From Fodinisporobacter ferrooxydans (GTDB lineage: Bacteria; Bacillota; Bacilli; Tumebacillales; MYW30-H2), in the NCBI RefSeq assembly GCF_022818495.1, contig NZ_CP089291.1, forward strand, positions 4,419,501 through 4,483,500: a stretch of DNA of 64,000 nucleotides, given 5' to 3'. Below are positions 1 through 64,000 of the stretch, one piece after another. How positions within the stretch are numbered: the stretch's first letter is position 1; each line of letters begins with the position of its first letter. The notes under the pieces were generated by a model, which worked only from the letters and a program-made list of their open reading frames with translations, did no database searches and had not been told where the DNA came from. A program made the position numbers and the translations under genes.

Positions 1-609
1 TTGTGTGGCAATAAAGCGCGTCCCCATTTCAATTCCTTCTGCCCCAAGTGCAAAAGCTGCCAATAACCCCCTCCCATCGCCAATCCCGCCGCTTGCCAAT
101 ACCGGAATCGACACGGATTCGACTACACGGGGAATCAGCACCATCGTGCCGATATCGTCACGCCCTAGATGGCCGCCGCCTTCCTGCCCAACTGCCATCA
201 CCGCGTCCGCTCCAAGCTCTTCCGCTTTTTGTGCCTGTCTGACACCTGCCACCAGTACGAGCGTGCGAATGTTTTCCCCTTTTAATCGTTCGAAAATCGG
301 TTGCGGATTCGCTCCGGTTATGGAAATTACCGGGACTTTCTCCTCAACTGCAACTTCGAGTAACTCCTTGTATGATCCATCGTGCTTTCCGATAGCAAAA
401 TTGACGCCGAAGGGCTGATCTGTCAACGCTCGAACTTTGCGGATTTCCTCGCGGACTTTTTCCGATGTTCCCAGTGTCATTGCAGTAATTTGCCCTAGCC
501 CTCCCGCATTCGAGACAGCTGCAGCCAGTTCGGCATACGCGAGGTAAGCAAGCCCCCCCTGAACGATCGGATATTGAATGCCAAACATTTCAGTTACACG
601 TGTTTTCAT
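1..609 (-). CDS. Nitronate monooxygenase / 2-nitropropane dioxygenase family flavoprotein, 3' end cut by window edge
   Basis: The leftward frame is open from an ATG at 609 to the window edge, giving the first 203 residues. It begins MKTRVTEMFGIQYPIVQGG, the usual start of FMN-dependent nitronate monooxygenases and FabK-like enoyl reductases. Visible motifs are QGGLAYLA near residue 18, GVNFAIG, QEGGGHLGR around residue 150 and ASGGIGDGRG around residue 180; the last two form the FMN phosphate and flavin pocket. The family oxidises alkyl nitronates or reduces enoyl thioesters, and the exact reaction cannot be told from this part. It starts 177 bases downstream of the iol operon terminator, so it is probably a separate unit. 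Only a weak ribosome site (GAGA) precedes the start. Confidence 0.85.
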   Translation of the reverse strand, partial: MKTRVTEMFGIQYPIVQGGLAYLAYAELAAAVSNAGGLGQITAMTLGTSEKVREEIRKVRALTDQPFGVNFAIGKHDGSYKELLEVAVEEKVPVISITGANPQPIFERLKGENIRTLVLVAGVRQAQKAEELGADAVMAVGQEGGGHLGRDDIGTMVLIPRVVESVSIPVLASGGIGDGRGLLAAFALGAEGIEMGTRFIATQ

Positions 610-786
610 ATTCTCTCAGTCTCCAATTTTATTATTGTCTTTCGTTTTTTTGCAATAAATTCGGAAATTAAAAAGATAGCGGTTTCATTTAGGCTTAGTA
701 TATGCATTTCGCCGTTGATTAGCAATATCAGATCATTCCCGCCCATGAAGCAACATGAGCTTGCGGAATACTGCCCGCCAGAATAC

Positions 787-825
787 AAAAAAGACCCGTT
801 ATTATACGGATAACGGGTCTTTTTT
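787..825 (-). terminator. Rho-independent terminator of the iol operon
   Basis: A perfect 16-bp stem (787-802 with 810-825) has a 7-base loop and A/T tracts at its outer ends, so it can act in either direction. It lies 60 bases beyond the iolA stop codon and before the next leftward gene. Confidence 0.9.
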
Positions 826-885
826 AAAATTGGAAGTTTTCTATTATGCTTTCACGGGCGAACCGAATAAGCGAAATTGATCACA

Positions 886-2361
886 TTACCAGCGTGCCGT
901 AACCATTTTCTTTCTGGTATAGAACTCCACACCGTCCGGACCGTTGGCATGCAGATCTCCATAGAAAGAGTTTTTCCAGCCGGAGAATGGGAAGAAGGCC
1001 ATTGGAGCGGGAACTCCCAAGTTGATCCCCAACATGCCTGCATCTATGGTTTCACGGAATTGGCGGACATGGCTGCCATCCTTTGTAAACAGACATGCGC
1101 CATTAGCGAATTTGGACTGGTTTGTCAATTCAATAGCTTCATCCAAGTTGTCCACACGGATAATCGACAGGACAGGGGCGAAAATTTCATCTGTCCAGAT
1201 TTGCATATCGGTTGTCACGTTTTCGAAAATGGTCGGTCCGACAAAGTATCCATTTGCATCACAAGCGGAATCTTTCCGTCCGTCACGTGCCAACAATGCG
1301 CCTTCCTTTTCCCCGATCTCAATGTACTTCACTGTTTTTTCCTTATGGGACTCGCGAATGACCGGCCCGAGGAATACACCTTCCTCAAGTCCGTTTCCGA
1401 TTTTGATGGTATCTGCAGCTTCCACCAGCTTTTGTACCAAGGGTTCCGCGACATCACCGACAGCCACAATGACGGAAGCTGCCATACAGCGTTCACCGGC
1501 GGAACCGAATGCCGCGTTGATGATCTGGTTCACCGCCAGATCCAGATCGGCATCCGGCATCACGATCGTATGGTTTTTTGCACCCGCCAATGCCTGTACC
1601 CGTTTGCCGTGTGCGGCACCTGTTTTGTACACATACTCCGCGACCGGTTGGGAACCGACAAAGGAAATCGCTTTTACATCCGGATGCTCCAACAATCCGT
1701 TGACCACATCATGTGCTCCGTGCACGATACTTAATACGCCATCCGGAAGTCCTGCTTCCTGAAACAATTCAGCCAGGCGATTGGCCAATAACGGTGTCCG
1801 CTCGGAAGGTTTCAATACAAATGTGTTGCCGCATGCAATCGCTAATGGGAACATCCAGCAAGGAACCATCATCGGGAAGTTGAATGGCGTAATCCCGCCG
1901 ACAACACCAACCGGATAACGATACATGCCGGATTCGATGTTTGTGGCAATATCCGGAAGCTGTTTTCCCATCATCAGCGTAGGAGCGCCGGCCGCAAACT
2001 CCACGCATTCAATCCCGCGCAGCACTTCCCCGTATGCTTCATTGTAGCTTTTGCCGTTTTCCATCGTAACCAGGCGCGCAAGCTCCTCCCAGTGATCCAC
2101 CAACAACTGTTGATATTTAAAGAGAATCCGCGCACGCTTCGGAACCGGTGTCGTGCTCCAGGTTTTGAACGTTTCTTTTGCAATTGCGACCGCACGATCC
2201 AAGTCCTCGCGATTGGATAACGGAACATAAGCCAGAATTTCTTCCGTTGCCGGGTTTGGAACCGCTTCTGTTTTCTCGGATGTGGAGGCAATCCATTGCC
2301 CGCCGATAAAGTTTTTCAATGTTTGAGCAGTTGCTGTTGTCGTCGTCGTTGTCATATTCAT
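886..2361 (-). CDS. iolA: Methylmalonate-semialdehyde dehydrogenase (CoA-acylating), last step of the inositol pathway
   Basis: This aldehyde dehydrogenase of about 490 residues converts malonate semialdehyde or methylmalonate semialdehyde to acetyl-CoA or propionyl-CoA with NAD+. Seen: the N-terminal LKNFIGGQW motif, the [14 protein letters not shown] nucleotide-fold segment, LKPSERTPL, and the catalytic cysteine in [11 protein letters not shown] near residue 292. The family's use of CoA rather than water fits the absence of the usual general-base glutamate motif (here ALAGAKNH replaces ELGGK). A longer open frame reaches 2427 but runs into iolC; the AAGAGG site places the start at ATG 2361 or at ATG 2355 two codons later. 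It is the last gene of the iol operon, 25 bases after iolC. Confidence 0.95.
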
Positions 2362-2386
2362 AATCCTCTTTTCTTTTGATTGATAT

Positions 2387-3400
2387 TTACTGCGCTGTGG
2401 CAATTTCTCCATTTCTACACTTTGCAATATACTCTTCCACTTGCTCTACCGTAGGCATGGAATCGGAAGAACTATGTGACGAAATGACAATCGAGGCGGC
2501 CGCTGCACCGTACTCCATCGCTTTCGGAATATCCCAGCCTTGCAGAAGACCGTAAATAAATCCTGCCGCATACGAGTCGCCGGCCCCAAACGTTTTCAAG
2601 ACTTTTGCCGGAAAAATCGTTCCTGTAAAACTCTCTCCCGTTTTGGTGTAGGCAATCGAGCCATCTTTGCCATGTTTGATCACGACGATTTTGGCGTGAA
2701 AATCAAACCACTTTTGCGCAGTCACATGATCATCGTGGTCAGTATTCTTTGCGAAACATTCCATAAAATCGAATTCTTCTCTGGTTCCGATAATCACATC
2801 GCATTTTTCAGCGGCAAGGTTATAGTAAACCGCGGTTTCCTCCGGTGAGTTCCATGTATACGGGCGGTAATCAAGATCGAAAAAGATTGTTACATCATGC
2901 TTTCGAGCATAATCCAATGCGACAAAAACGGCTTCCCGAGATGGGCTTTTCGCCAAGGCAGTGCCGGAAATAAGCAACGCCTTCGAATGTTTGATGTATT
3001 CTTCCGATACATCCCTCGGCTCCAGTTTAAGATCCGCCACATTATCGCGATACATGAGAATACTGCACTCCGTTGGGCTTTTGATTTCTGTAAATGCAAG
3101 TCCCGTAACAGATCCGGATTGATCTGTGATGACATTGGATGTATCAATTTGGTTTTTTTCCAGATAACTTTTGATGAATCTGCCCATTTGATCATCCGCG
3201 ATGCGGCCGATAAATCCGGACTTCTGTCCTAATCTGGCCAGCCCAATCGCAATATTTGCAGGAGAACCACCAACGTATTTGGTGAATGTCATTGTTTCTT
3301 CCATCGGCCGATTGAATTCATTTGCATTCAAATCGATGCATAATCTCCCTAAAGCAATCAAATCCAACGGTTTATTGGACATAAAATATAAAGGATTCAT
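2387..3400 (-). CDS. iolC: 5-dehydro-2-deoxygluconokinase
   Basis: This PfkB-family carbohydrate kinase (337 residues) phosphorylates 2-deoxy-5-keto-D-gluconate, the product of IolB, to the substrate of the IolJ aldolase. Seen: the N-terminal PfkB signature [15 protein letters not shown], and the C-terminal signature [15 protein letters not shown] with the anion hole and catalytic aspartate (GAGD). The open frame extends upstream to 3484, but a GGGGGAGTG ribosome site directly precedes ATG 3400, and the upstream extension overlaps a decayed iolE tail, so 3400 is chosen. It lies between iolD and iolA, as expected for an inositol operon. Confidence 0.93.
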
Positions 3401-3419
3401 CTTTACACTCCCCCCATTC

Positions 3420-3548
3420 TTATCTCTGATTGACAGTCTTTGCTGTAATGATACATAGAGCCATGTACTTCTTGGCTTATGCATATTTATATGGATTGGC
3501 TACTGCAGGATCCTGTTCTGCTTCGACAATGATCCAGCCGTTATACGT
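3420..3548 (-). pseudogene. C-terminal remnant of an inosose dehydratase (iolE) gene
   Basis: Reading leftward from 3548 gives TYNGWIIVEAEQDPAVANP, then YKYA and a stop (TAA at 3477-3479), then AKKYM and on to a second stop at 3420. The intact IolE encoded at 11586-12494 ends [19 protein letters not shown] followed by [11 protein letters not shown], so the match is clear over about 25 residues. Two stop codons directly precede the fragment, so it has no start and cannot be made. It lies in the gap between iolD and iolC and points to a former second iolE copy, or a former gene order, lost by deletion. Confidence 0.82.
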
Positions 3549-3563
3549 TTATTAGAGTTGCAA

Positions 3564-5498
3564 TTAATATTTTCGGGCTTTTTTCAGATTGGTTTCCTTG
3601 CTTAAATAAGCCTCATGAACGCTTGCACTTTTGGAAGTGCCGGCAATCCCCACATGCCACCAGGATTCATATCCGTTTGTCATCGTCTTCGGCAGCACTT
3701 TGATATCAATCAAGGTAGACACCGTTTGCGTTTTCGCGTCTTCGATGGCTGTCCGCAATTCTTCCAATGTCGTGACCTTATACGTTTTTACGCCATATCC
3801 GGCAGCACATTGGGCAAAATCAATTTTGAGCAAACCGCCATCCAAGCGGCCGGTTTCCGGGTTTCGATAGCGGAATTCCGTCCCAAAGCTGCTGATGCCA
3901 TTCTCCATTTGCAGATTGTTGATGCACCCATTCGCTGCATTATCAAACAAGAGCACATTGATTTTTTTGCCTTCCTGAATGCTTGTCACCAATTCGGAAT
4001 GCAGCATCAGATAGCTGCCGTCCCCCACCATGGCATAGACCTCTTTATCCGGTTCCGCCAATTTGATGCCAAACGCTCCGGATATCTCATATCCCATACA
4101 AGAGTACCCGTATTCCATATGGTAAGTGTTCGGCCGGCGTGACTCCCACATTCTCTGAAGATCGCCGGGAAGACTGCCCGCCGCCCCGATGATGATCGCA
4201 TCTTCGGCAATTTGCTGATTCACCAGGCCGATCACTTCCGTTTGCGTGAGGCAGGATTGATAGGTTGCCGCAAATTCCGGCAGCACTTCATCCAGTTGCC
4301 CGGCGATCTCCGGTGTAAACTCTTGTTCGATATAGCGAATGTTATGCAGGCGATTCAACTCCGCCTTCCACGCAACTTTCGCGTCTTCGATTTCATGCGT
4401 GTAGCCCGAAACGTATTGGATTTTCTCCAGTTCTCTTTGCAAAGCCTCAAGGGCTAATTTTGCGTCAGCCACGATCTTGACCGCATCCAGCTTGCTTGCA
4501 TGATATTCAGAAACGTTGATCGTCAAGAAATCCACTTCAGGATGTTGAAACAAAAGCTTGGATGATGTCGTAAAGTCGGAATAGCGGGTACCGATCCCAA
4601 TCACCACATCTGCCTCTTTCGCGATCACATTGGCAGCCAGGTTGCCGGTGATCCCGATCCCGCCCAGATTGTACGCATGGGAACTTTCAACCGCACTTTT
4701 TCCGGCTTGCGTTTCTCCATAAGGGATGTTGAATGTTTCCGCAAAGCGCTTTAACGTATCTGCCGCTTCCGAATACCGAACCCCGCCGCCACAGATGATG
4801 ATCGGTTTTTTCTTGCTTTTGATCAGTTCCACCGCATCTTTCAGATCCGCCGCGGTCGGAATGCGGCGTTCAATCCGATGGATGCGTTTTTTGAAGAAAT
4901 ACTCGGGATACTCATACACTTCCCCTTGTACATCCTGAGGCAGGGCGATAGTGACCGCCCCTGTATCCGCCGGATCGGTGAGCACCCGCATGGCATGGAT
5001 CATCGCTGTCATCAATTGTTCCGGGCGATGGATCCGATCCCAATATTTGCTGACTGCCCGAAATGCATCATTGGTTGTAATGCTCAAATCATGATAATGT
5101 TCCACTTGCTGCAGGACCGGGTCCGGCTGCCTTGTGGCAAACGTATCGCCCGGAAGCAATAAAACCGGAATGTTATTGGCGGAAGCCGTCGCTGCGGCAG
5201 TCACCATATTGGCTGCTCCCGGACCCACCGAAGAAGTGCAAGCCATGATTTGCTTGCGATGCTTTTGTTTCGCAAACGCTACGGCCGCTTGTGCCATTCC
5301 TTGCTCATTTCTTCCTTGATAAAACTCCAGGTCGCCGAGATCCTCTTCCAACGCTTGGCCGAGCCCCAACACATTCCCATGGCCCAAAATAGCGAAGATC
5401 CCTTTGACGAATTTCTCTACTTTTCCATCAAATTCAACATACTGCTGGTTTAAAAACTTAATTAACGCTTGGGCCGTTGTCAATCGAACCGTTTTCAT
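3564..5498 (-). CDS. iolD: 3D-(3,5/4)-trihydroxycyclohexane-1,2-dione hydrolase
   Basis: This thiamine-diphosphate enzyme (644 residues) opens the ring of the diketo intermediate made by IolE, giving 5-deoxy-glucuronate. The three-domain layout of the acetolactate-synthase fold is visible. The N-terminal pyrimidine-binding domain is near residues 1-200 ([31 protein letters not shown]). A central Rossmann domain contains [12 protein letters not shown]. The C-terminal diphosphate-binding domain has the [12 protein letters not shown]...FDNAANG magnesium motif near residues 480-515. The GAGGGTGA ribosome site precedes ATG 5498 at normal spacing. The gene follows the oxidoreductase remnant at 5600-5779 in the operon and is followed by the iolE scar and iolC. 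Confidence 0.96.
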
Positions 5499-5599
5499 TT
5501 ATTCACCCTCTAGCAACGAACTTTATTCATAATTCCTATACATACATCTTTTAATTTTCCGGTATTTTGGAAAGATACATTTTTGCTGAAGCGATTTCA

Positions 5600-5779
5600 T
5601 TAAACGCGAGAGAACCGCCCATTTTCCATGAATTGTGGAACTTTAATCCATCTTCCGCTCTCTGCAGATTTCTCGACTGCTTCTAATATCGCTTGATTTA
5701 GGACTCCATCTTCAAAGTTCGGCTTTGGACTATATCCTTTTTCGATCCCATTCATCAATGCTACCATTTCCGATGTCAT
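5600..5779 (-). pseudogene. C-terminal fragment of a Gfo/Idh/MocA-family oxidoreductase
   Basis: The frame reads MTSEMVALMNGIEKGYSPKP, then NFEDGVLNQAILEAVEKS and SGRWIKVP. This is the usual C-terminal end of Gfo/Idh/MocA dehydrogenases (FxDG...Q.ilEai..S...grWv.v); compare NDGYQIARICDAVLESG in the oxidoreductase at 25439-26611. The whole N-terminal Rossmann domain is missing. The preceding oxidoreductase is complete, so this is a second gene's tail, not a frameshifted end of the first. Its ATG overlaps the upstream stop as ATGA, with GGTGGAG just before, so a 59-residue peptide might still be translated. Most likely it is a deletion scar. Confidence 0.7.
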
Positions 5780-6942
5780 CGATACTCCACCCATACGCCG
5801 CCGTTGTCAGCGGAGCGCACGCAATTTTCGATCCAACGAACTCCCTCCACGCCAGCCTCAATTCCAGGGAACCAAATATCGTTCCATGTTTCCCCACAGT
5901 CCAATGCTTCCATCGCCATGGCAAAACGCCGATAGAGATTTGACCAGGATTCAAATAATCCTTCCGCATGACCGGCGCCAATACGGTCATCTGCCACAGC
6001 TTCCGGATAGAGATATCCCATTCCTCGTTCTAATATTTGCGCCGGTTTGCCTTGTATTTCGTAGCGAAGCTGATTCGGCTGTTCATCCCACCATTCAATA
6101 CTGGCTTTGGAACCGACGACTCGGATTTTCTGCCCGTGCATGGAACCGGCATTTACCGCAGAGCACCACAAAGTCCCAATTGCGCCGTTATCGTATTCCA
6201 TGATGGTATAGGCATTGTCCTCCAGTGGAGCGCGACTCTTGACAAAGCTCTGGCGGGTACACATAAGCTTTTTGATTTTCAATTTTGGCGCCATAACCTC
6301 AGACAAGTATAACGTATGTGTTCCCAAATCTCCCAACACATAACTCGGACCTACAATTTCGGGATCAACCCGCCATTTCGCACTAGGATTTTCCTGTTCA
6401 ACAGCCTCGGAGTGAAAACCGTGCGCAAACTGCATATGAATCATTCGTATTTCGCCTAAATCCCCGTTTGCGATCATCCGGCGTGCCTGTTCAACCGCCT
6501 GATGGCCAGAATACCCATATGCAATCCCTACAACACGATTCTTCTTCTTTGCAATCGTCTCCAACTCTTTGGCTTGTTCGGTGGTAAAGCACAAAGGTTT
6601 TTCACATACTACATGCAAGCAGGCGTCTAACGCCGCCTTGCAGATTTCATAATGCGTGCTGTTCGGAGTTGCAATCGTAACAGCTTGAATGCCGTCTTCA
6701 CGTTTCGACTCTTCAGCAAACATTGTTTTATAATCGGGATAACAACGCTCTGGATTCACGTGTACATTTACTCCAAATTCCTGACCGCGTTCGGGGTTGA
6801 TATCAAATGCGCCTGCAACCAATTGAAAATTATGATCTCGCAGTGCAGACGAGCGATGAATATAACCGATCTGGCTTCCGCGCCCGCCGCCTACCATTGC
6901 CCAACGAATCGGATATCGTATGTTTTTTTCACCATTAATCAT
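5776..6942 (-). CDS. Gfo/Idh/MocA-family NAD(P)-dependent oxidoreductase in the iol operon
   Basis: This 388-residue protein has an N-terminal Rossmann domain with a VGGGRGSQIGYIH dinucleotide motif, the family motif CEKPLCFTTEQA (lysine of EKP) near residue 120, and a C-terminal substrate domain ending GIEAGVEGVRWIENCVRS. Members oxidise or epimerise sugars and inositols at a ring hydroxyl. It is longer than IolG (337) and has a distinct N-terminus, so it probably acts on another inositol isomer or a keto derivative. The AGGAG site precedes ATG 6942. It follows the shortened isomerase gene by 17 bases, and such isomerase-oxidoreductase pairs recur at 28.9-31 kb. Confidence 0.88.
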   Translation of the reverse strand: MINGEKNIRYPIRWAMVGGGRGSQIGYIHRSSALRDHNFQLVAGAFDINPERGQEFGVNVHVNPERCYPDYKTMFAEESKREDGIQAVTIATPNSTHYEICKAALDACLHVVCEKPLCFTTEQAKELETIAKKKNRVVGIAYGYSGHQAVEQARRMIANGDLGEIRMIHMQFAHGFHSEAVEQENPSAKWRVDPEIVGPSYVLGDLGTHTLYLSEVMAPKLKIKKLMCTRQSFVKSRAPLEDNAYTIMEYDNGAIGTLWCSAVNAGSMHGQKIRVVGSKASIEWWDEQPNQLRYEIQGKPAQILERGMGYLYPEAVADDRIGAGHAEGLFESWSNLYRRFAMAMEALDCGETWNDIWFPGIEAGVEGVRWIENCVRSADNGGVWVEYR

Positions 6943-6959
6943 ATTGTATTGCTCCTGTT

Positions 6960-7673
6960 CTAATATTTTATGTTTGATTCATAACCAACACGTTTTAAAA
7001 AGGCAATACTCTGGCTGACATCTCGCAGGCTCGTATCAGAATTCCTAGGGTCACGCTCTTGCTCGATCGTGATATACCCATGATAATTGATTTCTTTCAG
7101 CAATCCGTTAATCGAATGATAGTCAATGCTGCCTTGTCCGATCGGGCACATGACTCCCTTGCCGCATGCATCAAAAAAGCGAATATGTTCACACATCACC
7201 TGCTCATATATTTCCAGATTAATATCCTTGAAATGGATATAATCCAGCCGATCCGAGCAGTCTCGAAGCAGTTGAACGGGATCCATTTTTGAGTAATACA
7301 GATGCCCCGTATCAAGGCAAAGTCCCGCAGTTTCATATGGAATGTCCTGCAAAAGTTTCTTGATTTCGTCTTCAAATTCGATATAGCCGCCTGCATGAGG
7401 ATGGATGACGGATCGTACTCCATATTTTGTCCACGCTCGCTCAGCAAGTGTCCGAATGTGAACCGTTATGTTGTTCCAGTCATGTGCAGATAAGCGCTTT
7501 GCGTCATTAGGGTGGCCGGCTTTATAATCCCTTTCATCATGCCCCCAATCAATTAATACCAGATAAGGGGTCGGAAAGTGTTGTCCTTTTTCCTGCGGCG
7601 ATGGCGGAAGATATGGGTTTTTGGGATCATCCACGCCCCAGCAACAAGGCGCTCCTGCAAGTTTAATGCTCAC
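6960..7673 (-). CDS. Sugar phosphate isomerase/epimerase (TIM barrel) with an apparent internal deletion
   Basis: GTG 7673 follows a strong GGAGG site and gives 237 residues. The N-terminus (VSIKLAGAPCCWGVDDPKNP) and the C-terminal half (LIDWGHDERD, VIHPHAGGY, CLDTGHLYY, IHFKDINLE, TIEQERDP) are typical of xylose-isomerase-like barrels with E/D/H metal ligands. Only about 20 residues separate the first strand from LVLIDWG, where the IolE of this operon has about 85. Roughly 70 residues covering strands and helices 1-3 are therefore missing, with the frame kept. The product is probably inactive or misfolded. The gene sits between iolJ and the 388-residue oxidoreductase and looks like a deletion derivative still carried in the operon. 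Confidence 0.75.
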   Translation of the reverse strand: MSIKLAGAPCCWGVDDPKNPYLPPSPQEKGQHFPTPYLVLIDWGHDERDYKAGHPNDAKRLSAHDWNNITVHIRTLAERAWTKYGVRSVIHPHAGGYIEFEDEIKKLLQDIPYETAGLCLDTGHLYYSKMDPVQLLRDCSDRLDYIHFKDINLEIYEQVMCEHIRFFDACGKGVMCPIGQGSIDYHSINGLLKEINYHGYITIEQERDPRNSDTSLRDVSQSIAFLKRVGYESNIKY

Positions 7674-7781
7674 TAGAAATAACCTCCAAATAAAAAATAG
7701 ACGGCAATCATTCTCGGAAAGCGCTATAGTATGAATGTCCCAATTGTCGCTAAAACGACTTTTTCGGGACATTCTCTTTTC

Positions 7782-8636
7782 TTACGCCTTATGGCTTGTT
7801 TTAAATTCTTTCATCTTGCCTTTGACAGTTGCAAGGATTGCTTCTTTGCCTGGCGCAAGGATTGTCCGCGGATCGTAAACATGGCTGTCGCTCGCCAACA
7901 CTTGACGAACCGCTTGCGCCCATGCTTGCAGACATTCCGTATTCACGTTTATTTTGGCATGGCCCAATTCAATCGCCTTCTCGATTTGATAGCCAGGTAT
8001 GCCTGAACCGCCGTGCAGAACAAGCGGCACACCTGTCAACTCGGAAATTTGCTTCATCTCATCATAGCCCAGTTTCGGTTCGCCTTGATAAGGTCCATGA
8101 ACGGAACCGAGAGCGGCAGCCAAAGCGTCTACTTCCGCTTCTTTTACGATGCGCAAACATTCCTTCGGATCTGCATATCGGATTCCGCCGATAAGTCCAT
8201 CTTCCATACCGCCAACTGTGCCAACTTCCGCTTCCACAGATACTTGTCTAGGATGTGCATAGTCAACAACTTGCCTTGTCATCGCGATATTTTCATCAAT
8301 CGGATAATGGGAACCATCGATCATAACGGAGGTAAATCCGGCATCAATCGCCTTTTTGCAGCGATCCACACTCATCCCGTGATCCAAATGCAACGCCACC
8401 GGAACGGTGATCGACATTTCTTCCAGAAGACCTTTCACCATTGCAGCAATTGTTTTAAAACCGCCCAAATAATCGACAAGTCTGTCGGAAGCCGCCAAAA
8501 TAACAGGTGCCCGTTCTTCTTCGGCAGCCTGCAATGTGGCTTGTGCCCACTGCAAGCTGTTCATGTTGTATTGCCCGACAGCGTAGTTGCCTTCCCTGGC
8601 TTTTACAAGCATGTCTTTCATCGATACAAGAGCCAC
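7782..8636 (-). CDS. iolJ: Class II aldolase, 6-phospho-5-dehydro-2-deoxy-D-gluconate aldolase
   Basis: This 284-residue zinc aldolase of the fructose-bisphosphate aldolase II family splits the IolC product into dihydroxyacetone phosphate and malonate semialdehyde. Seen: the catalytic aspartate and zinc histidine in [17 protein letters not shown] with the metal-binding glutamate, a zinc histidine in [22 protein letters not shown] with another zinc histidine, and the phosphate loop INVNTE. The start is a GTG at 8636 preceded by GGAGGAGGTG; no ATG in frame fits that site better. The placement after iolI and the matching chain length support IolJ rather than a glycolytic aldolase. Confidence 0.92.
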
Positions 8637-8673
8637 TTATTTGGCACCTCCTCCACTGATAACTGCCAGTCAT

Positions 8674-9522
8674 TCATTTATCTGAATCAAAATCGAAATG
8701 CTTTGATACGACTTTGATTGTTGTATCCTTGGCTGTCTTGATTGCTTCCTCAGCATCCAATTGGTAATATTCCGGTCGGAATAATTCAACAGATACAACA
8801 TCGGAAAAGCCGATCTCCTTTAATGTAGATAAAATACCGTGTAAATCAATCGCACCCAAGCCTGGCCAAACCCGATCTTCATCCGTTAGAAAACCAATCG
8901 GGAAATCTTCCGTATCATCGATATGCAAGATAAAGATTTTCGATCCGTCTGCTTTTTTCAAGTCCTCCAAGTCTGAACCCATGGCGTGGAAGTGGAAACA
9001 ATCCAGTACCAATCCTACATTTTCGCGATTTACGGCTTCGACAATATCGTAAGCTTGAGCGAATGTATTGACAGTACATTGTGGATGTCCGATAAATTCA
9101 ACTGCTATTTTAATCCCATATGGCTGTGCCAGATCTGACAAATCTTTTAACACATCTACACAACTGTTTTTAATATCTTTTTTCAATATTTTTTGATCCG
9201 TTACCAACGGAACAGCCACGATATATGAAACGCCTATTTGTTTGGCAGTTTCCAACATCCCTTTGTATTCATTTATTATTTCCTTGTATCCGGCTTCATC
9301 ACGATTATTGAAAAATACCAACGCGTTAAACGCCAACGGTTTAATCTGATGCGCATGAAAGAAGTCAGCCAAATCATCCATTGAATGATCGTTTAAATAC
9401 TCGGGCAATTTGTCCATTGTACGAATTTCAATATAGTCGTAGCCATGCTTGTCACAATACTCCAAATCTTTCGCAAGGTTAGAATTCTTTAAAGTAGTAG
9501 CTTCATTAAAGCATAGTTTCAT
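8674..9522 (-). CDS. iolI: 2-keto-myo-inositol (inosose) isomerase
   Basis: This 282-residue xylose-isomerase-like barrel begins MKLCFNEATTLKNSNLAKDL, very close to the remembered Bacillus subtilis IolI. That enzyme interconverts 2-keto-myo-inositol and 1-keto-D-chiro-inositol so that chiro-inositol can enter the pathway. Metal-ligand segments seen are VEFIGHPQ (Glu), LDCFHFHAMG (Asp and His), IHIDDTEDF (His and Asp) and VSVELFRPEY (Glu). A longer frame reaches 9576, but GGAGG lies seven bases before ATG 9522. It sits between iolH and iolJ in the same order as in Bacillus. Confidence 0.9.
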   Translation of the reverse strand: MKLCFNEATTLKNSNLAKDLEYCDKHGYDYIEIRTMDKLPEYLNDHSMDDLADFFHAHQIKPLAFNALVFFNNRDEAGYKEIINEYKGMLETAKQIGVSYIVAVPLVTDQKILKKDIKNSCVDVLKDLSDLAQPYGIKIAVEFIGHPQCTVNTFAQAYDIVEAVNRENVGLVLDCFHFHAMGSDLEDLKKADGSKIFILHIDDTEDFPIGFLTDEDRVWPGLGAIDLHGILSTLKEIGFSDVVSVELFRPEYYQLDAEEAIKTAKDTTIKVVSKHFDFDSDK

Positions 9523-9606
9523 AAGTACGCCTCCGTTTTCCTGATCTTGCTTCAAGAGTCTGTTTAGAATCACCACTGGTCTCTGGCTTCGGGCCTCTTG
9601 CCTCTG

Positions 9607-10467
9607 TTAAATACCAAGTCCTTCTCTCATTTTTTGTAACATAAATTTGCTCGATTCATCCGCTTTGTCGATCCATGCAAATACTGCATTTGTTGCAATA
9701 CCGTCAAATTCCATTTCTTTTAATTTCTTAAAGATCGTAGCAAAGTCTACTTCCCCTTCGCCGATATTTAAGTGTTGGTGAATCGTTGCTTCCACACCTG
9801 GCGGGTTTACGATATAGCGCAATCCTTGAGCGGCTTTATGGTTAAATGTATCGGCAAACAAGACATGTGTTAAACGATCCCCTGCGTAGTCAAACATCGT
9901 TGCGATATCGCCAATTCCATCGTCATAGTAGAATGTGTGCGCAGTTGAATACACGAGATTGATCCACGGTCTGTCAAGTGCGCGGATCATATCGACCGCC
10001 CCTTGATTTGTTTCGATAAAATCATACGGATGTGCTTGCAGGTTTAACTTTACCCCTTCTTTTTCAAACACCGGGATTAACTCGTCCATTGATTTGATAA
10101 ATTTTTCTTCGCAAATAACGGGGTCATATTTTGTGCCGTTAAACTCACTGTTCATCAGATCAATCTCTAATTCTACAGCTACTTCAATAGCACGCTTCCA
10201 ATTTCTCACTGCTGCTTGACGGCGATCTTCATCCGGACCGGCCCAATAGTATAACGGCAGCAAGGATGAGAGCTTGACACCCGCGTCTTTTAACCAGTTC
10301 TTCAAGTTTTTTATTTGACTTTTATCTACTTTTGGATATTTGTAGAATGGACAAAAATCTTCACGCGGTGACAATTCAATATACTCGTACCCTAATTCTG
10401 CCGTTTTTTCGACCATTTCTTTTAATGATAGGTTCATATACATCGTTGGATCCAATGCCAATTTCAT
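9607..10467 (-). CDS. iolH: IolH-type sugar phosphate isomerase/epimerase
   Basis: This 286-residue barrel begins [20 protein letters not shown] and contains [28 protein letters not shown] and [15 protein letters not shown], all matching what is recalled of Bacillus IolH. The exact reaction of IolH is not settled; its constant presence in iol operons points to inositol isomer or intermediate handling. The GGAGG site lies eight bases before ATG 10467. Seen: candidate metal ligands in LQAHPY and VEATIHQH and a C-terminal [14 protein letters not shown] segment. The gene is in the usual iolG-iolH-iolI order. Confidence 0.88.
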
Positions 10468-10558
10468 CGTTTTATCCCTCCATCTAAAGGTAGATTGCGT
10501 ATTTCGAGAATAAGGCTTTTACTCGGGACGTTTCGTTTTGATTCCCCAATGACTCCTT

Positions 10559-12494
<1,936 letters not shown>

Positions 12495-12523
12495 ACTAAG
12501 CCCTACTCTCCTCATGTCGTTTG

Positions 12524-13339
12524 TTAACGTTCCAATATCCAAGCGTGATCCGGATCGTTGTGGAATTTCCAAATGCGTGTCGGCCCTGCCATTACGTTTA
12601 AATAATAAGATGTATATCCTTCAGGCACACCTACTGGATGATACCCTCCCGGCACGATGACAACATCGCCGTTTTCAACAGTCATTGTTTCATCAATTGA
12701 ACGATCATCCGTGTAAATCCGCTGGAATACAAATCCTTGCGGTGGATCCATTTCGTGATAATATGTTTCTTCCAATAAAGACTCCTGTGGCAAATGATCT
12801 TGATCATGTTTATGCGGAGGATAACTCGACCAATTTCCGCTTTCTGTATATACTTCAACAACCAGCAAACGATTCGCTGATGGATCCGAATCTGGCAAAA
12901 TGTTGTGCACCATGCGTTTATTGTTGTATTTGCCTCTATGTTCAACACCATTATCGGAAGCTCGAATCAGTTTTGTCGGAAGTTGTTTTTCAGAAGGTGA
13001 ATAGCATAGTGCCACACGCGCTTGGCTCACTGCCTCTACTTCAAAGCAACGATCATTCGATACGTATACGCTATCTGTTGGTTTCTTTTCGAAAATGCTT
13101 TCACGAGTGCCCAAATTTTTAAATGTCGCTTCTTTATCTGTGACATGTATTTTTCCTGTCAATGCCACAATACAGCATTCTTTCTTCGCCAACTCTTCTG
13201 CATATGTTGCACCAGGAGCCAAATCTACGATTTTAAATTCAACATATTTTAATAGTGAATTTTCTGTCGTCACATCATGAACAATTGTTACTCCTTGTGT
13301 ACTTTCGTTTTTATTCGGTTTTCTGAGCAATTTGCTCAT
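12524..13339 (-). CDS. iolB: 5-deoxy-glucuronate isomerase
   Basis: This 271-residue bicupin converts 5-deoxy-D-glucuronate, made by IolD, to 2-deoxy-5-keto-D-gluconate. Seen: [19 protein letters not shown], with the metal-binding histidines and glutamate of the second cupin, then [13 protein letters not shown] and [16 protein letters not shown] with the last metal histidine. An AGGAGG site precedes ATG 13339. It is the second gene of the operon, 39 bases after the first oxidoreductase. Confidence 0.94.
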
Positions 13340-13378
13340 TACGATTCCCTCCTCATTGTCATTCTGGAAACGATCCGA

Positions 13379-14377
13379 TTATTCAACCGTCTGACGAAAA
13401 TCAATCTTGTTTCCCGTTTTTCCACTTTCATAAATCGCATTCAATAATCGAATGGAAAGGTATCCGTCATCAGCCGTCACAGGAGGCTTGGTGCCATTTA
13501 CAATCGCGTCGATAAACAAACGATCTTCCTCCATATAGCCCCACTTTTCTTCTAAAGATACTTGGAAAAAGTCGCTGATTTGCGCTTCTTGCTTCAATCC
13601 TGGCGCATACATGACCTTCTCCAGTTCTTGTGTGGCAACTGTGGAATATTTTCCATACACCTCAATACTCTCGAAAGGGAAACTCCAACCGGCATGAGCA
13701 TACGTAACAAAGTTTGCAATCGTTCCCGATTCAAATGTAAGCGTAACAGCAAACGTATCCAACTCCGAATCAGAGATATTTTGCCTGGCTTCGCATTGAA
13801 CCGTTTTCACTTCGCCAAAGAAATAGCGACTCAAATCCATGAGGTGAAAAGGTGTCTCATAAAGGTAGCCGCCTGTGACCTGCGGATTCGCAGTCCAAGC
13901 AGGATTTAACAACTCGCCGCGATTCATCTTGATATTCGCCAAATATGGCTTGACTTCACCGGAATCGATCAATTCTTTCATTCTTTTATAAACGGAAGCA
14001 TACCGCCGATTCATTCCCAAATTGTATACGGCCTTTGACTTGCCTGCTGCTTCTTTAATTTGCTCAGCTCCAGCCAAAGTGGTAGCCATGGGTTTTTCGG
14101 AAAATACATGCACGTGATTTTCCAAACATTTCAGAACAGGCTCCACGTGCAATGTATTTGGGGTAGTCACATATACGGTATCGACTCCAAGCCCAAACAA
14201 GCCTTCTAAATTTTCTACCGGTTGAGCGTTACCTGCATATTTTGCCAAATCAACTGCTCTTTCTTCGGAAATATCCGCAACTCCGACAATTTCTACTCTC
14301 TCGTCATTTTTTAAGATCGATGTGTGAATCTTGGCAATAGCACCCGCTCCTAAAATACCAACTTTAACTCGTGTCAT
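13379..14377 (-). CDS. Gfo/Idh/MocA-family oxidoreductase, first gene of the iol operon
   Basis: This 332-residue dehydrogenase has VGILGAGAIAKIHTSIL (Rossmann motif), VADISEERAVDLA (acidic residue favouring NAD), FSEKPMATTLAGAEQ (lysine of EKP) and ETPFHLMDLSRYF in the active-site position. An upstream in-frame ATG at 14398 overlaps the AAGGAG ribosome site, so ATG 14377 is the better start. As the promoter-proximal gene it probably oxidises a substrate of this regulon, for example scyllo- or chiro-inositol or an inositol glycoside. The family is too broad to choose. Five Gfo/Idh genes occur within 31 kb, which suggests several stereoisomers are used. Confidence 0.88.
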   Translation of the reverse strand: MTRVKVGILGAGAIAKIHTSILKNDERVEIVGVADISEERAVDLAKYAGNAQPVENLEGLFGLGVDTVYVTTPNTLHVEPVLKCLENHVHVFSEKPMATTLAGAEQIKEAAGKSKAVYNLGMNRRYASVYKRMKELIDSGEVKPYLANIKMNRGELLNPAWTANPQVTGGYLYETPFHLMDLSRYFFGEVKTVQCEARQNISDSELDTFAVTLTFESGTIANFVTYAHAGWSFPFESIEVYGKYSTVATQELEKVMYAPGLKQEAQISDFFQVSLEEKWGYMEEDRLFIDAIVNGTKPPVTADDGYLSIRLLNAIYESGKTGNKIDFRQTVE

Positions 14378-14496
14378 CCTTATTGTCTCCTTACCCATTC
14401 ATTTCGAATTCCGTTATGTTGCAAATTTAGTAATAATATACTACTTTGCTTTTAAAATCATTTTTCGTTCCGCGAATAAATGGATACGCTTTCTTT

Positions 14497-14526
14497 TATA
14501 TAACACATTTTCACAACTTCGGGCAA
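14497..14526 (-). promoter_or_regulatory. Predicted promoter of the iol operon
   Basis: On the minus strand TTGCCC (14521-14526) lies 18 bases from TATATA (14497-14502), about 120 bases before the first iol gene. The -35 element overlaps the palindromic operator at 14523-14534, so a bound repressor would block polymerase. Confidence 0.5.
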
Positions 14527-14534
14527 GCGCTTGC
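14523..14534. promoter_or_regulatory. LacI-family operator GCAAGCGCTTGC (iol operon)
   Basis: This perfect 12-bp palindrome has a central CG, the hallmark of LacI/GalR-family operators. Identical copies occur at 15312-15323 and 21325-21336. The likely reader is the LacI protein at 21603-22607. Confidence 0.75.
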
Positions 14535-14539
14535 ACATA

Positions 14540-15311
14540 ATCAAAAAATTAAAAGGTTACTCCCTAACCCTTTCCTGAAAAATTGAGATAAATAATTTGC
14601 ATCGTACATAAGCCCTTGTATTTTCTACATTTTATTTAATACCATTCTTTCCTTATATGAGCAAGCGCTTTCTTTGTTGTTTTATTTTATACCGTGTCAG
14701 ATTTTTTTTCAATACTTTTTAGCAAATGCGGATGATTCGTCCAGCACATAACGCCTCATTTACATGTACATGAATTTTATTATGCAAGAAATCATTTATT
14801 TGACTCCATGGTGTCAATATATCGTTATAGTATAAGCATTATTCTGTTTCATTTTTAGAGAAAAAATATTGACAATCTTTTTAAAAAACATATTGACAAT
14901 CCAAATTAAACATTTAATAATAAATTCACAGATACACCAGTTCTGTTTTAATAGGGGGGATTCATTCATTGTTTCACAGATTTCACAAATTGTTCCAAAA
15001 GGGGGAAAAATAAAAAATCCATGATTGAATTGCTTTGTCGGGCTGCCAAGGATTGACATATAGAATGATGAGAAAAGGATCCCTTGGATACGTGCCGGTG
15101 GATATTTTTATGAAGTACAGAAGAAAGTCTGTCGTATTTTCTGAATTATCACAAATGTAAGCGCTTCTCGTTTTACATCGATAAGAAAAGATATACGAAA
15201 AAGCATCCGCTAAGAACTCCCTGATAAAATTTACGGGAATTGCAAACAATGTTTCATCTACTTCATCCTAATCAAATAATAAACTTAACACTTTTATTTT
15301 TTTCTTTTTGA
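14540..15311. other. Intergenic region between iol operon and ABC importer; two further half-matching operators
   Basis: No convincing gene was found in this AT-rich region of about 770 bases. It holds GCAAGCGCTTTC at 14661-14672 and TGTAAGCGCTTC near 15156-15167, each matching one good half of the GCAAGCGCTTGC operator. Open frames on the minus strand here (14814-15249) lack ribosome sites and recognisable protein features. Confidence 0.5.
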
Positions 15312-15323
15312 GCAAGCGCTTGC
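15312..15323. promoter_or_regulatory. LacI-family operator GCAAGCGCTTGC (ABC importer)
   Basis: This palindrome is identical to the one before the iol operon. It lies just upstream of a possible -35 TTGCAA (15333-15338) and -10 TATACG (15355-15360). A second palindrome, GAAACATGTTTC (15342-15353), sits between the -35 and -10 elements. Confidence 0.72.
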
Positions 15324-15392
15324 AGAAAGCGGTTGCAATATGAAACATGTTTCTTATACGATTTTTAACACGTTAAAGGAGGATACATTTCC

Positions 15393-16397
15393 ATGAAAAA
15401 AAGACTTGCAACTACCTTACTAGTTTCATCTTTGGCGTTCGTTTCACTCGTTGGATGCGGGAGCAGCACTACAACAGCTGCAAATCCAGCACCTAACAAC
15501 AGCGGGAAAGCAGATACCGGCGGAAAGATTACCATTGGCGTTGCGATGCCCACATTCGATGATGTCTGGTTGAATTATCTCCGACACGCAATGGAGCAAT
15601 ATGCAACGAAAAATCCCAATATTAAACTCATCTTCTCTGATGCAAATAACGACTCCAGCAAACAATTGTCGGAAGTCGACAATTTCATAGCGGAAAAAGT
15701 GAAATCGATCGTTGTCGTTCCTGTAGACCCCAAAAGTATGCAGCCAATTCTGGATGCGGCCAATCATGCAAAGGTTCCTTTAGTCGCAGTCAATCGCGAG
15801 TTCCCGAACATGGATCAAGCAACTGCTTATGTCGGTTCCCAGTCCATCCAGGCAGGCATTCTGGAAATGACGCAAATCGCGAAATTGCTGCACGGCAAAG
15901 GAAACATCGCAATCATGGAGGGTCAATTGGGACAGGAAGCGGAAGTGGACCGTACCAAGGGATACTATGAGGTACTCAAAAAATATCCGGATATCCATGT
16001 AGTATTAAAGGGCACAGCTAGTTGGGACAGGGCCAAAGGCATGAGTTTGATGGAAAACTGGCTGCATTCCGGGAAACAGATCAATGCCGTTGTCTCGAAC
16101 AACGATGAAATGGCGATTGGCGCAATCCGGGCAGTTAGCGCTGCCGGTATGCAGGGGAAAATTATTGTGGGCGGTACTGATGCTACTCCGGAAGGGCTCT
16201 CATATGTCAAGAACGGCCAACTGGCTGTATCCGTTTATCAAAGCGCCCTTGGTCAAGGACAGGACGGCATAAAACTCGCGTATGAAGCTGCAAAGGGCGA
16301 AAAGGTTCAAAAAACAGATTATGTCCCTTACGAATTGGTCACAAAAGACAATGCTGATAAGTATTTGGCCGTTTGGAAGCAATTAGGCGCTAAATAA
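15393..16397 (+). CDS. Sugar/inositol ABC transporter substrate-binding lipoprotein
   Basis: This 334-residue exported lipoprotein has the signal MKKRLATTLLVSSLAFVSLV and lipobox LVGC (cysteine near 22), then a Ser/Thr-rich linker. The mature part is a periplasmic-binding-protein fold of the ribose/galactose class. Typical segments are KITIGVAMPTFDDVWLNYLR, VDNFIAEKVKSIVVVPVDP, VNREFPNMDQATAYVGS, VVSNNDEMAIGAI and VGGTDATPEGLSYVKNGQL. A perfect AAAGGAGG site lies ten bases before ATG 15393. It is divergent from the iol operon and shares its operator, so myo-inositol or an isomer is the likely ligand, by analogy with the IbpA-IatA-IatP importers. That ligand is inferred. Confidence 0.9.
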   Translation: MKKRLATTLLVSSLAFVSLVGCGSSTTTAANPAPNNSGKADTGGKITIGVAMPTFDDVWLNYLRHAMEQYATKNPNIKLIFSDANNDSSKQLSEVDNFIAEKVKSIVVVPVDPKSMQPILDAANHAKVPLVAVNREFPNMDQATAYVGSQSIQAGILEMTQIAKLLHGKGNIAIMEGQLGQEAEVDRTKGYYEVLKKYPDIHVVLKGTASWDRAKGMSLMENWLHSGKQINAVVSNNDEMAIGAIRAVSAAGMQGKIIVGGTDATPEGLSYVKNGQLAVSVYQSALGQGQDGIKLAYEAAKGEKVQKTDYVPYELVTKDNADKYLAVWKQLGAK

Positions 16398-16463
16398 GTC
16401 GTTGGATGTTGATTTCCAGGGCACCAATCCATGTTGGTGCCCGTTTAAAAAGGATGTGATCGT

Positions 16464-17960
16464 ATGGAACAACAATATGTTTTGGAAATGGACGGCATAT
16501 GCAAGGCTTTCTCCGGTGTTCAAGCGTTAAAAAACGCACGGCTTCAAGTAAGAAAAGGCACTGTTCATGCATTAATGGGGGAAAATGGCGCCGGCAAATC
16601 CACTTTGATGAAAATACTCGTCGGAATTTACAAGCCGGACGCCGGAAGCATTCGATTCAAAGGGAAGGACCTTCATCTGCGCAGCATCCATGACAGTTTG
16701 CATGCAGGCATTTCCATGATTCATCAGGAATTGAGCAGTATCCCGAATATGACCGTCGCCGAAAACATTTTTCTTGGCCGGGAACCGACCCTCAAAAGCG
16801 GATGGATCGATTTTAAAAAGCTGTATCGTGATTGTGAAGAATTATTTGCGAAACTCAATATGAATATCGCACCTACTGTTAAAATGAAAGAACTTAGTGT
16901 TGCAAACCGTCAACTTGTTGAAATTGCCAAGGCTATCTCCTATAAATCGGATCTGATCATCATGGATGAACCGACATCCGCGATTACCGAGCGGGAAGTC
17001 GAGCATTTGTTTCAGATTATTGCATCCTTGAAAAAGGATGGAGTTTCCATCATTTATATCACCCACAAGATGAGTGAAGTATTCATGATTTCCGATGACA
17101 TTACCGTCTTTAGGGATGGACAATTTGTCGAGTCAAAGCCGGCTCGGGAATTAACGAATTCTCGTCTGATACAATTGATGGTCGGAAGAGAAATCAACCA
17201 AACGTCGTACAGACAACCTTCCTCCATTCAAGAAGTGATTTTGTCGGTACGCAACTTAACCTGTCCAGGCAAGTTTAAAAACGTGAGCTTTGAAGTCCGC
17301 AGAGGAGAAGTACTTGGCTTTGCCGGCCTTATGGGTTCGGGCAGAACAGAAGTCATGGAGTCATTGTTCGGAATTCGGCCAGCTGAATCAGGGGAAATCA
17401 TGATACATGGCAATTTGGCAAAAATAAAAAAACCTTCGGATGCTATTCGTTACGGCTTAGGTATGTTGACAGAAGACCGCAAAGAAACCGGGTGTTTTCT
17501 CCCGCTTTCCGTACAAGACAACATGATGTTTGTGAGTATCGACAAGTTCGCCAGATTTGGCTTTCTCGATAAAAAGCGAATCGATCAATCGAGTGATGAG
17601 CAGCGAAAGTTGCTCTCGGTAAAAACCCCTAACCTGAATCAGATTATAGGAAAACTGAGCGGCGGTAATCAGCAAAAAGTTTTATTGGCGCGTTGGCTTC
17701 TCAATGATCCGGATATTCTTATACTTGACGAGCCGACTCGAGGAATTGACATCGGTTCAAAATTCGAGATTTACAAGCTGATCAATGAGCTGACGAGCAA
17801 GGGAAAGGCGGTCATTGTCGTATCGTCGGAACTCCCGGAAGTATTGGGAATCAGCGATCGGATAGTAGTGATGAGCGCCGGCCAAGTGGCAGGAGAACTG
17901 GACGGTCAATCGGCTACACAAGAAAGAATTATGGAGTTTGCCACCAGTCTTATTCATTAA
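16464..17960 (+). CDS. Sugar/inositol ABC transporter ATPase (RbsA-type, two ATPase domains)
   Basis: This 498-residue duplicated ATPase powers the importer. Domain 1 has Walker A GENGAGKST near residue 37, Walker B LIIMDEPTSAI near 168 and a degenerate signature (VANRQLVEIAKA). Domain 2 has a degenerate Walker A (GLMGSGRTE) near residue 290, signature LSGGNQQKVLLARWL and Walker B ILILDEPTRGIDIG. This arrangement is characteristic of the RbsA/MglA/IatA class. The AAAAGGATGTGATCG site precedes the ATG. It is the middle gene of a binding protein-ATPase-permease operon. Confidence 0.93.
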   Translation: MEQQYVLEMDGICKAFSGVQALKNARLQVRKGTVHALMGENGAGKSTLMKILVGIYKPDAGSIRFKGKDLHLRSIHDSLHAGISMIHQELSSIPNMTVAENIFLGREPTLKSGWIDFKKLYRDCEELFAKLNMNIAPTVKMKELSVANRQLVEIAKAISYKSDLIIMDEPTSAITEREVEHLFQIIASLKKDGVSIIYITHKMSEVFMISDDITVFRDGQFVESKPARELTNSRLIQLMVGREINQTSYRQPSSIQEVILSVRNLTCPGKFKNVSFEVRRGEVLGFAGLMGSGRTEVMESLFGIRPAESGEIMIHGNLAKIKKPSDAIRYGLGMLTEDRKETGCFLPLSVQDNMMFVSIDKFARFGFLDKKRIDQSSDEQRKLLSVKTPNLNQIIGKLSGGNQQKVLLARWLLNDPDILILDEPTRGIDIGSKFEIYKLINELTSKGKAVIVVSSELPEVLGISDRIVVMSAGQVAGELDGQSATQERIMEFATSLIH

Positions 17961-17977
17961 ATAAAGGAGTGTACCAT

Positions 17978-18967
17978 ATGGAAGAAAAATTGTTGCTAAA
18001 TCAGGAGGCAGCCACTTCTAGAAATGTAAAAATCAATATCTATCATTTTCTTGACAAATTCGGAATTTTTCTGGTTTTAATCGGAATGATTGTAATCATG
18101 TCGATTCTGACGCCCTTTTTCTTTACGGTAGGCAATCTGTTGGATATCGTACGTCAGGTCAGTATTGTCGGAATCACCGCAATCGGTGCAACCATTGTCA
18201 TTATTACAGCAGGCATCGATTTATCACCCGGATCGGTGATTGGTGTCGCTTCCGTCTCCTCTGCACTTTTTGCACAATCCCATGAACCTGTCATTCTTCC
18301 GATTATCGTAGGAATCGTTGTTGGTGCCTTAGCCGGAATAATCAACGGTGTTGTCATCACAAAGGGAAAGATGGCTCCTTTTATCGTTACATTGGCAATG
18401 ATGACGGCGGCACGCGGATTAGCCCTATTGGTTTCAGGAGGAGAGCCGATACAAGCGTTGTCACAAACGTTCGGCGTAATTGGCGGCGGTTATCTTGCAG
18501 GCATTCCCATTCCGATTATCATCTTTTTGATCATTGGGGTCATATTCCATATTATTCTAACGAAAACCAAAATCGGAAAATGGATATATGCGATTGGAGG
18601 AAATGAACAAGCAGCTATCATTGGCGGTTTAAATGTAGACCGAATTAAAATTATCGTCTATTCTCTTGCTGGATTATTAGCTGGTGTCGCTTCTGTTATA
18701 TTGACGTCACGTGTCGGATCAGGCGACCCGAACGCCGGATTGGGTTATGAGTTGGATGCGATAACAGCTGCAGTCATCGGAGGCACTAGCCTGACAGGCG
18801 GAATCGGGACGATCCCTGGAACGATTGTGGGTGCTTTGATCATTGGTGTCATGAACAACGGATTGGATCTGTTGAACGTACCTTCTTACTGGCAATCCAT
18901 TTTAAAAGGTGTCATTATCGCTCTTGCCGTATTTATTGACTCACAAAGGCATAAAAAGAAATCCTAA
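17978..18967 (+). CDS. Sugar/inositol ABC transporter permease
   Basis: This RbsC-type membrane permease (329 residues) has roughly 8-10 hydrophobic segments. It shows the family motifs ITAGIDLSPGSVIGVASV near residue 75 and AAVIGGTSLTGGIGTIPGTIVGALIIG near 270. ATG 17978 is chosen because AAGGAG lies eight bases upstream; a GTG nine bases earlier falls within that site. The gene starts 17 bases after the ATPase stop and completes the importer. Confidence 0.92.
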   Translation: MEEKLLLNQEAATSRNVKINIYHFLDKFGIFLVLIGMIVIMSILTPFFFTVGNLLDIVRQVSIVGITAIGATIVIITAGIDLSPGSVIGVASVSSALFAQSHEPVILPIIVGIVVGALAGIINGVVITKGKMAPFIVTLAMMTAARGLALLVSGGEPIQALSQTFGVIGGGYLAGIPIPIIIFLIIGVIFHIILTKTKIGKWIYAIGGNEQAAIIGGLNVDRIKIIVYSLAGLLAGVASVILTSRVGSGDPNAGLGYELDAITAAVIGGTSLTGGIGTIPGTIVGALIIGVMNNGLDLLNVPSYWQSILKGVIIALAVFIDSQRHKKKS

Positions 18968-19202
18968 ATATCTTCGTGGAGTTTCCATAAATACAAGGTT
19001 ATTGGAAATGAAAATCTATTCGAATCAAGTCCGAAAAGGAGTGCTTATATATCAGCTTCCGTTGTTTTATATAGTAACGATGCTATATTGATTTTCAATC
19101 TACACATATGTACCACTGTTGCCCCTCTATATTCATTTACTCGGTGGTTCTCTATCCAAATGATAGATTTTTAACCGGTACAATATTATCACAGTTACCG
19201 CA

Positions 19203-19240
19203 ACAAGAAACTCCCGCCTTTGCAAGCGGGAGTTTCTTGT
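19203..19240. terminator. Terminator between the ABC importer and the chemoreceptor gene
   Basis: A perfect 15-bp stem (19203-19217 with 19226-19240) with an 8-base loop lies between two converging transcription units. The GC-rich core CTCCCGC/GCGGGAG and A/T-rich base allow use in both directions. About 240 bases between the permease stop and the hairpin show no gene. Confidence 0.85.
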
Positions 19241-19310
19241 ATCTCATCTCATGGATACGCTCAACTAAAAACCAGATGGAATAGAAACTCCGCCTCATTC
19301 AAGTTTCACT

Positions 19311-21014
19311 TTATATTTTGAACATGCTCACTTGCTCATTTAATTCCAATGCCATCATTGATAACGATTCGGTGGATGCCGTAATCTCTTCCATCGATGC
19401 AAGTTGTTCTTCATTTGCAGCTGACACATTTTGTGTAATCGATATCGATGACTCGGCAATTCCTGCAATTTGATCCATCACAAGCACAATTTCCTCCGCA
19501 CCGTCAGATAGTGATTGAGTAGCTGAAGAAGCATCCTGAATTTTTCCTACTACTTCTTCTACCGATTGGTTGATTTCCTCAAAGGATTGTTTTGCTAAAT
19601 TCACAATATGAATTCCAGCGCCTACTTCTTTCGTTCCTGCTTCCATTGATTCGACGACTTTATCAATTCCTTCTTTGATGATTGTAATGTATTCTGTAAT
19701 TTGTCTTGCCGCTTTTGAAGATTCTTCACTAAGTTTTCGAACTTCATCGGCTACCACTGCAAAACCGCGCCCGTGTTCCCCAGCCCTCGCGGCTTCAATC
19801 GCAGCATTAAGAGCAAGCAAGTTCGTTTGACTGGCAATGGATGTAATCGTTTCCACGATCACACCAATAAACCCCGCATGATCCCCTAATTCTTTAATCG
19901 ATAGTTGTGCTTCCTCTACGGTTGTTTGAATAAAATTCATCTGGTGGATCGTTTTTTCTATTACTTGATTCCCCTCTGATGATACATCCGATGTCTTTGC
20001 AGCCAACCTTGACATATTTTGCATGCTTCCAGCGATTTGTTGCACACCTTCTACCATTTCGTGGACAGTTTGAGCAGCTTTTTCTATATCGGAAGATTGT
20101 TGTTGGCTGCCTATTACAACTTCTTGAACGGAAATCGCGATTTGCTGTGTTGCCTGTGTCGTTTGTTCCGAACTTGCCAACAACTGTTCGGAAGATGCAG
20201 CTACCTGTTCGGCACTCATGCTTACTTTTTGAACTAATTCACGCAGATTGTGGGACATATGATTAAACACTCTTGCCAAATCGCCGATTTCGTCACGGTT
20301 TTTGACTTTAATTTCATGTACAGTTAAATTACCTGATGCGATTTGCTCAGCAATTCCGGACACTTTGACGATTGGTACGGAAATCAGGCGGGACATCAAC
20401 ATAACAATTACAATACCTAGAATAATTGCGAATAAGCTAACAAAGATGATGTAAGTGAATCCTGATTGAAACAATTGAACCGACCGAGACGTCGCTTGAT
20501 CGGACTCCTTTGTATTCAATTGTATGTCTTTTTGAAGGTTGTTAAGAGCTTGTTCAAAATCATTGGAACTTTGTTCGGCAAGAATGTTTGCTGCAGTATA
20601 ATCTTTATGTTGACCGGCACTCATAATAACAGGAAGCTGTGAAAGATAATACGTTTCCTTATTTTTAAAAGCTTCATATACGCTTCGTTCTTCCTGACTT
20701 GATATCAGAGGTTCATATTGCTTTTGTTCGGCTTTTAAATCATTCAAAAATTGTTGCTGCTTTTGTGCAAGCTGATGCATTTGATTTGGGTCCGATTCCA
20801 AAACAAATCGCAACGTTTCACGCTCTACATTCAGAAAATCTGCTTGTATTTGACCCAGTGATTTTACATTTGGCATCCAATTTTTCTGAATCGCTTTTGC
20901 TGCATTTCCCATTTGATACATATTCCAAATAGCGATTACACTTACTACAAGTAAAAGAATCAGAACACTGGCAAACCCTGCGACTAGCTTTTTTCCGATT
21001 GTAAACTTCAACAT
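19311..21014 (-). CDS. Methyl-accepting chemotaxis protein
   Basis: This 567-residue transmembrane chemoreceptor has a first membrane helix near residues 10-32 and an extracytoplasmic four-helix-bundle-type sensor near 33-190 ([24 protein letters not shown]). A second helix near 190-212 ([20 protein letters not shown]) is followed by HAMP. The long coiled-coil signalling domain has the invariant tip [18 protein letters not shown] near residue 420. ATG 21014 has GGGGAT upstream. Its upstream region carries the operator GCAAGCGCTTGC (21325-21336) and a half site (21190-21201). Expression is therefore probably tied to the inositol regulon, suggesting taxis toward that substrate. Ligand binding is inferred only from this context. 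Confidence 0.92.
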
Positions 21015-21189
21015 CAATCACATCCCCATGTCCCATAAATTTTGGCGAAAACGAATACATCCAACTATTTCATATAAGCCAAATTCCCTTTCCTTTATAA
21101 TTTTTCTATTGCAAGCGATTTCATAAAAATAAAACGTATGTCTTCCTTTTACTTCGTGTTCTAAACAATACGGATATGTCACAATAGAT

Positions 21190-21336
21190 GAAAGCGCTCG
21201 CCCAAAATATTTAAAAAATTGCTCAATTCTTCTTTCTTATCGAATGATGAAAGGAACAATCCAATTCAATATTTAGCATGCAATATCCGGAAATTCTAGT
21301 AACGTTTAAAGACATTATTTTTATGCAAGCGCTTGC
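21190..21336. promoter_or_regulatory. Operators upstream of the chemoreceptor gene
   Basis: A perfect GCAAGCGCTTGC palindrome at 21325-21336 and a partial copy GAAAGCGCTCGC near 21190-21201 lie between the lacI terminator and the chemoreceptor start. The two sites are about 135 bases apart, a distance compatible with DNA looping by a tetrameric or paired LacI protein. Confidence 0.6.
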
Positions 21337-21503
21337 CCCAACTTGCTTTCTATCATTCTAAAGCTTACATTTTCTTTTTGCAATACTTTTCACCAAAGTC
21401 ATCACCTTTACAAGAAACAGCAGCATCGTATTCCATATTTCGGGATATAAAGATACAGGATGTAAAGACATGGCGAGTGGGGATAAACATTCATTAAAAA
21501 TAG

Positions 21504-21544
21504 GAAAAAGCACCCTGTATTTTATATTTTACAAAGTGCTTTTA
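21504..21544 (-). terminator. Terminator of the lacI gene at 21603-22607
   Basis: The stem AAAAGCAC...GTGCTTTT is extended by an inner TGTA/TACA pairing, about 60 bases after the regulator's stop codon. It separates the regulator from the downstream chemoreceptor. Confidence 0.7.
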
Positions 21545-21602
21545 TTCATAAGGGCAAACTTTACATGTTTCTTGCCGTTTAAACGAGTTCCAAGAAAGGC
21601 TG

Positions 21603-22607
21603 CTATCTGATTTGTTTCGTTGAATTGCGAATGATTAATTCCGGCGGTAAAACAAGCCGTCTTTTCGTATTTTTTCTACCCTCAATTTCTTGTACCAACA
21701 AATCCATGACTTGTTGACCCATTTCATGAATCGGTTGAGCGATTGTAGTTAATGGAGGATCCACAATGGATGCCAATATCGTATTATCAAATCCGATCAC
21801 CGATATATCCTCCGGGATCTTTAGCCCTAATTCTTTGGCTGCCTGGTATACTCCAATGGCAAGGGAATCATAATTCGCAAAAACAGCCGTTGGCCGCTTG
21901 GGGGATCGAAGGAGTTCAAGGGCCGCCCGTTTGCTATCTTCCATTGAATAATCTGTGTGCATGACGAAATCCTCATCAAAATCCAACCCGTTTTCTTCCA
22001 GCACCTGTCGATATGCTTGATAACGGTATTTTTCACTTGTTCGAGCCAAAGTTCCCAATATGCATCCGATTTTTTCATGTCCCAAAGAAACTAAATGGGA
22101 CGTAGCCATATATCCCCCCAAAAAATCATCGACCGTAACTACATCCAGCATTAATTCCGGGATATCTTGTGCAATCAACGCGATCGGGAAATGTTCCTTC
22201 TGCAATTCCCTCAACAGGTTATAATTCTTTGTTGTTGTTCCAATGATGATTCCGTCTACACTTTTCTGTTTCAGCAGAGAAAGGTACATTTCTTCCGTAT
22301 CCGGGTTATTATCCGTATTACACATTAAAAGATTAAACCCCAATTCTCTTCCATGATCCTCTATACTTCTGGATAATTCTGCAAAAAAGGGATTGGCAAC
22401 ATCAGGGATAATGAGTCCGATCGTGCAAGTACGCTTTCCCGTTAAAGCGGAGGCTACGACACTAGGGTGATAGTTGAGTTGTTCAACAACTTCCAATACT
22501 TTCTTCCTCGTCTTCTCGCCAATTCGACCGGTATTATTAATCACCCTGGAAACAGTGGAAATGGACACTCCGGCTTCTTTGGCAACATCGTAAATGGTTG
22601 GCTTCAT
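21603..22607 (-). CDS. LacI-family transcriptional regulator (probable regulator of the inositol regulon)
   Basis: This 334-residue LacI/GalR repressor has an N-terminal helix-turn-helix (TIYDVAKEAGVSISTVSRV) and hinge (HPSVVASALTGKRT). The periplasmic-binding-like effector domain contains IGLIIPDVANPFFAEL, VDGIIIGTTTKNY, ANYDSLAIGVYQAAKE and ISVIGFDNTILASIVDPPLT. The match to central-CG operators of the AAGCGCTT type is plausible for this recognition helix. Such sites lie in front of the gene itself (AAAGCGCTTT at 22717-22726), the chemoreceptor, the ABC importer and the iol operon. The ribosome site is weak. The effector is probably inositol or an early intermediate, which is inference. Confidence 0.9.
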   Translation of the reverse strand: MKPTIYDVAKEAGVSISTVSRVINNTGRIGEKTRKKVLEVVEQLNYHPSVVASALTGKRTCTIGLIIPDVANPFFAELSRSIEDHGRELGFNLLMCNTDNNPDTEEMYLSLLKQKSVDGIIIGTTTKNYNLLRELQKEHFPIALIAQDIPELMLDVVTVDDFLGGYMATSHLVSLGHEKIGCILGTLARTSEKYRYQAYRQVLEENGLDFDEDFVMHTDYSMEDSKRAALELLRSPKRPTAVFANYDSLAIGVYQAAKELGLKIPEDISVIGFDNTILASIVDPPLTTIAQPIHEMGQQVMDLLVQEIEGRKNTKRRLVLPPELIIRNSTKQIR

Positions 22608-22716
22608 TTCTGATCATACTTTCATTTTTTATAGTGATTTCATGTGTGTCAATTTACTACAGTGATTTTCAAAAATGTTCATGAAATACCTGAATTATAG
22701 AATCTTAAAAAAAGAA

Positions 22717-22726
22717 AAAGCGCTTT
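22717..22726. promoter_or_regulatory. Operator-like palindrome AAAGCGCTTT upstream of lacI
   Basis: A 10-bp palindrome within GAAAAAGCGCTTTCTC lies 110 bases before the regulator start. It shares the AAGCGCTT core of the regulon sites and would allow autoregulation. It also resembles a CcpA cre core, so either reader is possible. Confidence 0.45.
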
Positions 22727-22804
22727 CTCTATTATATCCATTAGTTTAAATCGTTGCGGATCTTTATGCAATCCTATTGGATACAAATATTTCGAAAAAT
22801 GAAA

Positions 22805-22863
22805 GGGGCGTTGAATCGTTCCAAAAGGTCTCATCAACTTTTTTGGATATATTCAACTGCCCC
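22805..22863 (-). terminator. Long imperfect hairpin after the second ABC operon
   Basis: GGGGC-TTGAAT (22805-22816) pairs with ATTCAA-GCCCC (22850-22863), and an inner TCCAAAA pairs with TTTTGGA. It begins about 35 bases past the permease stop. It is the only candidate terminator for this operon; a clean U-run is lacking. Confidence 0.4.
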
Positions 22864-22896
22864 ATATATGATTTGTTTGATTTAAAAGATGCTATA

Positions 22897-23844
22897 TTAC
22901 CTAGACTTCTTGCCGAATGCAACAGCCAGGATGATAATTGCGCCGCTGACTACCATCTGCTGACTGACATCCAAGCCCATGATGATCAAACCGTTATTAA
23001 TGGTACCAATCATTAATGAACCTATGACAGTACCAATAATAGAACCATTGCCTCCGAATAAACTCGTTCCTCCTAAGATCACAGCAGCAATCGCGCTCAA
23101 TTCATCGCCGTCTCCAAAGCTATAGCGAGCACTTTGCATCATTCCGCTATACAACATGCCGGCAATAGCAGCCGCAACACTAGTAAGCAAAAGCGCTGTA
23201 AACTTGATACGCTGTGTATTAACACCCGAGTATTCTGCCGATAGACGATTCCCCCCGGTTGCTAGAATTTGACGGCCAAAAGGTGTCTTCTTCAGGGTAA
23301 AATGTCCAATAATCAAAACGACTAATGACCAAATAAGAAGTGAAGGTATCGGTCCCACATTACCGGAACCAAACACATTATTAAATGTCATATTTAGGAT
23401 GGGAACAGGGTTGGTATGTGTAATCCACATATCAACACCGCGTACAAGCTGCATCATCCCTAAAGTTACTAGAAACGAAGGAATCGCAATTTTCGTTGTT
23501 AAATAGCCATTTACTGCTCCAACAAGCAAACCTGAAAGCAATCCGGCTACAACACCTCCCAAAAAACCGAAGCCTGCTTGAATTGCCAATGCAGATATTA
23601 AAGCAGCAAAAGCCGTCGTAGAGCCAATGGATAAATCAATTTCACCAGATGCAATAACAAATGTCATCGCAACTGCCATGATGGATATCATCGTAGTTTC
23701 CCGAACAATGTTCAACAAATTCGACGGTAATAGAAACCCTTGATTTCCTAAAGTAACACCGAAGAAAATCAGAATAATAACAAAGGCAATATATACAATG
23801 TAGTTACGCCAGTCAAAAGTTTTTCTACTCAGTTTCGTATTCAT
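22897..23844 (-). CDS. Second sugar ABC transporter permease (RbsC type)
   Basis: This 315-residue membrane permease has IASGEIDLSIGSTTAFAALI near residue 65 and AAVILGGTSLFGGNGSIIGT near 255, the two signature loops of the ribose-type permease family, and 8-10 hydrophobic segments. The frame is open to 23877, but AAAGGA lies just before ATG 23844, the start that matches family length. It is the last gene of the second sugar cluster, 13 bases after the ATPase gene. Confidence 0.92.
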   Translation of the reverse strand: MNTKLSRKTFDWRNYIVYIAFVIILIFFGVTLGNQGFLLPSNLLNIVRETTMISIMAVAMTFVIASGEIDLSIGSTTAFAALISALAIQAGFGFLGGVVAGLLSGLLVGAVNGYLTTKIAIPSFLVTLGMMQLVRGVDMWITHTNPVPILNMTFNNVFGSGNVGPIPSLLIWSLVVLIIGHFTLKKTPFGRQILATGGNRLSAEYSGVNTQRIKFTALLLTSVAAAIAGMLYSGMMQSARYSFGDGDELSAIAAVILGGTSLFGGNGSIIGTVIGSLMIGTINNGLIIMGLDVSQQMVVSGAIIILAVAFGKKSR

Positions 23845-23857
23845 AATGTTCCTTTCA

Positions 23858-25354
23858 TTAATAACCCTGGATAGCATGATGGAGAGCCTCCTCGGATTCT
23901 ATTTCCTTTCTTTGAATTTCTCTGGTAATTGTTCCGTTATATAGAACTAATATTCGATCGCTAACGGCAAGCAGTTCTTCTAGTTCTGACGATATAACTA
24001 AAATAGCCATCCCGTCATTTGCCATTGAACGAATAATTTCAACAATCTCAGACTTTGCGCCAATATCTACACCGATCGTGGGTTCATCTAAAATTAATAC
24101 TTTTGGATGTTGAGCAAGCCATTTTGCCAGCACTATTTTTTGTTGGTTTCCACCGGAAAGGAGTTTCACCACTTTTGATACGCCATCTGTTTTAATATTT
24201 AATTTTTCAATATACTCTTCCGTAAGTGAATTACCTTTGCCATCATTCACAAATAAACCTTTTGTAAGCCGTTTGATCATTGGTAACATCATATTTTCTC
24301 GTACCGTATGGTCCAAAACCAACCCTTGTTTCCTTCTATCTTCTGGCACAAGGGCAATTCCGTTTCGTATTGCATCTTTCGTTCGTTTTACTTTTTGATT
24401 CTCTATTACGATTTCGCCTGAATCCGGTCGTTGCATGCCAAATATACATTGTGCAATTTCAGTCCTGCCACTTCCCATTAACCCGGCTAAACCAACAATT
24501 TCCCCCGGATAGAGTTGAAACGTTACATCTTTAACCCTGTTGCCATATACTAGGTTTTTTACTTCAAGAACAGGCTCAGCCGGGCGATTATACGTTCGTT
24601 CAATCCATTTGAAGGATTGTCCAGCTTCAGCCCCCATCATACTTTCTACTACTTTTTCCATTGTAAGGTTATTGCAATCGTCAGTCAGGATGGTTTGCCC
24701 ATCTTTTAGCACTGTTAATTTATCACATATTTCAAAAATTTCTGCCATTCGGTGTGATATATATACGATCGATATTCCGCTATCTTTCAGCTGTTTTACC
24801 AGCTTGAATAATGAAGTCGTTTCGGATTCTGACAATGAGGCGGTTGGTTCATCCATGATCAAAATTTTTGCATTTTTGGATAACGCCTTAGCGATTTCGA
24901 CCATCTGCCAATATCCTACACCTAACGAGTCCACCGTTGCATTTGGATCAATATCTACATTTAACTTATTTAATATCTCCTCTGCCGCCAGAATGCATTC
25001 TTTATCATTGATAAATGCTTTTGCCGAACGAGGTTCTCGCGTTAAAAAAATATTTTGCGCAACAGTTAATGTTGGTATTAAACTAAACTCCTGAAAAATC
25101 ATTGCAATACCGCTTTTTTCAGCATCCTGTGGCGAGTGAATCTCAATCGTGTTGTTATCGATTTGTATTGTCCCTGTATCTTTCATATACACACCCGTTA
25201 ATATTTTCATTAGGGTAGATTTACCCGCACCGTTACCGCCGACAAGTGCATGAACTTCTCCTTTGCCTAATGAAAAATAAGCCTTTTTTAAGACAGAGAC
25301 TCCATTAAATGATTTTTCAATCTCTTTCATGTGTAATACATAGCGTTGACTCAT
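23858..25354 (-). CDS. Second sugar ABC transporter ATPase (RbsA type)
   Basis: This 498-residue double ATPase shows Walker A GGNGAGKST, Walker B ILIMDEPTASLSESE, second-domain GLMGSGRTEIAQ, signature LSGGNQQKIVLAKWL and ILDEPTIGVDIGA. It is a paralogue of the ATPase at 16464-17960 and of the same length. The open frame extends to 25429, but TAGGTGATC precedes ATG 25354 and the alignment with the paralogue (MEQQYVLEM versus MSQRYVLHM) supports that start. It forms an importer with the permease downstream and the lipoprotein at 26674-27891. Confidence 0.93.
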   Translation of the reverse strand: MSQRYVLHMKEIEKSFNGVSVLKKAYFSLGKGEVHALVGGNGAGKSTLMKILTGVYMKDTGTIQIDNNTIEIHSPQDAEKSGIAMIFQEFSLIPTLTVAQNIFLTREPRSAKAFINDKECILAAEEILNKLNVDIDPNATVDSLGVGYWQMVEIAKALSKNAKILIMDEPTASLSESETTSLFKLVKQLKDSGISIVYISHRMAEIFEICDKLTVLKDGQTILTDDCNNLTMEKVVESMMGAEAGQSFKWIERTYNRPAEPVLEVKNLVYGNRVKDVTFQLYPGEIVGLAGLMGSGRTEIAQCIFGMQRPDSGEIVIENQKVKRTKDAIRNGIALVPEDRRKQGLVLDHTVRENMMLPMIKRLTKGLFVNDGKGNSLTEEYIEKLNIKTDGVSKVVKLLSGGNQQKIVLAKWLAQHPKVLILDEPTIGVDIGAKSEIVEIIRSMANDGMAILVISSELEELLAVSDRILVLYNGTITREIQRKEIESEEALHHAIQGY

Positions 25355-25438
25355 ATGATCACCTACTTTTAAGGCTGGAAATGGAGCAAGGAAAATCGCA
25401 GAAACGGATATCAAATTCCCTTGCTCCAATTCCTTTTT

Positions 25439-26611
25439 TTACTCGATCCAACTGATTTTAACCCATTCTTGTCGTGTGCCTGATTCCAAGACCGCATCGC
25501 AAATTCTTGCAATTTGATACCCATCGTTAAAATCTGGTGAAACGCCATTTCCATCCACAATGGCCTTCATAAAATCGTAACACTCGACTATTTTGGTTTC
25601 ACTATATCCGATTCCTAATGCGGGGATCGGCCATAGTCCTTCACCGTATGGATGCGCAGGACCAGTATAGATGGTTCTGAAACCTTTTGCATCAACCGGA
25701 TCATCAGCAAAGCAAACCTGCAATTCGTCTCTTCTTTCATAGTTGAAGAAAATGGAACCTTTTTCACCATGAATCTCAAACGTAATATAATTATTGCGAC
25801 CATGAGCATTTCGTGTAGATTCAATGCTGCCAATCGCACCGCTTTCAAAATGAATCATGAAATTAACCTCGTCATCAACATCTACAACACCTTTTGGGGT
25901 ATCATCAGATGACTTGACGGTACCTAACTTGTCCACTCCACTTTGCTGTATCGGGCGTTCCGGAATCCATGTTTTCACGAGTGCATTCACACTTTCAAAC
26001 TCCCCAACCAAATACCGCGCCATATCGATCACATGTGCTGCTATATCGCCAAGAGCACCAGATCCCGCAACGTCTTTTTTAAAGCGCCAGGAAAGGGGAG
26101 ATGCCGGATCAGCTGACCAATCTTGTAAATATGTTCCCCGGAAACTTAAGATTTTACCAATTCTGCCTTCTTGAATAAATTTCTTGGCTAGTTCTACTGC
26201 CGGCGTACGGCGGTAGTTAAATGCAACCATATGAACGACCCCGGCTGCTTGGACTGCATCCAACATCATTTTTGCTTCTTTTGCAGTACGAGCTAATGGT
26301 TTTTCACACAAAATATGTTTGCCGGCTTTTGCTGCCGCTATCGCCATTTCCGCGTGAACATGATTCGGTGTAACAATATCGATCACATCGATCTCTGGGT
26401 CGTTGACGAGTTCACGCCAATCTCCATAAGCTTTTTCATAACCTAGTCGATTTTTGGCGTCTATGGCTAGTTCCAAATTAACATCTGCTACCGCCTTACG
26501 CACCGGTATTGCTGGCGCAGGCCAGAAAAACATCGGCATCGTAGCATACGCCAGCGAATGCGCCTTAGCCATAAATCCCCCGCCAATTAAACCTACATTT
26601 AAGTGTTTCAT
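25439..26611 (-). CDS. Gfo/Idh/MocA-family oxidoreductase, second sugar cluster
   Basis: This 390-residue dehydrogenase has VGLIGGGFMAKAHSLAY, VADVNLELA, CEKPLARTAKEAKMML (lysine of EKP) and GALGDIAAHVIDMARYL with the active-site Asp and His. The AGGAGG site lies nine bases before ATG 26611. It sits between the binding protein and the ATPase of an importer operon, so its substrate is presumably the imported sugar or its keto form. It resembles the 394-residue enzyme at 29864-31048 in length and C-terminal layout. The specific reaction cannot be assigned. Confidence 0.88.
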   Translation of the reverse strand: MKHLNVGLIGGGFMAKAHSLAYATMPMFFWPAPAIPVRKAVADVNLELAIDAKNRLGYEKAYGDWRELVNDPEIDVIDIVTPNHVHAEMAIAAAKAGKHILCEKPLARTAKEAKMMLDAVQAAGVVHMVAFNYRRTPAVELAKKFIQEGRIGKILSFRGTYLQDWSADPASPLSWRFKKDVAGSGALGDIAAHVIDMARYLVGEFESVNALVKTWIPERPIQQSGVDKLGTVKSSDDTPKGVVDVDDEVNFMIHFESGAIGSIESTRNAHGRNNYITFEIHGEKGSIFFNYERRDELQVCFADDPVDAKGFRTIYTGPAHPYGEGLWPIPALGIGYSETKIVECYDFMKAIVDGNGVSPDFNDGYQIARICDAVLESGTRQEWVKISWIE

Positions 26612-26673
26612 ACTTCTGTTCCTCCTAGTTATCAGCAGTATTTATTTTCATTCAAAATTATTTTCCTATTTGT

Positions 26674-27891
26674 TTATTTAAGCGCATTTGTAACATCTGC
26701 AGGTGGAGCGGCATGATAAACCGTCTGATAGGATTGAGCCAAATTCGACCGATCTACAGCAAGAGAAGGAACTGCAACATATGGACGGGTCTGGCCGCCA
26801 ATCAGCGATAATGCTGCTTCTTCTGCCTCAGCAACCCCTTGATCATATGGACGTTGTGCTCCTAACCCTTTAACAAATCCGTTTTGCGCCATATTTAGCG
26901 CAACTTCATTTCCCAGATCTTCACAAACAATCGTAAAGTTGCTTGGACTCTTGCCGGCAATCCTGGCAGCGGAAACCGCTCCCATTGCAGGTACATCCCA
27001 TGCTACCCACATCGCTTGAATATTTTGGTTTTTTGTAAGCAGTGCTGAAGCGACACTTTGCGTTTGATTCGGATCTTGGAATCCTTCGGTCGCTACGAGA
27101 TGAATATTGGGATATTTCGCTTTGAGCCGTGCTACAAAACCTTCATAACGCTGGTTTGTCACATAGAAATTCGAAGCATAATATAAAGCTGCGACATTTC
27201 CCTTTCCACCCAATGCTTTTGCTAATTCATCGGCTGCTACCATACCGTTCCCAAAATTATCTGCAGATACAACTGACACATAATCTTTACCGGCAGTCAT
27301 TGCACTTGCCGGTTGATCCATGAAAACAATTTTCGTTCCGGAAGCAGCAATCTTTTTATACGCACTTGATTCCGTTTTCGCATCGACTGGAATACTCACA
27401 AGAATATTAGGTTTCTTTGCCGAAATCGCTTCTAGATCAGAAATCTGTTGGGCACTTTTGAAGTTCGCATCTGTTACTGCGATTACATTGATTCCCAACT
27501 TTGCGAATTCAGCTTTCAATCCTGCAATTTGTTGTTGTGACCAATCATTTCCTGAATAGTGCATGGCAATCGCAGCTGTATAATGACCTTCTTTAATTTT
27601 TGCCAACTCTTCATTCGTGATTTTAATATCCTTTGCAGGAAATGCTTTTTCTCCGTTTGGACCACTGCTTAGAATCACACCCGCGATCGTATCTTGTTGC
27701 GCTTGCTTTAACTGGTTTGCAGTCGGCTCTTTGTACCATGCAGGTTGTGCGACATGAGCTGTTTTTGAACCAGCAGAACTACTGGAAGCCTGATTGGTAG
27801 ATGATTGTGTTCCACAACCGAACAGAGAAATTGACATCACTGCCGTTACCGCTAAAACGCCTACTTTTTTCATACGCAAGTTCTTTTTCAT
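26674..27891 (-). CDS. Second sugar ABC transporter substrate-binding lipoprotein
   Basis: This 405-residue exported lipoprotein has the signal MKKNLRMKKVGVLAVTAVMS and lipobox LFGC, followed by a Ser/Gln-rich linker. The binding fold contains YTAAIAMHYSGNDWSQQQIA, ISDLEAISAKKPNILVSIPV, VFMDQPASAMTAGKDYVSVV and WVAWDVPAMGAVSAARIA. It is longer than the binding protein at 15393 and lacks its NNDE motif, so it is a different subclass with another ligand. The AGGGGG site precedes ATG 27891; in-frame sequence further upstream overlaps the preceding isomerase gene. Confidence 0.88.
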   Translation of the reverse strand: MKKNLRMKKVGVLAVTAVMSISLFGCGTQSSTNQASSSSAGSKTAHVAQPAWYKEPTANQLKQAQQDTIAGVILSSGPNGEKAFPAKDIKITNEELAKIKEGHYTAAIAMHYSGNDWSQQQIAGLKAEFAKLGINVIAVTDANFKSAQQISDLEAISAKKPNILVSIPVDAKTESSAYKKIAASGTKIVFMDQPASAMTAGKDYVSVVSADNFGNGMVAADELAKALGGKGNVAALYYASNFYVTNQRYEGFVARLKAKYPNIHLVATEGFQDPNQTQSVASALLTKNQNIQAMWVAWDVPAMGAVSAARIAGKSPSNFTIVCEDLGNEVALNMAQNGFVKGLGAQRPYDQGVAEAEEAALSLIGGQTRPYVAVPSLAVDRSNLAQSYQTVYHAAPPADVTNALK

Positions 27892-27913
27892 AATAATTTG
27901 CCCCCTGTCAATT

Positions 27914-28726
27914 TTAATTAAATATGGAATCCAAATAGTTTTTGCTGATGATTGCAGCATCTTTGGGATGTCCATCATAATAATCCAGCTCAACCGTTAC
28001 CCACCCGTCATATTTGTTTTCCAACAATATTTGAGCCAGTCTTTCAAAAGGAAGTTGTCCTTTCCCCAATGGAAGGAATGTACCATCTTGATAATCTTTA
28101 AAATGAACGTATTTGATTCTTTCGATATATTTTGAAACAATCGCTTCCATGTTTGCTCCGCCAGCAACGAGATGTGCGGTATCTGGGCAAAAATCGATGG
28201 ATGTGTATTCAAAAATCCGGTCAATCTGCTCTGGGGATTGCCCTATTGTTCCTAAGTGAGGGTGGTAACTTGCCTTCAATCCGTAGTTGTCGGCGATCTC
28301 TGTAACCTTATCGAGACCTTTTGCCAACCGTTTGTAATCTTCAGCTAAGACTTCCGTTGAACGAATCGCCCCACCTCCAACAACCAAATGCTCAGCCCCA
28401 AACTCTTTACCTAACTTTGCCGCTTCCTCAATTCTCCACAATTCATCTGCCAGAATATCCTCATAAATAAAGTTCGCGCCGCTATATACAGCAATGAGTG
28501 AAACGTTTTTTTCTTCTAACAGCTCCTTACATTTGTTTGTTTCGTTACGATATTGATAGAGATTGCCATCGAAAATTTCAATCCCTTCATATCCAGCACT
28601 GCTAATGTCCGAGATAGCTGCTTCATTTGATCCGTTCGTGAGATAAAAAAGATCTTTTATTGAGGTAACACCTGCTGGATGTCCCACGACTCCGCCCCAA
28701 GTATTTGTTTGGTAACCAAATTTCAT
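27914..28726 (-). CDS. Sugar phosphate isomerase/epimerase (xylose-isomerase-like barrel)
   Basis: This 270-residue IolE/IolI-like barrel begins MKFGYQTNTWGGVVGHP. Metal-ligand segments are KASYHPHLGTIGQ, DFCPDTAHLVAGG (Asp and His), IKYVHFKDYQDG (His and Asp) and WVTVELDYYDGHP (Glu). The GGAGG site precedes ATG 28726. It is the first gene of the unit running into the binding protein, oxidoreductase, ATPase and permease, and its upstream region holds three ATCGATT-type operators. It probably isomerises, epimerises or dehydrates a keto-sugar or inosose from the adjacent oxidoreductase; the substrate is unknown. Confidence 0.88.
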   Translation of the reverse strand: MKFGYQTNTWGGVVGHPAGVTSIKDLFYLTNGSNEAAISDISSAGYEGIEIFDGNLYQYRNETNKCKELLEEKNVSLIAVYSGANFIYEDILADELWRIEEAAKLGKEFGAEHLVVGGGAIRSTEVLAEDYKRLAKGLDKVTEIADNYGLKASYHPHLGTIGQSPEQIDRIFEYTSIDFCPDTAHLVAGGANMEAIVSKYIERIKYVHFKDYQDGTFLPLGKGQLPFERLAQILLENKYDGWVTVELDYYDGHPKDAAIISKNYLDSIFN

Positions 28727-28749
28727 CGAATTTCGCCTCCATTGTTTTA

Positions 28750-28862
28750 TTGTAATCGATTGCAATTTGATTTTTAAAAAAAGATGCTAATACCCATCAA
28801 ATATCATCATTACACTGACTGCAATCGATTACAAAAACCTAATTGCATTGTAAACGATTTCC
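28750..28862. promoter_or_regulatory. Operator cluster of the second LacI regulator
   Basis: Three related sites lie upstream of the isomerase gene: TTGTAATCGATTGCAA (28750-28765), TGCAATCGATTACA (28820-28833) and the weaker TTGTAAACGATTTCC (28848-28862). They match the palindromes in front of the LacI gene at 31061-32053, so that protein is the likely reader. Confidence 0.7.
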
Positions 28863-28895
28863 GTGATAATTGTCTACAAGAAAAATTTGAACTTT

Positions 28896-29867
28896 TTATA
28901 CCCACCACATTTCCTCCATCGGTTCATAAAACATCGATTTTTTAAGCAGGTTAACCGCCTTGGAAAATCCTTCAAAAGAAGATGCCAAACAATCTTCATG
29001 TTCAACACTTAAAACATAATCATAACCAACAATTCTCAACGTGCTAATGATATTTTTCCAAACTTCCTCGTTCATTCCATACCCTACACTTCTAAACGTC
29101 CATGAGCGATCGATGATCTGCCCATAAGGCTTCGTATCCAAAACACCATTTACGTTTATATTGCTTTTATCCAAATAGATGTCCTTTGCATGCACATGAA
29201 ATATCGCCTGCTTTTTCCCCAAGAACTTAATGGCTTCAATCGGGTCGATTCCTTGCCATAATAGATGGCTGGGGTCAAAATTCGCTCCAATTTCCTCCCC
29301 GACTGCTTCTCTTAATTTAATAAGAGTTTCCGGATTGTACACCATAAAACCAGGGTGCATTTCAAAAGCGATTTTCTTCACGTTATGTTTGCGGGCAAAT
29401 TCCACTTCCTCTTTCCAGTACGGTATCAATTTTGATTCCCATTGCCACTGTAATATTTCCTGATAATCAGGCGGCCATGCACATGTAACCCAATTTGGAT
29501 ACTGTGATTGTTCGGAATCTCCTGGGCATCCCGAAAAAACATTAATGCAATCCACCCCTAATTTTTCGGCTAACAAGATGGTTTTTCTCCAAGTCTCGTG
29601 AAACTTTTGCGCGATATCTTTTTGTGGGTGTAACGGATTGCCGTGGCAACTGAGCGCACTGATAAAAAGTCCTTTTTTATCAATCTTGTCTTTAAATTCT
29701 TTGATTTTTTCTTGATCCGACAACAATTCATCTGGATTGCAATGAGCATTGCCCGGGTAGTTTCCTGTGCCTAATTCCACAGCGTCCAACCCTAAATCCT
29801 TGATCATTTCAAGCGTAGCATCTAAAGGCTTATTTTGAAACAATACGGTTAAAACGCCAAGTTTCAC
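28896..29867 (-). CDS. Sugar phosphate isomerase/epimerase (xylose-isomerase-like barrel), 323 aa
   Basis: This barrel begins VKLGVLTVLFQNKPLDATLE. Metal-ligand segments are IAFEMHPGFMVYNP (Glu and His), GANFDPSHLLWQG (Asp and His), IFHVHAKDIYLD (His and Asp) and YVLSVEHEDCLAS (Glu). The GTG start at 29867 overlaps the stop of the preceding oxidoreductase as GTGA and has GGAGGTGG upstream, so the two are translationally coupled. Coupling suggests the two enzymes act in sequence, for example oxidation of a sugar ring followed by isomerisation or elimination. The family also contains hydroxypyruvate isomerases, epimerases and keto-glycoside-processing enzymes. Confidence 0.88.
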   Translation of the reverse strand: MKLGVLTVLFQNKPLDATLEMIKDLGLDAVELGTGNYPGNAHCNPDELLSDQEKIKEFKDKIDKKGLFISALSCHGNPLHPQKDIAQKFHETWRKTILLAEKLGVDCINVFSGCPGDSEQSQYPNWVTCAWPPDYQEILQWQWESKLIPYWKEEVEFARKHNVKKIAFEMHPGFMVYNPETLIKLREAVGEEIGANFDPSHLLWQGIDPIEAIKFLGKKQAIFHVHAKDIYLDKSNINVNGVLDTKPYGQIIDRSWTFRSVGYGMNEEVWKNIISTLRIVGYDYVLSVEHEDCLASSFEGFSKAVNLLKKSMFYEPMEEMWWV

Positions 29868-31048
29868 GCTTCCACCTCCAATGGATTCGTTACGTTTACT
29901 TTCACCCATCGCCCTGTTCCATTACTTTCTAAAATTGCATCGGTAATACACATGGATACATGTCCATCTTCAAATGTCGCAAAATTCGTTTTATCACGTA
30001 GAGGATCTTTGCCTTCCAGAATAAATGTGTAATAATTTACCATCATATTCTTTAATGCATCAGGCCAGCCTTCATTATGCCCTCCAGGGTGATGGATCGA
30101 TGATCTGGCTTCAGAAGAAAACAGCGCAGGATCTGCCAATAGAATTTCATTGGGTCTGTCTCGATGCCCAATCCACAATTTTTCTGGTTCTTCTTGGTTC
30201 CAGTAAGCTGTTTTCTGACTGCAATCGATTTCAAAACTAAGCCTATTTTTACGCCCGGCACTTACTTGAGAAACAGTAAATACGCCTTTCGTTCCATCAT
30301 GAAAACGCAGAAGAACTGAAGCATAATCTTCCGTCTTTATTGGAACATCTTCAAAACCCTCCTCTTGCACGTTTTGTGTGCCAAACGTGGATCCATTATG
30401 TTTTGGTTTTTTCCTCACAGGTATAACCGTTGCCAAATCGGCAAATACTTCTGCAATTCTTTTGCCTGTTACGAATTGAACCGTATCACACCAATGGGAT
30501 CCGATATCTGCTACAGCTCGTGAGTTCCCACCCACTTCGGGAGCCAAGCGCCAATTATAATCCGTGTCAAACAACAACCAATCCTGTAAATAACTTCCGT
30601 GTACCAGATTTACTTTTCCTAAGTCCTCATTTTGTATCATCGTTTTCAGTTGCTGCACGATTGGAAATTGTCTATAATTAAAGTTGACGCCATGAACTAC
30701 ACCTTGTTTTTTGGCCAACTCCAACAACTCTGCGGATTCTTTACTCGACATCGCTAAGGGTTTCTCAGACAACACATGCTTTCCCGCCAAGATAATTTCC
30801 TTATTAATCGTAAAGTGAAGGTGATTTGGCGTACAATTGTGTACAACTTGCACTTCGCTATCACCCAGCATCTCTTGATAATCGCCATATGCTCTGGGAA
30901 TCCCAAGTTCAGCCGCCTTTTTTTCAGCAACTTCCTTACTATTCTCCGCTAAACCGATCACTTCAACAAACCCGAGCCGTCTTATTGCTTCAATATGAGT
31001 AGGCCCTATAAAACCGGTGCCGATAATTCCGACTTTTATTTTTTTCAT
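29864..31048 (-). CDS. Gfo/Idh/MocA-family oxidoreductase coupled to an isomerase, second sugar cluster
   Basis: This 394-residue dehydrogenase has VGIIGTGFIGPTHIEAIRRL, LSEKPLAMSSKESAELL (lysine of EKP) and SRAVADIGSHWCDTVQF with Asp and His in the active-site position. The C-terminus NFATFEDGHVSMCITDAIL is the usual family end. A strong GAGGGGGAG site precedes ATG 31048. The gene follows the LacI gene by 12 bases and overlaps the next gene by four. An ATCGATT operator-like sequence (TGCAATCGATTTCA, 30220-30233) lies inside it. Confidence 0.88.
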   Translation of the reverse strand: MKKIKVGIIGTGFIGPTHIEAIRRLGFVEVIGLAENSKEVAEKKAAELGIPRAYGDYQEMLGDSEVQVVHNCTPNHLHFTINKEIILAGKHVLSEKPLAMSSKESAELLELAKKQGVVHGVNFNYRQFPIVQQLKTMIQNEDLGKVNLVHGSYLQDWLLFDTDYNWRLAPEVGGNSRAVADIGSHWCDTVQFVTGKRIAEVFADLATVIPVRKKPKHNGSTFGTQNVQEEGFEDVPIKTEDYASVLLRFHDGTKGVFTVSQVSAGRKNRLSFEIDCSQKTAYWNQEEPEKLWIGHRDRPNEILLADPALFSSEARSSIHHPGGHNEGWPDALKNMMVNYYTFILEGKDPLRDKTNFATFEDGHVSMCITDAILESNGTGRWVKVNVTNPLEVEA

Positions 31049-31060
31049 GTATTCTCCCCC

Positions 31061-32053
31061 TCATGGATGCGTTGTTTGACGAATCATCAATTTATGTGGC
31101 AAAACGATTTGTTTTTGTTTCAAATCATTTGTTTCAATAATGTTTAGCAACATTTTCATTGCCTGGCTTCCGATTTCATATTTCGGTTGGGACACTGTTG
31201 TTAATTCAGGTTCAACCAATGTACTGATCGGAACATCATCAAATCCAATAATTGAAATGTCGTCGGGTATACGCAACCCTTTACTTTTACATGCTTTCAT
31301 TGCCCCTATTGCCATCTCGTCATTTGAAGCAAAAATAGCAGTCGGCTTCTGTTCATTCGCGAGAAATTTCGTCATGATATCGTACCCGGACTTTACTGAA
31401 AAATCACCTTCCTGTATTAAAAAATCATGAATCGGAATCTCTCGAAGCAACAGAGCCTGACGATACCCTTTCACCCGATCCCTGCTTAAAATGATTTCCA
31501 ATGGACCTGTGATAAACCCAATGCGCGTATGTCCCTGATCGATTAAATATTCAGTAGCCTCGCGAGCTGCAGAAACGTTGTCGATCGATACAGTAGGGAT
31601 TTCATAGCTCTCTACATACTCACAGGCTAATACAACCGGTATCTCTTGACTTAACTTGTAAATTTCATCTTTCGGCATTCTTGCTGTTGCGAGTATGATC
31701 CCATCGACAAATCTTTCTTTCACTAGCTCTACAAACTCTTTTTCCTGAGCGGCACTATTGCCAGTGTCACACAAGAGAAGATGGTATCCGTTTTCTAGCG
31801 CTTCATCTCTGAAACCTTTGACTATTTCTGAAAAAAAAGGGTTCGCTATATCCGGCAATATCACGGCGATCGTTTCAGATGTTTTTTTCCGAAAGTTTGA
31901 AGCAAGCCGATTCGGTTTGTATTCCAATTGATTGATTACTTTTAAAACTTTTTCTTTCGTCTTCTTGGAAACATTTTTATTATTTGATAAAACCCTTGAA
32001 ACCGTAGCCGTGGATACATTCGCAATTTTTGCAACATCCTCCATTTTTAGCAT
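31061..32053 (-). CDS. LacI-family transcriptional regulator of the second sugar cluster
   Basis: This 330-residue LacI/GalR repressor has the helix-turn-helix MEDVAKIANVSTATVSRVL and the hinge KPNRLASNFRKKTSE. The effector domain contains AVILPDIANPFFSEIVKG, VDGIILATARMPKDE, FASNDEMAIGAMKACK and ISIIGFDDVPISTLVEPELT. AAAGGA lies nine bases before ATG 32053. Its recognition helix (VSTATVSRVL) differs from that of the other LacI here (VSISTVSRVI), consistent with the different operator family found before this gene. It is the first gene of its operon, so it is probably autoregulated. Confidence 0.9.
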   Translation of the reverse strand: MLKMEDVAKIANVSTATVSRVLSNNKNVSKKTKEKVLKVINQLEYKPNRLASNFRKKTSETIAVILPDIANPFFSEIVKGFRDEALENGYHLLLCDTGNSAAQEKEFVELVKERFVDGIILATARMPKDEIYKLSQEIPVVLACEYVESYEIPTVSIDNVSAAREATEYLIDQGHTRIGFITGPLEIILSRDRVKGYRQALLLREIPIHDFLIQEGDFSVKSGYDIMTKFLANEQKPTAIFASNDEMAIGAMKACKSKGLRIPDDISIIGFDDVPISTLVEPELTTVSQPKYEIGSQAMKMLLNIIETNDLKQKQIVLPHKLMIRQTTHP

Positions 32054-32084
32054 GCTATCTTTTCCTTTACTTCTTTTAATTTGT

Positions 32085-32100
32085 TTGCAATCGATTGCAA
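32085..32100. promoter_or_regulatory. Operator TTGCAATCGATTGCAA before the second lacI gene
   Basis: This perfect 16-bp palindrome with central CG lies 32 bases upstream of the LacI start. It belongs to the same family as the sites at 28750-28862. Confidence 0.75.
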
Positions 32101-32224
32101 TAAATGCTAATCATTCAGTAATAATAAGAATAATTAAGATGCGAATAAAAAGCTGAAAACTATCATTTTAAATTATTTTTTTATTTCAGTCAGTTCATAC
32201 TTGCAAGTTAATATCTGATGATCA

Positions 32225-32244
32225 AATTGTAATCGATTACAATT
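32225..32244. promoter_or_regulatory. Operator AATTGTAATCGATTACAATT before the second lacI gene
   Basis: This perfect 20-bp palindrome, the best copy of the ATCGATT operator family, lies 140 bases (centre to centre) from the site at 32085-32100. Two strong sites so spaced could support looping. Confidence 0.78.
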
Positions 32245-32403
32245 GAAATGTCCAGATGTTTTTATGAAACCAAAATAAAGGAGAAGACTTTTGTCCCCTC
32301 CACCAAGGATATTCCGTTTCAAAACAGCAACTTAACCGACAATCCGTCTGTCCTTGCTACCTTAATGAGATATTTTTACTGATATAAAACACCGGTATGT
32401 GTT

Positions 32404-32703
32404 TTAACGGCGGATTGATGCAATTTCTTCATAATGATTCAGCTGTATTTCTTCATCCAAAAGCAAATCAAGCTTCGCCAGCAATTCCTTCATATGCGGC
32501 GTTGAGTCATGGTAATCCAATGCTGCCTGATCCTTATACTTTTCATAGACAGTAAATTTTGCTGCATCATGTTTCGCTCGATGAAGTATATATGCTAAAG
32601 CTCCTTCCTCGTTTTGCACCTTTGAAACCATATCAATCAGGGCTTCTTCCAGCTCCTTTTCTTTCCCCGGCTTTGCTGTTAAAGTTGCGGTAAAAGCGAT
32701 CAT
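32404..32703 (-). CDS. Antibiotic-biosynthesis-monooxygenase (ABM) domain protein, putative quinol monooxygenase
   Basis: This 99-residue protein has a single dimeric alpha+beta barrel domain. IAFTATLTAKPGKEKELEEAL forms the first strand and helix, ALAYILHRAKHDAAKFTVYE the central part, and YHDSTPHMKELL the conserved histidine-bearing helix. YgiN-type members oxidise menadiol, and others degrade heme or act on polyketides; no cofactor is visible. AGAGGAG precedes ATG 32703, which overlaps the stop of a short upstream frame as ATGA. It appears monocistronic apart from that. Confidence 0.85.
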   Translation of the reverse strand: MIAFTATLTAKPGKEKELEEALIDMVSKVQNEEGALAYILHRAKHDAAKFTVYEKYKDQAALDYHDSTPHMKELLAKLDLLLDEEIQLNHYEEIASIRR

Positions 32704-32945
32704 TTCGATTTCTCCTCTGACTTTAATAGTTTTTCCAGACCCTTAAGATGCTCCAGTGAAAGTCTTGCAACCGAATCCATGTGAAGACCGCGGGCAAAAT
32801 CCAGCCTCCTTGATATTATATCCATCGAAGTCAATATCTTTCAATGCTTCATGCTTTCCAAACCATATTTCCAGGCATCTTGCTTGGATGTCCCGAAAAT
32901 CACCCATCCGGGATTAGCTCCTATCCGAATGACAGTTTTTTTCAT
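32700..32945 (-). pseudogene. Two short in-phase frames upstream of the ABM gene, possible gene remnant
   Basis: Leftward from 32945 the frame reads MKKTVIRIGANPGWVIFGTS, KQDAWKYGLESMKH and stops at 32841. In the same phase it continues as MDIISRRLDFARGLHMDSVA, RLSLEHLKGLEKLLKSEEKSK to a TGA at 32700 that overlaps the ABM start. The first part has no ribosome site. Composition is protein-like, so this may be one older gene broken by a stop, or a 41-residue coupled peptide (32700-32825). I do not recognise the family. Confidence 0.35.
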
Positions 32946-33002
32946 TCAGAAATTCAATCATGTTTCGGTTATAATAGATACGAATTTCCAATCAGATGAT
33001 AA

Positions 33003-34172
33003 ATGGATGTGTTATATTTGAACAAAATCGAATTAATTGCTACAACACCCTTTGGATTAGAATCGGTCGTAGCAAGGGAAATCAAGCAGTTAGGGTATGA
33101 AGAGATCACGGTTGATATCGGAAAAGTTACATTTGCTGGTGACGAAAAGGCAATTTGCCGATCGAATTTGTGGTTGCGAACGGCAGATCGTGTACTGGTC
33201 AAGATGGGGGAATTTCAAGCCACAACGTTTGAAGAGCTGTTTGAACAAACGAAAGCATTAGCTTGGGAAAACTGGTTGCCGGAAGATGCCGCATTTCCTG
33301 TTGAGGGACGATCCGTAAAATCCATGTTATCGAGCGTACCTGCATGCCAGGGAATTGTTAAAAAAGCGATCGTCGAAAAATTAAAGGAAACGTATAAACG
33401 AGAATGGTTCGATGAGACCGGACCGCAATACTCCATTGAAGTTTCCATTCATAAAGATGTTGCTACACTTACGATTGATACGAGCGGTGCCGGCTTGCAT
33501 AAACGCGGATATCGCAAATTATCCGCAGAAGCGCCACTCAAAGAAACACTGGCAGCGGCGATTGTTTTACTCAGTCGTTGGACGCCAGACCGCCCCTTGT
33601 ATGATCCATTCTGCGGCTCCGGTACGATTCCAATTGAAGCAGCCATGATCGGAAAAAATATTGCACCCGGATTGCAAAGAGAATTCGATGCGCAATTTTG
33701 GCCGACGATTCACGAAAAACTTTGGCAAGAAGCAGAGGACGAAGCTTTTGATTTGGCCAATAACCAACAAGAATTGTCTATTTTTGGTTCCGATATCGAT
33801 TCGAATGCGATTGCAATGGCTCAGACACATGCAAATATCGCAGGTTTGAAACATGATATTCGTTGGCAGGTTCAACCTGTCAGCAATCTGCAGTTGGATC
33901 AAAAATACGGCTGTTTAATCGGCAATCCTCCATATGGTGAACGTCTTGGAGAGATGCGAGAGATAGAAGCATTATATCGGCAATTCGGCAGTATTATAAA
34001 AACATCGGTGGATCCAACCTGGTCCGTATTCATTTTGACTTCTCATCCGGAATTTGAACGATTGTTTGGCAAACGCTCAGATAAAAAGCGCAAACTTTAC
34101 AATGGTCGTATACAATGCAACTTATATCAGTATTTTGGCCCTTTTCCGCCTCGCGGATCTAAGAATTCTTAG
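33003..34172 (+). CDS. THUMP-domain class I methyltransferase, RlmL/YpsC-type 23S rRNA (guanine-N2) methyltransferase
   Basis: This roughly 385-residue rRNA methyltransferase has an N-terminal ferredoxin-like/THUMP RNA-binding part (IELIATTPFGLESVVAREIK; TIDTSGAGLHKRGYR near residue 160). The SAM-binding Rossmann domain has motif I DPFCGSGTIPIEAAMIG near residue 200, FGSDIDSNAIAMA near 265 and catalytic motif NPPYGERLG near 310. It modifies a guanine in 23S rRNA, as YpsC of Bacillus and the N-terminal half of RlmL do. The start is uncertain: ATG 33003 has no clear ribosome site, and TTG 33018 follows GGATGTG and matches the usual MNKIELIAT beginning. Confidence 0.9.
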   Translation: MDVLYLNKIELIATTPFGLESVVAREIKQLGYEEITVDIGKVTFAGDEKAICRSNLWLRTADRVLVKMGEFQATTFEELFEQTKALAWENWLPEDAAFPVEGRSVKSMLSSVPACQGIVKKAIVEKLKETYKREWFDETGPQYSIEVSIHKDVATLTIDTSGAGLHKRGYRKLSAEAPLKETLAAAIVLLSRWTPDRPLYDPFCGSGTIPIEAAMIGKNIAPGLQREFDAQFWPTIHEKLWQEAEDEAFDLANNQQELSIFGSDIDSNAIAMAQTHANIAGLKHDIRWQVQPVSNLQLDQKYGCLIGNPPYGERLGEMREIEALYRQFGSIIKTSVDPTWSVFILTSHPEFERLFGKRSDKKRKLYNGRIQCNLYQYFGPFPPRGSKNS

Positions 34173-34177
34173 AAACA

Positions 34178-34223
34178 AAATCCCCCATCAACCGAATGTC
34201 AGATTCAGGGTGAGGGGGGGGTT
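34178..34223. terminator. Terminator between the methyltransferase and DUF1275 genes
   Basis: AATCCCCC at the left arm pairs with GGGGGGTT at the right arm across a 25-30 base loop region, between converging genes. Tracts of A and T flank it. Confidence 0.6.
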
Positions 34224-34237
34224 TATGATCCACTCGT

Positions 34238-35068
34238 TCACATACTGATTTCCGTTTTTCGCTCCATTGCGGAACGTATTTCATATGCGCCGGATGTTGC
34301 GATAACAATACACACAATCGCAATAGGAAGCCAAATGGCTTGTAAATACCAATGATGTACGAAGACTCCACAAATCGCTGCTCCAATGCCGTAAAACACG
34401 ATCACCGCAATCCACATGACAATCGATGCGATGGACGTTGCATTTCCTTTTTTTCCGAATACTGGGTCGCGCTTGTGAGATGAAGAAGAAGTGGATAAAC
34501 GCGAATCCTCAAATTTCCATACCAATGTTTCTACCAATCCTGTCAGTGTACTTGTAATAACCGTAGTTGTGACACCGTTCACTCCAATTCTTCTCGCCGT
34601 AATCCCTTGTACCCCCATCGCAAAAGCCAGGAGGAAAAGCAAAACATCCGCCATGGCTCCTTGCGCCTTGATATTTGACATGGCTAGAACAATACCGGCA
34701 AACAAAACGAGTGCGGCCAATTCCACACAGAGGGAAGCGGTTATCGTCCGGTTCCATCCGGTTCTATCCTGAATACGACGTAAGATTACGGCACCTGCCG
34801 CCGCTCCCACGATAAACCCCAGCAATGCCACCGCATACCCAAAGACAGACATTCCGTGTGTATTCACAACCGCTAACCCGAACAATACTGTATTTCCGGT
34901 CATTGCCGCCGTAAACACTTGCCCGAGGGCAAGAAAACCAATAGCGTCCACACAACCGGAAGTCATGGTCAGCAGCACCAGCAATACATTGCTCATCGTT
35001 CTCGACAATTTTATCAACTCTTTCACAAAATCTTTCACTTTACTATATCTGTTTACTATATCTTTCAC
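34238..35068 (-). CDS. DUF1275 (YoaK-family) membrane protein
   Basis: This six-to-seven-helix membrane protein of unknown function begins its core at VLLVLLTMTSGCVDAIGFLALG. The family motif MTGNTVLFGLAV and the ARRIGVNGVTTTVITSTLTGLVE segment near residue 165 are seen. A charged insertion (SRLSTSSSSHKRDP) interrupts the later part. The start is uncertain: GTG 35068 lies in a stretch of repeated AGTGAAAGAT units, while ATG 34996 would give a family-typical 252 residues. It follows the creatininase-family gene by 37 bases and may be the last gene of the GntR-controlled operon, possibly as an exporter or importer. Confidence 0.8.
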   Translation of the reverse strand: MKDIVNRYSKVKDFVKELIKLSRTMSNVLLVLLTMTSGCVDAIGFLALGQVFTAAMTGNTVLFGLAVVNTHGMSVFGYAVALLGFIVGAAAGAVILRRIQDRTGWNRTITASLCVELAALVLFAGIVLAMSNIKAQGAMADVLLFLLAFAMGVQGITARRIGVNGVTTTVITSTLTGLVETLVWKFEDSRLSTSSSSHKRDPVFGKKGNATSIASIVMWIAVIVFYGIGAAICGVFVHHWYLQAIWLPIAIVCIVIATSGAYEIRSAMERKTEISM

Positions 35069-35105
35069 TTTGCTCTTTCTTTCACGTTACTCTATCTTTT
35101 GCCTA

Positions 35106-35864
35106 TTAGTTTTCATTGAAATTCAACAGTTGGGAGACAGCTGCAACGATGTTCCCCAATGCTTCTTCCACAATCGCCTGCCCGGCATCGTAACTCGCTT
35201 TTGTGGCATCGCCGATGCATCCATTTGCTGTCATCTCATCGTAAAAATAAGTGCCTTGTACAGCATTGCCGGGTCGCAAAAGCTTCCACTTTCCTTCCTG
35301 AATGTCTCCGGGAGCCAATTGATCTTCTCGAATCAACTGCGGGGCCAGATAGTAAGCTTCCGATACTTCTCGCTCACAGCTATGTCCAAACAGAGTAGAT
35401 TTGACATGTTCTTGTATCGCTTTTTTCGCCGAAGCGGTTGTTTTCGCTAGATAGATTTCTATGCCAAGCTCATGTGTTAACGTAGTACAGGCAACACTCA
35501 ATGTCGATTGGTTGCCTCCGTGTGAATTGACCAGCAAGAATTTTTGAATGCCATGTTGCTTTAACGACCAAACCATATCGCGTATCACTGCAATCAATGT
35601 TTCAGGACGGAATGTTAACGTTCCGGGAAAATGGATATGATGAATCGATACTCCAATTGAAATACTCGGGGTTACTAACACATGCGGATATAACCGTTCT
35701 CCCAGTTTGCGAGAGAACTTATCAGCCAAAACATCATCACAGCTTTCTGTCAAATGAGGACCATGCTGCTCATGTGCCCCGACAGGAATGATGGCAATTT
35801 TTACTGTTTCCAACGCTTGTTTTACTTCAGGCCAAGTCATGTCCGAAAGATGATACATTGCCAC
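35106..35864 (-). CDS. Creatininase-family amidohydrolase
   Basis: This 252-residue protein has the family's metal site: IPVGAHEQHGPHLTESCDDV (Glu, His, Asp), HHIHFPGTLTF, LVNSHGGNQST (His) and GHSCEREVSEAYYLAP (Glu). Members hydrolyse cyclic or linear amides such as creatinine and formamides, or mature peptides (MftE). The GTG start at 35864 follows AAGGGG at seven bases; the internal ATG at 35858 is less well placed. In this operon it could cleave an amide after oxidation by the di-metal enzyme at 38868-39587. That role is inferred. Confidence 0.88.
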   Translation of the reverse strand: MAMYHLSDMTWPEVKQALETVKIAIIPVGAHEQHGPHLTESCDDVLADKFSRKLGERLYPHVLVTPSISIGVSIHHIHFPGTLTFRPETLIAVIRDMVWSLKQHGIQKFLLVNSHGGNQSTLSVACTTLTHELGIEIYLAKTTASAKKAIQEHVKSTLFGHSCEREVSEAYYLAPQLIREDQLAPGDIQEGKWKLLRPGNAVQGTYFYDEMTANGCIGDATKASYDAGQAIVEEALGNIVAAVSQLLNFNEN

Positions 35865-35910
35865 TTCAATACCCCTTCCGACTCTCTAATGTCTTTTTTT
35901 GCTATCCAAT

Positions 35911-36201
35911 TCAGTTTTCCTGCAAAAGTTCAATATCATGCGTAATCCATAATTGGCATGTTAAACGATAGCCATTTTTCAGTTTTTCTTCGCCTAATCG
36001 TTTTACTTCTTTCCAGTTCGGCTCAGGCAAATGTTCTCCGCCAGCCAGAACGCGCGAAACACAGCGGGTGCATCTCCCCATCCCGCATCCATACCGAATC
36101 TGAGGAAACTTCTTGGTTCCTGCCAAAACTACCAAATTACTATTCTCAGGCACCTCTTGTTCATAGATTTGTCCGTTTCGGTGCAACCTGACTTTGGGCA
36201 T
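35911..36201 (-). CDS. [2Fe-2S] ferredoxin (first of a pair)
   Basis: This 96-residue plant-type ferredoxin has a cluster loop YGCGMGRCTRCVSRVLAGG near residues 38-56 and the fourth cysteine in GYRLTCQLW near residue 80. The CxMGxCxxC spacing (three cysteines in the loop) is that of adrenodoxin/plant-type domains. It is a stand-alone electron carrier with no reductase domain. It is adjacent to another ferredoxin of the same type, with 27 bases between them, which suggests a two-step electron supply or a heteromeric oxidase partner. Confidence 0.88.
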   Translation of the reverse strand: MPKVRLHRNGQIYEQEVPENSNLVVLAGTKKFPQIRYGCGMGRCTRCVSRVLAGGEHLPEPNWKEVKRLGEEKLKNGYRLTCQLWITHDIELLQEN

Positions 36202-36228
36202 TGTCCATTCACCTCGAATATTTCGTCT

Positions 36229-36570
36229 TCATTCGGCTTTTCTTTCCCAATACTCTTTCAGTTTTTGCGAGTATTTCACTGTAATATTGGAATCCCAGGA
36301 AACTTCCACATCCCCTTTTGCGAACGTCTGGCATGCCAAGCGATATCCGTTATATACATCCTCACCCAATCGGGCGATTTCCGCTTTTTTAATCGCAGAA
36401 AGATTTTCTGCTCCTTCTTCGATATAAATTTTGCAAGTTCCACATAAACCCCCGCCACACCGGTAGGGGATCCCACCTTCATAACGAATGGATGTCCGCA
36501 GGATATTGGTTTCTTTCCCATCCTCAATCTCAATCGATCGGTTCGAACAGGAAAAATGAATCCTTGCCAT
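36229..36570 (-). CDS. [2Fe-2S] ferredoxin (second of a pair)
   Basis: This 113-residue ferredoxin begins MARIHFSCSNRSIEIEDGKE and has the cluster loop YRCGGGLCGTCKIYIEEGAE with a fourth cysteine in GYRLACQTF. It carries a C-terminal extension (KYSQKLKEYWERKAE) absent from its neighbour. The frame is open to 36591, but GAGGAGG lies about ten bases before ATG 36570. It probably passes electrons to the di-metal oxidase of this operon; no ferredoxin reductase gene is seen nearby. Confidence 0.88.
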   Translation of the reverse strand: MARIHFSCSNRSIEIEDGKETNILRTSIRYEGGIPYRCGGGLCGTCKIYIEEGAENLSAIKKAEIARLGEDVYNGYRLACQTFAKGDVEVSWDSNITVKYSQKLKEYWERKAE

Positions 36571-36648
36571 GACAGACGACCTCCTCGGCATAGTATGCCT
36601 TACATGATTTCCAGATCTTCCTTTTTACAATTGCATTTCACGGTAGAA

Positions 36649-37128
36649 TCAAAATTTTAAATCCGCTTCCGCCATGACCGTATAACCTGCCGGTGCCAGA
36701 GCTTCTTTCAGAGCTGCCAATGCAGCCGTTCCTACAGCCGTATCCTGCTCGCCGTTTCCGCCGCTGATTCCTATGCCGCCAATCACTTCCCCATCGACCA
36801 CTACCGGAAATCCACCGACGAAAATCGCAAATTTGCCTGGAAACATCAGTTGAATCCCGTATGCTTCATTTCCCGGCAATGCCGGCCCTTTGGGTTCCGT
36901 ATTGAACAAATGTGTGGAACGTTTGTGCCCGGCTGCCGTAAAAGCTTTGGCAATCGCAATTTCCGGACCGGTGATTCGCGCCCCATCCATCCGTTCCAAT
37001 GCAATCAAATGTCCGCCGTCATCCACAATCGCAATCGTTTCATTGACTTGGATGTCTGCCGATTTTTTCTTGGCTGCTTCAATCATGATTTTTGCTTCGT
37101 TTAATTCCAGTTTAAGGATTTGTTTCAT
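36649..37128 (-). CDS. GlcG/HbpS-family (DUF336) heme-binding-like protein
   Basis: This 159-residue single-domain protein has AIVDDGGHLIALERMDGARI near residue 35, EIAIAKAFTAAGHKRST, FVGGFPVVVDGEVIGGIGIS and GTAALAALKEAL, all typical of the GlcG/HbpS/PduO C-terminal family. Members bind heme or corrinoids or have unknown roles in catabolic operons such as glc. GGAGGGG precedes ATG 37128. It lies between the aldehyde dehydrogenase and the ferredoxins and probably supports redox chemistry or cofactor handling in the pathway. Confidence 0.87.
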   Translation of the reverse strand: MKQILKLELNEAKIMIEAAKKKSADIQVNETIAIVDDGGHLIALERMDGARITGPEIAIAKAFTAAGHKRSTHLFNTEPKGPALPGNEAYGIQLMFPGKFAIFVGGFPVVVDGEVIGGIGISGGNGEQDTAVGTAALAALKEALAPAGYTVMAEADLKF

Positions 37129-37194
37129 CCCTATCCCCTCCGATTTTTCATCCGTCCTGGGCGCAAAATATCGAAATCTTCAACCGCCCAATCC

Positions 37195-38658
37195 TCAATA
37201 TCCAAAATAAACCGTTTTTGTTTGTGTGAAAAATTCCAATCCCACACGCCCGGACTCTCGAAATGTTGATGTGCTTGACTTTTTCAACCCGCCAAATGGC
37301 GCATGCATGAGATTTCCGGTCGTTGTGCGATTGACCTTCACCGTTCCGGATTGAATCTCCTTGACAAAGGTTTGCGCTTTTTCCAAATCCTTTGTCACGA
37401 TCGACGCAGACAATCCATATGCCACACCATTGGCGACTTGCAATGCGTCGTTGAAACTGTCAACCGCAATCACAGCAATGACAGGGCCAAATATTTCTTC
37501 CTGGGCGATTCGCATATGTGAAGCAACGCCTGTAAAGATGGCTGGTTTGACATAATATCCTTTGCCATATTCATTTTCGGTTAGGCGATCACCGCCATAG
37601 ACCAAATTTGCCCCTTCTTCCCGGCCAATCGCCACATATTCCAGAACCGTATCCAACTGACTTTGGTTAGCCAAGGGCCCCACCTGAACTCCTTCAGCAA
37701 AACCGTTCCCGATCTTCAGACGGCTTGTTTGATCAACCAGCTTTGCAACAAATTCATCATGGACGTTTCTCATGACAATGACACGACTGGTTCCCGTACA
37801 CGCTTGCCCGGTGAGTTCGAAACCGCCTTTGATCGTCAATTCAACCGCTTTGTCCAAATCTGCATCCTCCATGACAAGAATCGGATTTTTTCCCCCAAGT
37901 TCCATTTGCATTCTTGTCGTAAGGGAAACCTGCCGATGAATCGCTTCACCCGCTTGCGTAGACCCGGTAAATGTAATTCCGCGGATGGCAGCATCTGTAA
38001 CGAGCGGGGTTCCGACTTTTGCCGCAGACCCGGTAATAAAATTGAATACACCTGCCGGAATGCCGGCATCCGCAAGCGCTTCGGTCAATCGCAATCCCAT
38101 TAGCGGCGTTTCCGAGGCCGGTTTAAATACGACGGTGTTGCCTGTCATCAGTGCCGGAGCGATCTTTCTGGCCGGTATGGAGAGAGGAAAATTCCAAGGG
38201 GTGATCACCGCTATCACACCTAAAGGTTCCCGAACTGTGAACACCATAGAGGCAGGATCGTCGTTTGCAAATGTTTCGCCGCTAAAGCTCAAACCTTCTA
38301 CCGCATAATACCGCAACGTCGCGGCGGAACGTTTCACTTCCAGGCGGCTGGCCGACAGTACTTTTCCTTCTTCCCTCGTCAACTCATGAGCAATTTCTTC
38401 GCATCGGCTTTCCAAAATATCTGCCGCTTGGTTCAGAATAGCGGCACGTTTCGATGGAGACGTCTTTGCCCAGGCCGGAAACGTTTTCTCGGCAGCACGG
38501 ATGGCACGAATCGCGTCTTCTGCCGTAGACGCCTGAAAACACCCGACAATATCTTCCCGATCAGCAGGATTCATGCTGTGAAATACGTTCCCATCAGAAG
38601 AATCAACCCACTGCCCATCGATATAATTCTTGTACGCCGTCACTTGAACTCCGATCAC
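37195..38658 (-). CDS. NAD(P)-dependent aldehyde dehydrogenase (2-oxoglutarate-semialdehyde-dehydrogenase-like)
   Basis: This 487-residue enzyme shows KNYIDGQWVDSSDG, the PWNFPLSIPARKIAPALMTG segment, FTGSTQAGEAIH, general-base glutamate in ELGGKNPILV near residue 260 and catalytic cysteine in TGQACTGTSRVIV near 295. It ends APFGGLKKSSTSTFRESGRV. Sequence feel is closest to Bacillus YcbD-type 2-oxoglutarate semialdehyde dehydrogenases, so a dicarboxylic semialdehyde is a fair guess. GTG 38658 has AGGTG before it; GTG 38643, preceded by GGAG, is an alternative. It is separated from the di-metal oxidase gene upstream by 209 bases with a strong hairpin. Confidence 0.9.
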   Translation of the reverse strand: MIGVQVTAYKNYIDGQWVDSSDGNVFHSMNPADREDIVGCFQASTAEDAIRAIRAAEKTFPAWAKTSPSKRAAILNQAADILESRCEEIAHELTREEGKVLSASRLEVKRSAATLRYYAVEGLSFSGETFANDDPASMVFTVREPLGVIAVITPWNFPLSIPARKIAPALMTGNTVVFKPASETPLMGLRLTEALADAGIPAGVFNFITGSAAKVGTPLVTDAAIRGITFTGSTQAGEAIHRQVSLTTRMQMELGGKNPILVMEDADLDKAVELTIKGGFELTGQACTGTSRVIVMRNVHDEFVAKLVDQTSRLKIGNGFAEGVQVGPLANQSQLDTVLEYVAIGREEGANLVYGGDRLTENEYGKGYYVKPAIFTGVASHMRIAQEEIFGPVIAVIAVDSFNDALQVANGVAYGLSASIVTKDLEKAQTFVKEIQSGTVKVNRTTTGNLMHAPFGGLKKSSTSTFRESGRVGLEFFTQTKTVYFGY

Positions 38659-38755
38659 AATTTCACCTGCTTTACGTGGTATCGACGATTCGATTCTATG
38701 CGTTCATTCCCGTATATTCACACACTTGTCTTTTCACACGCCGGTTCTTTCGTAC

Positions 38756-38788
38756 ACCGGCAGTTTCCTTCATCAAAAAACTGCCGGT
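38756..38788. terminator. Strong hairpin between the di-metal oxidase and aldehyde dehydrogenase genes
   Basis: A perfect 11-bp stem (ACCGGCAGTTT with AAACTGCCGGT) is followed on the plus strand by TTTTTGTTTTTTC, a full terminator for rightward transcription. Both flanking genes run leftward, where no U-run follows. In the operon mRNA it would act as a stabilising or processing hairpin. The 209-base gap (38659-38867) holds no gene. Confidence 0.65.
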
Positions 38789-38867
38789 TTTTGTTTTTTC
38801 AATTCCCATTTTGCAAATCGTTGCTGTTGCATGATTGCGTAGTTGTACTTGCGAGCCGCAATTGCAA

Positions 38868-39587
38868 TCAGGCGTTAATACTTTCCAAATCTGGCTGCAC
38901 GTACGTACGGTATAGACCGTCCATATACATCCATCTCATTTTGGCGCCAGTACGAACAACTTCCAGACAACGTTGTTGCAGTTCAGGAGTATTGGCATAA
39001 TCGAGTACAATTTGGAATCCGCGCTCTCCGTGGATCTCGTCAGACACGATATGAAGATCGAAGAATTCCACTTCCTCATCTGTGAAACGATAGGTTTCTT
39101 TGAGCGGCGGCAATTGTTTGCGATAAATATCCGGCACCTGTGATTCAAGGCCGACAATCAATGCGGCAGTCGCAACCACAAAGTGTTCACGAAACGCTAT
39201 AGCATAGCACCAACTTTGCAGACCTAACGTTGTCGGACACATGTTGGCAGGATCTGTTACCCGCTCACCTGTTGTCCCGCATGCTTCTGCGAATCGAATC
39301 AACAAATCGGTGTGACGGGTTTCGGCAATTTCTTCTTCATACATATTTTGCAGGATAAAGTCTTTGGCATCTGTGTTAGCATCTGGTATATTCGCATAAA
39401 TGTAAGCGAGATAATCTGCAAATGGACCTACATAGTGGTAATGATTTTCTGCCCAACGAGCAAAATGTTCGCGTTTTAATTGTCCGTTTGCCCAAGCAAG
39501 GCTAAATGGAGCTACTGCACTGTGCTTGCCTTTGATCGCTTCTTCCAACTGGTTACGAAATTCATCACGGGATAATAATTCTGCCAT
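38868..39587 (-). CDS. Heme-oxygenase-fold di-metal oxidase (PqqC/CADD/TenA-like)
   Basis: This 239-residue all-helical protein carries the complete ligand set of the heme-oxygenase-like di-metal oxidases: E85-x6-H92 (EEIAETRH), E148 (VGLESQ) and H179-x3-D183-x2-H186 (HIVSDEIH). The spacing equals that known for CADD. Such enzymes use two iron or iron/manganese atoms and O2 for oxidative C-C or C-N cleavage, N-oxygenation or decarboxylation; PqqC-type relatives lack the metal site. A perfect AAAGGAGG lies before ATG 39587. It is the first gene of the operon holding two ferredoxins and an aldehyde dehydrogenase, and its promoter region has two GntR operators. It is likely the key oxidative enzyme; the substrate is unknown. 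Confidence 0.85.
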   Translation of the reverse strand: MAELLSRDEFRNQLEEAIKGKHSAVAPFSLAWANGQLKREHFARWAENHYHYVGPFADYLAYIYANIPDANTDAKDFILQNMYEEEIAETRHTDLLIRFAEACGTTGERVTDPANMCPTTLGLQSWCYAIAFREHFVVATAALIVGLESQVPDIYRKQLPPLKETYRFTDEEVEFFDLHIVSDEIHGERGFQIVLDYANTPELQQRCLEVVRTGAKMRWMYMDGLYRTYVQPDLESINA

Positions 39588-39630
39588 TTTAATCTCCTCC
39601 TTTTTTAGGGCCGGCATCTCGCTTTCAATC

Positions 39631-39643
39631 GTATATTGTATAC
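39631..39643. promoter_or_regulatory. GntR operator GTATATTGTATAC, 44 bases before the di-metal oxidase gene
   Basis: Arms GTATA and TATAC flank a TTG centre. It lies just downstream of a possible minus-strand -10 TATAAT (39646-39651), where a bound regulator would block initiation or elongation. Confidence 0.7.
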
Positions 39644-39718
39644 CGATTATACTTGTTAAAACTTCGAGTACCCTTCCCTTTGCTCATTTCTCTTTCTTGT
39701 ATTACTCTATTTTTTATC

Positions 39719-39733
39719 GGTATATTGTATACC
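39719..39733. promoter_or_regulatory. GntR operator GGTATATTGTATACC (di-metal oxidase operon, upstream copy)
   Basis: Fifteen bases with 6-bp inverted arms; the reverse complement is identical to the site at 40883-40897. It lies 89 bases upstream of the copy at 39631. Confidence 0.78.
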
Positions 39734-39851
39734 AAATATGATGATTAAATATTACAAATATTAAAATAATAAGTCAACCACTTTTTTCATAAATTTTTCA
39801 TATATTACGCCTTACGCCGAATTGACTGCAGGAAGCCGCACGTAGATAAAA

Positions 39852-39881
39852 AAATAAAGGCGGAGATTCCAGCCTTTATTT
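39852..39881 (-). terminator. Terminator overlapping the end of the gntR gene at 39876
   Basis: AAATAAAGGC (39852-39861) pairs with GCCTTTATTT (39872-39881), and seven T residues follow in the leftward direction. The right arm includes the gntR stop codon. Confidence 0.85.
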
Positions 39882-40544
39882 ATATGTCTCCAAATATGAC
39901 TTTTTTGAATTTTCGATATGAACCTTCATCAGGCTTTCCGCCAGTTCGATTTCGCCATTTCTTACAGCCTTGGCAATTTCGAGATGTTCCTTAAGCACCT
40001 GTTGTCTTCTCCCGGGCAATTCATGGCTGACATTCGCAAACGCTCGGATATAATCATATAAACTGCTGATCATTTCATACAACTTAGGGCTGCCGGCCTC
40101 TTTGATAATCGTGTCAATGATGTAAATATGAAACTGTTCGTTGTCTTCTGCCTGATTATCGCCGGATACTACTTGATTGATCTCCGAAATCAACAAATCT
40201 AATCGAGATCCATGCCCCTCATTGATTCTTTGTGCAGCTAATTTAACAGCCAATCCCTCTAAAACAGACAGGATTGTAAAAATCTCGATGATTTCACCCG
40301 GGGACATTTGGGAAACGATTACACCTTTTCTGGGAAGTGTTTTAACAAATCCTTGTGACTCGAGACGAAACAACGCTTCGCGAATCGGTGTGCGGCTGAT
40401 ATTCAATTTTTCGGACAAATCCCGCTCCACTATCCGCTCTCCGGCTTTTAATTCGCCATCGATGATCGCCTGTTTGATATATTGGTAAACCTTATCCCGG
40501 ATGGGACTTAATTCGTCTTTGTCCCATTGGTTTTGATCATTCAT
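39876..40544 (-). CDS. GntR-family regulator (FadR/FCD type) of the oxidase-transporter regulon
   Basis: This 222-residue regulator has a winged helix (VYQYIKQAIIDGELKAGERI, LSEKLNISRTPIREALFRLE, GFVKTLPRKGVIVSQMS). A helical FCD ligand domain follows, with metal-site residues suggested by NEQFHIYIID and the C-terminal EHLEIAKAVRNGEIE. AAGGAG precedes ATG 40544. It lies between the two divergent catabolic operons, and GTATA-TTG-TATAC palindromes occur before all three units of the region and upstream of itself. FCD regulators usually bind carboxylates, so the inducer may be an acidic substrate or intermediate (inference). Confidence 0.92.
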   Translation of the reverse strand: MNDQNQWDKDELSPIRDKVYQYIKQAIIDGELKAGERIVERDLSEKLNISRTPIREALFRLESQGFVKTLPRKGVIVSQMSPGEIIEIFTILSVLEGLAVKLAAQRINEGHGSRLDLLISEINQVVSGDNQAEDNEQFHIYIIDTIIKEAGSPKLYEMISSLYDYIRAFANVSHELPGRRQQVLKEHLEIAKAVRNGEIELAESLMKVHIENSKKSYLETYK

Positions 40545-40690
40545 TTTTTTACTCCTTCCTCTGATTGGTCCGCAAATTCCAGTCCTCGATGACGAGCAAA
40601 AAGAATCCCTGATACATCAGGAAATTCTGTATGCTTTGCCCGATTGATGTCTGTGCCAAAAATAAAGCCTGCAATATTTCTTTCAAATGA
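40541..40690 (-). pseudogene. Startless coding-like frame upstream of gntR
   Basis: The leftward frame from 40690 reads SFERNIAGFIFGTDINRAKH, then TEFPDVSGILFARHRGLEFA and DQSEEGVKK to a TGA that overlaps the gntR ATG. It is protein-like and open for over 70 codons back to a stop near 40759, but contains no ATG, GTG or TTG. It is probably the tail of a lost gene formerly coupled to gntR. The family is not recognised. Confidence 0.35.
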
Positions 40691-40705
40691 CGTTAGAATG
40701 TCTAT

Positions 40706-40720
40706 AGTATATTGTATACT
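40706..40720. promoter_or_regulatory. GntR operator AGTATATTGTATACT upstream of gntR
   Basis: Inverted arms extend to ATAGTATA and TATACTAT (40704-40722). The site lies 162 bases before the gntR start and would permit autoregulation. Confidence 0.72.
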
Positions 40721-40861
40721 ATTCTTTCTTTCATTTCCAGATCTTTGCCTTGTTACTTGTTATACTCACCACCATCCGAATCTTACTCACCATCCTCCCA
40801 ATCCTACTACAAATTTGCGCACATATACTTCATTTCTTTCAATTGACCGTACGTTCCACCT

Positions 40862-40890
40862 TTGATACAATGACTTTAATTTGGTATACA
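40862..40890 (+). promoter_or_regulatory. Promoter of the aspartate-dehydrogenase-like operon
   Basis: TTGATA (40862-40867), a 17-base spacer and TATACA (40885-40890) form a good sigma-A promoter 30 bases before the gene. The -10 box lies inside the GntR operator at 40883-40897. Confidence 0.75.
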
Positions 40891-40897
40891 ATATACC
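40883..40897. promoter_or_regulatory. GntR operator GGTATACAATATACC over the -10 box
   Basis: This is the reverse complement of the site at 39719-39733. Its overlap with the -10 element implies repression when the regulator is bound. Confidence 0.8.
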
Positions 40898-40918
40898 TAT
40901 TATAAAAGGAGGAGTACC

Positions 40919-41719
40919 ATGCTTACAGTTGGCATCATCGGCTATGGAAGTATTGGTAGAGATGTTTCGAATTATATCGTTACGGATCGTGCAGGAAACG
41001 TTGAATTGCAGGCAATATTGGTAAGAGATAGGAAACAAATAGCCTCCCATTTGCCCGCTCCTCTTTTTGAAGATCAAGCGGATCGCTTCTTTGCTCGCGG
41101 ATTCGATATCGTTGTCGAAGCGGCCGGTCATAATGCGGTAAAACAGTTTGCAGAACGTTCGCTGCGCGGCGGAAGTGATTTTATTGCAGTAAGTGTCGGA
41201 GCGTTTGCCGATCGCGAATTATATGAAAAAACCCTTAAAATTGCCGCAGAGACGGGAAAACGTTTAATTATTCCTTCCGCTTCCATCGGCGGGCTGGATC
41301 GAATTGCTGCCGCAGCCGTGGGAACGATCGAACACGTTACATTAACTTCCAAAAAACCCCCACGGGCATGGTATGGCACGATTGTTGAGCAGCGCATCGA
41401 TTTGGAACAAGTCACGGAGCCTGTTTGTGTATTTGAAGGTCCTGCAAGGGAATCGGCGCTTCTTTTCCCGGAAAGCATCAACGTTTCTGCTGCCTTGAGC
41501 CTAGCCGGTATCGGTTTTGATAAAACGAGCGTACGTGTATTTATCGATCCGACTGTAAGCAAAAATACGCATCACATTTCCGCATCCGGAAGTTTTGGAG
41601 AAATTCAACTGGAATTGAGCAATATACCGTCAGCCAATCCCAAAACTGGCTATATTACGGCAATGAGCATTGCCAAGGTCTTGAAAAATCTTTCCACTCC
41701 TTTGATGATTGGGTTATAG
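40919..41719 (+). CDS. Aspartate-dehydrogenase-like (NadX-family) amino-acid dehydrogenase
   Basis: This 266-residue NAD(P)-dependent enzyme has an N-terminal Rossmann motif VGIIGYGSIGRDVSNYI, VVEAAGHNAVKQFAE and SVGAFADRELYE. The C-terminal catalytic domain has PSASIGGLDRIAAAAVG, ESINVSAALSLAGIGFDKT, SKNTHHISASGSFG (active-site His) and the family end SNIPSANPKTGYITAMSIAK. Aspartate dehydrogenases interconvert L-aspartate and iminosuccinate/oxaloacetate plus ammonia. Here no nadA or nadC is adjacent and the promoter is controlled by the catabolic GntR. A role in releasing or fixing ammonia from a pathway amino acid is therefore more likely than NAD synthesis. AAGGAGGAG precedes the ATG. Confidence 0.88.
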   Translation: MLTVGIIGYGSIGRDVSNYIVTDRAGNVELQAILVRDRKQIASHLPAPLFEDQADRFFARGFDIVVEAAGHNAVKQFAERSLRGGSDFIAVSVGAFADRELYEKTLKIAAETGKRLIIPSASIGGLDRIAAAAVGTIEHVTLTSKKPPRAWYGTIVEQRIDLEQVTEPVCVFEGPARESALLFPESINVSAALSLAGIGFDKTSVRVFIDPTVSKNTHHISASGSFGEIQLELSNIPSANPKTGYITAMSIAKVLKNLSTPLMIGL

Positions 41720-41786
41720 AATCTATCTTGTTCTTGGAAACGGCAAAGAATCTATGACTGACAATACCAGAAAAGAAGGTATGATA

Positions 41787-43208
41787 ATGAAAGATTCTTA
41801 TTCCCGTCTGCTGAATCGTATTTACATCATCACGATCTCCTTTTATTTGCTGACGATCCTTTTGCCTAACCCCAATTGGTTTCACAACGTGATTTCGATT
41901 CTGACAATTCTCTGTTTGCTCGTTTCCATTCCCGTTGCGAGCATGCTTGTGAAATGGATCAGTATTCTTTTTTTGCTGGGAGGAAGTATTCTGGTATTTT
42001 CTCATGGCGGCTCCTTTTCCTCCATGTACCTCCTTTTTGGAAAAATGCTCGATTTATTGACACTCTTTACACTCATTCCATGTATGGCAATCCCGATTCA
42101 GATCGGGAACTACTCCCCGTCCATTCTGCAATTGATTTCTCGCTATTCGGGAGACGAGCAAAAGTTTTATCATGCAATCACTCTGATTGGGTATGCATTG
42201 GCAAGCATCATGAATCTGGCCGCTCTGCCGATGACCTATTACAGCATTCAGCCGGCATTAAAAAAGTTTTATATTCAAAATGAGGACCGATTTTTGTCGA
42301 CCAGCATTACCCGGGGGTTTGCCATGCCATTAGTTTGGAGTCCGGTAGCCGCCATAGTCGGGGCTGTCGTACAGATCACCCATGCCGGCTGGTTTTGGAT
42401 TTTGCCCTTTAGCTTGCTGCTTAGCGCCATCGGTATTGCGCTCGGATTGTTGTTCTCACCAAGGAAGTCCAACTCATCTCTGGAAGCGTCTGCCGCCTCT
42501 ACCAGTCATGCGGTTGAGACAGTCAAAGCCGATCCAATCGCCGAGGCTGCTGCAAACCCGGTATTGAAATTAGGCCAAATGGGACTTGGCATTCTCTTAT
42601 TTGCCATCCTGATGACCGGTTTGCAGCAGATGGAATCTTTATCGATTGTATCCGCTGTATCAATTCTCGCTCTTCCCTTTTCCTTCGTGTGGGCAGTTTT
42701 TTTACGGAAACAAAAGCAATTTATACAATCCGGAAAAAAACAACTATCTCAATTGGCAAACATGCAGGATCAGTTTGCCGTTTTTTTATGTGCCGGATTT
42801 TTTGTGGATGCACTTCAGATGTCCGGGGTAGCTCCAAGCATCGATCAATTCTTGGTGCATGTGAGTCACCGAATTGGCACTGCCTGGTTTTTAATGTTGA
42901 TTCCGCTGATTCCTGTATTCCTTTCTCTTGTGGGCATGCATCCGCTTGTTTCGATCGCATTGCTTGGCGAATCCCTGGATCCCAGAATGATCGGCATTCG
43001 TCCGGAATGGGTAGCTGTCGCTTTTCTCGGAGGAGGTGTTACAACCTTTCTTCTGAGTCCTTTCAATGCAACATTGACCATTATGAGCGGAATCATGAAA
43101 CGGAGTCCCTTTGAACTTGCGAAATGGAATCTTCCCTTTTGCGCTCTCTATCTTGTGACTGTAATCCTGCTTGTATCATTTTTAAATCTGTTTTGGCCAC
43201 ATGGATAG
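41787..43208 (+). CDS. Polytopic membrane protein, probable transporter
   Basis: This 473-residue integral membrane protein has about 11-12 hydrophobic segments (for example IYIITISFYLLTILL, GLGILLFAILMTGL, FLMLIPLIPVFLSLVG) and a cytoplasmic linker rich in Ala/Ser near residues 230-270. The final third (GMHPLVSIALLGESL, FLGGGVTTFLLSPFNATLTI) resembles helix-break regions of ion-coupled carboxylate transporters, but I cannot assign a family. An open frame begins at 41709, overlapping the dehydrogenase. AGAAGG seven bases before ATG 41787 favours that start, with ATG 41781 as an alternative. Being second in the GntR-controlled operon, it may import or export a pathway compound. Confidence 0.75.
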   Translation: MKDSYSRLLNRIYIITISFYLLTILLPNPNWFHNVISILTILCLLVSIPVASMLVKWISILFLLGGSILVFSHGGSFSSMYLLFGKMLDLLTLFTLIPCMAIPIQIGNYSPSILQLISRYSGDEQKFYHAITLIGYALASIMNLAALPMTYYSIQPALKKFYIQNEDRFLSTSITRGFAMPLVWSPVAAIVGAVVQITHAGWFWILPFSLLLSAIGIALGLLFSPRKSNSSLEASAASTSHAVETVKADPIAEAAANPVLKLGQMGLGILLFAILMTGLQQMESLSIVSAVSILALPFSFVWAVFLRKQKQFIQSGKKQLSQLANMQDQFAVFLCAGFFVDALQMSGVAPSIDQFLVHVSHRIGTAWFLMLIPLIPVFLSLVGMHPLVSIALLGESLDPRMIGIRPEWVAVAFLGGGVTTFLLSPFNATLTIMSGIMKRSPFELAKWNLPFCALYLVTVILLVSFLNLFWPHG

Positions 43209-43248
43209 ACGAAAACACCCTCCGATCATTCGAAGGGTGTTTTCGTCT
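43207..43248. terminator. Terminator after the membrane protein gene
   Basis: A perfect 15-bp stem (43207-43221 with 43234-43248) with a 12-base loop starts at the stop codon of the membrane protein gene, between converging units. Confidence 0.85.
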
Positions 43249-43333
43249 GGATAAAAATTTTTCCAGGATCCGTAGCGATAGGCACCGATTGCAGGGGATG
43301 GCACGAGTATTTATTGGCAATTGCCTATGCCTG

Positions 43334-44167
43334 CTATAGCCCCTCGCTGCGTTTTGTCTTTTCCACCTCTTGCTTGAGCATCCCCCATATTTCGTTGAAT
43401 AACTCCTGGAAACGGGGACTGTTTCGAACTTCCTCGATGCGCCGGGGCCTGGGCAAATCAATCTTGAATGAGCATTTGATCGTTCCCGGATGTGCGGTCA
43501 TCACCACGATCCGATCGGCCAGAAAAATCGCTTCATCGATACTATGTGTAATGAAGGCAACTGTTTTTCGGCTTTCTTCCCAAATACGTACAAGTTCTTG
43601 CTGAAGGATGATACGGTTTTGTTCGTCAAGCGCTGCAAATGGCTCATCCATGAGAAGAATCTCCGGATCGTTGGCAAACGCCCGTGCGACGCTGACCCGC
43701 TGTTTCATTCCCCCGGACAATTGGTGCGGATAGGAATTCGCGAATTTTGTGAGGCCTGTTTTGGCAAGAAAATGATTCACAGTTTCTTCTACTTGTCTTT
43801 TGGGTACCTTGCGCATATTGAGACCGTACGCAATATTTTTCTTTACAGTCATCCATGGAAATACGGCGTGCTCCTGAAATACCATCGAGTTCAGCGGTTT
43901 ATTTACATTGTGATGAATCATGTTCATGCTGCCTGTGGAGGGCTGCTCCAGTTGTGCCAGAATGCGAAGAAGTGTTGTTTTTCCACACCCGCTTGGCCCT
44001 ACGATACATACAAACTCTCCTTCTGCTATCGCAAGATCCACATGTTCCACGGCCGTAACGATATTTTTTTTCACCTTGAATTGCTTTCCAATGCCTTGCA
44101 GAACGATCTTGTTGACTTTGGGCTGCAGTATCTCGATTCTATTCAGGTTTTCCATCGGCAAACTCAT
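43334..44167 (-). CDS. NitT/TauT-family ABC transporter ATPase
   Basis: This 277-residue single ATPase domain shows Walker A GPSGCGKTTLLRIL near residue 58, Q-loop MVFQEHAVFPWMTV, signature LSGGMKQRVSVARAFA and Walker B ILLMDEPFAALDEQ with the H-loop FITHSIDEAI. These are the features of SsuB/TauB/NrtD-type importers of sulfonates, nitrate, cyanate, thiamine precursors and aromatic acids. GGAGG precedes ATG 44167. It is the last gene of the binding protein-permease-permease-ATPase operon. Confidence 0.93.
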   Translation of the reverse strand: MSLPMENLNRIEILQPKVNKIVLQGIGKQFKVKKNIVTAVEHVDLAIAEGEFVCIVGPSGCGKTTLLRILAQLEQPSTGSMNMIHHNVNKPLNSMVFQEHAVFPWMTVKKNIAYGLNMRKVPKRQVEETVNHFLAKTGLTKFANSYPHQLSGGMKQRVSVARAFANDPEILLMDEPFAALDEQNRIILQQELVRIWEESRKTVAFITHSIDEAIFLADRIVVMTAHPGTIKCSFKIDLPRPRRIEEVRNSPRFQELFNEIWGMLKQEVEKTKRSEGL

Positions 44168-44183
44168 TGGACATCCTCCTTAT

Positions 44184-45011
44184 TCATTTTCTCTTCCAAG
44201 GAACGACCAGCATTTCTATCTCATCGACGAGTATGCTGAATATGTAGCCGAGTGCAGACATGAGGACGAAGGATACGAACATCGTAGACATGTCGTACAC
44301 TTCATACGACATCCAAATGCGATATCCGATCCCAGACTGTGCACCGACCATCTCCGCTGCAACGATCAGAAGCAGCGCTTCGGCGACTCCGATTTTAAGA
44401 CCGGTAAAAATCATGGGAATGGATCCGGGGATCGCCACTGTACGGTAATACTCCAGTTTTGATGCGCCGAAATTTTTCGCCACATCCAGATAACGTGAAT
44501 CCAGTTCCAAAACACCCGCAGCTGTGTTTATGAGCACAGGATAAACGACGCCAAGAGCGATAAGCACGATCTTTTCCGTTTCACCAAGTCCAAAAATAAT
44601 CATTAAAAGAGGCATGATAGCCAGTTTTGGAATGGGGTATGTGGTGTAGACTATGGGCTCAATCAAAGCGCGCATGAATGGAAACAACCCCACGCTGAGC
44701 CCAAGGACCACGCCGGGAACCGCACCGAATACAAATCCTAATGCAATCCGGTATAAACTGGTTTTGATATCTTCGACGAGGACTCCTGAAGCAAGATGAC
44801 TGATCATTGTTGATACAATGGTGGTTGGCGTCGGAAAGTCTTTTACATTGATCCAATGAAGAATGCCAAGGATCTGCCAGATGAGGAGGAGCAAAATTGG
44901 CGATCCGACAGCAAGAAGACGTCTGCGCTGGACGGGGTTTAATCCGAGTTTCAGGTTTTCGATCTGTGTACCGTTCACGGTAACAACCTTTGTGACTTGA
45001 AGTGTTGACAT
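44184..45011 (-). CDS. NitT/TauT-family ABC permease 2
   Basis: This 275-residue permease has about six membrane helices and the EAA loop DVAKNFGASKLEYYRTVAIP near residue 190 that docks on the ATPase. Its N-terminus MSTLQVTKVVTVNGTQIENL closely matches the neighbouring permease, and the two align over their whole length at 275 residues each, so they arose by tandem duplication. AGGAGG precedes ATG 45011. It lies 14 bases after its paralogue. Confidence 0.92.
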   Translation of the reverse strand: MSTLQVTKVVTVNGTQIENLKLGLNPVQRRRLLAVGSPILLLLIWQILGILHWINVKDFPTPTTIVSTMISHLASGVLVEDIKTSLYRIALGFVFGAVPGVVLGLSVGLFPFMRALIEPIVYTTYPIPKLAIMPLLMIIFGLGETEKIVLIALGVVYPVLINTAAGVLELDSRYLDVAKNFGASKLEYYRTVAIPGSIPMIFTGLKIGVAEALLLIVAAEMVGAQSGIGYRIWMSYEVYDMSTMFVSFVLMSALGYIFSILVDEIEMLVVPWKRK

Positions 45012-45025
45012 GTTTTATCGCCTCC

Positions 45026-45853
45026 TCACCGCTGTTTCCAAGGAATCAGCCGCACTTCCACTTCATCTACAAGTACAGTCGCAATATATCCAAGTAGTGC
45101 CAATAACCCGAAAGATACAAACATCGTCGTAATATCAAAAAGGTCATAGGAAGTCCAAATTCGATATCCGATTCCGGCAGAAGCTCCATGCATTTCGGCA
45201 GCAACCAACAGCAGGACTGCCATGCCAATGCCGAGGCGAAGTCCTGTAAAGATCATGCTGAGTGATCCGGGAATCGCCACTGTGCAGTAATAATTGAACT
45301 TGGAAGCGCCAAAGTTCTTTGCAACATCCATATATCGTTTATCCAGATTCAAAACACCCGCGGCTGTATTGATGACAACAGGGAAGATTACACCGAGCAT
45401 AATGACGATGACCTTTTCTTTTTCCCCAAGTCCGAAAATCAGCATGATCAGCGGCATCAATGCCAGTTTTGGAATCGGATAAAGGGTTGCGACGATGGGT
45501 TCAAAAATCGCTCGCACAATCGGAAAAAGGCCCATGCTGAGTCCGAGAATAACACCAGGGACTGCTCCGGCAAAGAAACCGAGAATGACACGCAACATGC
45601 TTGATTTTAAATCGATGGCGATTTGTCCCGTGGCAATTGCCTTTATATACGCTTGAACAATGGTACTGGGGGCGGGGAAGAACATGGCATTCAGAACACC
45701 GATTCGAACGAGAAGCTCCCAGATCACCAAAAGGACGATGGGGGAAATGACCATCATCAACCGTTTGCGCTGCTTTTCAGTCATAGTTGCTTTCACTGTT
45801 TCGATTTCGGTACCCGTGACAGTAACAATTCTTGACGCCTGAATGGTCGACAC
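45026..45853 (-). CDS. NitT/TauT-family ABC permease 1
   Basis: This 275-residue permease is paralogous to the gene downstream, with the EAA loop DVAKNFGASKFNYYCTVAIP and GAVPGVILGLSMGLFPIVRA. The open frame extends to 45952, but alignment with the paralogue (VSTIQASRIVTVTG versus MSTLQVTKVVTVNG) and an AAAGGAGG site place the start at GTG 45853. Two different permeases would form a heterodimeric channel, unusual for this family, where a homodimer is common. Confidence 0.92.
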   Translation of the reverse strand: MSTIQASRIVTVTGTEIETVKATMTEKQRKRLMMVISPIVLLVIWELLVRIGVLNAMFFPAPSTIVQAYIKAIATGQIAIDLKSSMLRVILGFFAGAVPGVILGLSMGLFPIVRAIFEPIVATLYPIPKLALMPLIMLIFGLGEKEKVIVIMLGVIFPVVINTAAGVLNLDKRYMDVAKNFGASKFNYYCTVAIPGSLSMIFTGLRLGIGMAVLLLVAAEMHGASAGIGYRIWTSYDLFDITTMFVSFGLLALLGYIATVLVDEVEVRLIPWKQR

Positions 45854-45878
45854 ACAACATCCTCCTTTACAATCCTCG

Positions 45879-45912
45879 AAAAGGAAAGGGGATGCTCCCC
45901 CCTTCCTTTTTT
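45879..45912 (-). terminator. Intercistronic hairpin after the binding-protein gene
   Basis: AAGGAAAGGGG pairs with CCCCTTCCTT in the 70-base gap between binding-protein and permease genes, with T runs on both sides. In the leftward direction TTTTCG follows the stem. It probably gives partial termination or mRNA protection so the binding protein is made in excess. Confidence 0.55.
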
Positions 45913-45923
45913 TTCTTCTTAAT

Positions 45924-47033
45924 TTATTTCTGAGGTTTTTGGTATTTTCCAAGTTTTTTCAAGGCATAATCGGCATAGGATGGATCGACCAGATTATCAA
46001 CATTGGTTTTCTTCTTCACCATGCCTTGTGCGGCATACCAGTTTTGATCGTTGACTACGCCATCTTTCGGAATCTGACCGTTCGGATCAAGAAAAGGAGG
46101 ATTCATTTTTTGGTACGTCTTGGGGTCATTGACAAACGTTTCTTTGGTGAGAATTTTGATAATCTTATCTCTATCTTTGTTTCCATAAATGATGGCATCG
46201 TCATAAGCACGTACGCCTTGAAGATATGCGACCATGAATCGATTGCCAAGATCTTTGTTATCTACGAGTTTTTTACCATATGCAATGGTAGAAATCTCTT
46301 CATCAGGCGCATAATCTTTTGGATTTTTCCACCAGGAATAAACACCTTGATCGACACCGCTGGTAATGAGAGGTTCAATTTGCACTGCCGCATCCATCGC
46401 GCCCGTTTTCACACCCGTTAACAAATCCGGAAACGAATCGACGATGACTTCCTTGACGTCTTTTGTGGTTAGTCCACCTTTTTCAAGCGCTTTGCTCAGA
46501 AACATTTCATTGATGGAACCTTTGGAGGCAATTCCTACTTTCAAACCTTTCAGATCTTTGTAATCTTTTACTTTGTTTGCAAGTTTTTTGCTGACAACAA
46601 GCGCAAAATACGGTTTGTCAGGCAGATTCTGCCCACCATCAGCAGCGAGCCGGATTGGTACACCTCTGGCGGCAGCGTTGAACAGGCCTGCACTGATGAC
46701 CGTTCTGGCCACATCGATTTGACCGGAAGCCAATGAAGTCAGCATATCCGCTCCAGAAGCGAATTTCTCGTAATCGACTTTGATCCCCTGTTTTTGAAAA
46801 TATCCGAGTTTCATTCCAAGAATGAGTCCAGCTTCCGCCGGAGCGTTATCCATGGCAACTTTCACAACGGTGAGTTTGCCATTGCCATTTCCGCTGCCGT
46901 TATCTGCAGATGCTGATGCTGATTTCGATCCCCCGGCAGTTGATGTTCCACAACCTGCAAGAATGAGAGATACTGCCATGCCTGTTGTGAAAAGTCCGAC
47001 TCCAACTTTCTTTGATGGTTTCCATGCCAACAT
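45924..47033 (-). CDS. NitT/TauT-family ABC substrate-binding lipoprotein
   Basis: This 369-residue lipoprotein has signal WKPSKKVGVGLFTTGMAVSL, lipobox LAGC (cysteine near 27) and a Ser/Gly/Asn-rich linker. The fold is NMT1/SsuA-like: VAMDNAPAEAGLILGMKLGY, SGADMLTSLASGQIDVART, KDLKGLKVGIASKGSINEMF and GVKTGAMDAAVQIEPLIT. GGAGG lies six bases before ATG 47033; the longer open frame to 47186 has no such site and reaches the operators. Ligands of this class include sulfonates, nitrate, pyrimidines, and aromatic or heterocyclic acids. The promoter region carries two GntR operators, tying uptake to the oxidase operon. Confidence 0.9.
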   Translation of the reverse strand: MLAWKPSKKVGVGLFTTGMAVSLILAGCGTSTAGGSKSASASADNGSGNGNGKLTVVKVAMDNAPAEAGLILGMKLGYFQKQGIKVDYEKFASGADMLTSLASGQIDVARTVISAGLFNAAARGVPIRLAADGGQNLPDKPYFALVVSKKLANKVKDYKDLKGLKVGIASKGSINEMFLSKALEKGGLTTKDVKEVIVDSFPDLLTGVKTGAMDAAVQIEPLITSGVDQGVYSWWKNPKDYAPDEEISTIAYGKKLVDNKDLGNRFMVAYLQGVRAYDDAIIYGNKDRDKIIKILTKETFVNDPKTYQKMNPPFLDPNGQIPKDGVVNDQNWYAAQGMVKKKTNVDNLVDPSYADYALKKLGKYQKPQK

Positions 47034-47168
47034 ACATTCCTCCCAATGCTGAAGTAAGAGTTCAATCAGTGATTGATGTCGGGAAATCAGGTGAGTGATG
47101 CTGCGAAAGCAATCTACCTCCTTGCGGTGAATCTGATGGGATTGGGAGAGCCATTGTAAAATGTCAAA

Positions 47169-47184
47169 TTGTATTTTGTATACC
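47169..47184. promoter_or_regulatory. GntR operator TTGTATTTTGTATACC (ABC importer, proximal)
   Basis: It shares TTGTATACC with the sites at 39719-39733. An identical 16-base copy lies at 47391-47406. It is 136 bases before the binding-protein start. Confidence 0.65.
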
Positions 47185-47390
47185 AAAAATGGTTCTTAAA
47201 TCAGACTATATAGTACAAATGAGCTATTGTAAAATTCCGTATTATCTGAAAATGGACAAAATTTGTTCGAAATTATATCGTAATCTATGTATATCTCATA
47301 AATTCATGAAATTATTATAATATAATAATGTATCTTAACTAAAATTCCGTTTATTTTATCAATCTTTTCACAAGGCTGCATAAAAATGTA

Positions 47391-47406
47391 TTGTATTTTG
47401 TATACC
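47391..47406. promoter_or_regulatory. GntR operator TTGTATTTTGTATACC (ABC importer, distal)
   Basis: An exact copy of the 47169-47184 site, 222 bases further upstream. The stretch between them is very AT-rich and holds no gene. Confidence 0.62.
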
Positions 47407-47445
47407 GAATTACATTCCGTACGCCAATCATTTATCCGACAAAAC

Positions 47446-47480
47446 CAAAAACGGCTGCCTTGCTTTTGGTAGCCGTTTTT
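47446..47480 (-). terminator. Hairpin, second terminator beyond yebC
   Basis: AAAAACGGCTGCC pairs with GGTAGCCGTTTTT (one G-T pair) across an 8-base loop. It lies about 150 bases after the yebC stop and next to the distal GntR operator, so it insulates the two units. Confidence 0.7.
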
Positions 47481-47601
47481 TGCGATGCGCGGAAGGCTTT
47501 ATCCTATCAATTCGGGAGAACCGATCGTCATAACTTAAATAAATTTATATGTTGTTTTTCATTTTTATAATCCACGCCTCGAAAATTTTATCAAAAATAA
47601 A

Positions 47602-47620
47602 GCCCTTGCTTTAGCAAGGA
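47602..47620 (-). terminator. Terminator directly after yebC
   Basis: CCTTGCT pairs with AGCAAGG over a two-to-three base loop, followed leftward by GCTTTATTTTT, starting 17 bases past the stop codon. Confidence 0.7.
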
Positions 47621-47636
47621 CAAAAATCAACCCGTA

Positions 47637-48356
47637 TTATTCGCCTAAATCCACATTGTGGAACACATTTTGAACATCTTCCAAATCTTCTAAAACATCA
47701 ATCAACTTTTTAAATGGTACGATTGCGTCTTCAGGAAGCGTGATTTCATTTTGCGGAAGCATTGTGAGTTCCGCGACCGTAAATTCCGTTATACCCGCAA
47801 TCCGGAATGCTTCTTGTACTGCGTTGAATTGGTCAGGCTCGGCATATACGATAACTGCTCCGTCCTCTTCTTGAATGTCGCGTACGTCTACATCTGCTTC
47901 CATTAATAGTTCAAGAACTTCATCGGCAGTTTTACCTTCAATACCGATGACAGCCGTTGCATCGAACATATAGGCTACAGATCCGTTTACTCCCAAGTTG
48001 CCGCCGTATTTTTTAAATGCAGCGCGTACATCGGATACCGTACGATTTACGTTATTTGTCAATGCGTCTATGATAACCATTGATCCATTTGGTCCGAAGC
48101 CTTCATAACGAAGTTCATCGTAATTTTCTTCTGAGCCGCCTTTGGCTTTTTCAATTGCACGGTCAATAATCGCTTTCGGCACATTGTACGTTTTGGCACG
48201 ATCGAGTACTGCTTTTAAAGCCGGATTTGCTTCCGGATTGGGTTCACCCCGTTTAGCTGCTACATAAATCTCGATTCCAAACTTTCCATATATGCGAGCG
48301 TTATTGGCATCTTTTGACGCTTTATTTTCTTTAATATTGTTCCACTTGCGACCCAC
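47637..48356 (-). CDS. yebC: YebC/PmpR-family protein (YeeI type)
   Basis: This 239-residue three-domain protein begins [20 protein letters not shown] and contains [60 protein letters not shown] and [14 protein letters not shown]. Both the length and sequence match the Bacillus YeeI branch. YebC proteins were described as transcription regulators and more recently as translation factors that relieve ribosome stalling at prolines. It is a single-gene unit followed by two hairpins. Confidence 0.95.
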
Positions 48357-48906
48357 GATATTTCACTCTCTTTCAACTACAAAAAATTATAAATATGAAA
48401 AACTGCTTTTTCTACAGCTTTTCCTATTATACCTCAAATGCATGCGTTATTACGATCTCTGTCACAAAAATTATTGTGAATTTCGCCCTTTTAACAAGAC
48501 TAAGTTTTATAGACGGAAGTGTCAATCGTTCAAAAGTTTTAATATAGAATCTCTTCATTGGGATTCGAATTTCATGCATTTTTACTAAACTCATAAACCA
48601 CTTCTTGCAGAAGCAACGGGTAAATTGCTAAATTTTTTAGGCAATCAATCTGATTCCTTTAGTCATCTTCATAATTTCCCTTTTCTTGGTTTGACATTGC
48701 CGGCGCTAATTGCAGGAACGATTCGCCTAAAATTCCGATTCCAAACATACGTTCATTGTTTTATAATCTAAATATAGGTAATAATGGAATGTGGGATTGA
48801 TTTCATTGCCAAGTATCAAACGAGACATGGCCTGAACGATTTATCAAAATTGGAGCATTATAGAAACGAATAAAAAATGAATTGGGACCCAAGGAGCTGA
48901 TGTATT
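48357..48906. other. Intergenic region between yebC and the VOC gene
   Basis: This gap of 550 bases holds a leftward TATAAT element (48429-48434), a likely -10 of yebC. No other gene, RNA or repeat was recognised. Confidence 0.4.
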
Positions 48907-49332
48907 ATGACATTGCGATTAAACCCCTATTTAGTGATGGACGGAAATGCAAAGGAAGCGATCCAATTTTACGAAAAAGCATTAGATGCCAAAGTCCTCT
49001 TTAACCAAACGTTCGGAGAGATGCCTGAAAATCCTGAATTTCCTCTGCCGGAAGATGCAAAGGAGCGCGTGGCACACGCCATGTTAAAAGTTGGCGAAAC
49101 GGATCTTATGTTTTCTGATACGTTTCCAGGTCAACCCCATCAAAAGGGCAATCAGGTTACAATCTGTATTTCAACTGGCGACAAGGAAAAATCCAAACAA
49201 ATTTATGCAGCCTTGCAGCAAGACGGTCAAGTGATCATGCCGCTCCAAGAAACTTTCTTTAGCCCTGCTTACGGCATTGTAACGGACAAGTTCGGTGTAA
49301 CTTTCCAAATTTACACAGAGGGCCAACAGTAA
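48907..49332 (+). CDS. VOC-family (PhnB/glyoxalase-like) protein
   Basis: This 141-residue protein begins MTLRLNPYLVMDGNAKEAIQ and contains FYEKALDAKVLFNQTFGEMP, VAHAMLKVGETDLMFSDTFP, VTICISTGDKEKSKQIYAAL and YGIVTDKFGVTFQIY. This is the PhnB-like branch of the vicinal-oxygen-chelate superfamily, with a His in AHAML as a possible metal ligand. The function is unknown. GGAGCTGATG precedes the ATG. It is monocistronic. Confidence 0.9.
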   Translation: MTLRLNPYLVMDGNAKEAIQFYEKALDAKVLFNQTFGEMPENPEFPLPEDAKERVAHAMLKVGETDLMFSDTFPGQPHQKGNQVTICISTGDKEKSKQIYAALQQDGQVIMPLQETFFSPAYGIVTDKFGVTFQIYTEGQQ

Positions 49333-49381
49333 ATTTTAGCACCGCTGCTGCAATTGATTTGCTTACGTGAAATACTACAAT

Positions 49382-49420
49382 AAAACGGCTCTGTTCGCAT
49401 CGTTTGCGACAAAGCCGTTT
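49382..49420. terminator. Bidirectional terminator between the VOC and histidine kinase genes
   Basis: AAAACGGCT pairs with AGCCGTTT, with an inner GTCGCAAA-like pairing, between converging genes. Confidence 0.7.
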
Positions 49421-49478
49421 CATGTAGCAATAAGTCGGATTCCTCGTTCTGGGCGATTGTCATCAGGGGCAATACCTA

Positions 49479-50846
49479 TTAATTGATGTGTGCTGCTGTA
49501 TGAATGGAATTCGGCCCTGTCTCCTCTGGGGGTAACGGATCAGCAGCATACATCGGTAGCCGTATGATTACTTCCGTTCCTCGACCGACCTTACTTTCGA
49601 CCTCAATCGTGCCTTTAAAGTATTCGACTAATTGTTTTACCATGTATAGCCCGATCCCTTGACCTTCTTTTTGATTATTCAGTTTTCCGTATTTACGGAA
49701 TAATCTCTTGATCTGGTGAGAACTCATACCACTTCCTTGGTCCTTTACCGACAACCGTATAAAATCACCGTCAAGTTCCACATTAACCTTTACCGCGGAT
49801 CCTTCTTCACTATACTTAATCGCATTTCCGACAATATTCGACACGATGAGACGCAGCCCAATTCGGTTTGAACTCATCATTTCACTACCATGCAAGCATA
49901 GTGTATAAATCAATTGAACGCCCTGAATTCGAGACTTCACACTCATAATATCTAATATTTCCCGGATAACTGATGATGGATGGAGTGATTCTATTTGCCA
50001 TAGTTCCTTATTCGATAGCATTTGTTCCGTGTGTATAATATGTTGCATTTCTTGGTCGATGGCATCCACGTAGTCAGCAATTTCCCGAAGTCTTTTTCGG
50101 TCTTCTGCTCGAGAAATGGTTCCTTGCTCCAAGAGCATGAAGACGTATCCCTTTATGACGGTTAATGGGTTACGTACTTCATGTGAAACGACATGTGCAA
50201 AATCAAGCTTTTGTTTATAGAGATCTATCTCAGATTTTATTTTCATATGTGTCGATAAAGAAGGAAAAATCACATCCTCTTCGTTGCTGTACAACGGCGA
50301 GCGAGCGAATTCTTCATCAGTCATAAAGTATTCATGATGTCTCATTAGTTTGTTCTGAAGTATGGCGGGAACCGTATTACCGTTATAAGCACAGACAGCC
50401 ATAACCCCAATATCTAAGACAGCAGCGTTTGCCCTGCATTCAAATGTTTCAAGCATGTTCACGATATCGTCCTGTTCTGTCCACTTCACGCCGGCCCATG
50501 AACGTATGGCTTTTGTCTGTCTTAGCAGCGGTTCTAGCAGTTGACCAAAATAATCTACAATCTTGTCGCAGTAGAAATTTCCATATGTACCGTAGAACTC
50601 ATCGTTGTCCACATAATGAACCCATTCGAGTTTATCACTTGGCAGAATGGAGCCTATTTTGCCGTAGATGCGACGGCGTATTTCCTCTGTTTCTATCAAC
50701 AAAATCATGTTGTTCTGCTCAACTCCTGCAACGATATAAGCCACTGCGTTATCAACATATGCATCTAAATCCTCATATACATAAAGAATGTGTCCTGAAC
50801 TCAATAATTGGATGTTCTCTGTTAGCTGAAATTTCTTGCGTTTCAT
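49479..50846 (-). CDS. Orphan sensor histidine kinase with MEDS (DcmR) sensory domain
   Basis: This 455-residue cytoplasmic kinase has no membrane segment. Residues 1-190 form a MEDS domain, seen as HILYVYEDLDAYVDNAVAYI and GVEQNNMILLIETEEIRRRI. This is a RecA-like sensory fold found in methylotroph DcmR and in Bacillus kinases. The HisKA domain follows near residue 215 (FAHVVSHEVRNPLTVIKGY), then HATPase with N-box SNIVGNAIKYSEEG, G1 VKDQGSGMSS and G2 GQGIGLYMVKQL. GGAGG precedes ATG 50846. No response regulator is adjacent, so it may feed a phosphorelay such as sporulation control; that is inference. Confidence 0.9.
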   Translation of the reverse strand: MKRKKFQLTENIQLLSSGHILYVYEDLDAYVDNAVAYIVAGVEQNNMILLIETEEIRRRIYGKIGSILPSDKLEWVHYVDNDEFYGTYGNFYCDKIVDYFGQLLEPLLRQTKAIRSWAGVKWTEQDDIVNMLETFECRANAAVLDIGVMAVCAYNGNTVPAILQNKLMRHHEYFMTDEEFARSPLYSNEEDVIFPSLSTHMKIKSEIDLYKQKLDFAHVVSHEVRNPLTVIKGYVFMLLEQGTISRAEDRKRLREIADYVDAIDQEMQHIIHTEQMLSNKELWQIESLHPSSVIREILDIMSVKSRIQGVQLIYTLCLHGSEMMSSNRIGLRLIVSNIVGNAIKYSEEGSAVKVNVELDGDFIRLSVKDQGSGMSSHQIKRLFRKYGKLNNQKEGQGIGLYMVKQLVEYFKGTIEVESKVGRGTEVIIRLPMYAADPLPPEETGPNSIHTAAHIN

Positions 50847-51044
50847 AAATATCCTCCAAATTTTAACACTCTAATCCAACGCACAAAACCATACAATTAT
50901 TCAAATCATACAATGAAAAACCCTGCTGTCTTTATTCACATTATACCAAGATATTAAAGTCTTTTTGAATACGAACTAAAAACGTCAGCTTACACTCTCG
51001 GCCAAGTTACAAAAGCAATCAACGTCGATTTGATTACAAGTGCG

Positions 51045-51189
51045 TGTTCAAAAAGTGGTTAAGTAAGACACAAGGAGTGCGAAGTCGAAGCACGAAAAGA
51101 CGACGGAGTGTACGTGTTTGGTACATGAGTAAGTCTTTTTGGGATTCGACAAAGCAATCCGCCGTGGAGTTTTGACCACTTTTTGAACA
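51045..51189. repeat. 145-bp inverted-repeat element (MITE-like or structured intergenic repeat)
   Basis: TGTTCAAAAAGTGGT (51045-51059) is perfectly inverted at 51175-51189 (ACCACTTTTTGAACA). The interior is more GC-rich than its surroundings and has a nested pair GTCGAA (51084-51089) and TTCGAC (51145-51150). No protein is encoded. Its shape suggests a short non-autonomous mobile element or a dispersed structured repeat. Only one copy is in this window. Confidence 0.6.
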
Positions 51190-51207
51190 ACCTCTACAAA
51201 AAGAAAA

Positions 51208-51248
51208 ATAAACAGAAGCCTTCTTAATTGAAGGTACTCCTGTTTTTG
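51208..51248 (-). terminator. Terminator of the MFS transporter gene
   Basis: Leftward it reads AAACAGGAG...CTTCTGTTT with inner CTTC/GAAG pairing, then TTTATTTTTCTTTTT. It lies about 175 bases beyond the transporter stop. Confidence 0.65.
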
Positions 51249-51421
51249 CGCTTGTTTCTTCTATTAAATTACTGTTAAATGCTTATTATTATGGCAAATT
51301 ACAAATGTGATTTGTCATAATGAATGAGACTCATTTAATTTGAGCTGATATCACATATGTTCCGACCAAAGAAGGTTGGGTATATGCAGACCTTTCAAAC
51401 CCGAGCGCAGGCGATAGTATT

Positions 51422-52756
51422 CTAACAAGATTTTTCCAGTTTTTGCACAACATTCTTATTTAGATTCTTTCCTGACTGTTTTACCAAGAAAACAACAATA
51501 CAAGAACTTATGATCATAAGGGTACCTAAGAAAACCATACTTGCATTAAAGGATCCTGTCGTATCCTTGATATATCCTACGATGTATGGTCCAAAGAAGC
51601 CACCGAGATTTCCTATACTGTTGACGAGTGCAATAGCCCCTGCAGCTGCTGCTTCAGTTAAGAATGATGGCGGAATCGACCAAAATGGAGAGAATGCACC
51701 AAACGCACCACATAGGGCGATGGTTAGAAGTACAAATGATACTATAATACTGGCATTTGCAACATAGCTACTAGCAATCATCGCAATGGCACTTATTGTT
51801 AAACATGCCGCAACATGCCAACGTCTCTCGTTCTTCTTGTCGGAATGATTCCCAACCAGAATCATTGCCACCATGGCACAAACATACATTAGCCCTAAAA
51901 TCCATCCCATAGATTGAGTACTAAGGGATGTTGCCTTAGTTAAACCTTTAGAGATTGTTGGTAAAAACATGATGATTCCATAATAACCAACCAACCAGCA
52001 GAAATATCCTAAAGATAAGATTAGAACGTCACGATCTTTTAAAGCTTGCAAAAAAGTGTAATGTTTTACTTCCTGTTTTTCGAGTTTCTCTTTTGTTGTA
52101 ATGTCAATTAACCATTTTTTCTCATCTTTGTTTAACCATTTTACAGATTCAATTGTATCGTCAAGATAGAAATAGCATACAACACCTAAGATTACAGCTG
52201 GAATCGCTTCCATGATAAACATCCATTGCCATCCACCCAAACCTAACCAGTGGACACCTAATAAGAAAGTGGAGAGTGGAGCACCTAATGCATTAGCACC
52301 TGGTATAGCCACCATGAATCCTGCGATCGCTTTTGCATGATGTTTCGTTTGATAAAAATTGCTTAAATAAAACACCATACATGGATAAAAACTTGCTTCA
52401 GCAATCCCTAAGAGAAATCGTACTGTATAAAATTGCATTGGAGTTTTTACGAAAGCTGTTAAAACAGCTATTACAGCCCATGTAACCATTATTCTGCTAA
52501 TCCATTTTCTAGCTCCTACTTTCATCATAATGGCGCTGCCTGGTACCTCCAATAGGAAATAACCAAAGAAAAAGATCCCTGCCCCAAATCCAAAAACCGC
52601 ATCAGAAAAACCTAATTGTTTGTTCATCTGCAGTGCTGCAAAGCCAATGTTTACCCTATCTAAAATAGATACTGTAAAACATAAAAATAGAAACGGAATT
52701 AATCGTAACGTAATCTTTTTAGTAGTTGAATGCTCTAATTGAAGTTGGTCCAACAT
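51422..52756 (-). CDS. MFS transporter, anion:cation symporter family
   Basis: This 444-residue transporter has 12 membrane helices. It shows the ACS-type beginning LRLIPFLFLCFTVSILDRVN with the conserved R-N pair of helix 1, the GAGIFFFGYFLLEVPGS segment and RFLLGIAEASFYPCMVFYLS. A cytoplasmic loop follows near residue 200 (TIESVKWLNKDEKKWL). ACS members import organic or sugar acids such as tartrate, glucarate, galactonate and phthalate. The second of two adjacent ATGs (52756) has AGGAGG at five bases. A long leader of about 470 bases separates it from its promoter and GntR operator near 53.25 kb. Confidence 0.9.
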   Translation of the reverse strand: MLDQLQLEHSTTKKITLRLIPFLFLCFTVSILDRVNIGFAALQMNKQLGFSDAVFGFGAGIFFFGYFLLEVPGSAIMMKVGARKWISRIMVTWAVIAVLTAFVKTPMQFYTVRFLLGIAEASFYPCMVFYLSNFYQTKHHAKAIAGFMVAIPGANALGAPLSTFLLGVHWLGLGGWQWMFIMEAIPAVILGVVCYFYLDDTIESVKWLNKDEKKWLIDITTKEKLEKQEVKHYTFLQALKDRDVLILSLGYFCWLVGYYGIIMFLPTISKGLTKATSLSTQSMGWILGLMYVCAMVAMILVGNHSDKKNERRWHVAACLTISAIAMIASSYVANASIIVSFVLLTIALCGAFGAFSPFWSIPPSFLTEAAAAGAIALVNSIGNLGGFFGPYIVGYIKDTTGSFNASMVFLGTLMIISSCIVVFLVKQSGKNLNKNVVQKLEKSC

Positions 52757-53223
52757 CATTTCCTCCTTAAGTTAACATATCTTTTTTTGCAAGTTTTTAA
52801 TTCAATTAGAAGTTGATCGTCACAATTATCGAATTGTTTTTGACAATAAAACTGCCTTTCTTCCTGAGAAGTAAAAACTCAATATTGTAATCCCTTACAT
52901 GCAGCGCTTTCAAGAAATACTCGATTCGGCGAACCAAAAGACATGTTATGTCAGATTGCTTCAACGATTGTTATTCTATAATTGTGAATCAGCACACTAT
53001 AATTAGTGTCTTTTTGGTATCTTACTATGCAACAAAGTAAATGACTAGAAGTAGATACAGCATAGTATTACATAATATGGAATGTAAAAATATTAAAATT
53101 TCATTTTGCAATTCTAATCGGGAATGGTTTAGCAATGACTACCCCACTCTCATACTATCCCTCCTTTTTTTGAACAATTAAAATCTCTCCAACCATTCTC
53201 TTTGTGCTCCTGTATACTTGATT
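52757..53223 (-). other. Long leader of the MFS gene, with a four-codon mini-frame and a possible cre site
   Basis: Between the promoter and the transporter start lie AAAGGAGGGATAGT followed by ATG AGA GTG GGG TAG (53139-53153), a strong ribosome site with only four sense codons. Further down is ATGCAGCGCTTTCA (52899-52912), which matches a CcpA cre core on the minus strand (TGAAAGCGCT). The mini-frame may be a leader peptide or the scar of a deleted gene. Confidence 0.4.
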
Positions 53224-53281
53224 ACTTGTATACTAAGTTACCTTGTATAATTAGTATAATTTCCTTAGTTGCGTTTGTCAA
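53224..53281 (-). promoter_or_regulatory. MFS promoter with GntR operator
   Basis: TTGACA (53276-53281), 17 bases and TATACT (53253-53258) form a consensus promoter leftward. Eight bases after the -10 begins a 21-bp operator (53224-53244) containing ACTTGTATACTAAGT, identical to the one at 57354-57374. Confidence 0.8.
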
Positions 53282-53367
53282 TGCGATATGAAATTGTTCT
53301 AAATCTCATGATAATTGTATGATTCTTAAATTGGAATCACATCGTAGCGGCAGGCCGATAAAAAATA

Positions 53368-53403
53368 AAAAATTCCCCTTCATTATTTAAGATGGGGAAT
53401 TTA
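53368..53403 (-). terminator. Terminator of the gntR gene at 53422
   Basis: AAATTCCCC pairs with GGGGAATTT, followed leftward by TTTTTTATTTTTT, 20 bases after the stop. Confidence 0.85.
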
Positions 53404-53421
53404 GGAGCGAATTTACTTGGA

Positions 53422-54132
53422 CTAATCTTTCCAATATCGATCATATAAGTTTTGCATATGTTTCGTCATGATTTCCACTGCTTCTTTTTCGTTGTGATCT
53501 TCAATCGTTTTAATAAGTAATTGATGCTCTTTAAAATTAACATCTCTATAGTCTGGTCGAGTTACGGTTCGATCTCGAATAAATTTCCACATTTCTTGTT
53601 GTTTCATTGCATTACTGATAGCCGCCATGATGTTAATAAATAAATCATTGTGAGAGGCCTTTGCAATACCAGTATGTAGTTTTTCATCTGTTTCTGGTAC
53701 GTATACGCCTGCCTTGGTTTCTTCTTCCATCTTTTTTATGGTTGAACGAAGATCTGCTATGTCTTCATCAGTAGCCCTTTGTGCAGCAAATTTCACAATC
53801 AGAGGCTCTATATTCATCCTTGCTTCTACAATATCCTCAGGGGATATCGATTCAAATAAAATGGCTGTTTTAGAACTTTCGGATGCGATCTGATTGCTTT
53901 TAACATAAACTCCTTCGCCTTGACGGGAATAAATAATACCATTCAACTCCAATGCACTAAGAGCCTGTCGAATAGGTGCACGGCTTACACCAAACTGTTC
54001 GCATAGCTCTTTTTCAGTTGGCAGTTTATCACCTATTTTAAATGAACCAGATTGGATTTCTGAAAGAATTTGATTATAAATTTGCATATATAATTTTTTG
54101 CTGGATACTGGATTAAAATTAATAATAACCAC
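53422..54132 (-). CDS. GntR-family regulator (FCD type) of the transketolase/MFS regulon
   Basis: This 236-residue FadR-type regulator has a winged helix (LYMQIYNQILSEIQSGSFKI, CEQFGVSRAPIRQALSALEL, RQGEGVYVKS) and an FCD effector domain (MNIEPLIVKFAAQRATDEDI; TDEKLHTGIAKASHNDLF; FKEHQLLIKTIEDHNEKEAV) with Asp/His residues typical of a metal-bound carboxylate site. The frame is open to 54270, but the extra 46 residues look non-coding and cross a GC-richer junk stretch. GGAGAG before GTG 54132 marks the better start. The two nearby promoters carrying an identical operator are its likely targets. Confidence 0.88.
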   Translation of the reverse strand: MVIINFNPVSSKKLYMQIYNQILSEIQSGSFKIGDKLPTEKELCEQFGVSRAPIRQALSALELNGIIYSRQGEGVYVKSNQIASESSKTAILFESISPEDIVEARMNIEPLIVKFAAQRATDEDIADLRSTIKKMEEETKAGVYVPETDEKLHTGIAKASHNDLFINIMAAISNAMKQQEMWKFIRDRTVTRPDYRDVNFKEHQLLIKTIEDHNEKEAVEIMTKHMQNLYDRYWKD

Positions 54133-54544
54133 TTCTCTCCATATTGATGCTTGTATATTTTCACGGACACATCTTCGCTGATTTTCTCTATATTTTTCCA
54201 AAATAAAAACGAACAGATGCGTCCTTTTATTTGGAGTAGCGGGCATGATAGCCTCGTCTGATGATGCCAATGTTGGAACATCCGGTTTCTCAGCAGGGAG
54301 TCATACCCACTGAAGCTCCATGCCACGCGTCATGGCCCAACTCATTTTTAAAAGGCCAAGTTTAAATACATGATTATTTTTTCATCCAAAAATTTACATA
54401 AATGAACTATTATGTTTATTTGTTTTAAATAATTAGTCATAAATAATTATATAAAAAATTATTTAAAAGAGCAATTAACGAATATTTTGAAGGATTCAAA
54501 CCTTGTTGACAAAAAATTTTCATCAAAATTCTCTGAACAGATTA

Positions 54545-54628
54545 TTTTTTCATCAGAATTAAGAATACGATGCTTGCTGCAACATCTTTCGCTCCACCAG
54601 GTCTTCTCAAAGGAATAAGCCTCAATTT
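54545..54628 (-). pseudogene. C-terminal remnant of a short-chain dehydrogenase gene
   Basis: Leftward this reads RLIPLRRPGGAKDVAASIVF, LILMKK and stop. It matches GIPMGRPGETEEVAATIAF and LASEE of the intact SDR encoded just upstream (54705-55463). DNA similarity is also evident, with shared CACCAGGTCTTC and GCAACATC/GCAACTTC blocks. The rest of the gene is gone. It indicates a former tandem SDR copy, or a partial duplication followed by decay. Confidence 0.65.
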
Positions 54629-54658
54629 ATTCATCGGATCTTTCTTATTCCTATAAAA

Positions 54659-54686
54659 TACAGGCATCCAGATCGGAATGCCTGTT
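54659..54686 (-). terminator. Terminator of the transketolase-SDR operon
   Basis: ACAGGCAT pairs with ATGCCTGT across a 10-base loop, followed leftward by ATTTTATAG, about 20 bases past the SDR stop. Confidence 0.7.
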
Positions 54687-54704
54687 CAGTAAAGTGATAT
54701 GAAA

Positions 54705-55463
54705 CTAATCCATGTGTGAACCACCATTAATATCTATTTCTTCACCAGTAATATAGGATGCTTCTTCTGAAGCTAAGAATGCGATGGTTGCCGCAACTTC
54801 TTCCGTTTCACCAGGTCTTCCCATAGGTATGCCTGCTATAACTTCCTTTGCCTGATTCTCAGGAAGAGACTTCCATATGTCCGTATTCACAAGTCCTGGT
54901 GCAACACAGTTTACTGTTATTCCATCAAGTGCAACCTCGCGGGCAAGATTCTTGGAAAACCCTAACACCGCTGCCTTTGAAGCGGAATAGTGTGCCCCGC
55001 CAAATACTCCTCCTCCTCGTTTTGCTGATACCGAGGAAAGACTTACAATCCTACCATACTTTTGCTTTTTCATTGTTTCTAGTACTGCTTGGGTGCATAA
55101 GAATAATCCAAACATATTCACATTAAATATTCTTGTTATATCCTCAAGTGTCATATCTTGAATAGTAACTTTTTGTGAAATTCCTGCGTTATTTACAAGG
55201 ATATCGATCCGTCCATATGTTTCAAGTACCTTCTCCACCATGGCATCAACAGATTCTTTGCTGGTTACATTTAATTCTACCCCTAAAACTTTTCCGCCAG
55301 CTTCTGTGATAGCATTAACCGTATCTTGAACCCCGTCCATATTAATATCAGCGACAACAACTGCTGCCCCCTGTTTTGCAAGTGTTAAAGCAATAGTACG
55401 CCCAATCCCTTTTTTGGAACCGCTGCCAGTAACGATCGCTACTTTATTATCTAATTTAAACAC
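54705..55463 (-). CDS. Short-chain dehydrogenase/reductase
   Basis: This 252-residue classical SDR has NAD-binding TGSGSKKGIGRTIALTLA near residue 12, VVVADINMDG (acidic residue favouring NAD), VNNAGISQKV (NNAG) near 90, catalytic Ser in VSLSSVSAKRGG near 140, and the YSASKAAVLGFSKNLA Tyr/Lys pair near 155. It ends GEEIDINGGSHMD. It oxidises a secondary alcohol, probably of a sugar or sugar acid brought in by the MFS transporter. It is the third gene of the transketolase operon, 32 bases after the C-subunit gene. Confidence 0.92.
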   Translation of the reverse strand: MFKLDNKVAIVTGSGSKKGIGRTIALTLAKQGAAVVVADINMDGVQDTVNAITEAGGKVLGVELNVTSKESVDAMVEKVLETYGRIDILVNNAGISQKVTIQDMTLEDITRIFNVNMFGLFLCTQAVLETMKKQKYGRIVSLSSVSAKRGGGVFGGAHYSASKAAVLGFSKNLAREVALDGITVNCVAPGLVNTDIWKSLPENQAKEVIAGIPMGRPGETEEVAATIAFLASEEASYITGEEIDINGGSHMD

Positions 55464-55495
55464 TTTGGATTCACTCCTCCTGATTTATTCATTCC

Positions 55496-56446
55496 TTATT
55501 TAAGCATTTCCTTCGCCGTTTTTACGATATTTTCGATTGTAATTCCATTAAGCTCTAACAGCATTTCATATGGAGCGGACTGTCCGAATTGATCTTGCAC
55601 TCCTATTCTTCTTACAATACCCCTTCCTTCTTCTGCAATTACTTCACAGACTGCACTTCCAAGACCATTTAAAATATTATGATCTTCAACCGTAATGATT
55701 TTTCCAATATTTAGACATTCAACAACTGCTTCCCGATCCAGAGGTTTAATCGTATGCATGTCTAACAGCTTTACAGAAATACCGTCTTTCTCCAATTGTT
55801 TTGCTGCTTCTATTGCGAGATACACGGTATCACCATTCGCAACAATCGCTATATCTTTACCGTCCTTGATCTTCTTTGCTTTCCCAATAGTAAATTCTTC
55901 ATTTTCATCATATATAATCGGAACTGCATCCCTGGTAAAACGCAGGTACACCGGTCCATAAATTTCCGCTGCTTGTTCTACTAATTTTCTGGTAGAATAA
56001 TAGTCAGCACCCATAATAACAGTCATATTCGGAATCGTTCTTAGCACTCCCATGTCCTCTATACTTTGATGGCTTCCCCCATCATTCGCTGGAGTAAGTC
56101 CCCCATGCGAACAAGCAATTTTTACATTTAAATTTGGATAGCAAATCTCCTGTCGAATCTGCTCCGCCATTCTTAACGATCCAAATACTGCGTACGTGCT
56201 TACAAAAGGAATTTTTCCAGTTGTCGCAAGCCCTGCAGCTAATCCAGCACCATTTTGCTCAGCTATACCAACATTAACATGCTGATTAGGTAATTGCTTT
56301 GCGAATTCTGTGGTCTTACATGACTTGCCGATATCGATATCAACTACATAAATATTCTTATTCTTTTTTCCCAATTTGACAATTTCATCACCGAAGGCTT
56401 CTCTGGTTGCTTTTTTCGGCAAACTATCTTTTTCCACTACACTCAT
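55496..56446 (-). CDS. Transketolase, C-terminal subunit
   Basis: This 316-residue half-transketolase holds the pyrimidine-binding domain (AEQNGAGLAAGLATTGKIPF with the Glu that activates thiamine; CSHGGLTPANDGGSHQSIED) and the C-terminal domain (AIVANGDTVYLAIEAAKQLE; VEDHNILNGLGSAVCEVIAE). It pairs with the upstream half gene; its ATG shares one base with that gene's stop (TAATG). Split transketolases occur in archaea and in bacterial catabolic operons for unusual sugars such as apiose or sulfoquinovose. The donor sugar here is not known. Confidence 0.93.
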   Translation of the reverse strand: MSVVEKDSLPKKATREAFGDEIVKLGKKNKNIYVVDIDIGKSCKTTEFAKQLPNQHVNVGIAEQNGAGLAAGLATTGKIPFVSTYAVFGSLRMAEQIRQEICYPNLNVKIACSHGGLTPANDGGSHQSIEDMGVLRTIPNMTVIMGADYYSTRKLVEQAAEIYGPVYLRFTRDAVPIIYDENEEFTIGKAKKIKDGKDIAIVANGDTVYLAIEAAKQLEKDGISVKLLDMHTIKPLDREAVVECLNIGKIITVEDHNILNGLGSAVCEVIAEEGRGIVRRIGVQDQFGQSAPYEMLLELNGITIENIVKTAKEMLK

Positions 56447-57288
56447 TATTTTAACCCCCCGGCTATTTCTTCAATTGCTTGAAGATACTCCGCTTGATTA
56501 GGAGCAATACCATGCCATCCTACTACATTTTCCATAAAAGATACGCCCTTACCCTTTACAGTGTTCAATACGACACACTTCGGTTTTCCATTTTTTGAAT
56601 TTCTAATATAATCTAATGTTTCAACAATCTCTTCCATTGAATGGCCATTTATTCTTTTTGTTTCAAAACCAAATGCATGAAACTTCTTTTCTAAATCCTG
56701 ATTCGGCATAACTTCTTCTGTTGTACCGTCAATTTGCAAACCATTATCATCAACAAAGACAACTAAATTATCTAGTTGATACTTAATCGCACTTTGCGCA
56801 GCTTCCCATATTTGTCCTTCTTGGCATTCTCCATCTCCTACAATAGCGAAAACTCTGTAATCTTTTGAATCTCTTTTGCCTGCTAGTGCCATTCCAACTG
56901 CACAAGAAAGTCCCTGTCCTAGAGACCCAGTAGAAATATCAACACCCGGACACTTTTTCATATCAGGATGTCCCTGAAAAGGAGATCCATACTTTCTTAA
57001 AGTATAAATGGTTTCATACGGTACATACCCTCGTAAAGCTAATGCTGCATATTGTATTGGACAAACATGTCCTTTTGATAAAACAAACCGATCACGGTCT
57101 TCCCATTTAGGATTTGCAGAATCAATGTTCATTTCCCTAAAATAAAGTGCAGCTACTACATCAGCTGCGGAAAGAGAACCTCCCGGATGTCCTGATTTTG
57201 CTTCATGAATCATCGTGAGAGCTGTTTTTCTAAGCTCAATCGCTTTTTGCTTTAATTCTTCAACGCTTATATCGTTCATACCAGTCAC
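56446..57288 (-). CDS. Transketolase, N-terminal subunit
   Basis: This 280-residue half-transketolase contains the thiamine diphosphate domain: AKSGHPGGSLSAADVVAALY, LSKGHVCPIQYAALALRGY, STGSLGQGLSCAVGMALAG and the magnesium/diphosphate motif VGDGECQEGQIWEAAQSAI ending with VFVDDNGLQIDG. A GAGGTGA site precedes ATG 57288. It is the first gene of the operon, controlled by the promoter and operator at 57354-57410. Confidence 0.93.
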   Translation of the reverse strand: MTGMNDISVEELKQKAIELRKTALTMIHEAKSGHPGGSLSAADVVAALYFREMNIDSANPKWEDRDRFVLSKGHVCPIQYAALALRGYVPYETIYTLRKYGSPFQGHPDMKKCPGVDISTGSLGQGLSCAVGMALAGKRDSKDYRVFAIVGDGECQEGQIWEAAQSAIKYQLDNLVVFVDDNGLQIDGTTEEVMPNQDLEKKFHAFGFETKRINGHSMEEIVETLDYIRNSKNGKPKCVVLNTVKGKGVSFMENVVGWHGIAPNQAEYLQAIEEIAGGLK

Positions 57289-57353
57289 CTCATTAAATAA
57301 TGACTTGAAGTTTTTAGATTTAAACTAAAATCCTCCCAGCATTTTTGTTGTCT

Positions 57354-57410
57354 ACTTGTATACTAAGTTACCTTATGGATTAAGTTTATCACCAATCAAG
57401 TATTTGTCAA
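57354..57410 (-). promoter_or_regulatory. Transketolase operon promoter with GntR operator
   Basis: TTGACA (57405-57410), 16 bases and TAAACT (57383-57388) read leftward. Eight bases past the -10 lies the 21-bp operator (57354-57374), identical to that of the MFS promoter and at the same distance. Confidence 0.8.
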
Positions 57411-57558
57411 CCTGGATTTTATTTAAAAGATTCATGGCCAAACTCTAACTTTTTTTCATGAAAAAATTCATTTGATTTAACGTACAAATTTAGAAAACAC
57501 TGGAATATTGGAACCCTAGCCAAATTCTGCAATTGAAGCTGTCGATCATTGACGATAC

Positions 57559-57666
57559 TCAGGCAATATTTACCCGTAACGGATTCTTTGCGATTTGCCA
57601 GGCGAGTTTTAAGGATTCGGATTGGGTGTAGCGGCCTTTTTTGTAGAGATCGTGGTTTAATAGCAT
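57559..57666 (-). CDS. Possible 35-residue small protein
   Basis: ATG 57666 opens a frame reading MLLNHDLYKKGRYTQSESLK, LAWQIAKNPLRVNIA. Its basic, amphipathic LKLAWQIAK end recalls small plasmid or phage-type proteins. There is no ribosome site, and it overlaps the XRE remnant on the other strand, so it may itself be a fragment. Confidence 0.3.
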   Translation of the reverse strand: MLLNHDLYKKGRYTQSESLKLAWQIAKNPLRVNIA

Positions 57667-57846
57667 GATAAAAACAAAACAAAAACAGACTTAAAACGTG
57701 ATTTAAGCCTGTCTCCAGCTACCGATGTTAAAATTGATAAGAACGAATACATTGCGCTTCAGGTGATTGATCGGATTTGTGATTATTTAAGGTACGAAAT
57801 TGAAGATGTTGTGAGACATGTTAAAACAGAAAATTCAGATGTCTGA
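57664..57846 (+). pseudogene. Decayed XRE/Cro-type regulator
   Basis: The rightward frame reads HDKNKTKTDLKRDLSLSPAT, DVKIDKNEYIALQVIDRICD and YLRYEIEDVVRHVKTENSDV, then stop. This matches the small Cro/YozG-like HTH family (KTDLxxxxGxSxxTxxKxxKxEyVxLxVixrICxyLxcxieDiv). Stops directly precede it, so the first helix and start are lost. It sits just before the MNT-HEPN pair and may be part of a worn mobile islet. Confidence 0.6.
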
Positions 57847-57902
57847 TATATTCATTCCGAGTGATTTGTTAGGTTATAAATCGGACGAAGAAGGTGAAAC
57901 AA

Positions 57903-58211
57903 ATGACCCATCCTGACGAACAAGTAGTAAACGAAGTCGTTCAACGTCTTGTCTCTGCACTTCCCATCGAAAAAATCATTTTGTTCGGTTCTCGTGCCCG
58001 CGGGGAAGCAAAACAAGATAGTGATTTCGACTTTTTGGTTATCATGGATACGGATTTAAGTCCTTTGAAACGGAATGTGGAAATTCGAAAAGTTGGTCGT
58101 GTAAAAGGGTATCCAATGGATTTTTTAGTAAGAACTCCAGAAGAAATGGCAAACGGGTTTATTATGCAAAAAGAAATTGCCGCTGAAGGAGTTGTTGTGT
58201 ATGAACGATAA
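57903..58211 (+). CDS. MNT-type minimal nucleotidyltransferase (antitoxin-like)
   Basis: This 102-residue nucleotidyltransferase has the motif LFGSRARGEAKQDSDFDFLV (GS-x10-DxD) near residue 28 and a third acidic residue later (YPMDFLV). Such MNT proteins AMPylate and neutralise HEPN RNase toxins in type VII toxin-antitoxin pairs. AAGGTG precedes ATG 57903; an upstream GTG at 57894 is less likely. It overlaps the HEPN gene by 11 bases. Confidence 0.85.
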   Translation: MTHPDEQVVNEVVQRLVSALPIEKIILFGSRARGEAKQDSDFDFLVIMDTDLSPLKRNVEIRKVGRVKGYPMDFLVRTPEEMANGFIMQKEIAAEGVVVYER

Positions 58212-58359
58212 TGTCAAGGAATGGCTTCGAAAAGCGAATGACGATCTGAAAGTTGCAGAACTTATTCTTTCCGCCGATTTGTTTGACACGGTTTGTTTTC
58301 ACTCACAGCAAGCTGGAGAAAAGTATTTAAAGGCGATATTATATAAGTTGAACCAATGA
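58201..58359 (+). pseudogene. Truncated HEPN-domain toxin gene
   Basis: ATG 58201 overlaps the MNT stop. The product reads MNDNVKEWLRKANDDLKVAE, then CFHSQQAGEKYLKAILYKLNQ and stop after 52 residues. HEPN toxins of this pairing are about 125-140 residues, with the catalytic R-x4-6-H motif in the missing second half. The toxin is therefore probably inactive while the antitoxin gene is intact. Confidence 0.75.
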
Positions 58360-58479
58360 TTTCCTATTCAAGTGTAAGCTATAATCTCACACATAGTCGG
58401 TCAATAATTTTCATAGGGTCTTTCATGATTTGGTGAATGAATTCCTGTTCAAATAACAAATGCTCAATTTCTTCATATA

Positions 58480-58617
58480 GTGGAGATTCAGGATGAAATT
58501 CAAGGTATTGTTGAAACCTTGGATGAACTCGTACAAGCTCTTCCAGTTAATAAACAAGAATTCCTCACCGCTGAGGAAGCTAAGCAACAATACGGATTAA
58601 AGGCTGATCTGCCGTAA
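58480..58617 (+). pseudogene. Coding-like 45-residue frame of unknown origin
   Basis: GTG 58480 opens a frame reading VEIQDEIQGIVETLDELVQA, LPVNKQEFLTAEEAKQQYGL and KADLP. Composition is acidic and helix-like, as in the tail of a small antitoxin-type protein. No ribosome site is present and upstream codons soon reach a stop. It is probably a fragment in the worn region between the HEPN scar and the next gene. Confidence 0.3.
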
Positions 58618-58694
58618 GTAAAAGAATGCTCTTGGATCGTTAAGCTAACGGGCAGAAGAGTTGAACAAAAAGGAAGTTTTTAGGGGGGGATACC

Positions 58695-59729
58695 ATGAAG
58701 GTTAGGGATGCACGCGTAGCGGCAGTCGATTGGGTGGCAAGCCGCGCCAGCAGAGAAGCAGGATACATGGGAGCGTACTTCAGCGGCTCGACGGTAGGGC
58801 TGCCGGACGACACGGAGATGTCCGCCTGCTCCGATATCGATGTCATGGTCGTGTTGGACCTAAAGGACCTTCCGCTCAAACCAGGGAAATTGATCCATTT
58901 GGGAGTGCTTGTTGAGATCTCCTATCTGTCCTGGCATCAGCTTTCGTCCGCTGAGGACGTTCTGACATTTTATCATCTTGCCGGCAGTTTCCGGACGGAC
59001 ACCATCATTGATGATCCCACGGGACATCTGCGCAGTGTGCAACGGGAGGTATCCCGCCATTTTGCGAAACGGGCATGGGTACGCCGTCGCTGCGGAAACG
59101 TGCTGAAGTCGATCGAGAGGGGACTGGGATCCATCGACCCCTCCGCACCGTGGCACGATCAGGTTACGTCATGGCTTTTTCCGACAGGCGTAACGACTCA
59201 CCTCCTCCTTGTTGCTGCACTTCGTAATCCGACGGTTCGATTACGTTATCTAGCTGCACAACAAGTTCTTCAGGCGTACGGGCGCATGGTCGATTATCCG
59301 CACCTGCTGAGGCTGCTTGGATGCGCCGACTTAAGTCCTCAGCGTGTCGAAATGCATCTGAATGAGCTTGCCAGTACCTTCGATGCAGCGTCAGCCGTTG
59401 CAAGAACGCCGTTTTTCTTCAGCTCCGACATTACGGCCGCAGCAAAGCAGATCGTTATTGACGGGAGCCGGGAGCTGATACGATTAGGCTGTCACCGCGA
59501 AGCAGTCTTCTGGATGGTGGCGACCTTCGCAAGGTGCCACAAAATTCTCGCTACGGATGCCCCGGAGCTACAGCCCTTGTACGCGCCTTCCTTCGAAAAA
59601 ATGGTTGCCGATCTCGGCATTCGATCACGGGACGACATTCGTCAGCGTGCCAAAGATGTCTGCGATTTTCTTCCCGATCTTTGTGAAGTGGCTGAGGAAA
59701 TTCTGCTGGCTAACCCTGAGGTTGAATAG
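58695..59729 (+). CDS. Nucleotidyltransferase-domain protein, GC-rich relative to neighbours
   Basis: This 344-residue protein has an N-terminal nucleotidyltransferase motif: FSGSTVGLPDDTEMSACSDI followed by DVMVVLDL (GS and DxD), then a helical C-terminal region (WVRRRCGNVLKSIERGL, ATFARCHKILATD). The layout resembles aminoglycoside or lincosamide nucleotidyltransferase-like proteins, but the substrate is not recognisable. GGGGGGATACC precedes the ATG. Codon third positions are visibly richer in G/C than in flanking genes, suggesting horizontal acquisition. Confidence 0.8.
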   Translation: MKVRDARVAAVDWVASRASREAGYMGAYFSGSTVGLPDDTEMSACSDIDVMVVLDLKDLPLKPGKLIHLGVLVEISYLSWHQLSSAEDVLTFYHLAGSFRTDTIIDDPTGHLRSVQREVSRHFAKRAWVRRRCGNVLKSIERGLGSIDPSAPWHDQVTSWLFPTGVTTHLLLVAALRNPTVRLRYLAAQQVLQAYGRMVDYPHLLRLLGCADLSPQRVEMHLNELASTFDAASAVARTPFFFSSDITAAAKQIVIDGSRELIRLGCHREAVFWMVATFARCHKILATDAPELQPLYAPSFEKMVADLGIRSRDDIRQRAKDVCDFLPDLCEVAEEILLANPEVE

Positions 59730-59873
59730 CATCTATGCGAAATACCATTTCAGGCATGGAGGTTCCCGACTTTTTCAAAGAATTTCTCCTGGTTAATAAA
59801 CAAATAGCGAGCCATGCCGTATGAATCGTTTATCCCGCTGCGCTAACGGGAACGATAGTTGAATAACAGAAAT

Positions 59874-59916
59874 AAGCAGGCCAAAACAGTATTGTTCAAG
59901 TTTTGGCCTGCTTTTT
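59874..59916 (+). terminator. Terminator after the nucleotidyltransferase gene
   Basis: AAGCAGGCCAAAAC (59874-59887) pairs with GTTTTGGCCTGCTT (59900-59913), and TTT follows. It also separates the leftward nrdJ gene. Confidence 0.85.
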
Positions 59917-60031
59917 GTGATACTCCCTCAAAAATACATTGAATACATGTAAACAATGTGCAGAGCCTTAAATTTCAAGGGTTTTTCACGTTCGAGTATA
60001 GATAAACGTCATTTTGTTGGCGGTACCCTAA

Positions 60032-63000
60032 CTAACACTTGCTGAAGCCGCAAGCCTCGCATTCGTTGCAGCCGCCATGGCGCACCAACGTGTGCTGATG
60101 GCATTGCGGGCATAGATCCTTTGCTGTATTAAACTCCCGCAGGCTCAATCGTTCCGCTTCCTGTGCCTGCAATTCGATGGAACAGGAGATCTCATTCCAT
60201 TTCACATGGCGAAGCGGGAATGTTTCCGAATGGTCGATTAACGCTTTTGCGATGGCGTCAGGAACAGATGTAATTCTTCTGTCGCCAAAGCCAACGGAAT
60301 TGGAACCGCCGATTCCGGAAAAATGCTGGACGAGCACCGCTTCCTTATGAGGATTCTGGGAATCCATCAAATACAGTGTAATTGCACGGCCTAACGCTTC
60401 ATTGGAAGCATATACGTCGCTTCCGGCTTTCCCGATATTGACGAACACTTCTCTCGCCAGGTGATCTTCCGGATCGTCGTTGATTGTGATATATGCAGTG
60501 CCAAGGGGCGTTTCTTTCTTATAGGTTGCCCCATATAAAACATCCGGACGGCTTTTTTTCCGATAGCCCGCGAGCGGGGCCGGCAGCACTTGCGATTCAT
60601 TCTTCCCCGTTTGCGCCAAGTCCGCTTCCACAGATGCCGATTGCGATTGCTTCATCGTCTCCGTGGAATCTATCTCCGTATCTTCCTTTTGCTTGTCCTC
60701 TTCCTTCAAGGATAAGACTTGCTCGGAGCGGGATCCGTCGCGGTAAATGGTGACACCCTTGCAGCCAAGTTCATAGGCAAGATCGTAGAGCTTCTTCGTA
60801 TCTTCCACCGTATACGAGTTCGGTGCATTGCATGTTTTGGAAATCGAGCTGTCAATCCATTTTTGCAGCGCTGCCTGTACACGCACATGCTCTTCCGGCG
60901 TGAGATCCATGGATGTCACAAAATACTCCGGCAATGTATCCGCTTCTGGTTGGACATGTTTGAAATCGTCCAAAATCTTCGCGTTTTCTTCAAACATTCC
61001 AAGTCGGGAGTTGCGGTAATACGACCATGCATAGTAAGGCTCACAGCCGGTACTGCAGCCGACCATCGTACCTGTCGTGCCTGTCGGCGCAATCGTCATT
61101 GTCGTGACATTGCGGACACCATGCGCCCGAATAGCCTCCGCCACATGTGGTTTATGTGCGGCCATTGCCTGCATGAAGCCGCTTTGCAAATACAAGTCCG
61201 CATCAAAAGCAGGGAATGGGCCGTTTTCTTTGGCAAGCTCGACCGATTCGAGGTAACACCATTCTGCCATCATGCCGATCAGCACATCGATCAACTTGGT
61301 GGATTCTTCGCTGCCATAGCGAACGCCACAATGAATCATCAAGTCATGCAATCCCATGATCCCAAGGCCGACCCGACGTTCTTTCATCTGGTTTTCACGA
61401 TTTTCATCAAACGGATAATACGTCGCATCGATGATTGCGTCCTGAAAGCGCAAGCCCGTGCGTGTGGCGTATTCAAGCTCTTCCCATTTGATGTGATGCA
61501 AGAAAAATTCCGCCTTGTCCGCATCGAACAGTTTGCGAAGTTCTGTACGAATATGCGTCTCCAATTCTGTATTTTTAAACGCATAGGTTTCTGATGTATC
61601 CTTGAATCCCATTGTAAATTGGCTCAATACGACAGCTCCCAGGTTGCAAATCCCATAAGCCGGAAGCCCTTGCTCGCCACACGGATTAGTCGCTATAATC
61701 GGATTGAAATAGTGGGAATTGCTCATGCGATTGTAGCGTCCCATAAAGACGACACCAGGTTCCGCGCTTTTCCAGGCGGATTCCATCATCATTTCCCACA
61801 TTTGCAGCGCCGGAAGACGCTCCGCCACTTCAAATGAGCCGCCATTTGCCAGCCATTCATAAAAATCCCCATGGAATTCCGACATATCTGCAAGACTTGG
61901 ATAGCCGAGTTCCCATACCGCTTCGTCCGCTTTGGCCTGCATAAATTCTTCCGATACACCCACGGAAATGTTGGCGCCTGTGATCACACCGTCCACTTGT
62001 TTGCAGCGAATAAATTTCAGGATATCCGCATGTTTGTCGTTCAAAATCAGCATCAACGCACCGCGGCGGGATCCGCCCTGAAGCGTCAATTGGCAGCCGA
62101 CGCTCATGATCTCGCCGACGCCAACCGGGCCAAATCCATTGCCAAACACCTGGTTTCCTTTGTCGTACAGCAATCCCCAGGAATATGCCCCGGAACTGCG
62201 TCCATTGACGCCACGCACATAACTGTAGCGCGGCCGCAACGAAGAAAGCACCATCGACACGCGTTTTCCTTCCATCATCGCTTCCCACATGTCGGCAAGC
62301 GCTTCTGCGATGCGTGCGCGGCGATCCCCGGGATAAATTGTCATGCCAACTAAATCTTGGATACACATGACGCCCGATTGAATGATCGTTTCATACAAAT
62401 CTTCCGCAGGCAAGGATTCTCCGTATACGACCGGATGGCCTTGCTCGACCCATGCGTCGATATCGCCGTTCCAATATTCGTCATACCCTTCCACGCTCGT
62501 ATCCGGGAATACGAATGTCCAGTCGCTTTTTTCTTCCACAGCGCGCAAAAACTGGCGATTGATCCGTACGATTTTGGTGCTGTTGGGATACGTTTCCGCA
62601 AGAAAATCCAGAAGATCTCCATGCCACACATCCAGAACCAATTGCAGTTCCCCTTGGCGTGGCTGATCGGAAATCGGCACAAGGGATCCTTGCGGCGGCA
62701 CTTGCGACAAATTCATCCCGACACCGCCGGACCGGGCCTGGATTTCTAATGTTTGCCCGAAAGAACGGGCATAATCACGGGGAGATGCTCCCACATTCGG
62801 AATGACAAAACAATTGTAGCTGGTTGTTTGAATCCCTGTCCCCATCGACGCGTTAATGCGCCCGCCCGGAACGTATTTCCAGCCGCTTTGCAATTGATAG
62901 AATTGTTCCTCCCAGAAAGCCGGATCTTTCGTAACAGTTGCCGCACCTTTCGCAATCCGGCGCCACATTTCCCGCGGAGATGTTTCTTTCAAGACATCGA

Positions 63001-63271
63001 TATGATCATAGGAAAGTTCCGTTTCAAATCCGTCCCGCAATTGCACCTTTACCATACGCTTCTCCGGTTGCAACTGAACCACTTTTGCCAATTCGTGATA
63101 GGCGCGTTTTTTGTCCAATACCGCCACAACAAGACTTCCGACTTGCAATGTCTCTTTTTTGGCGTCTTTTAATAAATAGCGGTCCGCAACGATCCGCTCA
63201 CCTGTTGGCGCCAAATAATCTTCATTCGTAAATGGCAGCATATAGCTGTTTTTCTGTAATTGATCGATCAT
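60032..63271 (-). CDS. nrdJ: Adenosylcobalamin-dependent (class II) ribonucleoside-diphosphate reductase
   Basis: This 1079-residue class II reductase makes deoxyribonucleotides using a B12-derived radical. Seen: CFVIPNVGASPRDYARSFG, SGGVGMNLSQVPP, the active-site NPCGEQGLPAYGICNLGAVV near residue 535, PTGTTGTMVGCSTGCEPYYA near 745, and CNAPNSYTVEDTKKLYDLAY. The C-terminal zinc-ribbon tail CPQCHQHTLVRHGGCNECEA plus CGFSKC carries the cysteines that re-reduce the active site. The length fits the long Bacillota type. It starts four bases after nrdR, whose last codons contain the GAGAAGGGAAAG ribosome site. Confidence 0.96.
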   Translation of the reverse strand: MIDQLQKNSYMLPFTNEDYLAPTGERIVADRYLLKDAKKETLQVGSLVVAVLDKKRAYHELAKVVQLQPEKRMVKVQLRDGFETELSYDHIDVLKETSPREMWRRIAKGAATVTKDPAFWEEQFYQLQSGWKYVPGGRINASMGTGIQTTSYNCFVIPNVGASPRDYARSFGQTLEIQARSGGVGMNLSQVPPQGSLVPISDQPRQGELQLVLDVWHGDLLDFLAETYPNSTKIVRINRQFLRAVEEKSDWTFVFPDTSVEGYDEYWNGDIDAWVEQGHPVVYGESLPAEDLYETIIQSGVMCIQDLVGMTIYPGDRRARIAEALADMWEAMMEGKRVSMVLSSLRPRYSYVRGVNGRSSGAYSWGLLYDKGNQVFGNGFGPVGVGEIMSVGCQLTLQGGSRRGALMLILNDKHADILKFIRCKQVDGVITGANISVGVSEEFMQAKADEAVWELGYPSLADMSEFHGDFYEWLANGGSFEVAERLPALQMWEMMMESAWKSAEPGVVFMGRYNRMSNSHYFNPIIATNPCGEQGLPAYGICNLGAVVLSQFTMGFKDTSETYAFKNTELETHIRTELRKLFDADKAEFFLHHIKWEELEYATRTGLRFQDAIIDATYYPFDENRENQMKERRVGLGIMGLHDLMIHCGVRYGSEESTKLIDVLIGMMAEWCYLESVELAKENGPFPAFDADLYLQSGFMQAMAAHKPHVAEAIRAHGVRNVTTMTIAPTGTTGTMVGCSTGCEPYYAWSYYRNSRLGMFEENAKILDDFKHVQPEADTLPEYFVTSMDLTPEEHVRVQAALQKWIDSSISKTCNAPNSYTVEDTKKLYDLAYELGCKGVTIYRDGSRSEQVLSLKEEDKQKEDTEIDSTETMKQSQSASVEADLAQTGKNESQVLPAPLAGYRKKSRPDVLYGATYKKETPLGTAYITINDDPEDHLAREVFVNIGKAGSDVYASNEALGRAITLYLMDSQNPHKEAVLVQHFSGIGGSNSVGFGDRRITSVPDAIAKALIDHSETFPLRHVKWNEISCSIELQAQEAERLSLREFNTAKDLCPQCHQHTLVRHGGCNECEACGFSKC

Positions 63272-63275
63272 CTAT

Positions 63276-63800
63276 CTATTCTTTCCCTTCTCTTCTCCAA
63301 AATTCCGCACCGTTTGATTCCGTTGCCTGGCCGCGACCCTGTTCCGAATTCAGAAACGTTAAAATTTCTTTGGCAAATGTCTCAATATCCCGAAATTGCC
63401 GGTACACACTTGCAAATCGCACATACGCCACACCATCAATGTCCCGCAGGCCGTTCATGATTTTTTCACCGATTGCATCGGAAGGGACTTCCCGTTCAAA
63501 CTCCAATCGAATTTCCCGTTCCACTTGGTCAGTCAGTTGATCAATCGTGCTCATGGGAATCGGACGTTTTTCACACGCCTTGCGAATGCCGGTATACAGC
63601 TTGTCCCTGGAAAACTCTTCCCGCTTCCGGTCTTTTTTCACCACCATCAGCGGTGACATTTCCACTTTTTCATATGTAGTAAATCGCCGCATGCACGCTT
63701 CGTTGAAACATTCCCGACGTCTCCGCACAATGGTAAGATCTTCGCTGGTTCGGGATTCTAATACACGAGATGATTCATGCTGACAAAACGGACACCGCAT
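63276..63800 (-). CDS. nrdR: Transcriptional repressor NrdR
   Basis: This 174-residue repressor has an N-terminal zinc ribbon (MRCPFCQHESSRVLESR, REC and CMRRFTTYE giving four cysteines), followed by an ATP-cone near residues 48-138 (MVVKKDRKREEFSRDKLYTG, VYRQFRDIETFAKEI). It senses ATP/dATP and represses ribonucleotide reductase genes. AGGGAGGATAAAA precedes ATG 63800. It is co-transcribed with nrdJ and its own promoter has two NrdR boxes, so it is autoregulated. Confidence 0.96.
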   Translation of the reverse strand: MRCPFCQHESSRVLESRTSEDLTIVRRRRECFNEACMRRFTTYEKVEMSPLMVVKKDRKREEFSRDKLYTGIRKACEKRPIPMSTIDQLTDQVEREIRLEFEREVPSDAIGEKIMNGLRDIDGVAYVRFASVYRQFRDIETFAKEILTFLNSEQGRGQATESNGAEFWRREGKE

Positions 63801-63850
63801 TTTTATCCTCCCTGCTTTCTCGCCCGTGGCATGTATGGTTCCTTATCACA

Positions 63851-63866
63851 ACCCTATATATAGAGT
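63851..63866. promoter_or_regulatory. NrdR box 1
   Basis: ACCCTATATATAGAGT fits the NrdR box pattern ACAC-ATATAT-GTGT. It lies downstream of the -10 element in the leader of nrdR-nrdJ. Confidence 0.8.
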
Positions 63867-63887
63867 GGAAACTGATTAGTCAAACAG

Positions 63888-63916
63888 ATTATCACACTAG
63901 ATATAGTTTTGGTCAA
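63888..63916 (-). promoter_or_regulatory. nrdR-nrdJ promoter
   Basis: On the minus strand TTGACC (63911-63916), 17 bases and GATAAT (63888-63893). NrdR box 2 fills the spacer. Confidence 0.75.
63894..63909. promoter_or_regulatory. NrdR box 2, inside the promoter spacer
   Basis: ACACTAGATATAGTTT fits the NrdR box pattern. It starts directly beside the -10 element and is 43 bases (about four helical turns) from box 1, so both face the same side of the DNA. Confidence 0.8.
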
Positions 63917-64000
63917 GGAGCAGAATAGGGAAGAAAAACGCAAAAAACGGGAGTTAGGAATCAAAACGTCCCTCTAATGCATATCCTTTCCATAGATTGA

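Follow-up and report, generated by a model that had tools for sequence, protein, structure and literature searches.

A candidate GntR-controlled regulon for taking up and oxidatively degrading a nitrogen-containing organic anion, encoding a haem-oxygenase-like di-metal oxidase, in Fodinisporobacter ferrooxydans

The haem-oxygenase-like di-metal oxidases (HDOs) that have been studied are biosynthetic (PMC13108848, PMC13232832), and one member of the superfamily, DtpC, guards Acinetobacter against desiccation stress (PMC13232832). UndA, BesC, SznF, AetD and PolF act in natural-product or fatty-acid biosynthesis, whereas the HDO described here, which has the superfamily fold in common with them, lies in a proposed catabolic regulon. 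We know of no HDO with dedicated plant-type ferredoxins in such a setting. Rieske and di-iron oxygenases that work with BenC-type reductases, glycine betaine monooxygenase (GbcAB) among them, offer a second comparison: as in the proposed system, an inducible catabolic operon supplies the oxygenase with a [2Fe-2S] protein and an NAD(P)H reductase. Here, however, the oxygenase is an HDO, and the ferredoxins of most Bacillota stand alone. Oxidative attack adjoining a nitrogen, amide or formyl hydrolysis, and outflow as aspartate or another C4 compound characterize the degradation of EDTA/EDDS and of histamine/imidazole-acetate, in which the oxygenases are LLM flavin enzymes and imidazole-acetate monooxygenase. 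The pathway proposed below resembles these routes in the attack beside nitrogen, the amide step and the C4 outflow, but no marker genes shared with them were found in the clusters.

The window analyzed here, a 64-kb stretch of the F. ferrooxydans genome, encodes an HDO of 249 aa (38868..39617, minus strand; PF14518, 1e-34), whose conserved start is probably the ATG at 39587. The ligands E95, H102, E158, H189, D193 and H196 are invariant in a 34-sequence alignment that was aligned to CADD. The AlphaFold model (pLDDT 78) adopts the haem-oxygenase-like seven-helix fold, and Foldseek searches with it returned PqqC and CADD as closest structures (E 5e-9 to 2e-8), and also recovered UndA and BesC. 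By its fold and its six metal ligands the oxidase is an HDO, for which di-metal O2 activation is predicted. Among solved structures, its closest kin are 4-aminobenzoate synthases and PqqC, which, together with a match to TIGR04305, would suit a self-sacrificing CADD-type p-aminobenzoate synthase or a PQQ-synthase-like cofactor enzyme with unrelated neighbors. Indeed, CADD has the same fold (TMt 0.87) and the same six metal ligands, and the 4-aminobenzoate synthases (TIGR04305) are the nearest sequence relatives in the PDB. However, the protein scores 97.5 bits against the TIGR04305 cut-off of 200 and 56 bits against the cut-off of 240 of the PQQ synthase model TIGR02111, and it lacks both the sacrificial tyrosine and the lysine of CADD: Tyr27 is replaced by Ser39 and Lys152 by Gln168, with a lysine neighboring at position 167. 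Moreover, CADD is encoded with folate genes, whereas the HDO is surrounded by ferredoxins, an aldehyde dehydrogenase and importers, and these neighbors are conserved and co-regulated. The failed cut-offs, the missing key residues and the conserved, co-regulated neighbors contradict a cofactor-synthase function, which we regard as highly improbable.

The other genes of the oxidase unit are also encoded on the minus strand. The aldehyde dehydrogenase (ALDH; 37195..38658; PF00171, 2e-167) is closest to the NCBIfam models of alpha-ketoglutaric semialdehyde and 2,5-dioxovalerate dehydrogenases, below cut-off (for the alpha-ketoglutaric semialdehyde dehydrogenase model NF042993, 592 bits against 770). 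Two plant-type [2Fe-2S] ferredoxins, Fd1 (36229..36591; PF00111, 6e-11) and Fd2 (35911..36201; PF00111, 6e-8), both carry the CX4CX2C...C motif and a Fer2 domain. The amidohydrolase (35106..35864) belongs to the creatininase family (PF02633, 3.5e-61), while assignments as a true creatininase (TIGR04448, 97 bits against 235) and as MftE (107 bits against 172) were discarded. The last gene of the unit encodes a DUF1275 membrane protein (34238..35068; PF06912, 7e-38). A GlcG/HbpS-like (DUF336) protein (36649..37128; PF03928, 1e-35) has PDB relatives that include the formaldehyde sensor EfgA and NahX; DUF336 proteins go with pathways that generate toxic aldehydes, and formaldehyde is a ligand of EfgA (PMC8153426). 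This kinship, and the protection from desiccation stress that DtpC provides in Acinetobacter (PMC13232832), might suggest a defense regulon against aldehydes or oxidative stress, in which HDO, GlcG-like protein and ALDH would act on reactive carbonyls. Such a regulon would leave the importers, the aspartate dehydrogenase, the amidohydrolase slot and the FCD-GntR switch unexplained, and appears quite unlikely.

The plus strand encodes an L-aspartate dehydrogenase-like enzyme of the NadX family (AspDH; 40919..41719; PDB 2dc1, 4e-39), which exceeds the cut-off of NF009828 (224.8 bits against 177) and falls just under that of the NadX model TIGR03855 (199.6 against 206.6). It is followed by a 499-aa membrane protein (41709..43208) that matches no Pfam or NCBIfam model, is kept in 67 of 70 relatives and is a probable permease of an unnamed family. 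A NitT/TauT-type ABC importer is encoded on the minus strand: the ATPase (43334..44167), two permeases (44184..45011 and 45026..45952) and an SsuA/NMT1-like substrate-binding lipoprotein (45924..47033) with the lipoprotein signal LILAGCG, for which the start called by the ORF tool, 47186, is probably too early. Identity as an SsuA or TauA importer was rejected (SsuA-family TIGR01728, 77 bits against 163.5; TauA, 41 against 304). The gene identities proposed by an earlier sequence-only reading of this DNA were borne out by Pfam and NCBIfam (DUF1275, Creatininase, two Fer2, HbpS/GlcG, Aldedh, Haem_oxygenas_2, GntR plus FCD, aspartate dehydrogenase and an SsuA-type ABC importer).

The regulator (39876..40544, minus strand; PF00392 and PF07729) combines a winged helix with an FCD domain and a GTATAC-centered predicted operator, and is assigned from these sequence features to the FCD-type GntR proteins. 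Its winged helix-turn-helix ISRTPIREALFRLESQGFVKT is identical among the Bacillota relatives. GTATAC-centered palindromes are typical of FCD-GntR regulators, whose usual ligands are organic acids. The predicted operators (no strand assigned) lie proximal (39632..39649, matrix score 18.9) and distal (39721..39738, 24.8) to the oxidase unit, upstream of gntR (40708..40725, 14.6), upstream of the AspDH gene (40878..40895, 23.7), and proximal (47172..47189, 24.1) and distal (47394..47411, 20.5) to the importer unit. By sequence, four transcription units thus have one predicted operator in common. An independent 18-bp matrix, built from 514 sites that all come from other genomes, ranks these six first to sixth among all positions in the window (14.6-24.8 bits), with the next-best position at 10.6 bits; six hits of at least 12 compare with 0.15 expected. 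Likewise, the window has five copies of TTGTATACC, where 0.37 would be expected. The six operators named by the sequence-only reading coincide exactly with this top six, but its centering does not hold: the palindrome axis is GTATAC, with the consensus TATTTGGTATACCAAATA, and not GTATATTGTATAC. The latter consists of the GTATAC core plus the flank upstream of it, and this made the last two sites look different in that reading. The only other perfect GTATATTGTATAC in the genome, at 3322323, lies within a reading frame of a flagellar cluster and is taken as a chance match. A promoter scan near the operators found the gntR/oxidase region no better than chance.

Chance might also have produced the operators, as sequences that merely look alike beside genes without shared function. 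The core, GTATAC, is a short AT-rich sequence, and TKGTATACMA has at least 51 sites genome-wide against at least 34 for the reversed control; a genome-wide regulon search by sequence pattern was dropped since chance matches were too numerous. However, both genes and operators are conserved across 70 Bacillota oxidase loci. GTATAC lies upstream of the HDO gene in 68 of 70 loci (4.1 expected), and upstream of the genes for the creatininase-like hydrolase (66/69), Fd2 (58/64), Fd1 (57/65), AspDH (49/50) and the membrane protein (61/67), while the unit-internal genes for ALDH (1/69) and the GlcG-like protein (0/67) serve as a negative control. Operators therefore precede the first genes of units and not the genes inside them. 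Given these comparative data, which contradict it, and the six-of-six matrix ranking, coincidence is hardly credible.

ALDH, creatininase-like hydrolase, GntR, 499-aa membrane protein, GlcG-like protein and the two ferredoxins are each present in 64-69 of the 70 loci, and AspDH is absent within 10 kb in 20 of them. Of 12 clusters chosen by searching the genomes of relatives and an even sample of the class, all 12 have ALDH, GlcG-like protein, creatininase and GntR, 11 a ferredoxin and 10 AspDH. Both co-occurrence and operator conservation, two of the checks proposed with the sequence-only reading, support a single GntR regulon. DUF1275, which it had included, is present in the window's unit, but has a relative in just 2 of the 12 clusters and is hence optional. 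The NitT/TauT importer fares similarly: two strong operators precede its unit here, and one precedes a NitT-type operon in another locus (L142), but most relatives have a DASS/MleN-like permease in its place, and no such permease was found in the window genome. The window's importer is not orthologous to importers elsewhere (24% identity of the substrate-binding protein to that of L094). The relatives' 487-aa permease resembles MleN and the DASS carboxylate carriers, and MleN/DASS/TRAP carriers (ion transporter superfamily) more widely, in fold (VIA Z 23.2, rmsd 4.4, 413 residues aligned to the MleN model), but has only ~14% identity and no Pfam family. A protein of 113 aa likewise matches no Pfam model.

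The core recurs, rearranged, in Cupriavidus and Caballeronia (Burkholderiales) and also in Actinomycetota, there with a looser set of genes and few operator-like sites; the oxidase was found in only 2 of 296 Actinomycetota and 1 of 199 Planctomycetota genomes surveyed, the center genome counted. A BenC-like NADH reductase adjoins the HDO in Cupriavidus and Caballeronia, the Actinomycetota clusters have a ferredoxin reductase and a Rieske ferredoxin, and some Bacillota loci have a ferredoxin-NADP-reductase-like gene, all of which we count in favor of electron supply to the HDO. In Caballeronia, an ornithine-cyclodeaminase-family enzyme (matching BhcD and alanine dehydrogenase) occupies the amino-acid or imine dehydrogenase slot held by AspDH in Bacillota. 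Enzymes of unrelated families (creatininase, GGT family, alpha/beta hydrolase) occupy the amide-hydrolase slot, and we assume that they are equivalent. RidA is present in 33 loci, and a malic enzyme within one such unit (L027) counts in favor of a C4 link. A glyoxylate route was dismissed: in some Cytobacillus loci, RidA has genes for hydroxypyruvate isomerase and tartronate-semialdehyde reductase downstream of it, but in sister loci the neighboring ORFs read as being of sensor-kinase, response-regulator and sugar-ABC type, so that the glyoxylate genes are no conserved part. An EDDS/argininosuccinate-lyase lead was dropped as well, its gene lying upstream of the membrane protein in merely two Fictibacillus-type loci.

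We consider it moderately probable that these genes form one FCD-GntR regulon by which the cell takes up a nitrogen-containing organic anion and breaks it down oxidatively; its substrate and reaction order are inferred. GntR would be a repressor relieved by binding of the substrate or an intermediate, and the compound would enter through the NitT/TauT-type ABC importer here and the DASS/MleN-like permease elsewhere. Fd1 and Fd2 would pass electrons to the HDO, which might use O2 to cleave or hydroxylate beside the nitrogen, yielding a semialdehyde. The GlcG/DUF336 protein may sense or handle the reactive aldehyde, ALDH would oxidize it to a (di)carboxylic acid, and the creatininase-family hydrolase could open an amide or lactam. 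AspDH, joined by RidA in relatives, would deaminate aspartate or iminosuccinate, and the carbon would enter metabolism as a C4 acid. Weighing against this reading are the unrelated enzymes in the amide-hydrolase slot, the looser Actinomycetota clusters, the loci that lack a nearby AspDH gene and the non-orthologous importer.

Alternatively, the cluster might use the HDO to synthesize a small molecule (natural product or cofactor) and export it through its transporters, as the biosynthetic roles of well-studied HDOs (PMC13108848, PMC13232832) and the presence of several transporters, including MFS efflux-type ones in Caballeronia and other relatives, would suggest. However, among the recurrent genes we saw neither a ligase nor an NRPS, a PKS or a carrier protein; ALDH, AspDH, amidohydrolases, RidA and the one malic enzyme are catabolic parts, accompanied by importers and an inducible-type GntR, and in the window genome the operators lie on an ABC importer, not an exporter. 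Synthesis is thus unlikely. For the catabolic regulon, the searched open-licence literature held no description of such a pathway, in agreement with the sequence-only reading, to which none with this combination of genes was known, and nothing relevant on an HDO with a creatininase, ferredoxin or chromate transporter.

The co-regulated and widely conserved association of an HDO with dedicated ferredoxins and reductases suggests that HDO chemistry has a catabolic use. Characterized HDOs are almost all biosynthetic. Tentatively, these oxidases could be a new class of catabolic, ferredoxin-driven HDO that opens a widespread, as yet undescribed route for degrading a nitrogen compound common in soil, e.g., an N-substituted amino acid or an opine/chelator-like acid, both route and operator being conserved from Bacillota to Burkholderiales. 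The electron donors of the HDO could be reconstituted in vitro. Moreover, the conserved operator lends itself to a reporter: the compounds found to lift repression by GntR would identify the substrate, and a function would follow for two permease families and for the 113-aa protein.

All six operator sites proposed in the sequence-only reading are present in the DNA exactly as given. An 18-bp matrix (TATTTGGTATACCAAATA) was derived from 514 GTATAC-centred sites 5' of regulon genes in other genomes only, which keeps the test of the six sites free of circularity, and its six best positions in the window (genome positions 4419501-4483500; genome size 4.86 Mb) are the same six: 39721 (score 24.8), 47172 (24.1), 40878 (23.7), 47394 (20.5), 39632 (18.9), and 40708 (14.6). 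The seventh-best position, 53222, scores 10.6, and six positions reach at least 12, compared to 0.15 expected under a first-order Markov model. The proposed motif axis, GTATA-TTG-TATAC, was misplaced, however: the palindrome is centred on GTATAC, the usual arrangement for FCD-type GntR proteins, and once this is corrected the last two sites no longer look different from the first four.

The gene identities were confirmed with Pfam and NCBIfam. A unit at 39617-34238 (-) runs from the haem-oxygenase-like di-metal oxidase (Haem_oxygenas_2) to DUF1275; gntR (GntR/FCD) forms a single-gene unit (-); aspartate dehydrogenase (AspDH) and a membrane protein are encoded at 40919-43208 (+), and the NitT/TauT-type ABC importer at 47033-43334 (-). 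Two Fer2 ferredoxins (Fd1, Fd2), a creatininase-family hydrolase, an HbpS/GlcG-like protein, and an aldehyde dehydrogenase (ALDH) were likewise identified, while the 499-aa membrane protein has no match in either database.

In the GTDB species collection, at least 482 proteins are related to the oxidase, and the 80 loci kept show 72-83% identity to it. Within about 10 kb on each side in the 70 Bacillota loci, the postulated association holds for ALDH and the creatininase-like protein (69 each), GntR (68), GlcG and the 499-aa-type membrane protein (67 each), the ferredoxins (65 and 64), and AspDH (50). Further neighbours are a 487-aa permease (69), a 113-aa protein (65), a chromate-transporter-family pair (64), and, less frequently, a P5C-reductase-like protein and RidA (33 each). 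Because these loci were chosen by similarity, 12 further clusters were added by searching the genomes of relatives and those of a class sample drawn evenly, where the oxidase occurs in 19 of 399 genomes; the two sets partly overlap (L146, for instance, resembles L015; L-numbers denote loci from other genomes). ALDH, GlcG, creatininase, and GntR occur in all 12, a ferredoxin in 11, and AspDH in 10. DUF1275, proposed as a member, occurs in 2 of the 12; outside the window genome, it adjoins or lies near the cluster in L145 and L149. Unit order differs from locus to locus.

The operator is conserved as well. GTATAC lies within 300 bp upstream of the oxidase gene in 68/70 Bacillota loci (4.1 expected), and within the same distance upstream of creatininase (66/69), Fd2 (58/64), Fd1 (57/65), AspDH (49/50), and membrane-protein genes (61/67); for genes inside units, the counts are 1/69 (ALDH) and 0/67 (GlcG). 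The genes for the 487-aa permease and the 113-aa protein have sites upstream as well, as do some of the P5CR-like and RidA genes. The cluster core also occurs in Cupriavidus metallidurans CH34 and Caballeronia; there, GTATAC sites fall within its intergenic regions or next to them and score lower with the matrix (at most 11.7 and 12.7). Two Fictibacillus-type loci contain an NlpC/P60 peptidoglycan-hydrolase gene with two strong upstream operators (L147:1860-3185 (-), operators at 3270 and 3332; L023:16725-18062 (+)), and a ribose-phosphate pyrophosphokinase-like gene (L032:17183-18127 (+)) follows two operator-like sites (16834, 16897).

The protein of about 113 aa (L052:7995-8327 (-) and relatives; L098:11087-11437 (-)) has no Pfam match, was not located in the window, and is kept with its own operator in 65/70 Bacillota clusters; in Caballeronia and Cupriavidus, the two ferredoxin genes flank a distant form of it. 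The short chromate-transporter-family pair (L052:12923-14043 (+)), a regular member in 64/70 Bacillota loci, is probably unrelated to chromate.

The importer was assigned to the regulon, and two strong operators support this in the window, but it is not conserved across relatives. In L142, a NitT-type ABC operon that includes NIF3-like and MpsC-like genes has an operator at 19596, whereas the nearby NitT-type ABC operon of L094 has none. Together with the two window operators, this pattern makes the importer a plausible local replacement rather than a conserved member; a search of the window genome for the 487-aa permease found none, a weak result as it had no positive control. In several genomes, NIF3-like and MpsC-like genes are again neighbours of the cluster (L094:2869-4469 (-); L142:17576-19452 (-); L015:17537-20157 (+)), twice with a NitT-type importer and in L015 along with a Gate-domain membrane gene. 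In L141 (1-6087 (+)), an Opp/nickel-type ABC permease gene, two ABC ATPase genes, and an M20 amidohydrolase gene lie just 5' of the cluster permease.

Catabolic regulons under GntR control are known, and this GntR would act as a repressor. In the open-licence literature, which may miss an existing description, we know of no such regulon with a haem-oxygenase-like di-metal oxidase and dedicated ferredoxins at its centre. The AlphaFold model of the oxidase (pLDDT 78) matches PqqC and CADD, and its metal ligands (E95, H102, E158, H189, D193, H196) do not vary among the 34 sequences compared, which come from Bacillota, Actinomycetota, a Pirellula MAG, and Burkholderiales. Identity with CADD was rejected: Ser39 and Gln168 replace Tyr27 and Lys152, the residues which CADD consumes (PMC11965152), and the family score is only half of the cut-off.

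Electron supply to the oxidase is the best-supported part of the putative mechanism, with electrons presumably delivered via dedicated ferredoxins or reductases: two plant-type ferredoxins in most Bacillota clusters, a ferredoxin-NADP-reductase-like gene in about ten loci, a BenC-like reductase adjoining the oxidase in Burkholderiales, and a Rieske ferredoxin with a ferredoxin reductase in Actinomycetota. That ALDH follows an enzyme which uses O2 suggests that an aldehyde is formed in between. The GlcG-like protein is a DUF336 member; proteins of this family are found alongside pathways that generate aldehydes, and the formaldehyde sensor EfgA is one of them (PMC8153426). Creatininase in Bacillota, a GGT-family protein in Actinomycetota, and an alpha/beta hydrolase in Caballeronia may fill one equivalent hydrolase slot. 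A dehydrogenase slot for an amino acid or imine holds AspDH or an ornithine-cyclodeaminase-family enzyme, which in Caballeronia matches iminosuccinate reductase BhcD and alanine dehydrogenase; L104 has such an enzyme too. An argininosuccinate-lyase paralogue directly upstream of the membrane-protein gene (L147:14931-16442 (-); L023:3603-5111 (+)) might hint at an N-succinyl-type substrate. The usual cluster permease resembles MleN and DASS carriers in fold, and the substrate is therefore probably an organic anion. A malic-enzyme gene (L027:3735-4943 (+)) lies inside a regulon unit between Fd1 and a NIF3-like gene; in L065 and L086, this position is taken by ORFs of about the same length. From the hydrolase and dehydrogenase slots and the malic enzyme, the pathway would exit at aspartate or a C4 acid.

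Follow-up and report, generated by a model that had tools for sequence, protein, structure and literature searches.

A gene at positions 38868 to 39587 of the window, i.e. of the whole stretch of 64,000 nucleotides of Fodinisporobacter ferrooxydans DNA that was analysed, had been described in a first-pass annotation as encoding a PqqC/CADD-like protein with a complete set of di-metal ligands, probably an oxidase drawing electrons from the ferredoxins of its operon. The locus raises the question of what such a protein might do with oxygen, and in which kind of pathway. The coordinates were found to be correct. The gene is encoded on the minus strand; when read on the other strand, the same interval gives stops. 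The product of 239 amino acids starts with the ATG at 39587 (residue 1), with AAAGGAGGAG located 5' of it, and matches the Pfam family Haem_oxygenas_2 (8.9e-35). It is referred to as HDO below.

Metal ligands and predicted fold of HDO

Residues 85, 92, 148, 179, 183 and 186 of HDO are E, H, E, H, D and H, so that the CADD-type set E-x6-H, E, H-x3-D-x2-H noticed at first is indeed present. The spaced six-residue motif arose in 24 of 100,000 shuffles of HDO's own residues. Across the fetched loci, with 4,846 ORFs, it was detected in 103, of which 102 belong to the HDO family. In a family profile made from 22 orthologues, all six residues (E85, H92, E148, H179, D183 and H186) fall on the positions that hold the ligands in CADD and in the 4-aminobenzoate synthase 9pj4, whereas PqqC is devoid of the six ligands in the same alignments. 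Close homologues without the ligands would have spoken against the assignment; in the search for them, all six residues were conserved in 51/51 orthologues of the tree, as well as in alignments A1 (22 sequences) and A2 (42 sequences), the three sets being overlapping ones. The 3-His/3-carboxylate ligand set of HDO is complete and invariant, and we infer that the six residues bind two metals. Leu147 and Phe175 of HDO occupy the metal-preference positions Phe148 and Phe177 of NePabS, where a change from Phe to Tyr shifts Fe/Fe towards Mn/Fe. The presence of Leu and Phe at these positions suggests that an Fe/Fe site is more likely than Mn/Fe in HDO.

The best PDB relatives by sequence were 9pj4 (2.1e-25) and CADD (1.7e-16), followed by PqqC. 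An AlphaFold2 model of HDO was produced with 42 orthologues (pLDDT 92.3, pTM 0.88), and CADD was ranked at the top by Foldseek against the PDB. Superposition of the model with VIA-align gave Z 28.3 for CADD (1.5 A, 213 residues), 27.1 for PqqC (2.2 A, 228 residues), 25.6 for UndA (2.0 A, 227 residues), 24.7 for HrmI (2.6 A, 223 residues), 21.5 for BesC and 19.9 for PolF. The predicted model displays the heme-oxygenase alpha7 fold in comparison with CADD, PqqC, UndA and HrmI. The structural comparison with CADD and UndA that had been proposed as a check thus returned a model that is CADD-like in its whole fold, and the predicted convergence of the six residues in one site rests on this whole-fold superposition together with the sequence alignment.

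Genes surrounding HDO in the window

HDO is followed on the minus strand by genes for an aldehyde dehydrogenase (ALDH, 37195–38658), for which the nearest NCBIfam model is alpha-ketoglutaric semialdehyde dehydrogenase (592 bits, below the cut-off of 770), an HbpS/GlcG/DUF336-family protein (36649–37128; Pfam 1e-35; PDB relatives 2a2l, PduO-C, EfgA and NahX), the two plant-type [2Fe-2S] ferredoxins FdA (36229–36591; Pfam Fer2 6e-11) and FdB (35911–36201; Fer2 5.7e-8), and a creatininase-family amidohydrolase (35106–35864; Pfam 3.5e-61; PDB 3no4, 1.6e-25). FdA likely starts with the ATG at 36570, with GAGGAGG ahead of it. Two of the five Fer2 matches in the window's genome sit in the HDO cluster. 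No reductase gene was found in the window or in any of the Bacilli clusters.

On the other side of HDO, a GntR/FCD regulator is encoded on the minus strand (39876–40544; Pfam FCD and GntR). It is followed on the plus strand by aspartate dehydrogenase (AspDH, 40919–41719; NF009828 224.8, above the cut-off of 177; PDB 2dc1, 4.4e-39) and by T9, a membrane protein which is probably a transporter (41709–43208; no Pfam match at 0.001, the best one being at 0.044). NadB, scoring over its cut-off, is encoded elsewhere in the genome. AspDH is therefore not needed for NAD synthesis and is free for catabolism, and its identity as an NAD-biosynthesis gene was discarded. An ABC importer is encoded further on the minus strand, with ORFs for an ATPase (43334–44167), a permease (44184–45011) and a second permease that is 60% identical to the first (45026–45952), as well as an SsuA/NMT1-type substrate-binding lipoprotein (45924–47186; Pfam NMT1 1.3e-19; SsuA_fam 77 bits, under the cut-off; with relatives in the PDB). 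The likely true start of the lipoprotein is near 47033, downstream of the longest-ORF start. A relative of the ATPase with 73% identity was identified in genome G288 beside a substrate-binding protein and AspDH.

The gap of 209 bp between HDO and ALDH contains a 14-pair hairpin without T run (38756–38788, minus strand; predicted fold of 38720–38867, z −2.33), which may act in the processing or stability of the mRNA and could separate the HDO mRNA from the downstream genes. No riboswitch reached the gathering score in 33000–49000, and promoter and terminator scans remained at chance level. A sugar/inositol-type cluster is located upstream (21603–32053); from ORF reading it comprises LacI regulators, an ABC sugar transporter, Gfo/Idh oxidoreductases and sugar-isomerase-like proteins.

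Distribution of HDO and its conserved company

HDO is present in a single copy in the window's genome and belongs to a tight clade with at least 65% identity across Bacilli, Burkholderiaceae and Actinobacteria, the next relatives being at about 30%. At this threshold, 19 of the 398 genomes of the class encode an orthologue (own genome included), as do 4 of 296 genomes in the class to which a Streptomyces carrier belongs (carrier included). In the phylum of an acidimicrobial carrier, 11 of 296 genomes gave a match at 1e-15, two of them at 71–74% identity (carrier included) and nine at 32% or less. Plasmid-borne relatives at 60–80% identity came from Cupriavidus and Caballeronia (6 records), and the other 17 records were below 27%.

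The comparison covered 106 loci. Eighty loci were fetched as the best 80 of 538 relatives, at 71% identity or more, a selection in which identity is biased upward. The 106 loci are not independent: at least two genomes are represented twice (L026/L042 and L029/L047), L110 and L112 are near-identical, and many loci are from close Bacillaceae. A tree was calculated from 51 of the 106 loci, picked for spread, and three outgroup proteins; long branches separate the 51 HDO orthologues from the outgroup, a split that was fully supported in a bootstrap that had not settled. Gene content was recorded for the 89 loci flanked by 8 kb or more in both directions (17 of the 106 were left out because one flank fell short of 8 kb). 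To be scored as present, a gene had to lie no more than about 10 kb away and to reach half coverage, a rule by which a permease-like ORF of L120 was missed.

ALDH and the HbpS-like protein are encoded at 89/89 loci. An amidohydrolase was identified at 86 loci, its slot being occupied by three unrelated families (creatininase 77, GGT-like 8, alpha/beta hydrolase 1). A common permease was present at 82 loci, a GntR regulator of the window's type at 77, T9 at 71 and chromate-type transporters at 66. The imine-enzyme slot was filled at 70 loci (missing in 19), either by AspDH (65) or by an ornithine-cyclodeaminase-family protein (5), which takes this place in Burkholderiaceae. RidA was encoded at 41 loci and missing in 48.

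Exchange of the ferredoxins

At least one [2Fe-2S] ferredoxin gene was detected at 88 of the 89 loci. Dedicated ferredoxin genes are thus conserved with the HDO gene, as expected for a ferredoxin-dependent multicomponent oxygenase. Two or more ferredoxins were found at 77 loci and fewer than two at 12, FdA being present at 81 and FdB at 68. The ferredoxin-free locus (L035) ends just past AspDH, where sister loci carry FdA, and 4 of 94 FdA matches failed the Cys-motif pattern.

The type of ferredoxin depends on the lineage. Those of Bacilli are plant-type, and Burkholderiaceae carry two plant-type ferredoxins together with a BenC/AntC-like reductase. Behind HDO, Streptomyces, Nonomuraea, Microtetraspora and others encode two Rieske ferredoxins with an HcaD/AndAa-like FAD reductase between them. 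Acidimicrobiia and a Pirellula (Planctomycetota) bin (L106, L117, L119, L148) have a mixed pair in this place, consisting of one ferredoxin of the plant type and one of the Rieske type; on the tree, whose bootstrap had not settled, the loci with the mixed pair make up a single clade inside the Rieske-Rieske lineage. Among the 89 loci, a gene for an NAD(P)H reductase was present at 7 from Actinobacteria and 3 from Burkholderiaceae. Because unrelated types of ferredoxin replace one another in the same slot, their job is most readily seen in feeding HDO, for which this replacement is strong, though indirect, evidence. The link to ferredoxins, at first drawn from adjacency, is thus reinforced by its conservation, by the swap of plant-type for Rieske ferredoxins in Actinobacteria and by the shared operators described below. 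The proteins of the putative electron supply are homologous to those of the multicomponent oxygenases HcaCD, AndAab and BenC (NADH reductase and [2Fe-2S] ferredoxins), in which the terminal oxygenase is of the Rieske type and not an HDO as here.

In Burkholderiaceae, a small protein of unknown family is encoded between the ferredoxin genes (L020:11078–11428, L021, L022, L044), and weak relatives of it are located near the cluster in some Bacilli. The small protein was rejected as an effector, as it occurs at only 4 of the 89 loci.

A shared operator in the HDO regulon

A palindromic operator was recognised upstream of the cluster genes. It occurs on the minus strand twice upstream of HDO, as GGTATACAATATACG at 39630–39644 and as GGTATACAATATACC at 39719–39733, and once upstream of gntR (AGTATACAATATACT, 40706–40720), and on the plus strand upstream of AspDH (GGTATACAATATACC, 40883–40897). 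Two weaker, operator-like copies (GGTATACAAAATACA) lie on the minus strand upstream of the ABC importer genes, at 47170–47184 and 47392–47406. With up to 3 mismatches to GGTATACAATATACC, 11 matches were counted in the window (some of them on both strands) where 1.02 were expected, a number that none of 100 shuffles reached. The exact core has 5 matches in the 4.86-Mb genome, of which 4 are in this region. The fifth (G000:C1:3322323) lies inside flagellar genes and was taken as chance.

With up to 2 mismatches, GGTATACAATATACC was found at 421 sites in the 106 loci, compared to 4 for a reversed control pattern. The genes that start no more than 300 bp downstream of an operator were creatininase (74 loci), FdA (72), HDO (69), AspDH (56), FdB (46), the permease (35), T9 (21) and gntR (16), where an operator flanked by two divergent genes may be counted for each of them. 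At up to 3 mismatches, an operator precedes HDO at 93 of the 106 loci, compared to 463 of 6,806 background tiles. Nine of the 13 loci without it are actinobacterial ones of the Rieske type, and six Rieske-type actinobacterial loci carry a PucR-type regulator instead. Of 18 related genomes, 17 contained the pattern, whereas the control gave only 2 matches over all of them. The GntR regulator encoded beside HDO is the candidate reader of these sites. Since the operators are shared, HDO, the ferredoxins, the amidohydrolase, AspDH and the importers seem to be under the control of one signal.

Near-consensus matches to the operator number 9 and 11 in two genomes (G149 and G170; loci L180–L183), and most of them lie away from the HDO locus. 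Some adjoin distant T9-like transporters, at places where the partner genes of HDO are absent. These matches may mark paralogous GntR regulons.

Proposed role of HDO

We consider it probable that HDO activates oxygen within a ferredoxin-fed oxygenase system that belongs to a GntR-controlled catabolic regulon. The first-pass annotation had proposed an oxidase, and the neighbours point to more than that, namely to a catabolic oxygenase. In the proposed mechanism, the GntR regulator would bind GGTATACAATATACC and repress the genes until the substrate appears. Electrons from NAD(P)H would then pass via the ferredoxins to the dimetal site of HDO, in which the six residues would hold the two metals. 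HDO would reduce O2 and oxidise an imported small nitrogen-containing organic anion, thus starting its catabolism. The product would be, or release, an aldehyde to be oxidised by ALDH, the amidohydrolase would open an amide bond, and AspDH (or the ornithine-cyclodeaminase-family protein of Burkholderiaceae), along with RidA where present, would handle an imine or enamine. Counted against the catabolic reading are the lack of a reductase gene in the Bacilli clusters, the 12 of 89 loci with fewer than two ferredoxins, the gap of 209 bp between HDO and ALDH, and the loci devoid of AspDH/ornithine cyclodeaminase or RidA. One of the ferredoxins might serve another protein.

A more specific proposal is put forward tentatively, and we would not yet give it even odds. 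HDO could define a new class of multicomponent oxygenase, in which NAD(P)H, a reductase and interchangeable plant-type or Rieske ferredoxins supply a CADD-type diiron HDO that acts as the terminal oxygenase. Such a system would be catabolic, would have moved between phyla with its regulon, and would cleave a C-N or C-S bond of a small nitrogen-containing organic anion by oxygenolysis with release of an aldehyde. No such reaction is among the HDO chemistries that the consulted portions of the literature describe.

Relation to characterised HDOs

The accessible part of the HDO review mentions about a dozen characterised members with roles in biosynthesis and states that those studied work without a protein effector (PMC13108848). 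The present operon could accordingly make a small metabolite, its transporters then being exporters. A precedent is offered by the mangotoxin pathway, in which the acetylenase MboA acts with a dedicated NADH/flavin/Fe2S2 partner, MboB, possibly the first dedicated pair of an HDO and its redox partner as far as the available text goes (PMC13185094). HDO would resemble MboA in having a dedicated iron-sulfur partner. MboB is, however, a single NAD(P)H/flavin/Fe2S2 reductase, whereas free ferredoxins are encoded here, with separate reductases in some lineages only. The ligands E86/H89 of MboA follow E-x2-H and not E-x6-H, and MboA is biosynthetic, whereas HDO stands in a catabolic-looking setting. 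The conserved neighbourhood showed neither a ligase nor an NRPS or a carrier protein, and a binding-protein-dependent importer in two loci, along with ALDH, the amidohydrolase, AspDH and a GntR of the FCD type, also argues against biosynthesis, which we regard as unlikely.

UndA, HrmI, BesC and PolF have the fold in common with HDO at 12–17% identity, and the available parts of the texts on them describe no regulon like the one of HDO. A literature search, mostly of openly accessible papers, retrieved no publication on this operon. By its genetic context, HDO is a candidate terminal oxygenase in a catabolic system of several components. It represents a widespread clade whose setting points to catabolism and in which the ferredoxins were exchanged wholesale while HDO was kept. 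If this is true, a catabolic branch of HDO chemistry opens, a natural test bed for the uptake of electrons by HDOs from unrelated ferredoxins becomes available, and the operator and its regulator could be used to find the substrate through induction.

Predicted transport and nature of the substrate

The common permease (L042:8389–9888 and relatives) has no Pfam match at 0.001. Its model (pLDDT 84.8) displays a DASS/TRAP-type fold (dicarboxylate, sulfate, TRAP) and superposes with ArsB (Z 23.2, 4.5 A, 391 residues), NaS1 (Z 22.6, 4.3 A, 415 residues) and NaDC3 (Z 20.7, 4.5 A, 406 residues). Because of this fold, a small anion is the likely substrate; the fold is common to carriers of dicarboxylates, sulfate, sialic acid and isethionate, and does not narrow the substrate beyond that. 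The window and G288 encode the SsuA-type ABC importer and lack the common permease, which fits with the importer being another uptake route for the same substrate. Candidates from known pathways include pyrrole carboxylates, imidazole acetate, N-substituted aspartates and sulfonates, none of which is favoured.

For a sulfonate, HDO would perform an oxygenolytic C-S cleavage yielding sulfite and an aldehyde. ALDH at all 89 loci, chromate-type anion transporters at 66, the SsuA-type binding protein and the match of the permease model to sulfate and isethionate transporters, among others, are in line with this chemistry. Since dicarboxylate carriers are equally near to the permease in fold, a gene for sulfite oxidation was not noted, and the amidohydrolase and AspDH better fit a nitrogen compound, a sulfonate appears improbable. 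An aldehyde intermediate would also agree with the HbpS-like protein. In the accessible part of the source, EfgA of the same family is reported to bind formaldehyde, and other members to belong to aldehyde pathways (PMC8153426).

HDO could also be a metal-binding or regulatory relic, with the ferredoxins serving another enzyme of the cluster, since the accessible text on PqqC and TenA relatives describes them as functioning without metal (PMC13108848). The invariance of all six ligands is difficult to reconcile with a relic. Moreover, the NAD(P)-type ALDH is the only other redox enzyme common to the clusters of Bacilli, Burkholderiaceae and Actinobacteria, and in Actinobacteria the Rieske ferredoxin and the reductase are encoded directly downstream of HDO, which leaves a relic very improbable.

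HDO and the pABA synthases

HDO is closest in sequence and fold to CADD and 9pj4, but a self-sacrificing pABA synthase for folate synthesis hardly comes into question, as its essential residues are replaced in 51/51 orthologues, the score against the NCBIfam CADD model (TIGR04305) is 97.7 bits for a cut-off of 200, and no folate genes are among the identified neighbours. NePabS sacrifices its Tyr25 and Lys159 and requires Tyr41, according to the accessible part of PMC11965152. The position of the sacrificial Tyr (Tyr27 in CADD, Tyr25 in NePabS) corresponds to residue 29 of HDO, which is T in 26, S in 24 and A in 1 of the 51 orthologues. The amino-donor Lys (Lys152 in CADD, Lys159 in NePabS) is replaced by Q158 and the second essential Tyr (Tyr41 in NePabS) by W45, Gln and Trp being conserved in 51/51. 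At the same three positions, Tyr, Lys and Tyr were found in all three outgroup proteins (L132–L134, about 30% identity). Hence HDO shares fold and ligand set with the pABA synthases (1rcw, 8va9, 9pj4), at about 24% identity to CADD, and differs from them in these residues and in its catabolic-looking regulon with ferredoxins. The CADD likeness proposed at first stands for fold and ligands and falls for the reaction. By ligands and predicted fold, HDO is a member of the HDOs, and by its residues it is no pABA synthase. PqqC displays the same fold, and its NCBIfam model (TIGR02111) gave 56.5 bits against a cut-off of 240. The match to PF03070 (TenA, 37.7 bits) is at superfamily level only, and the PqqC and TenA identities were both discarded.
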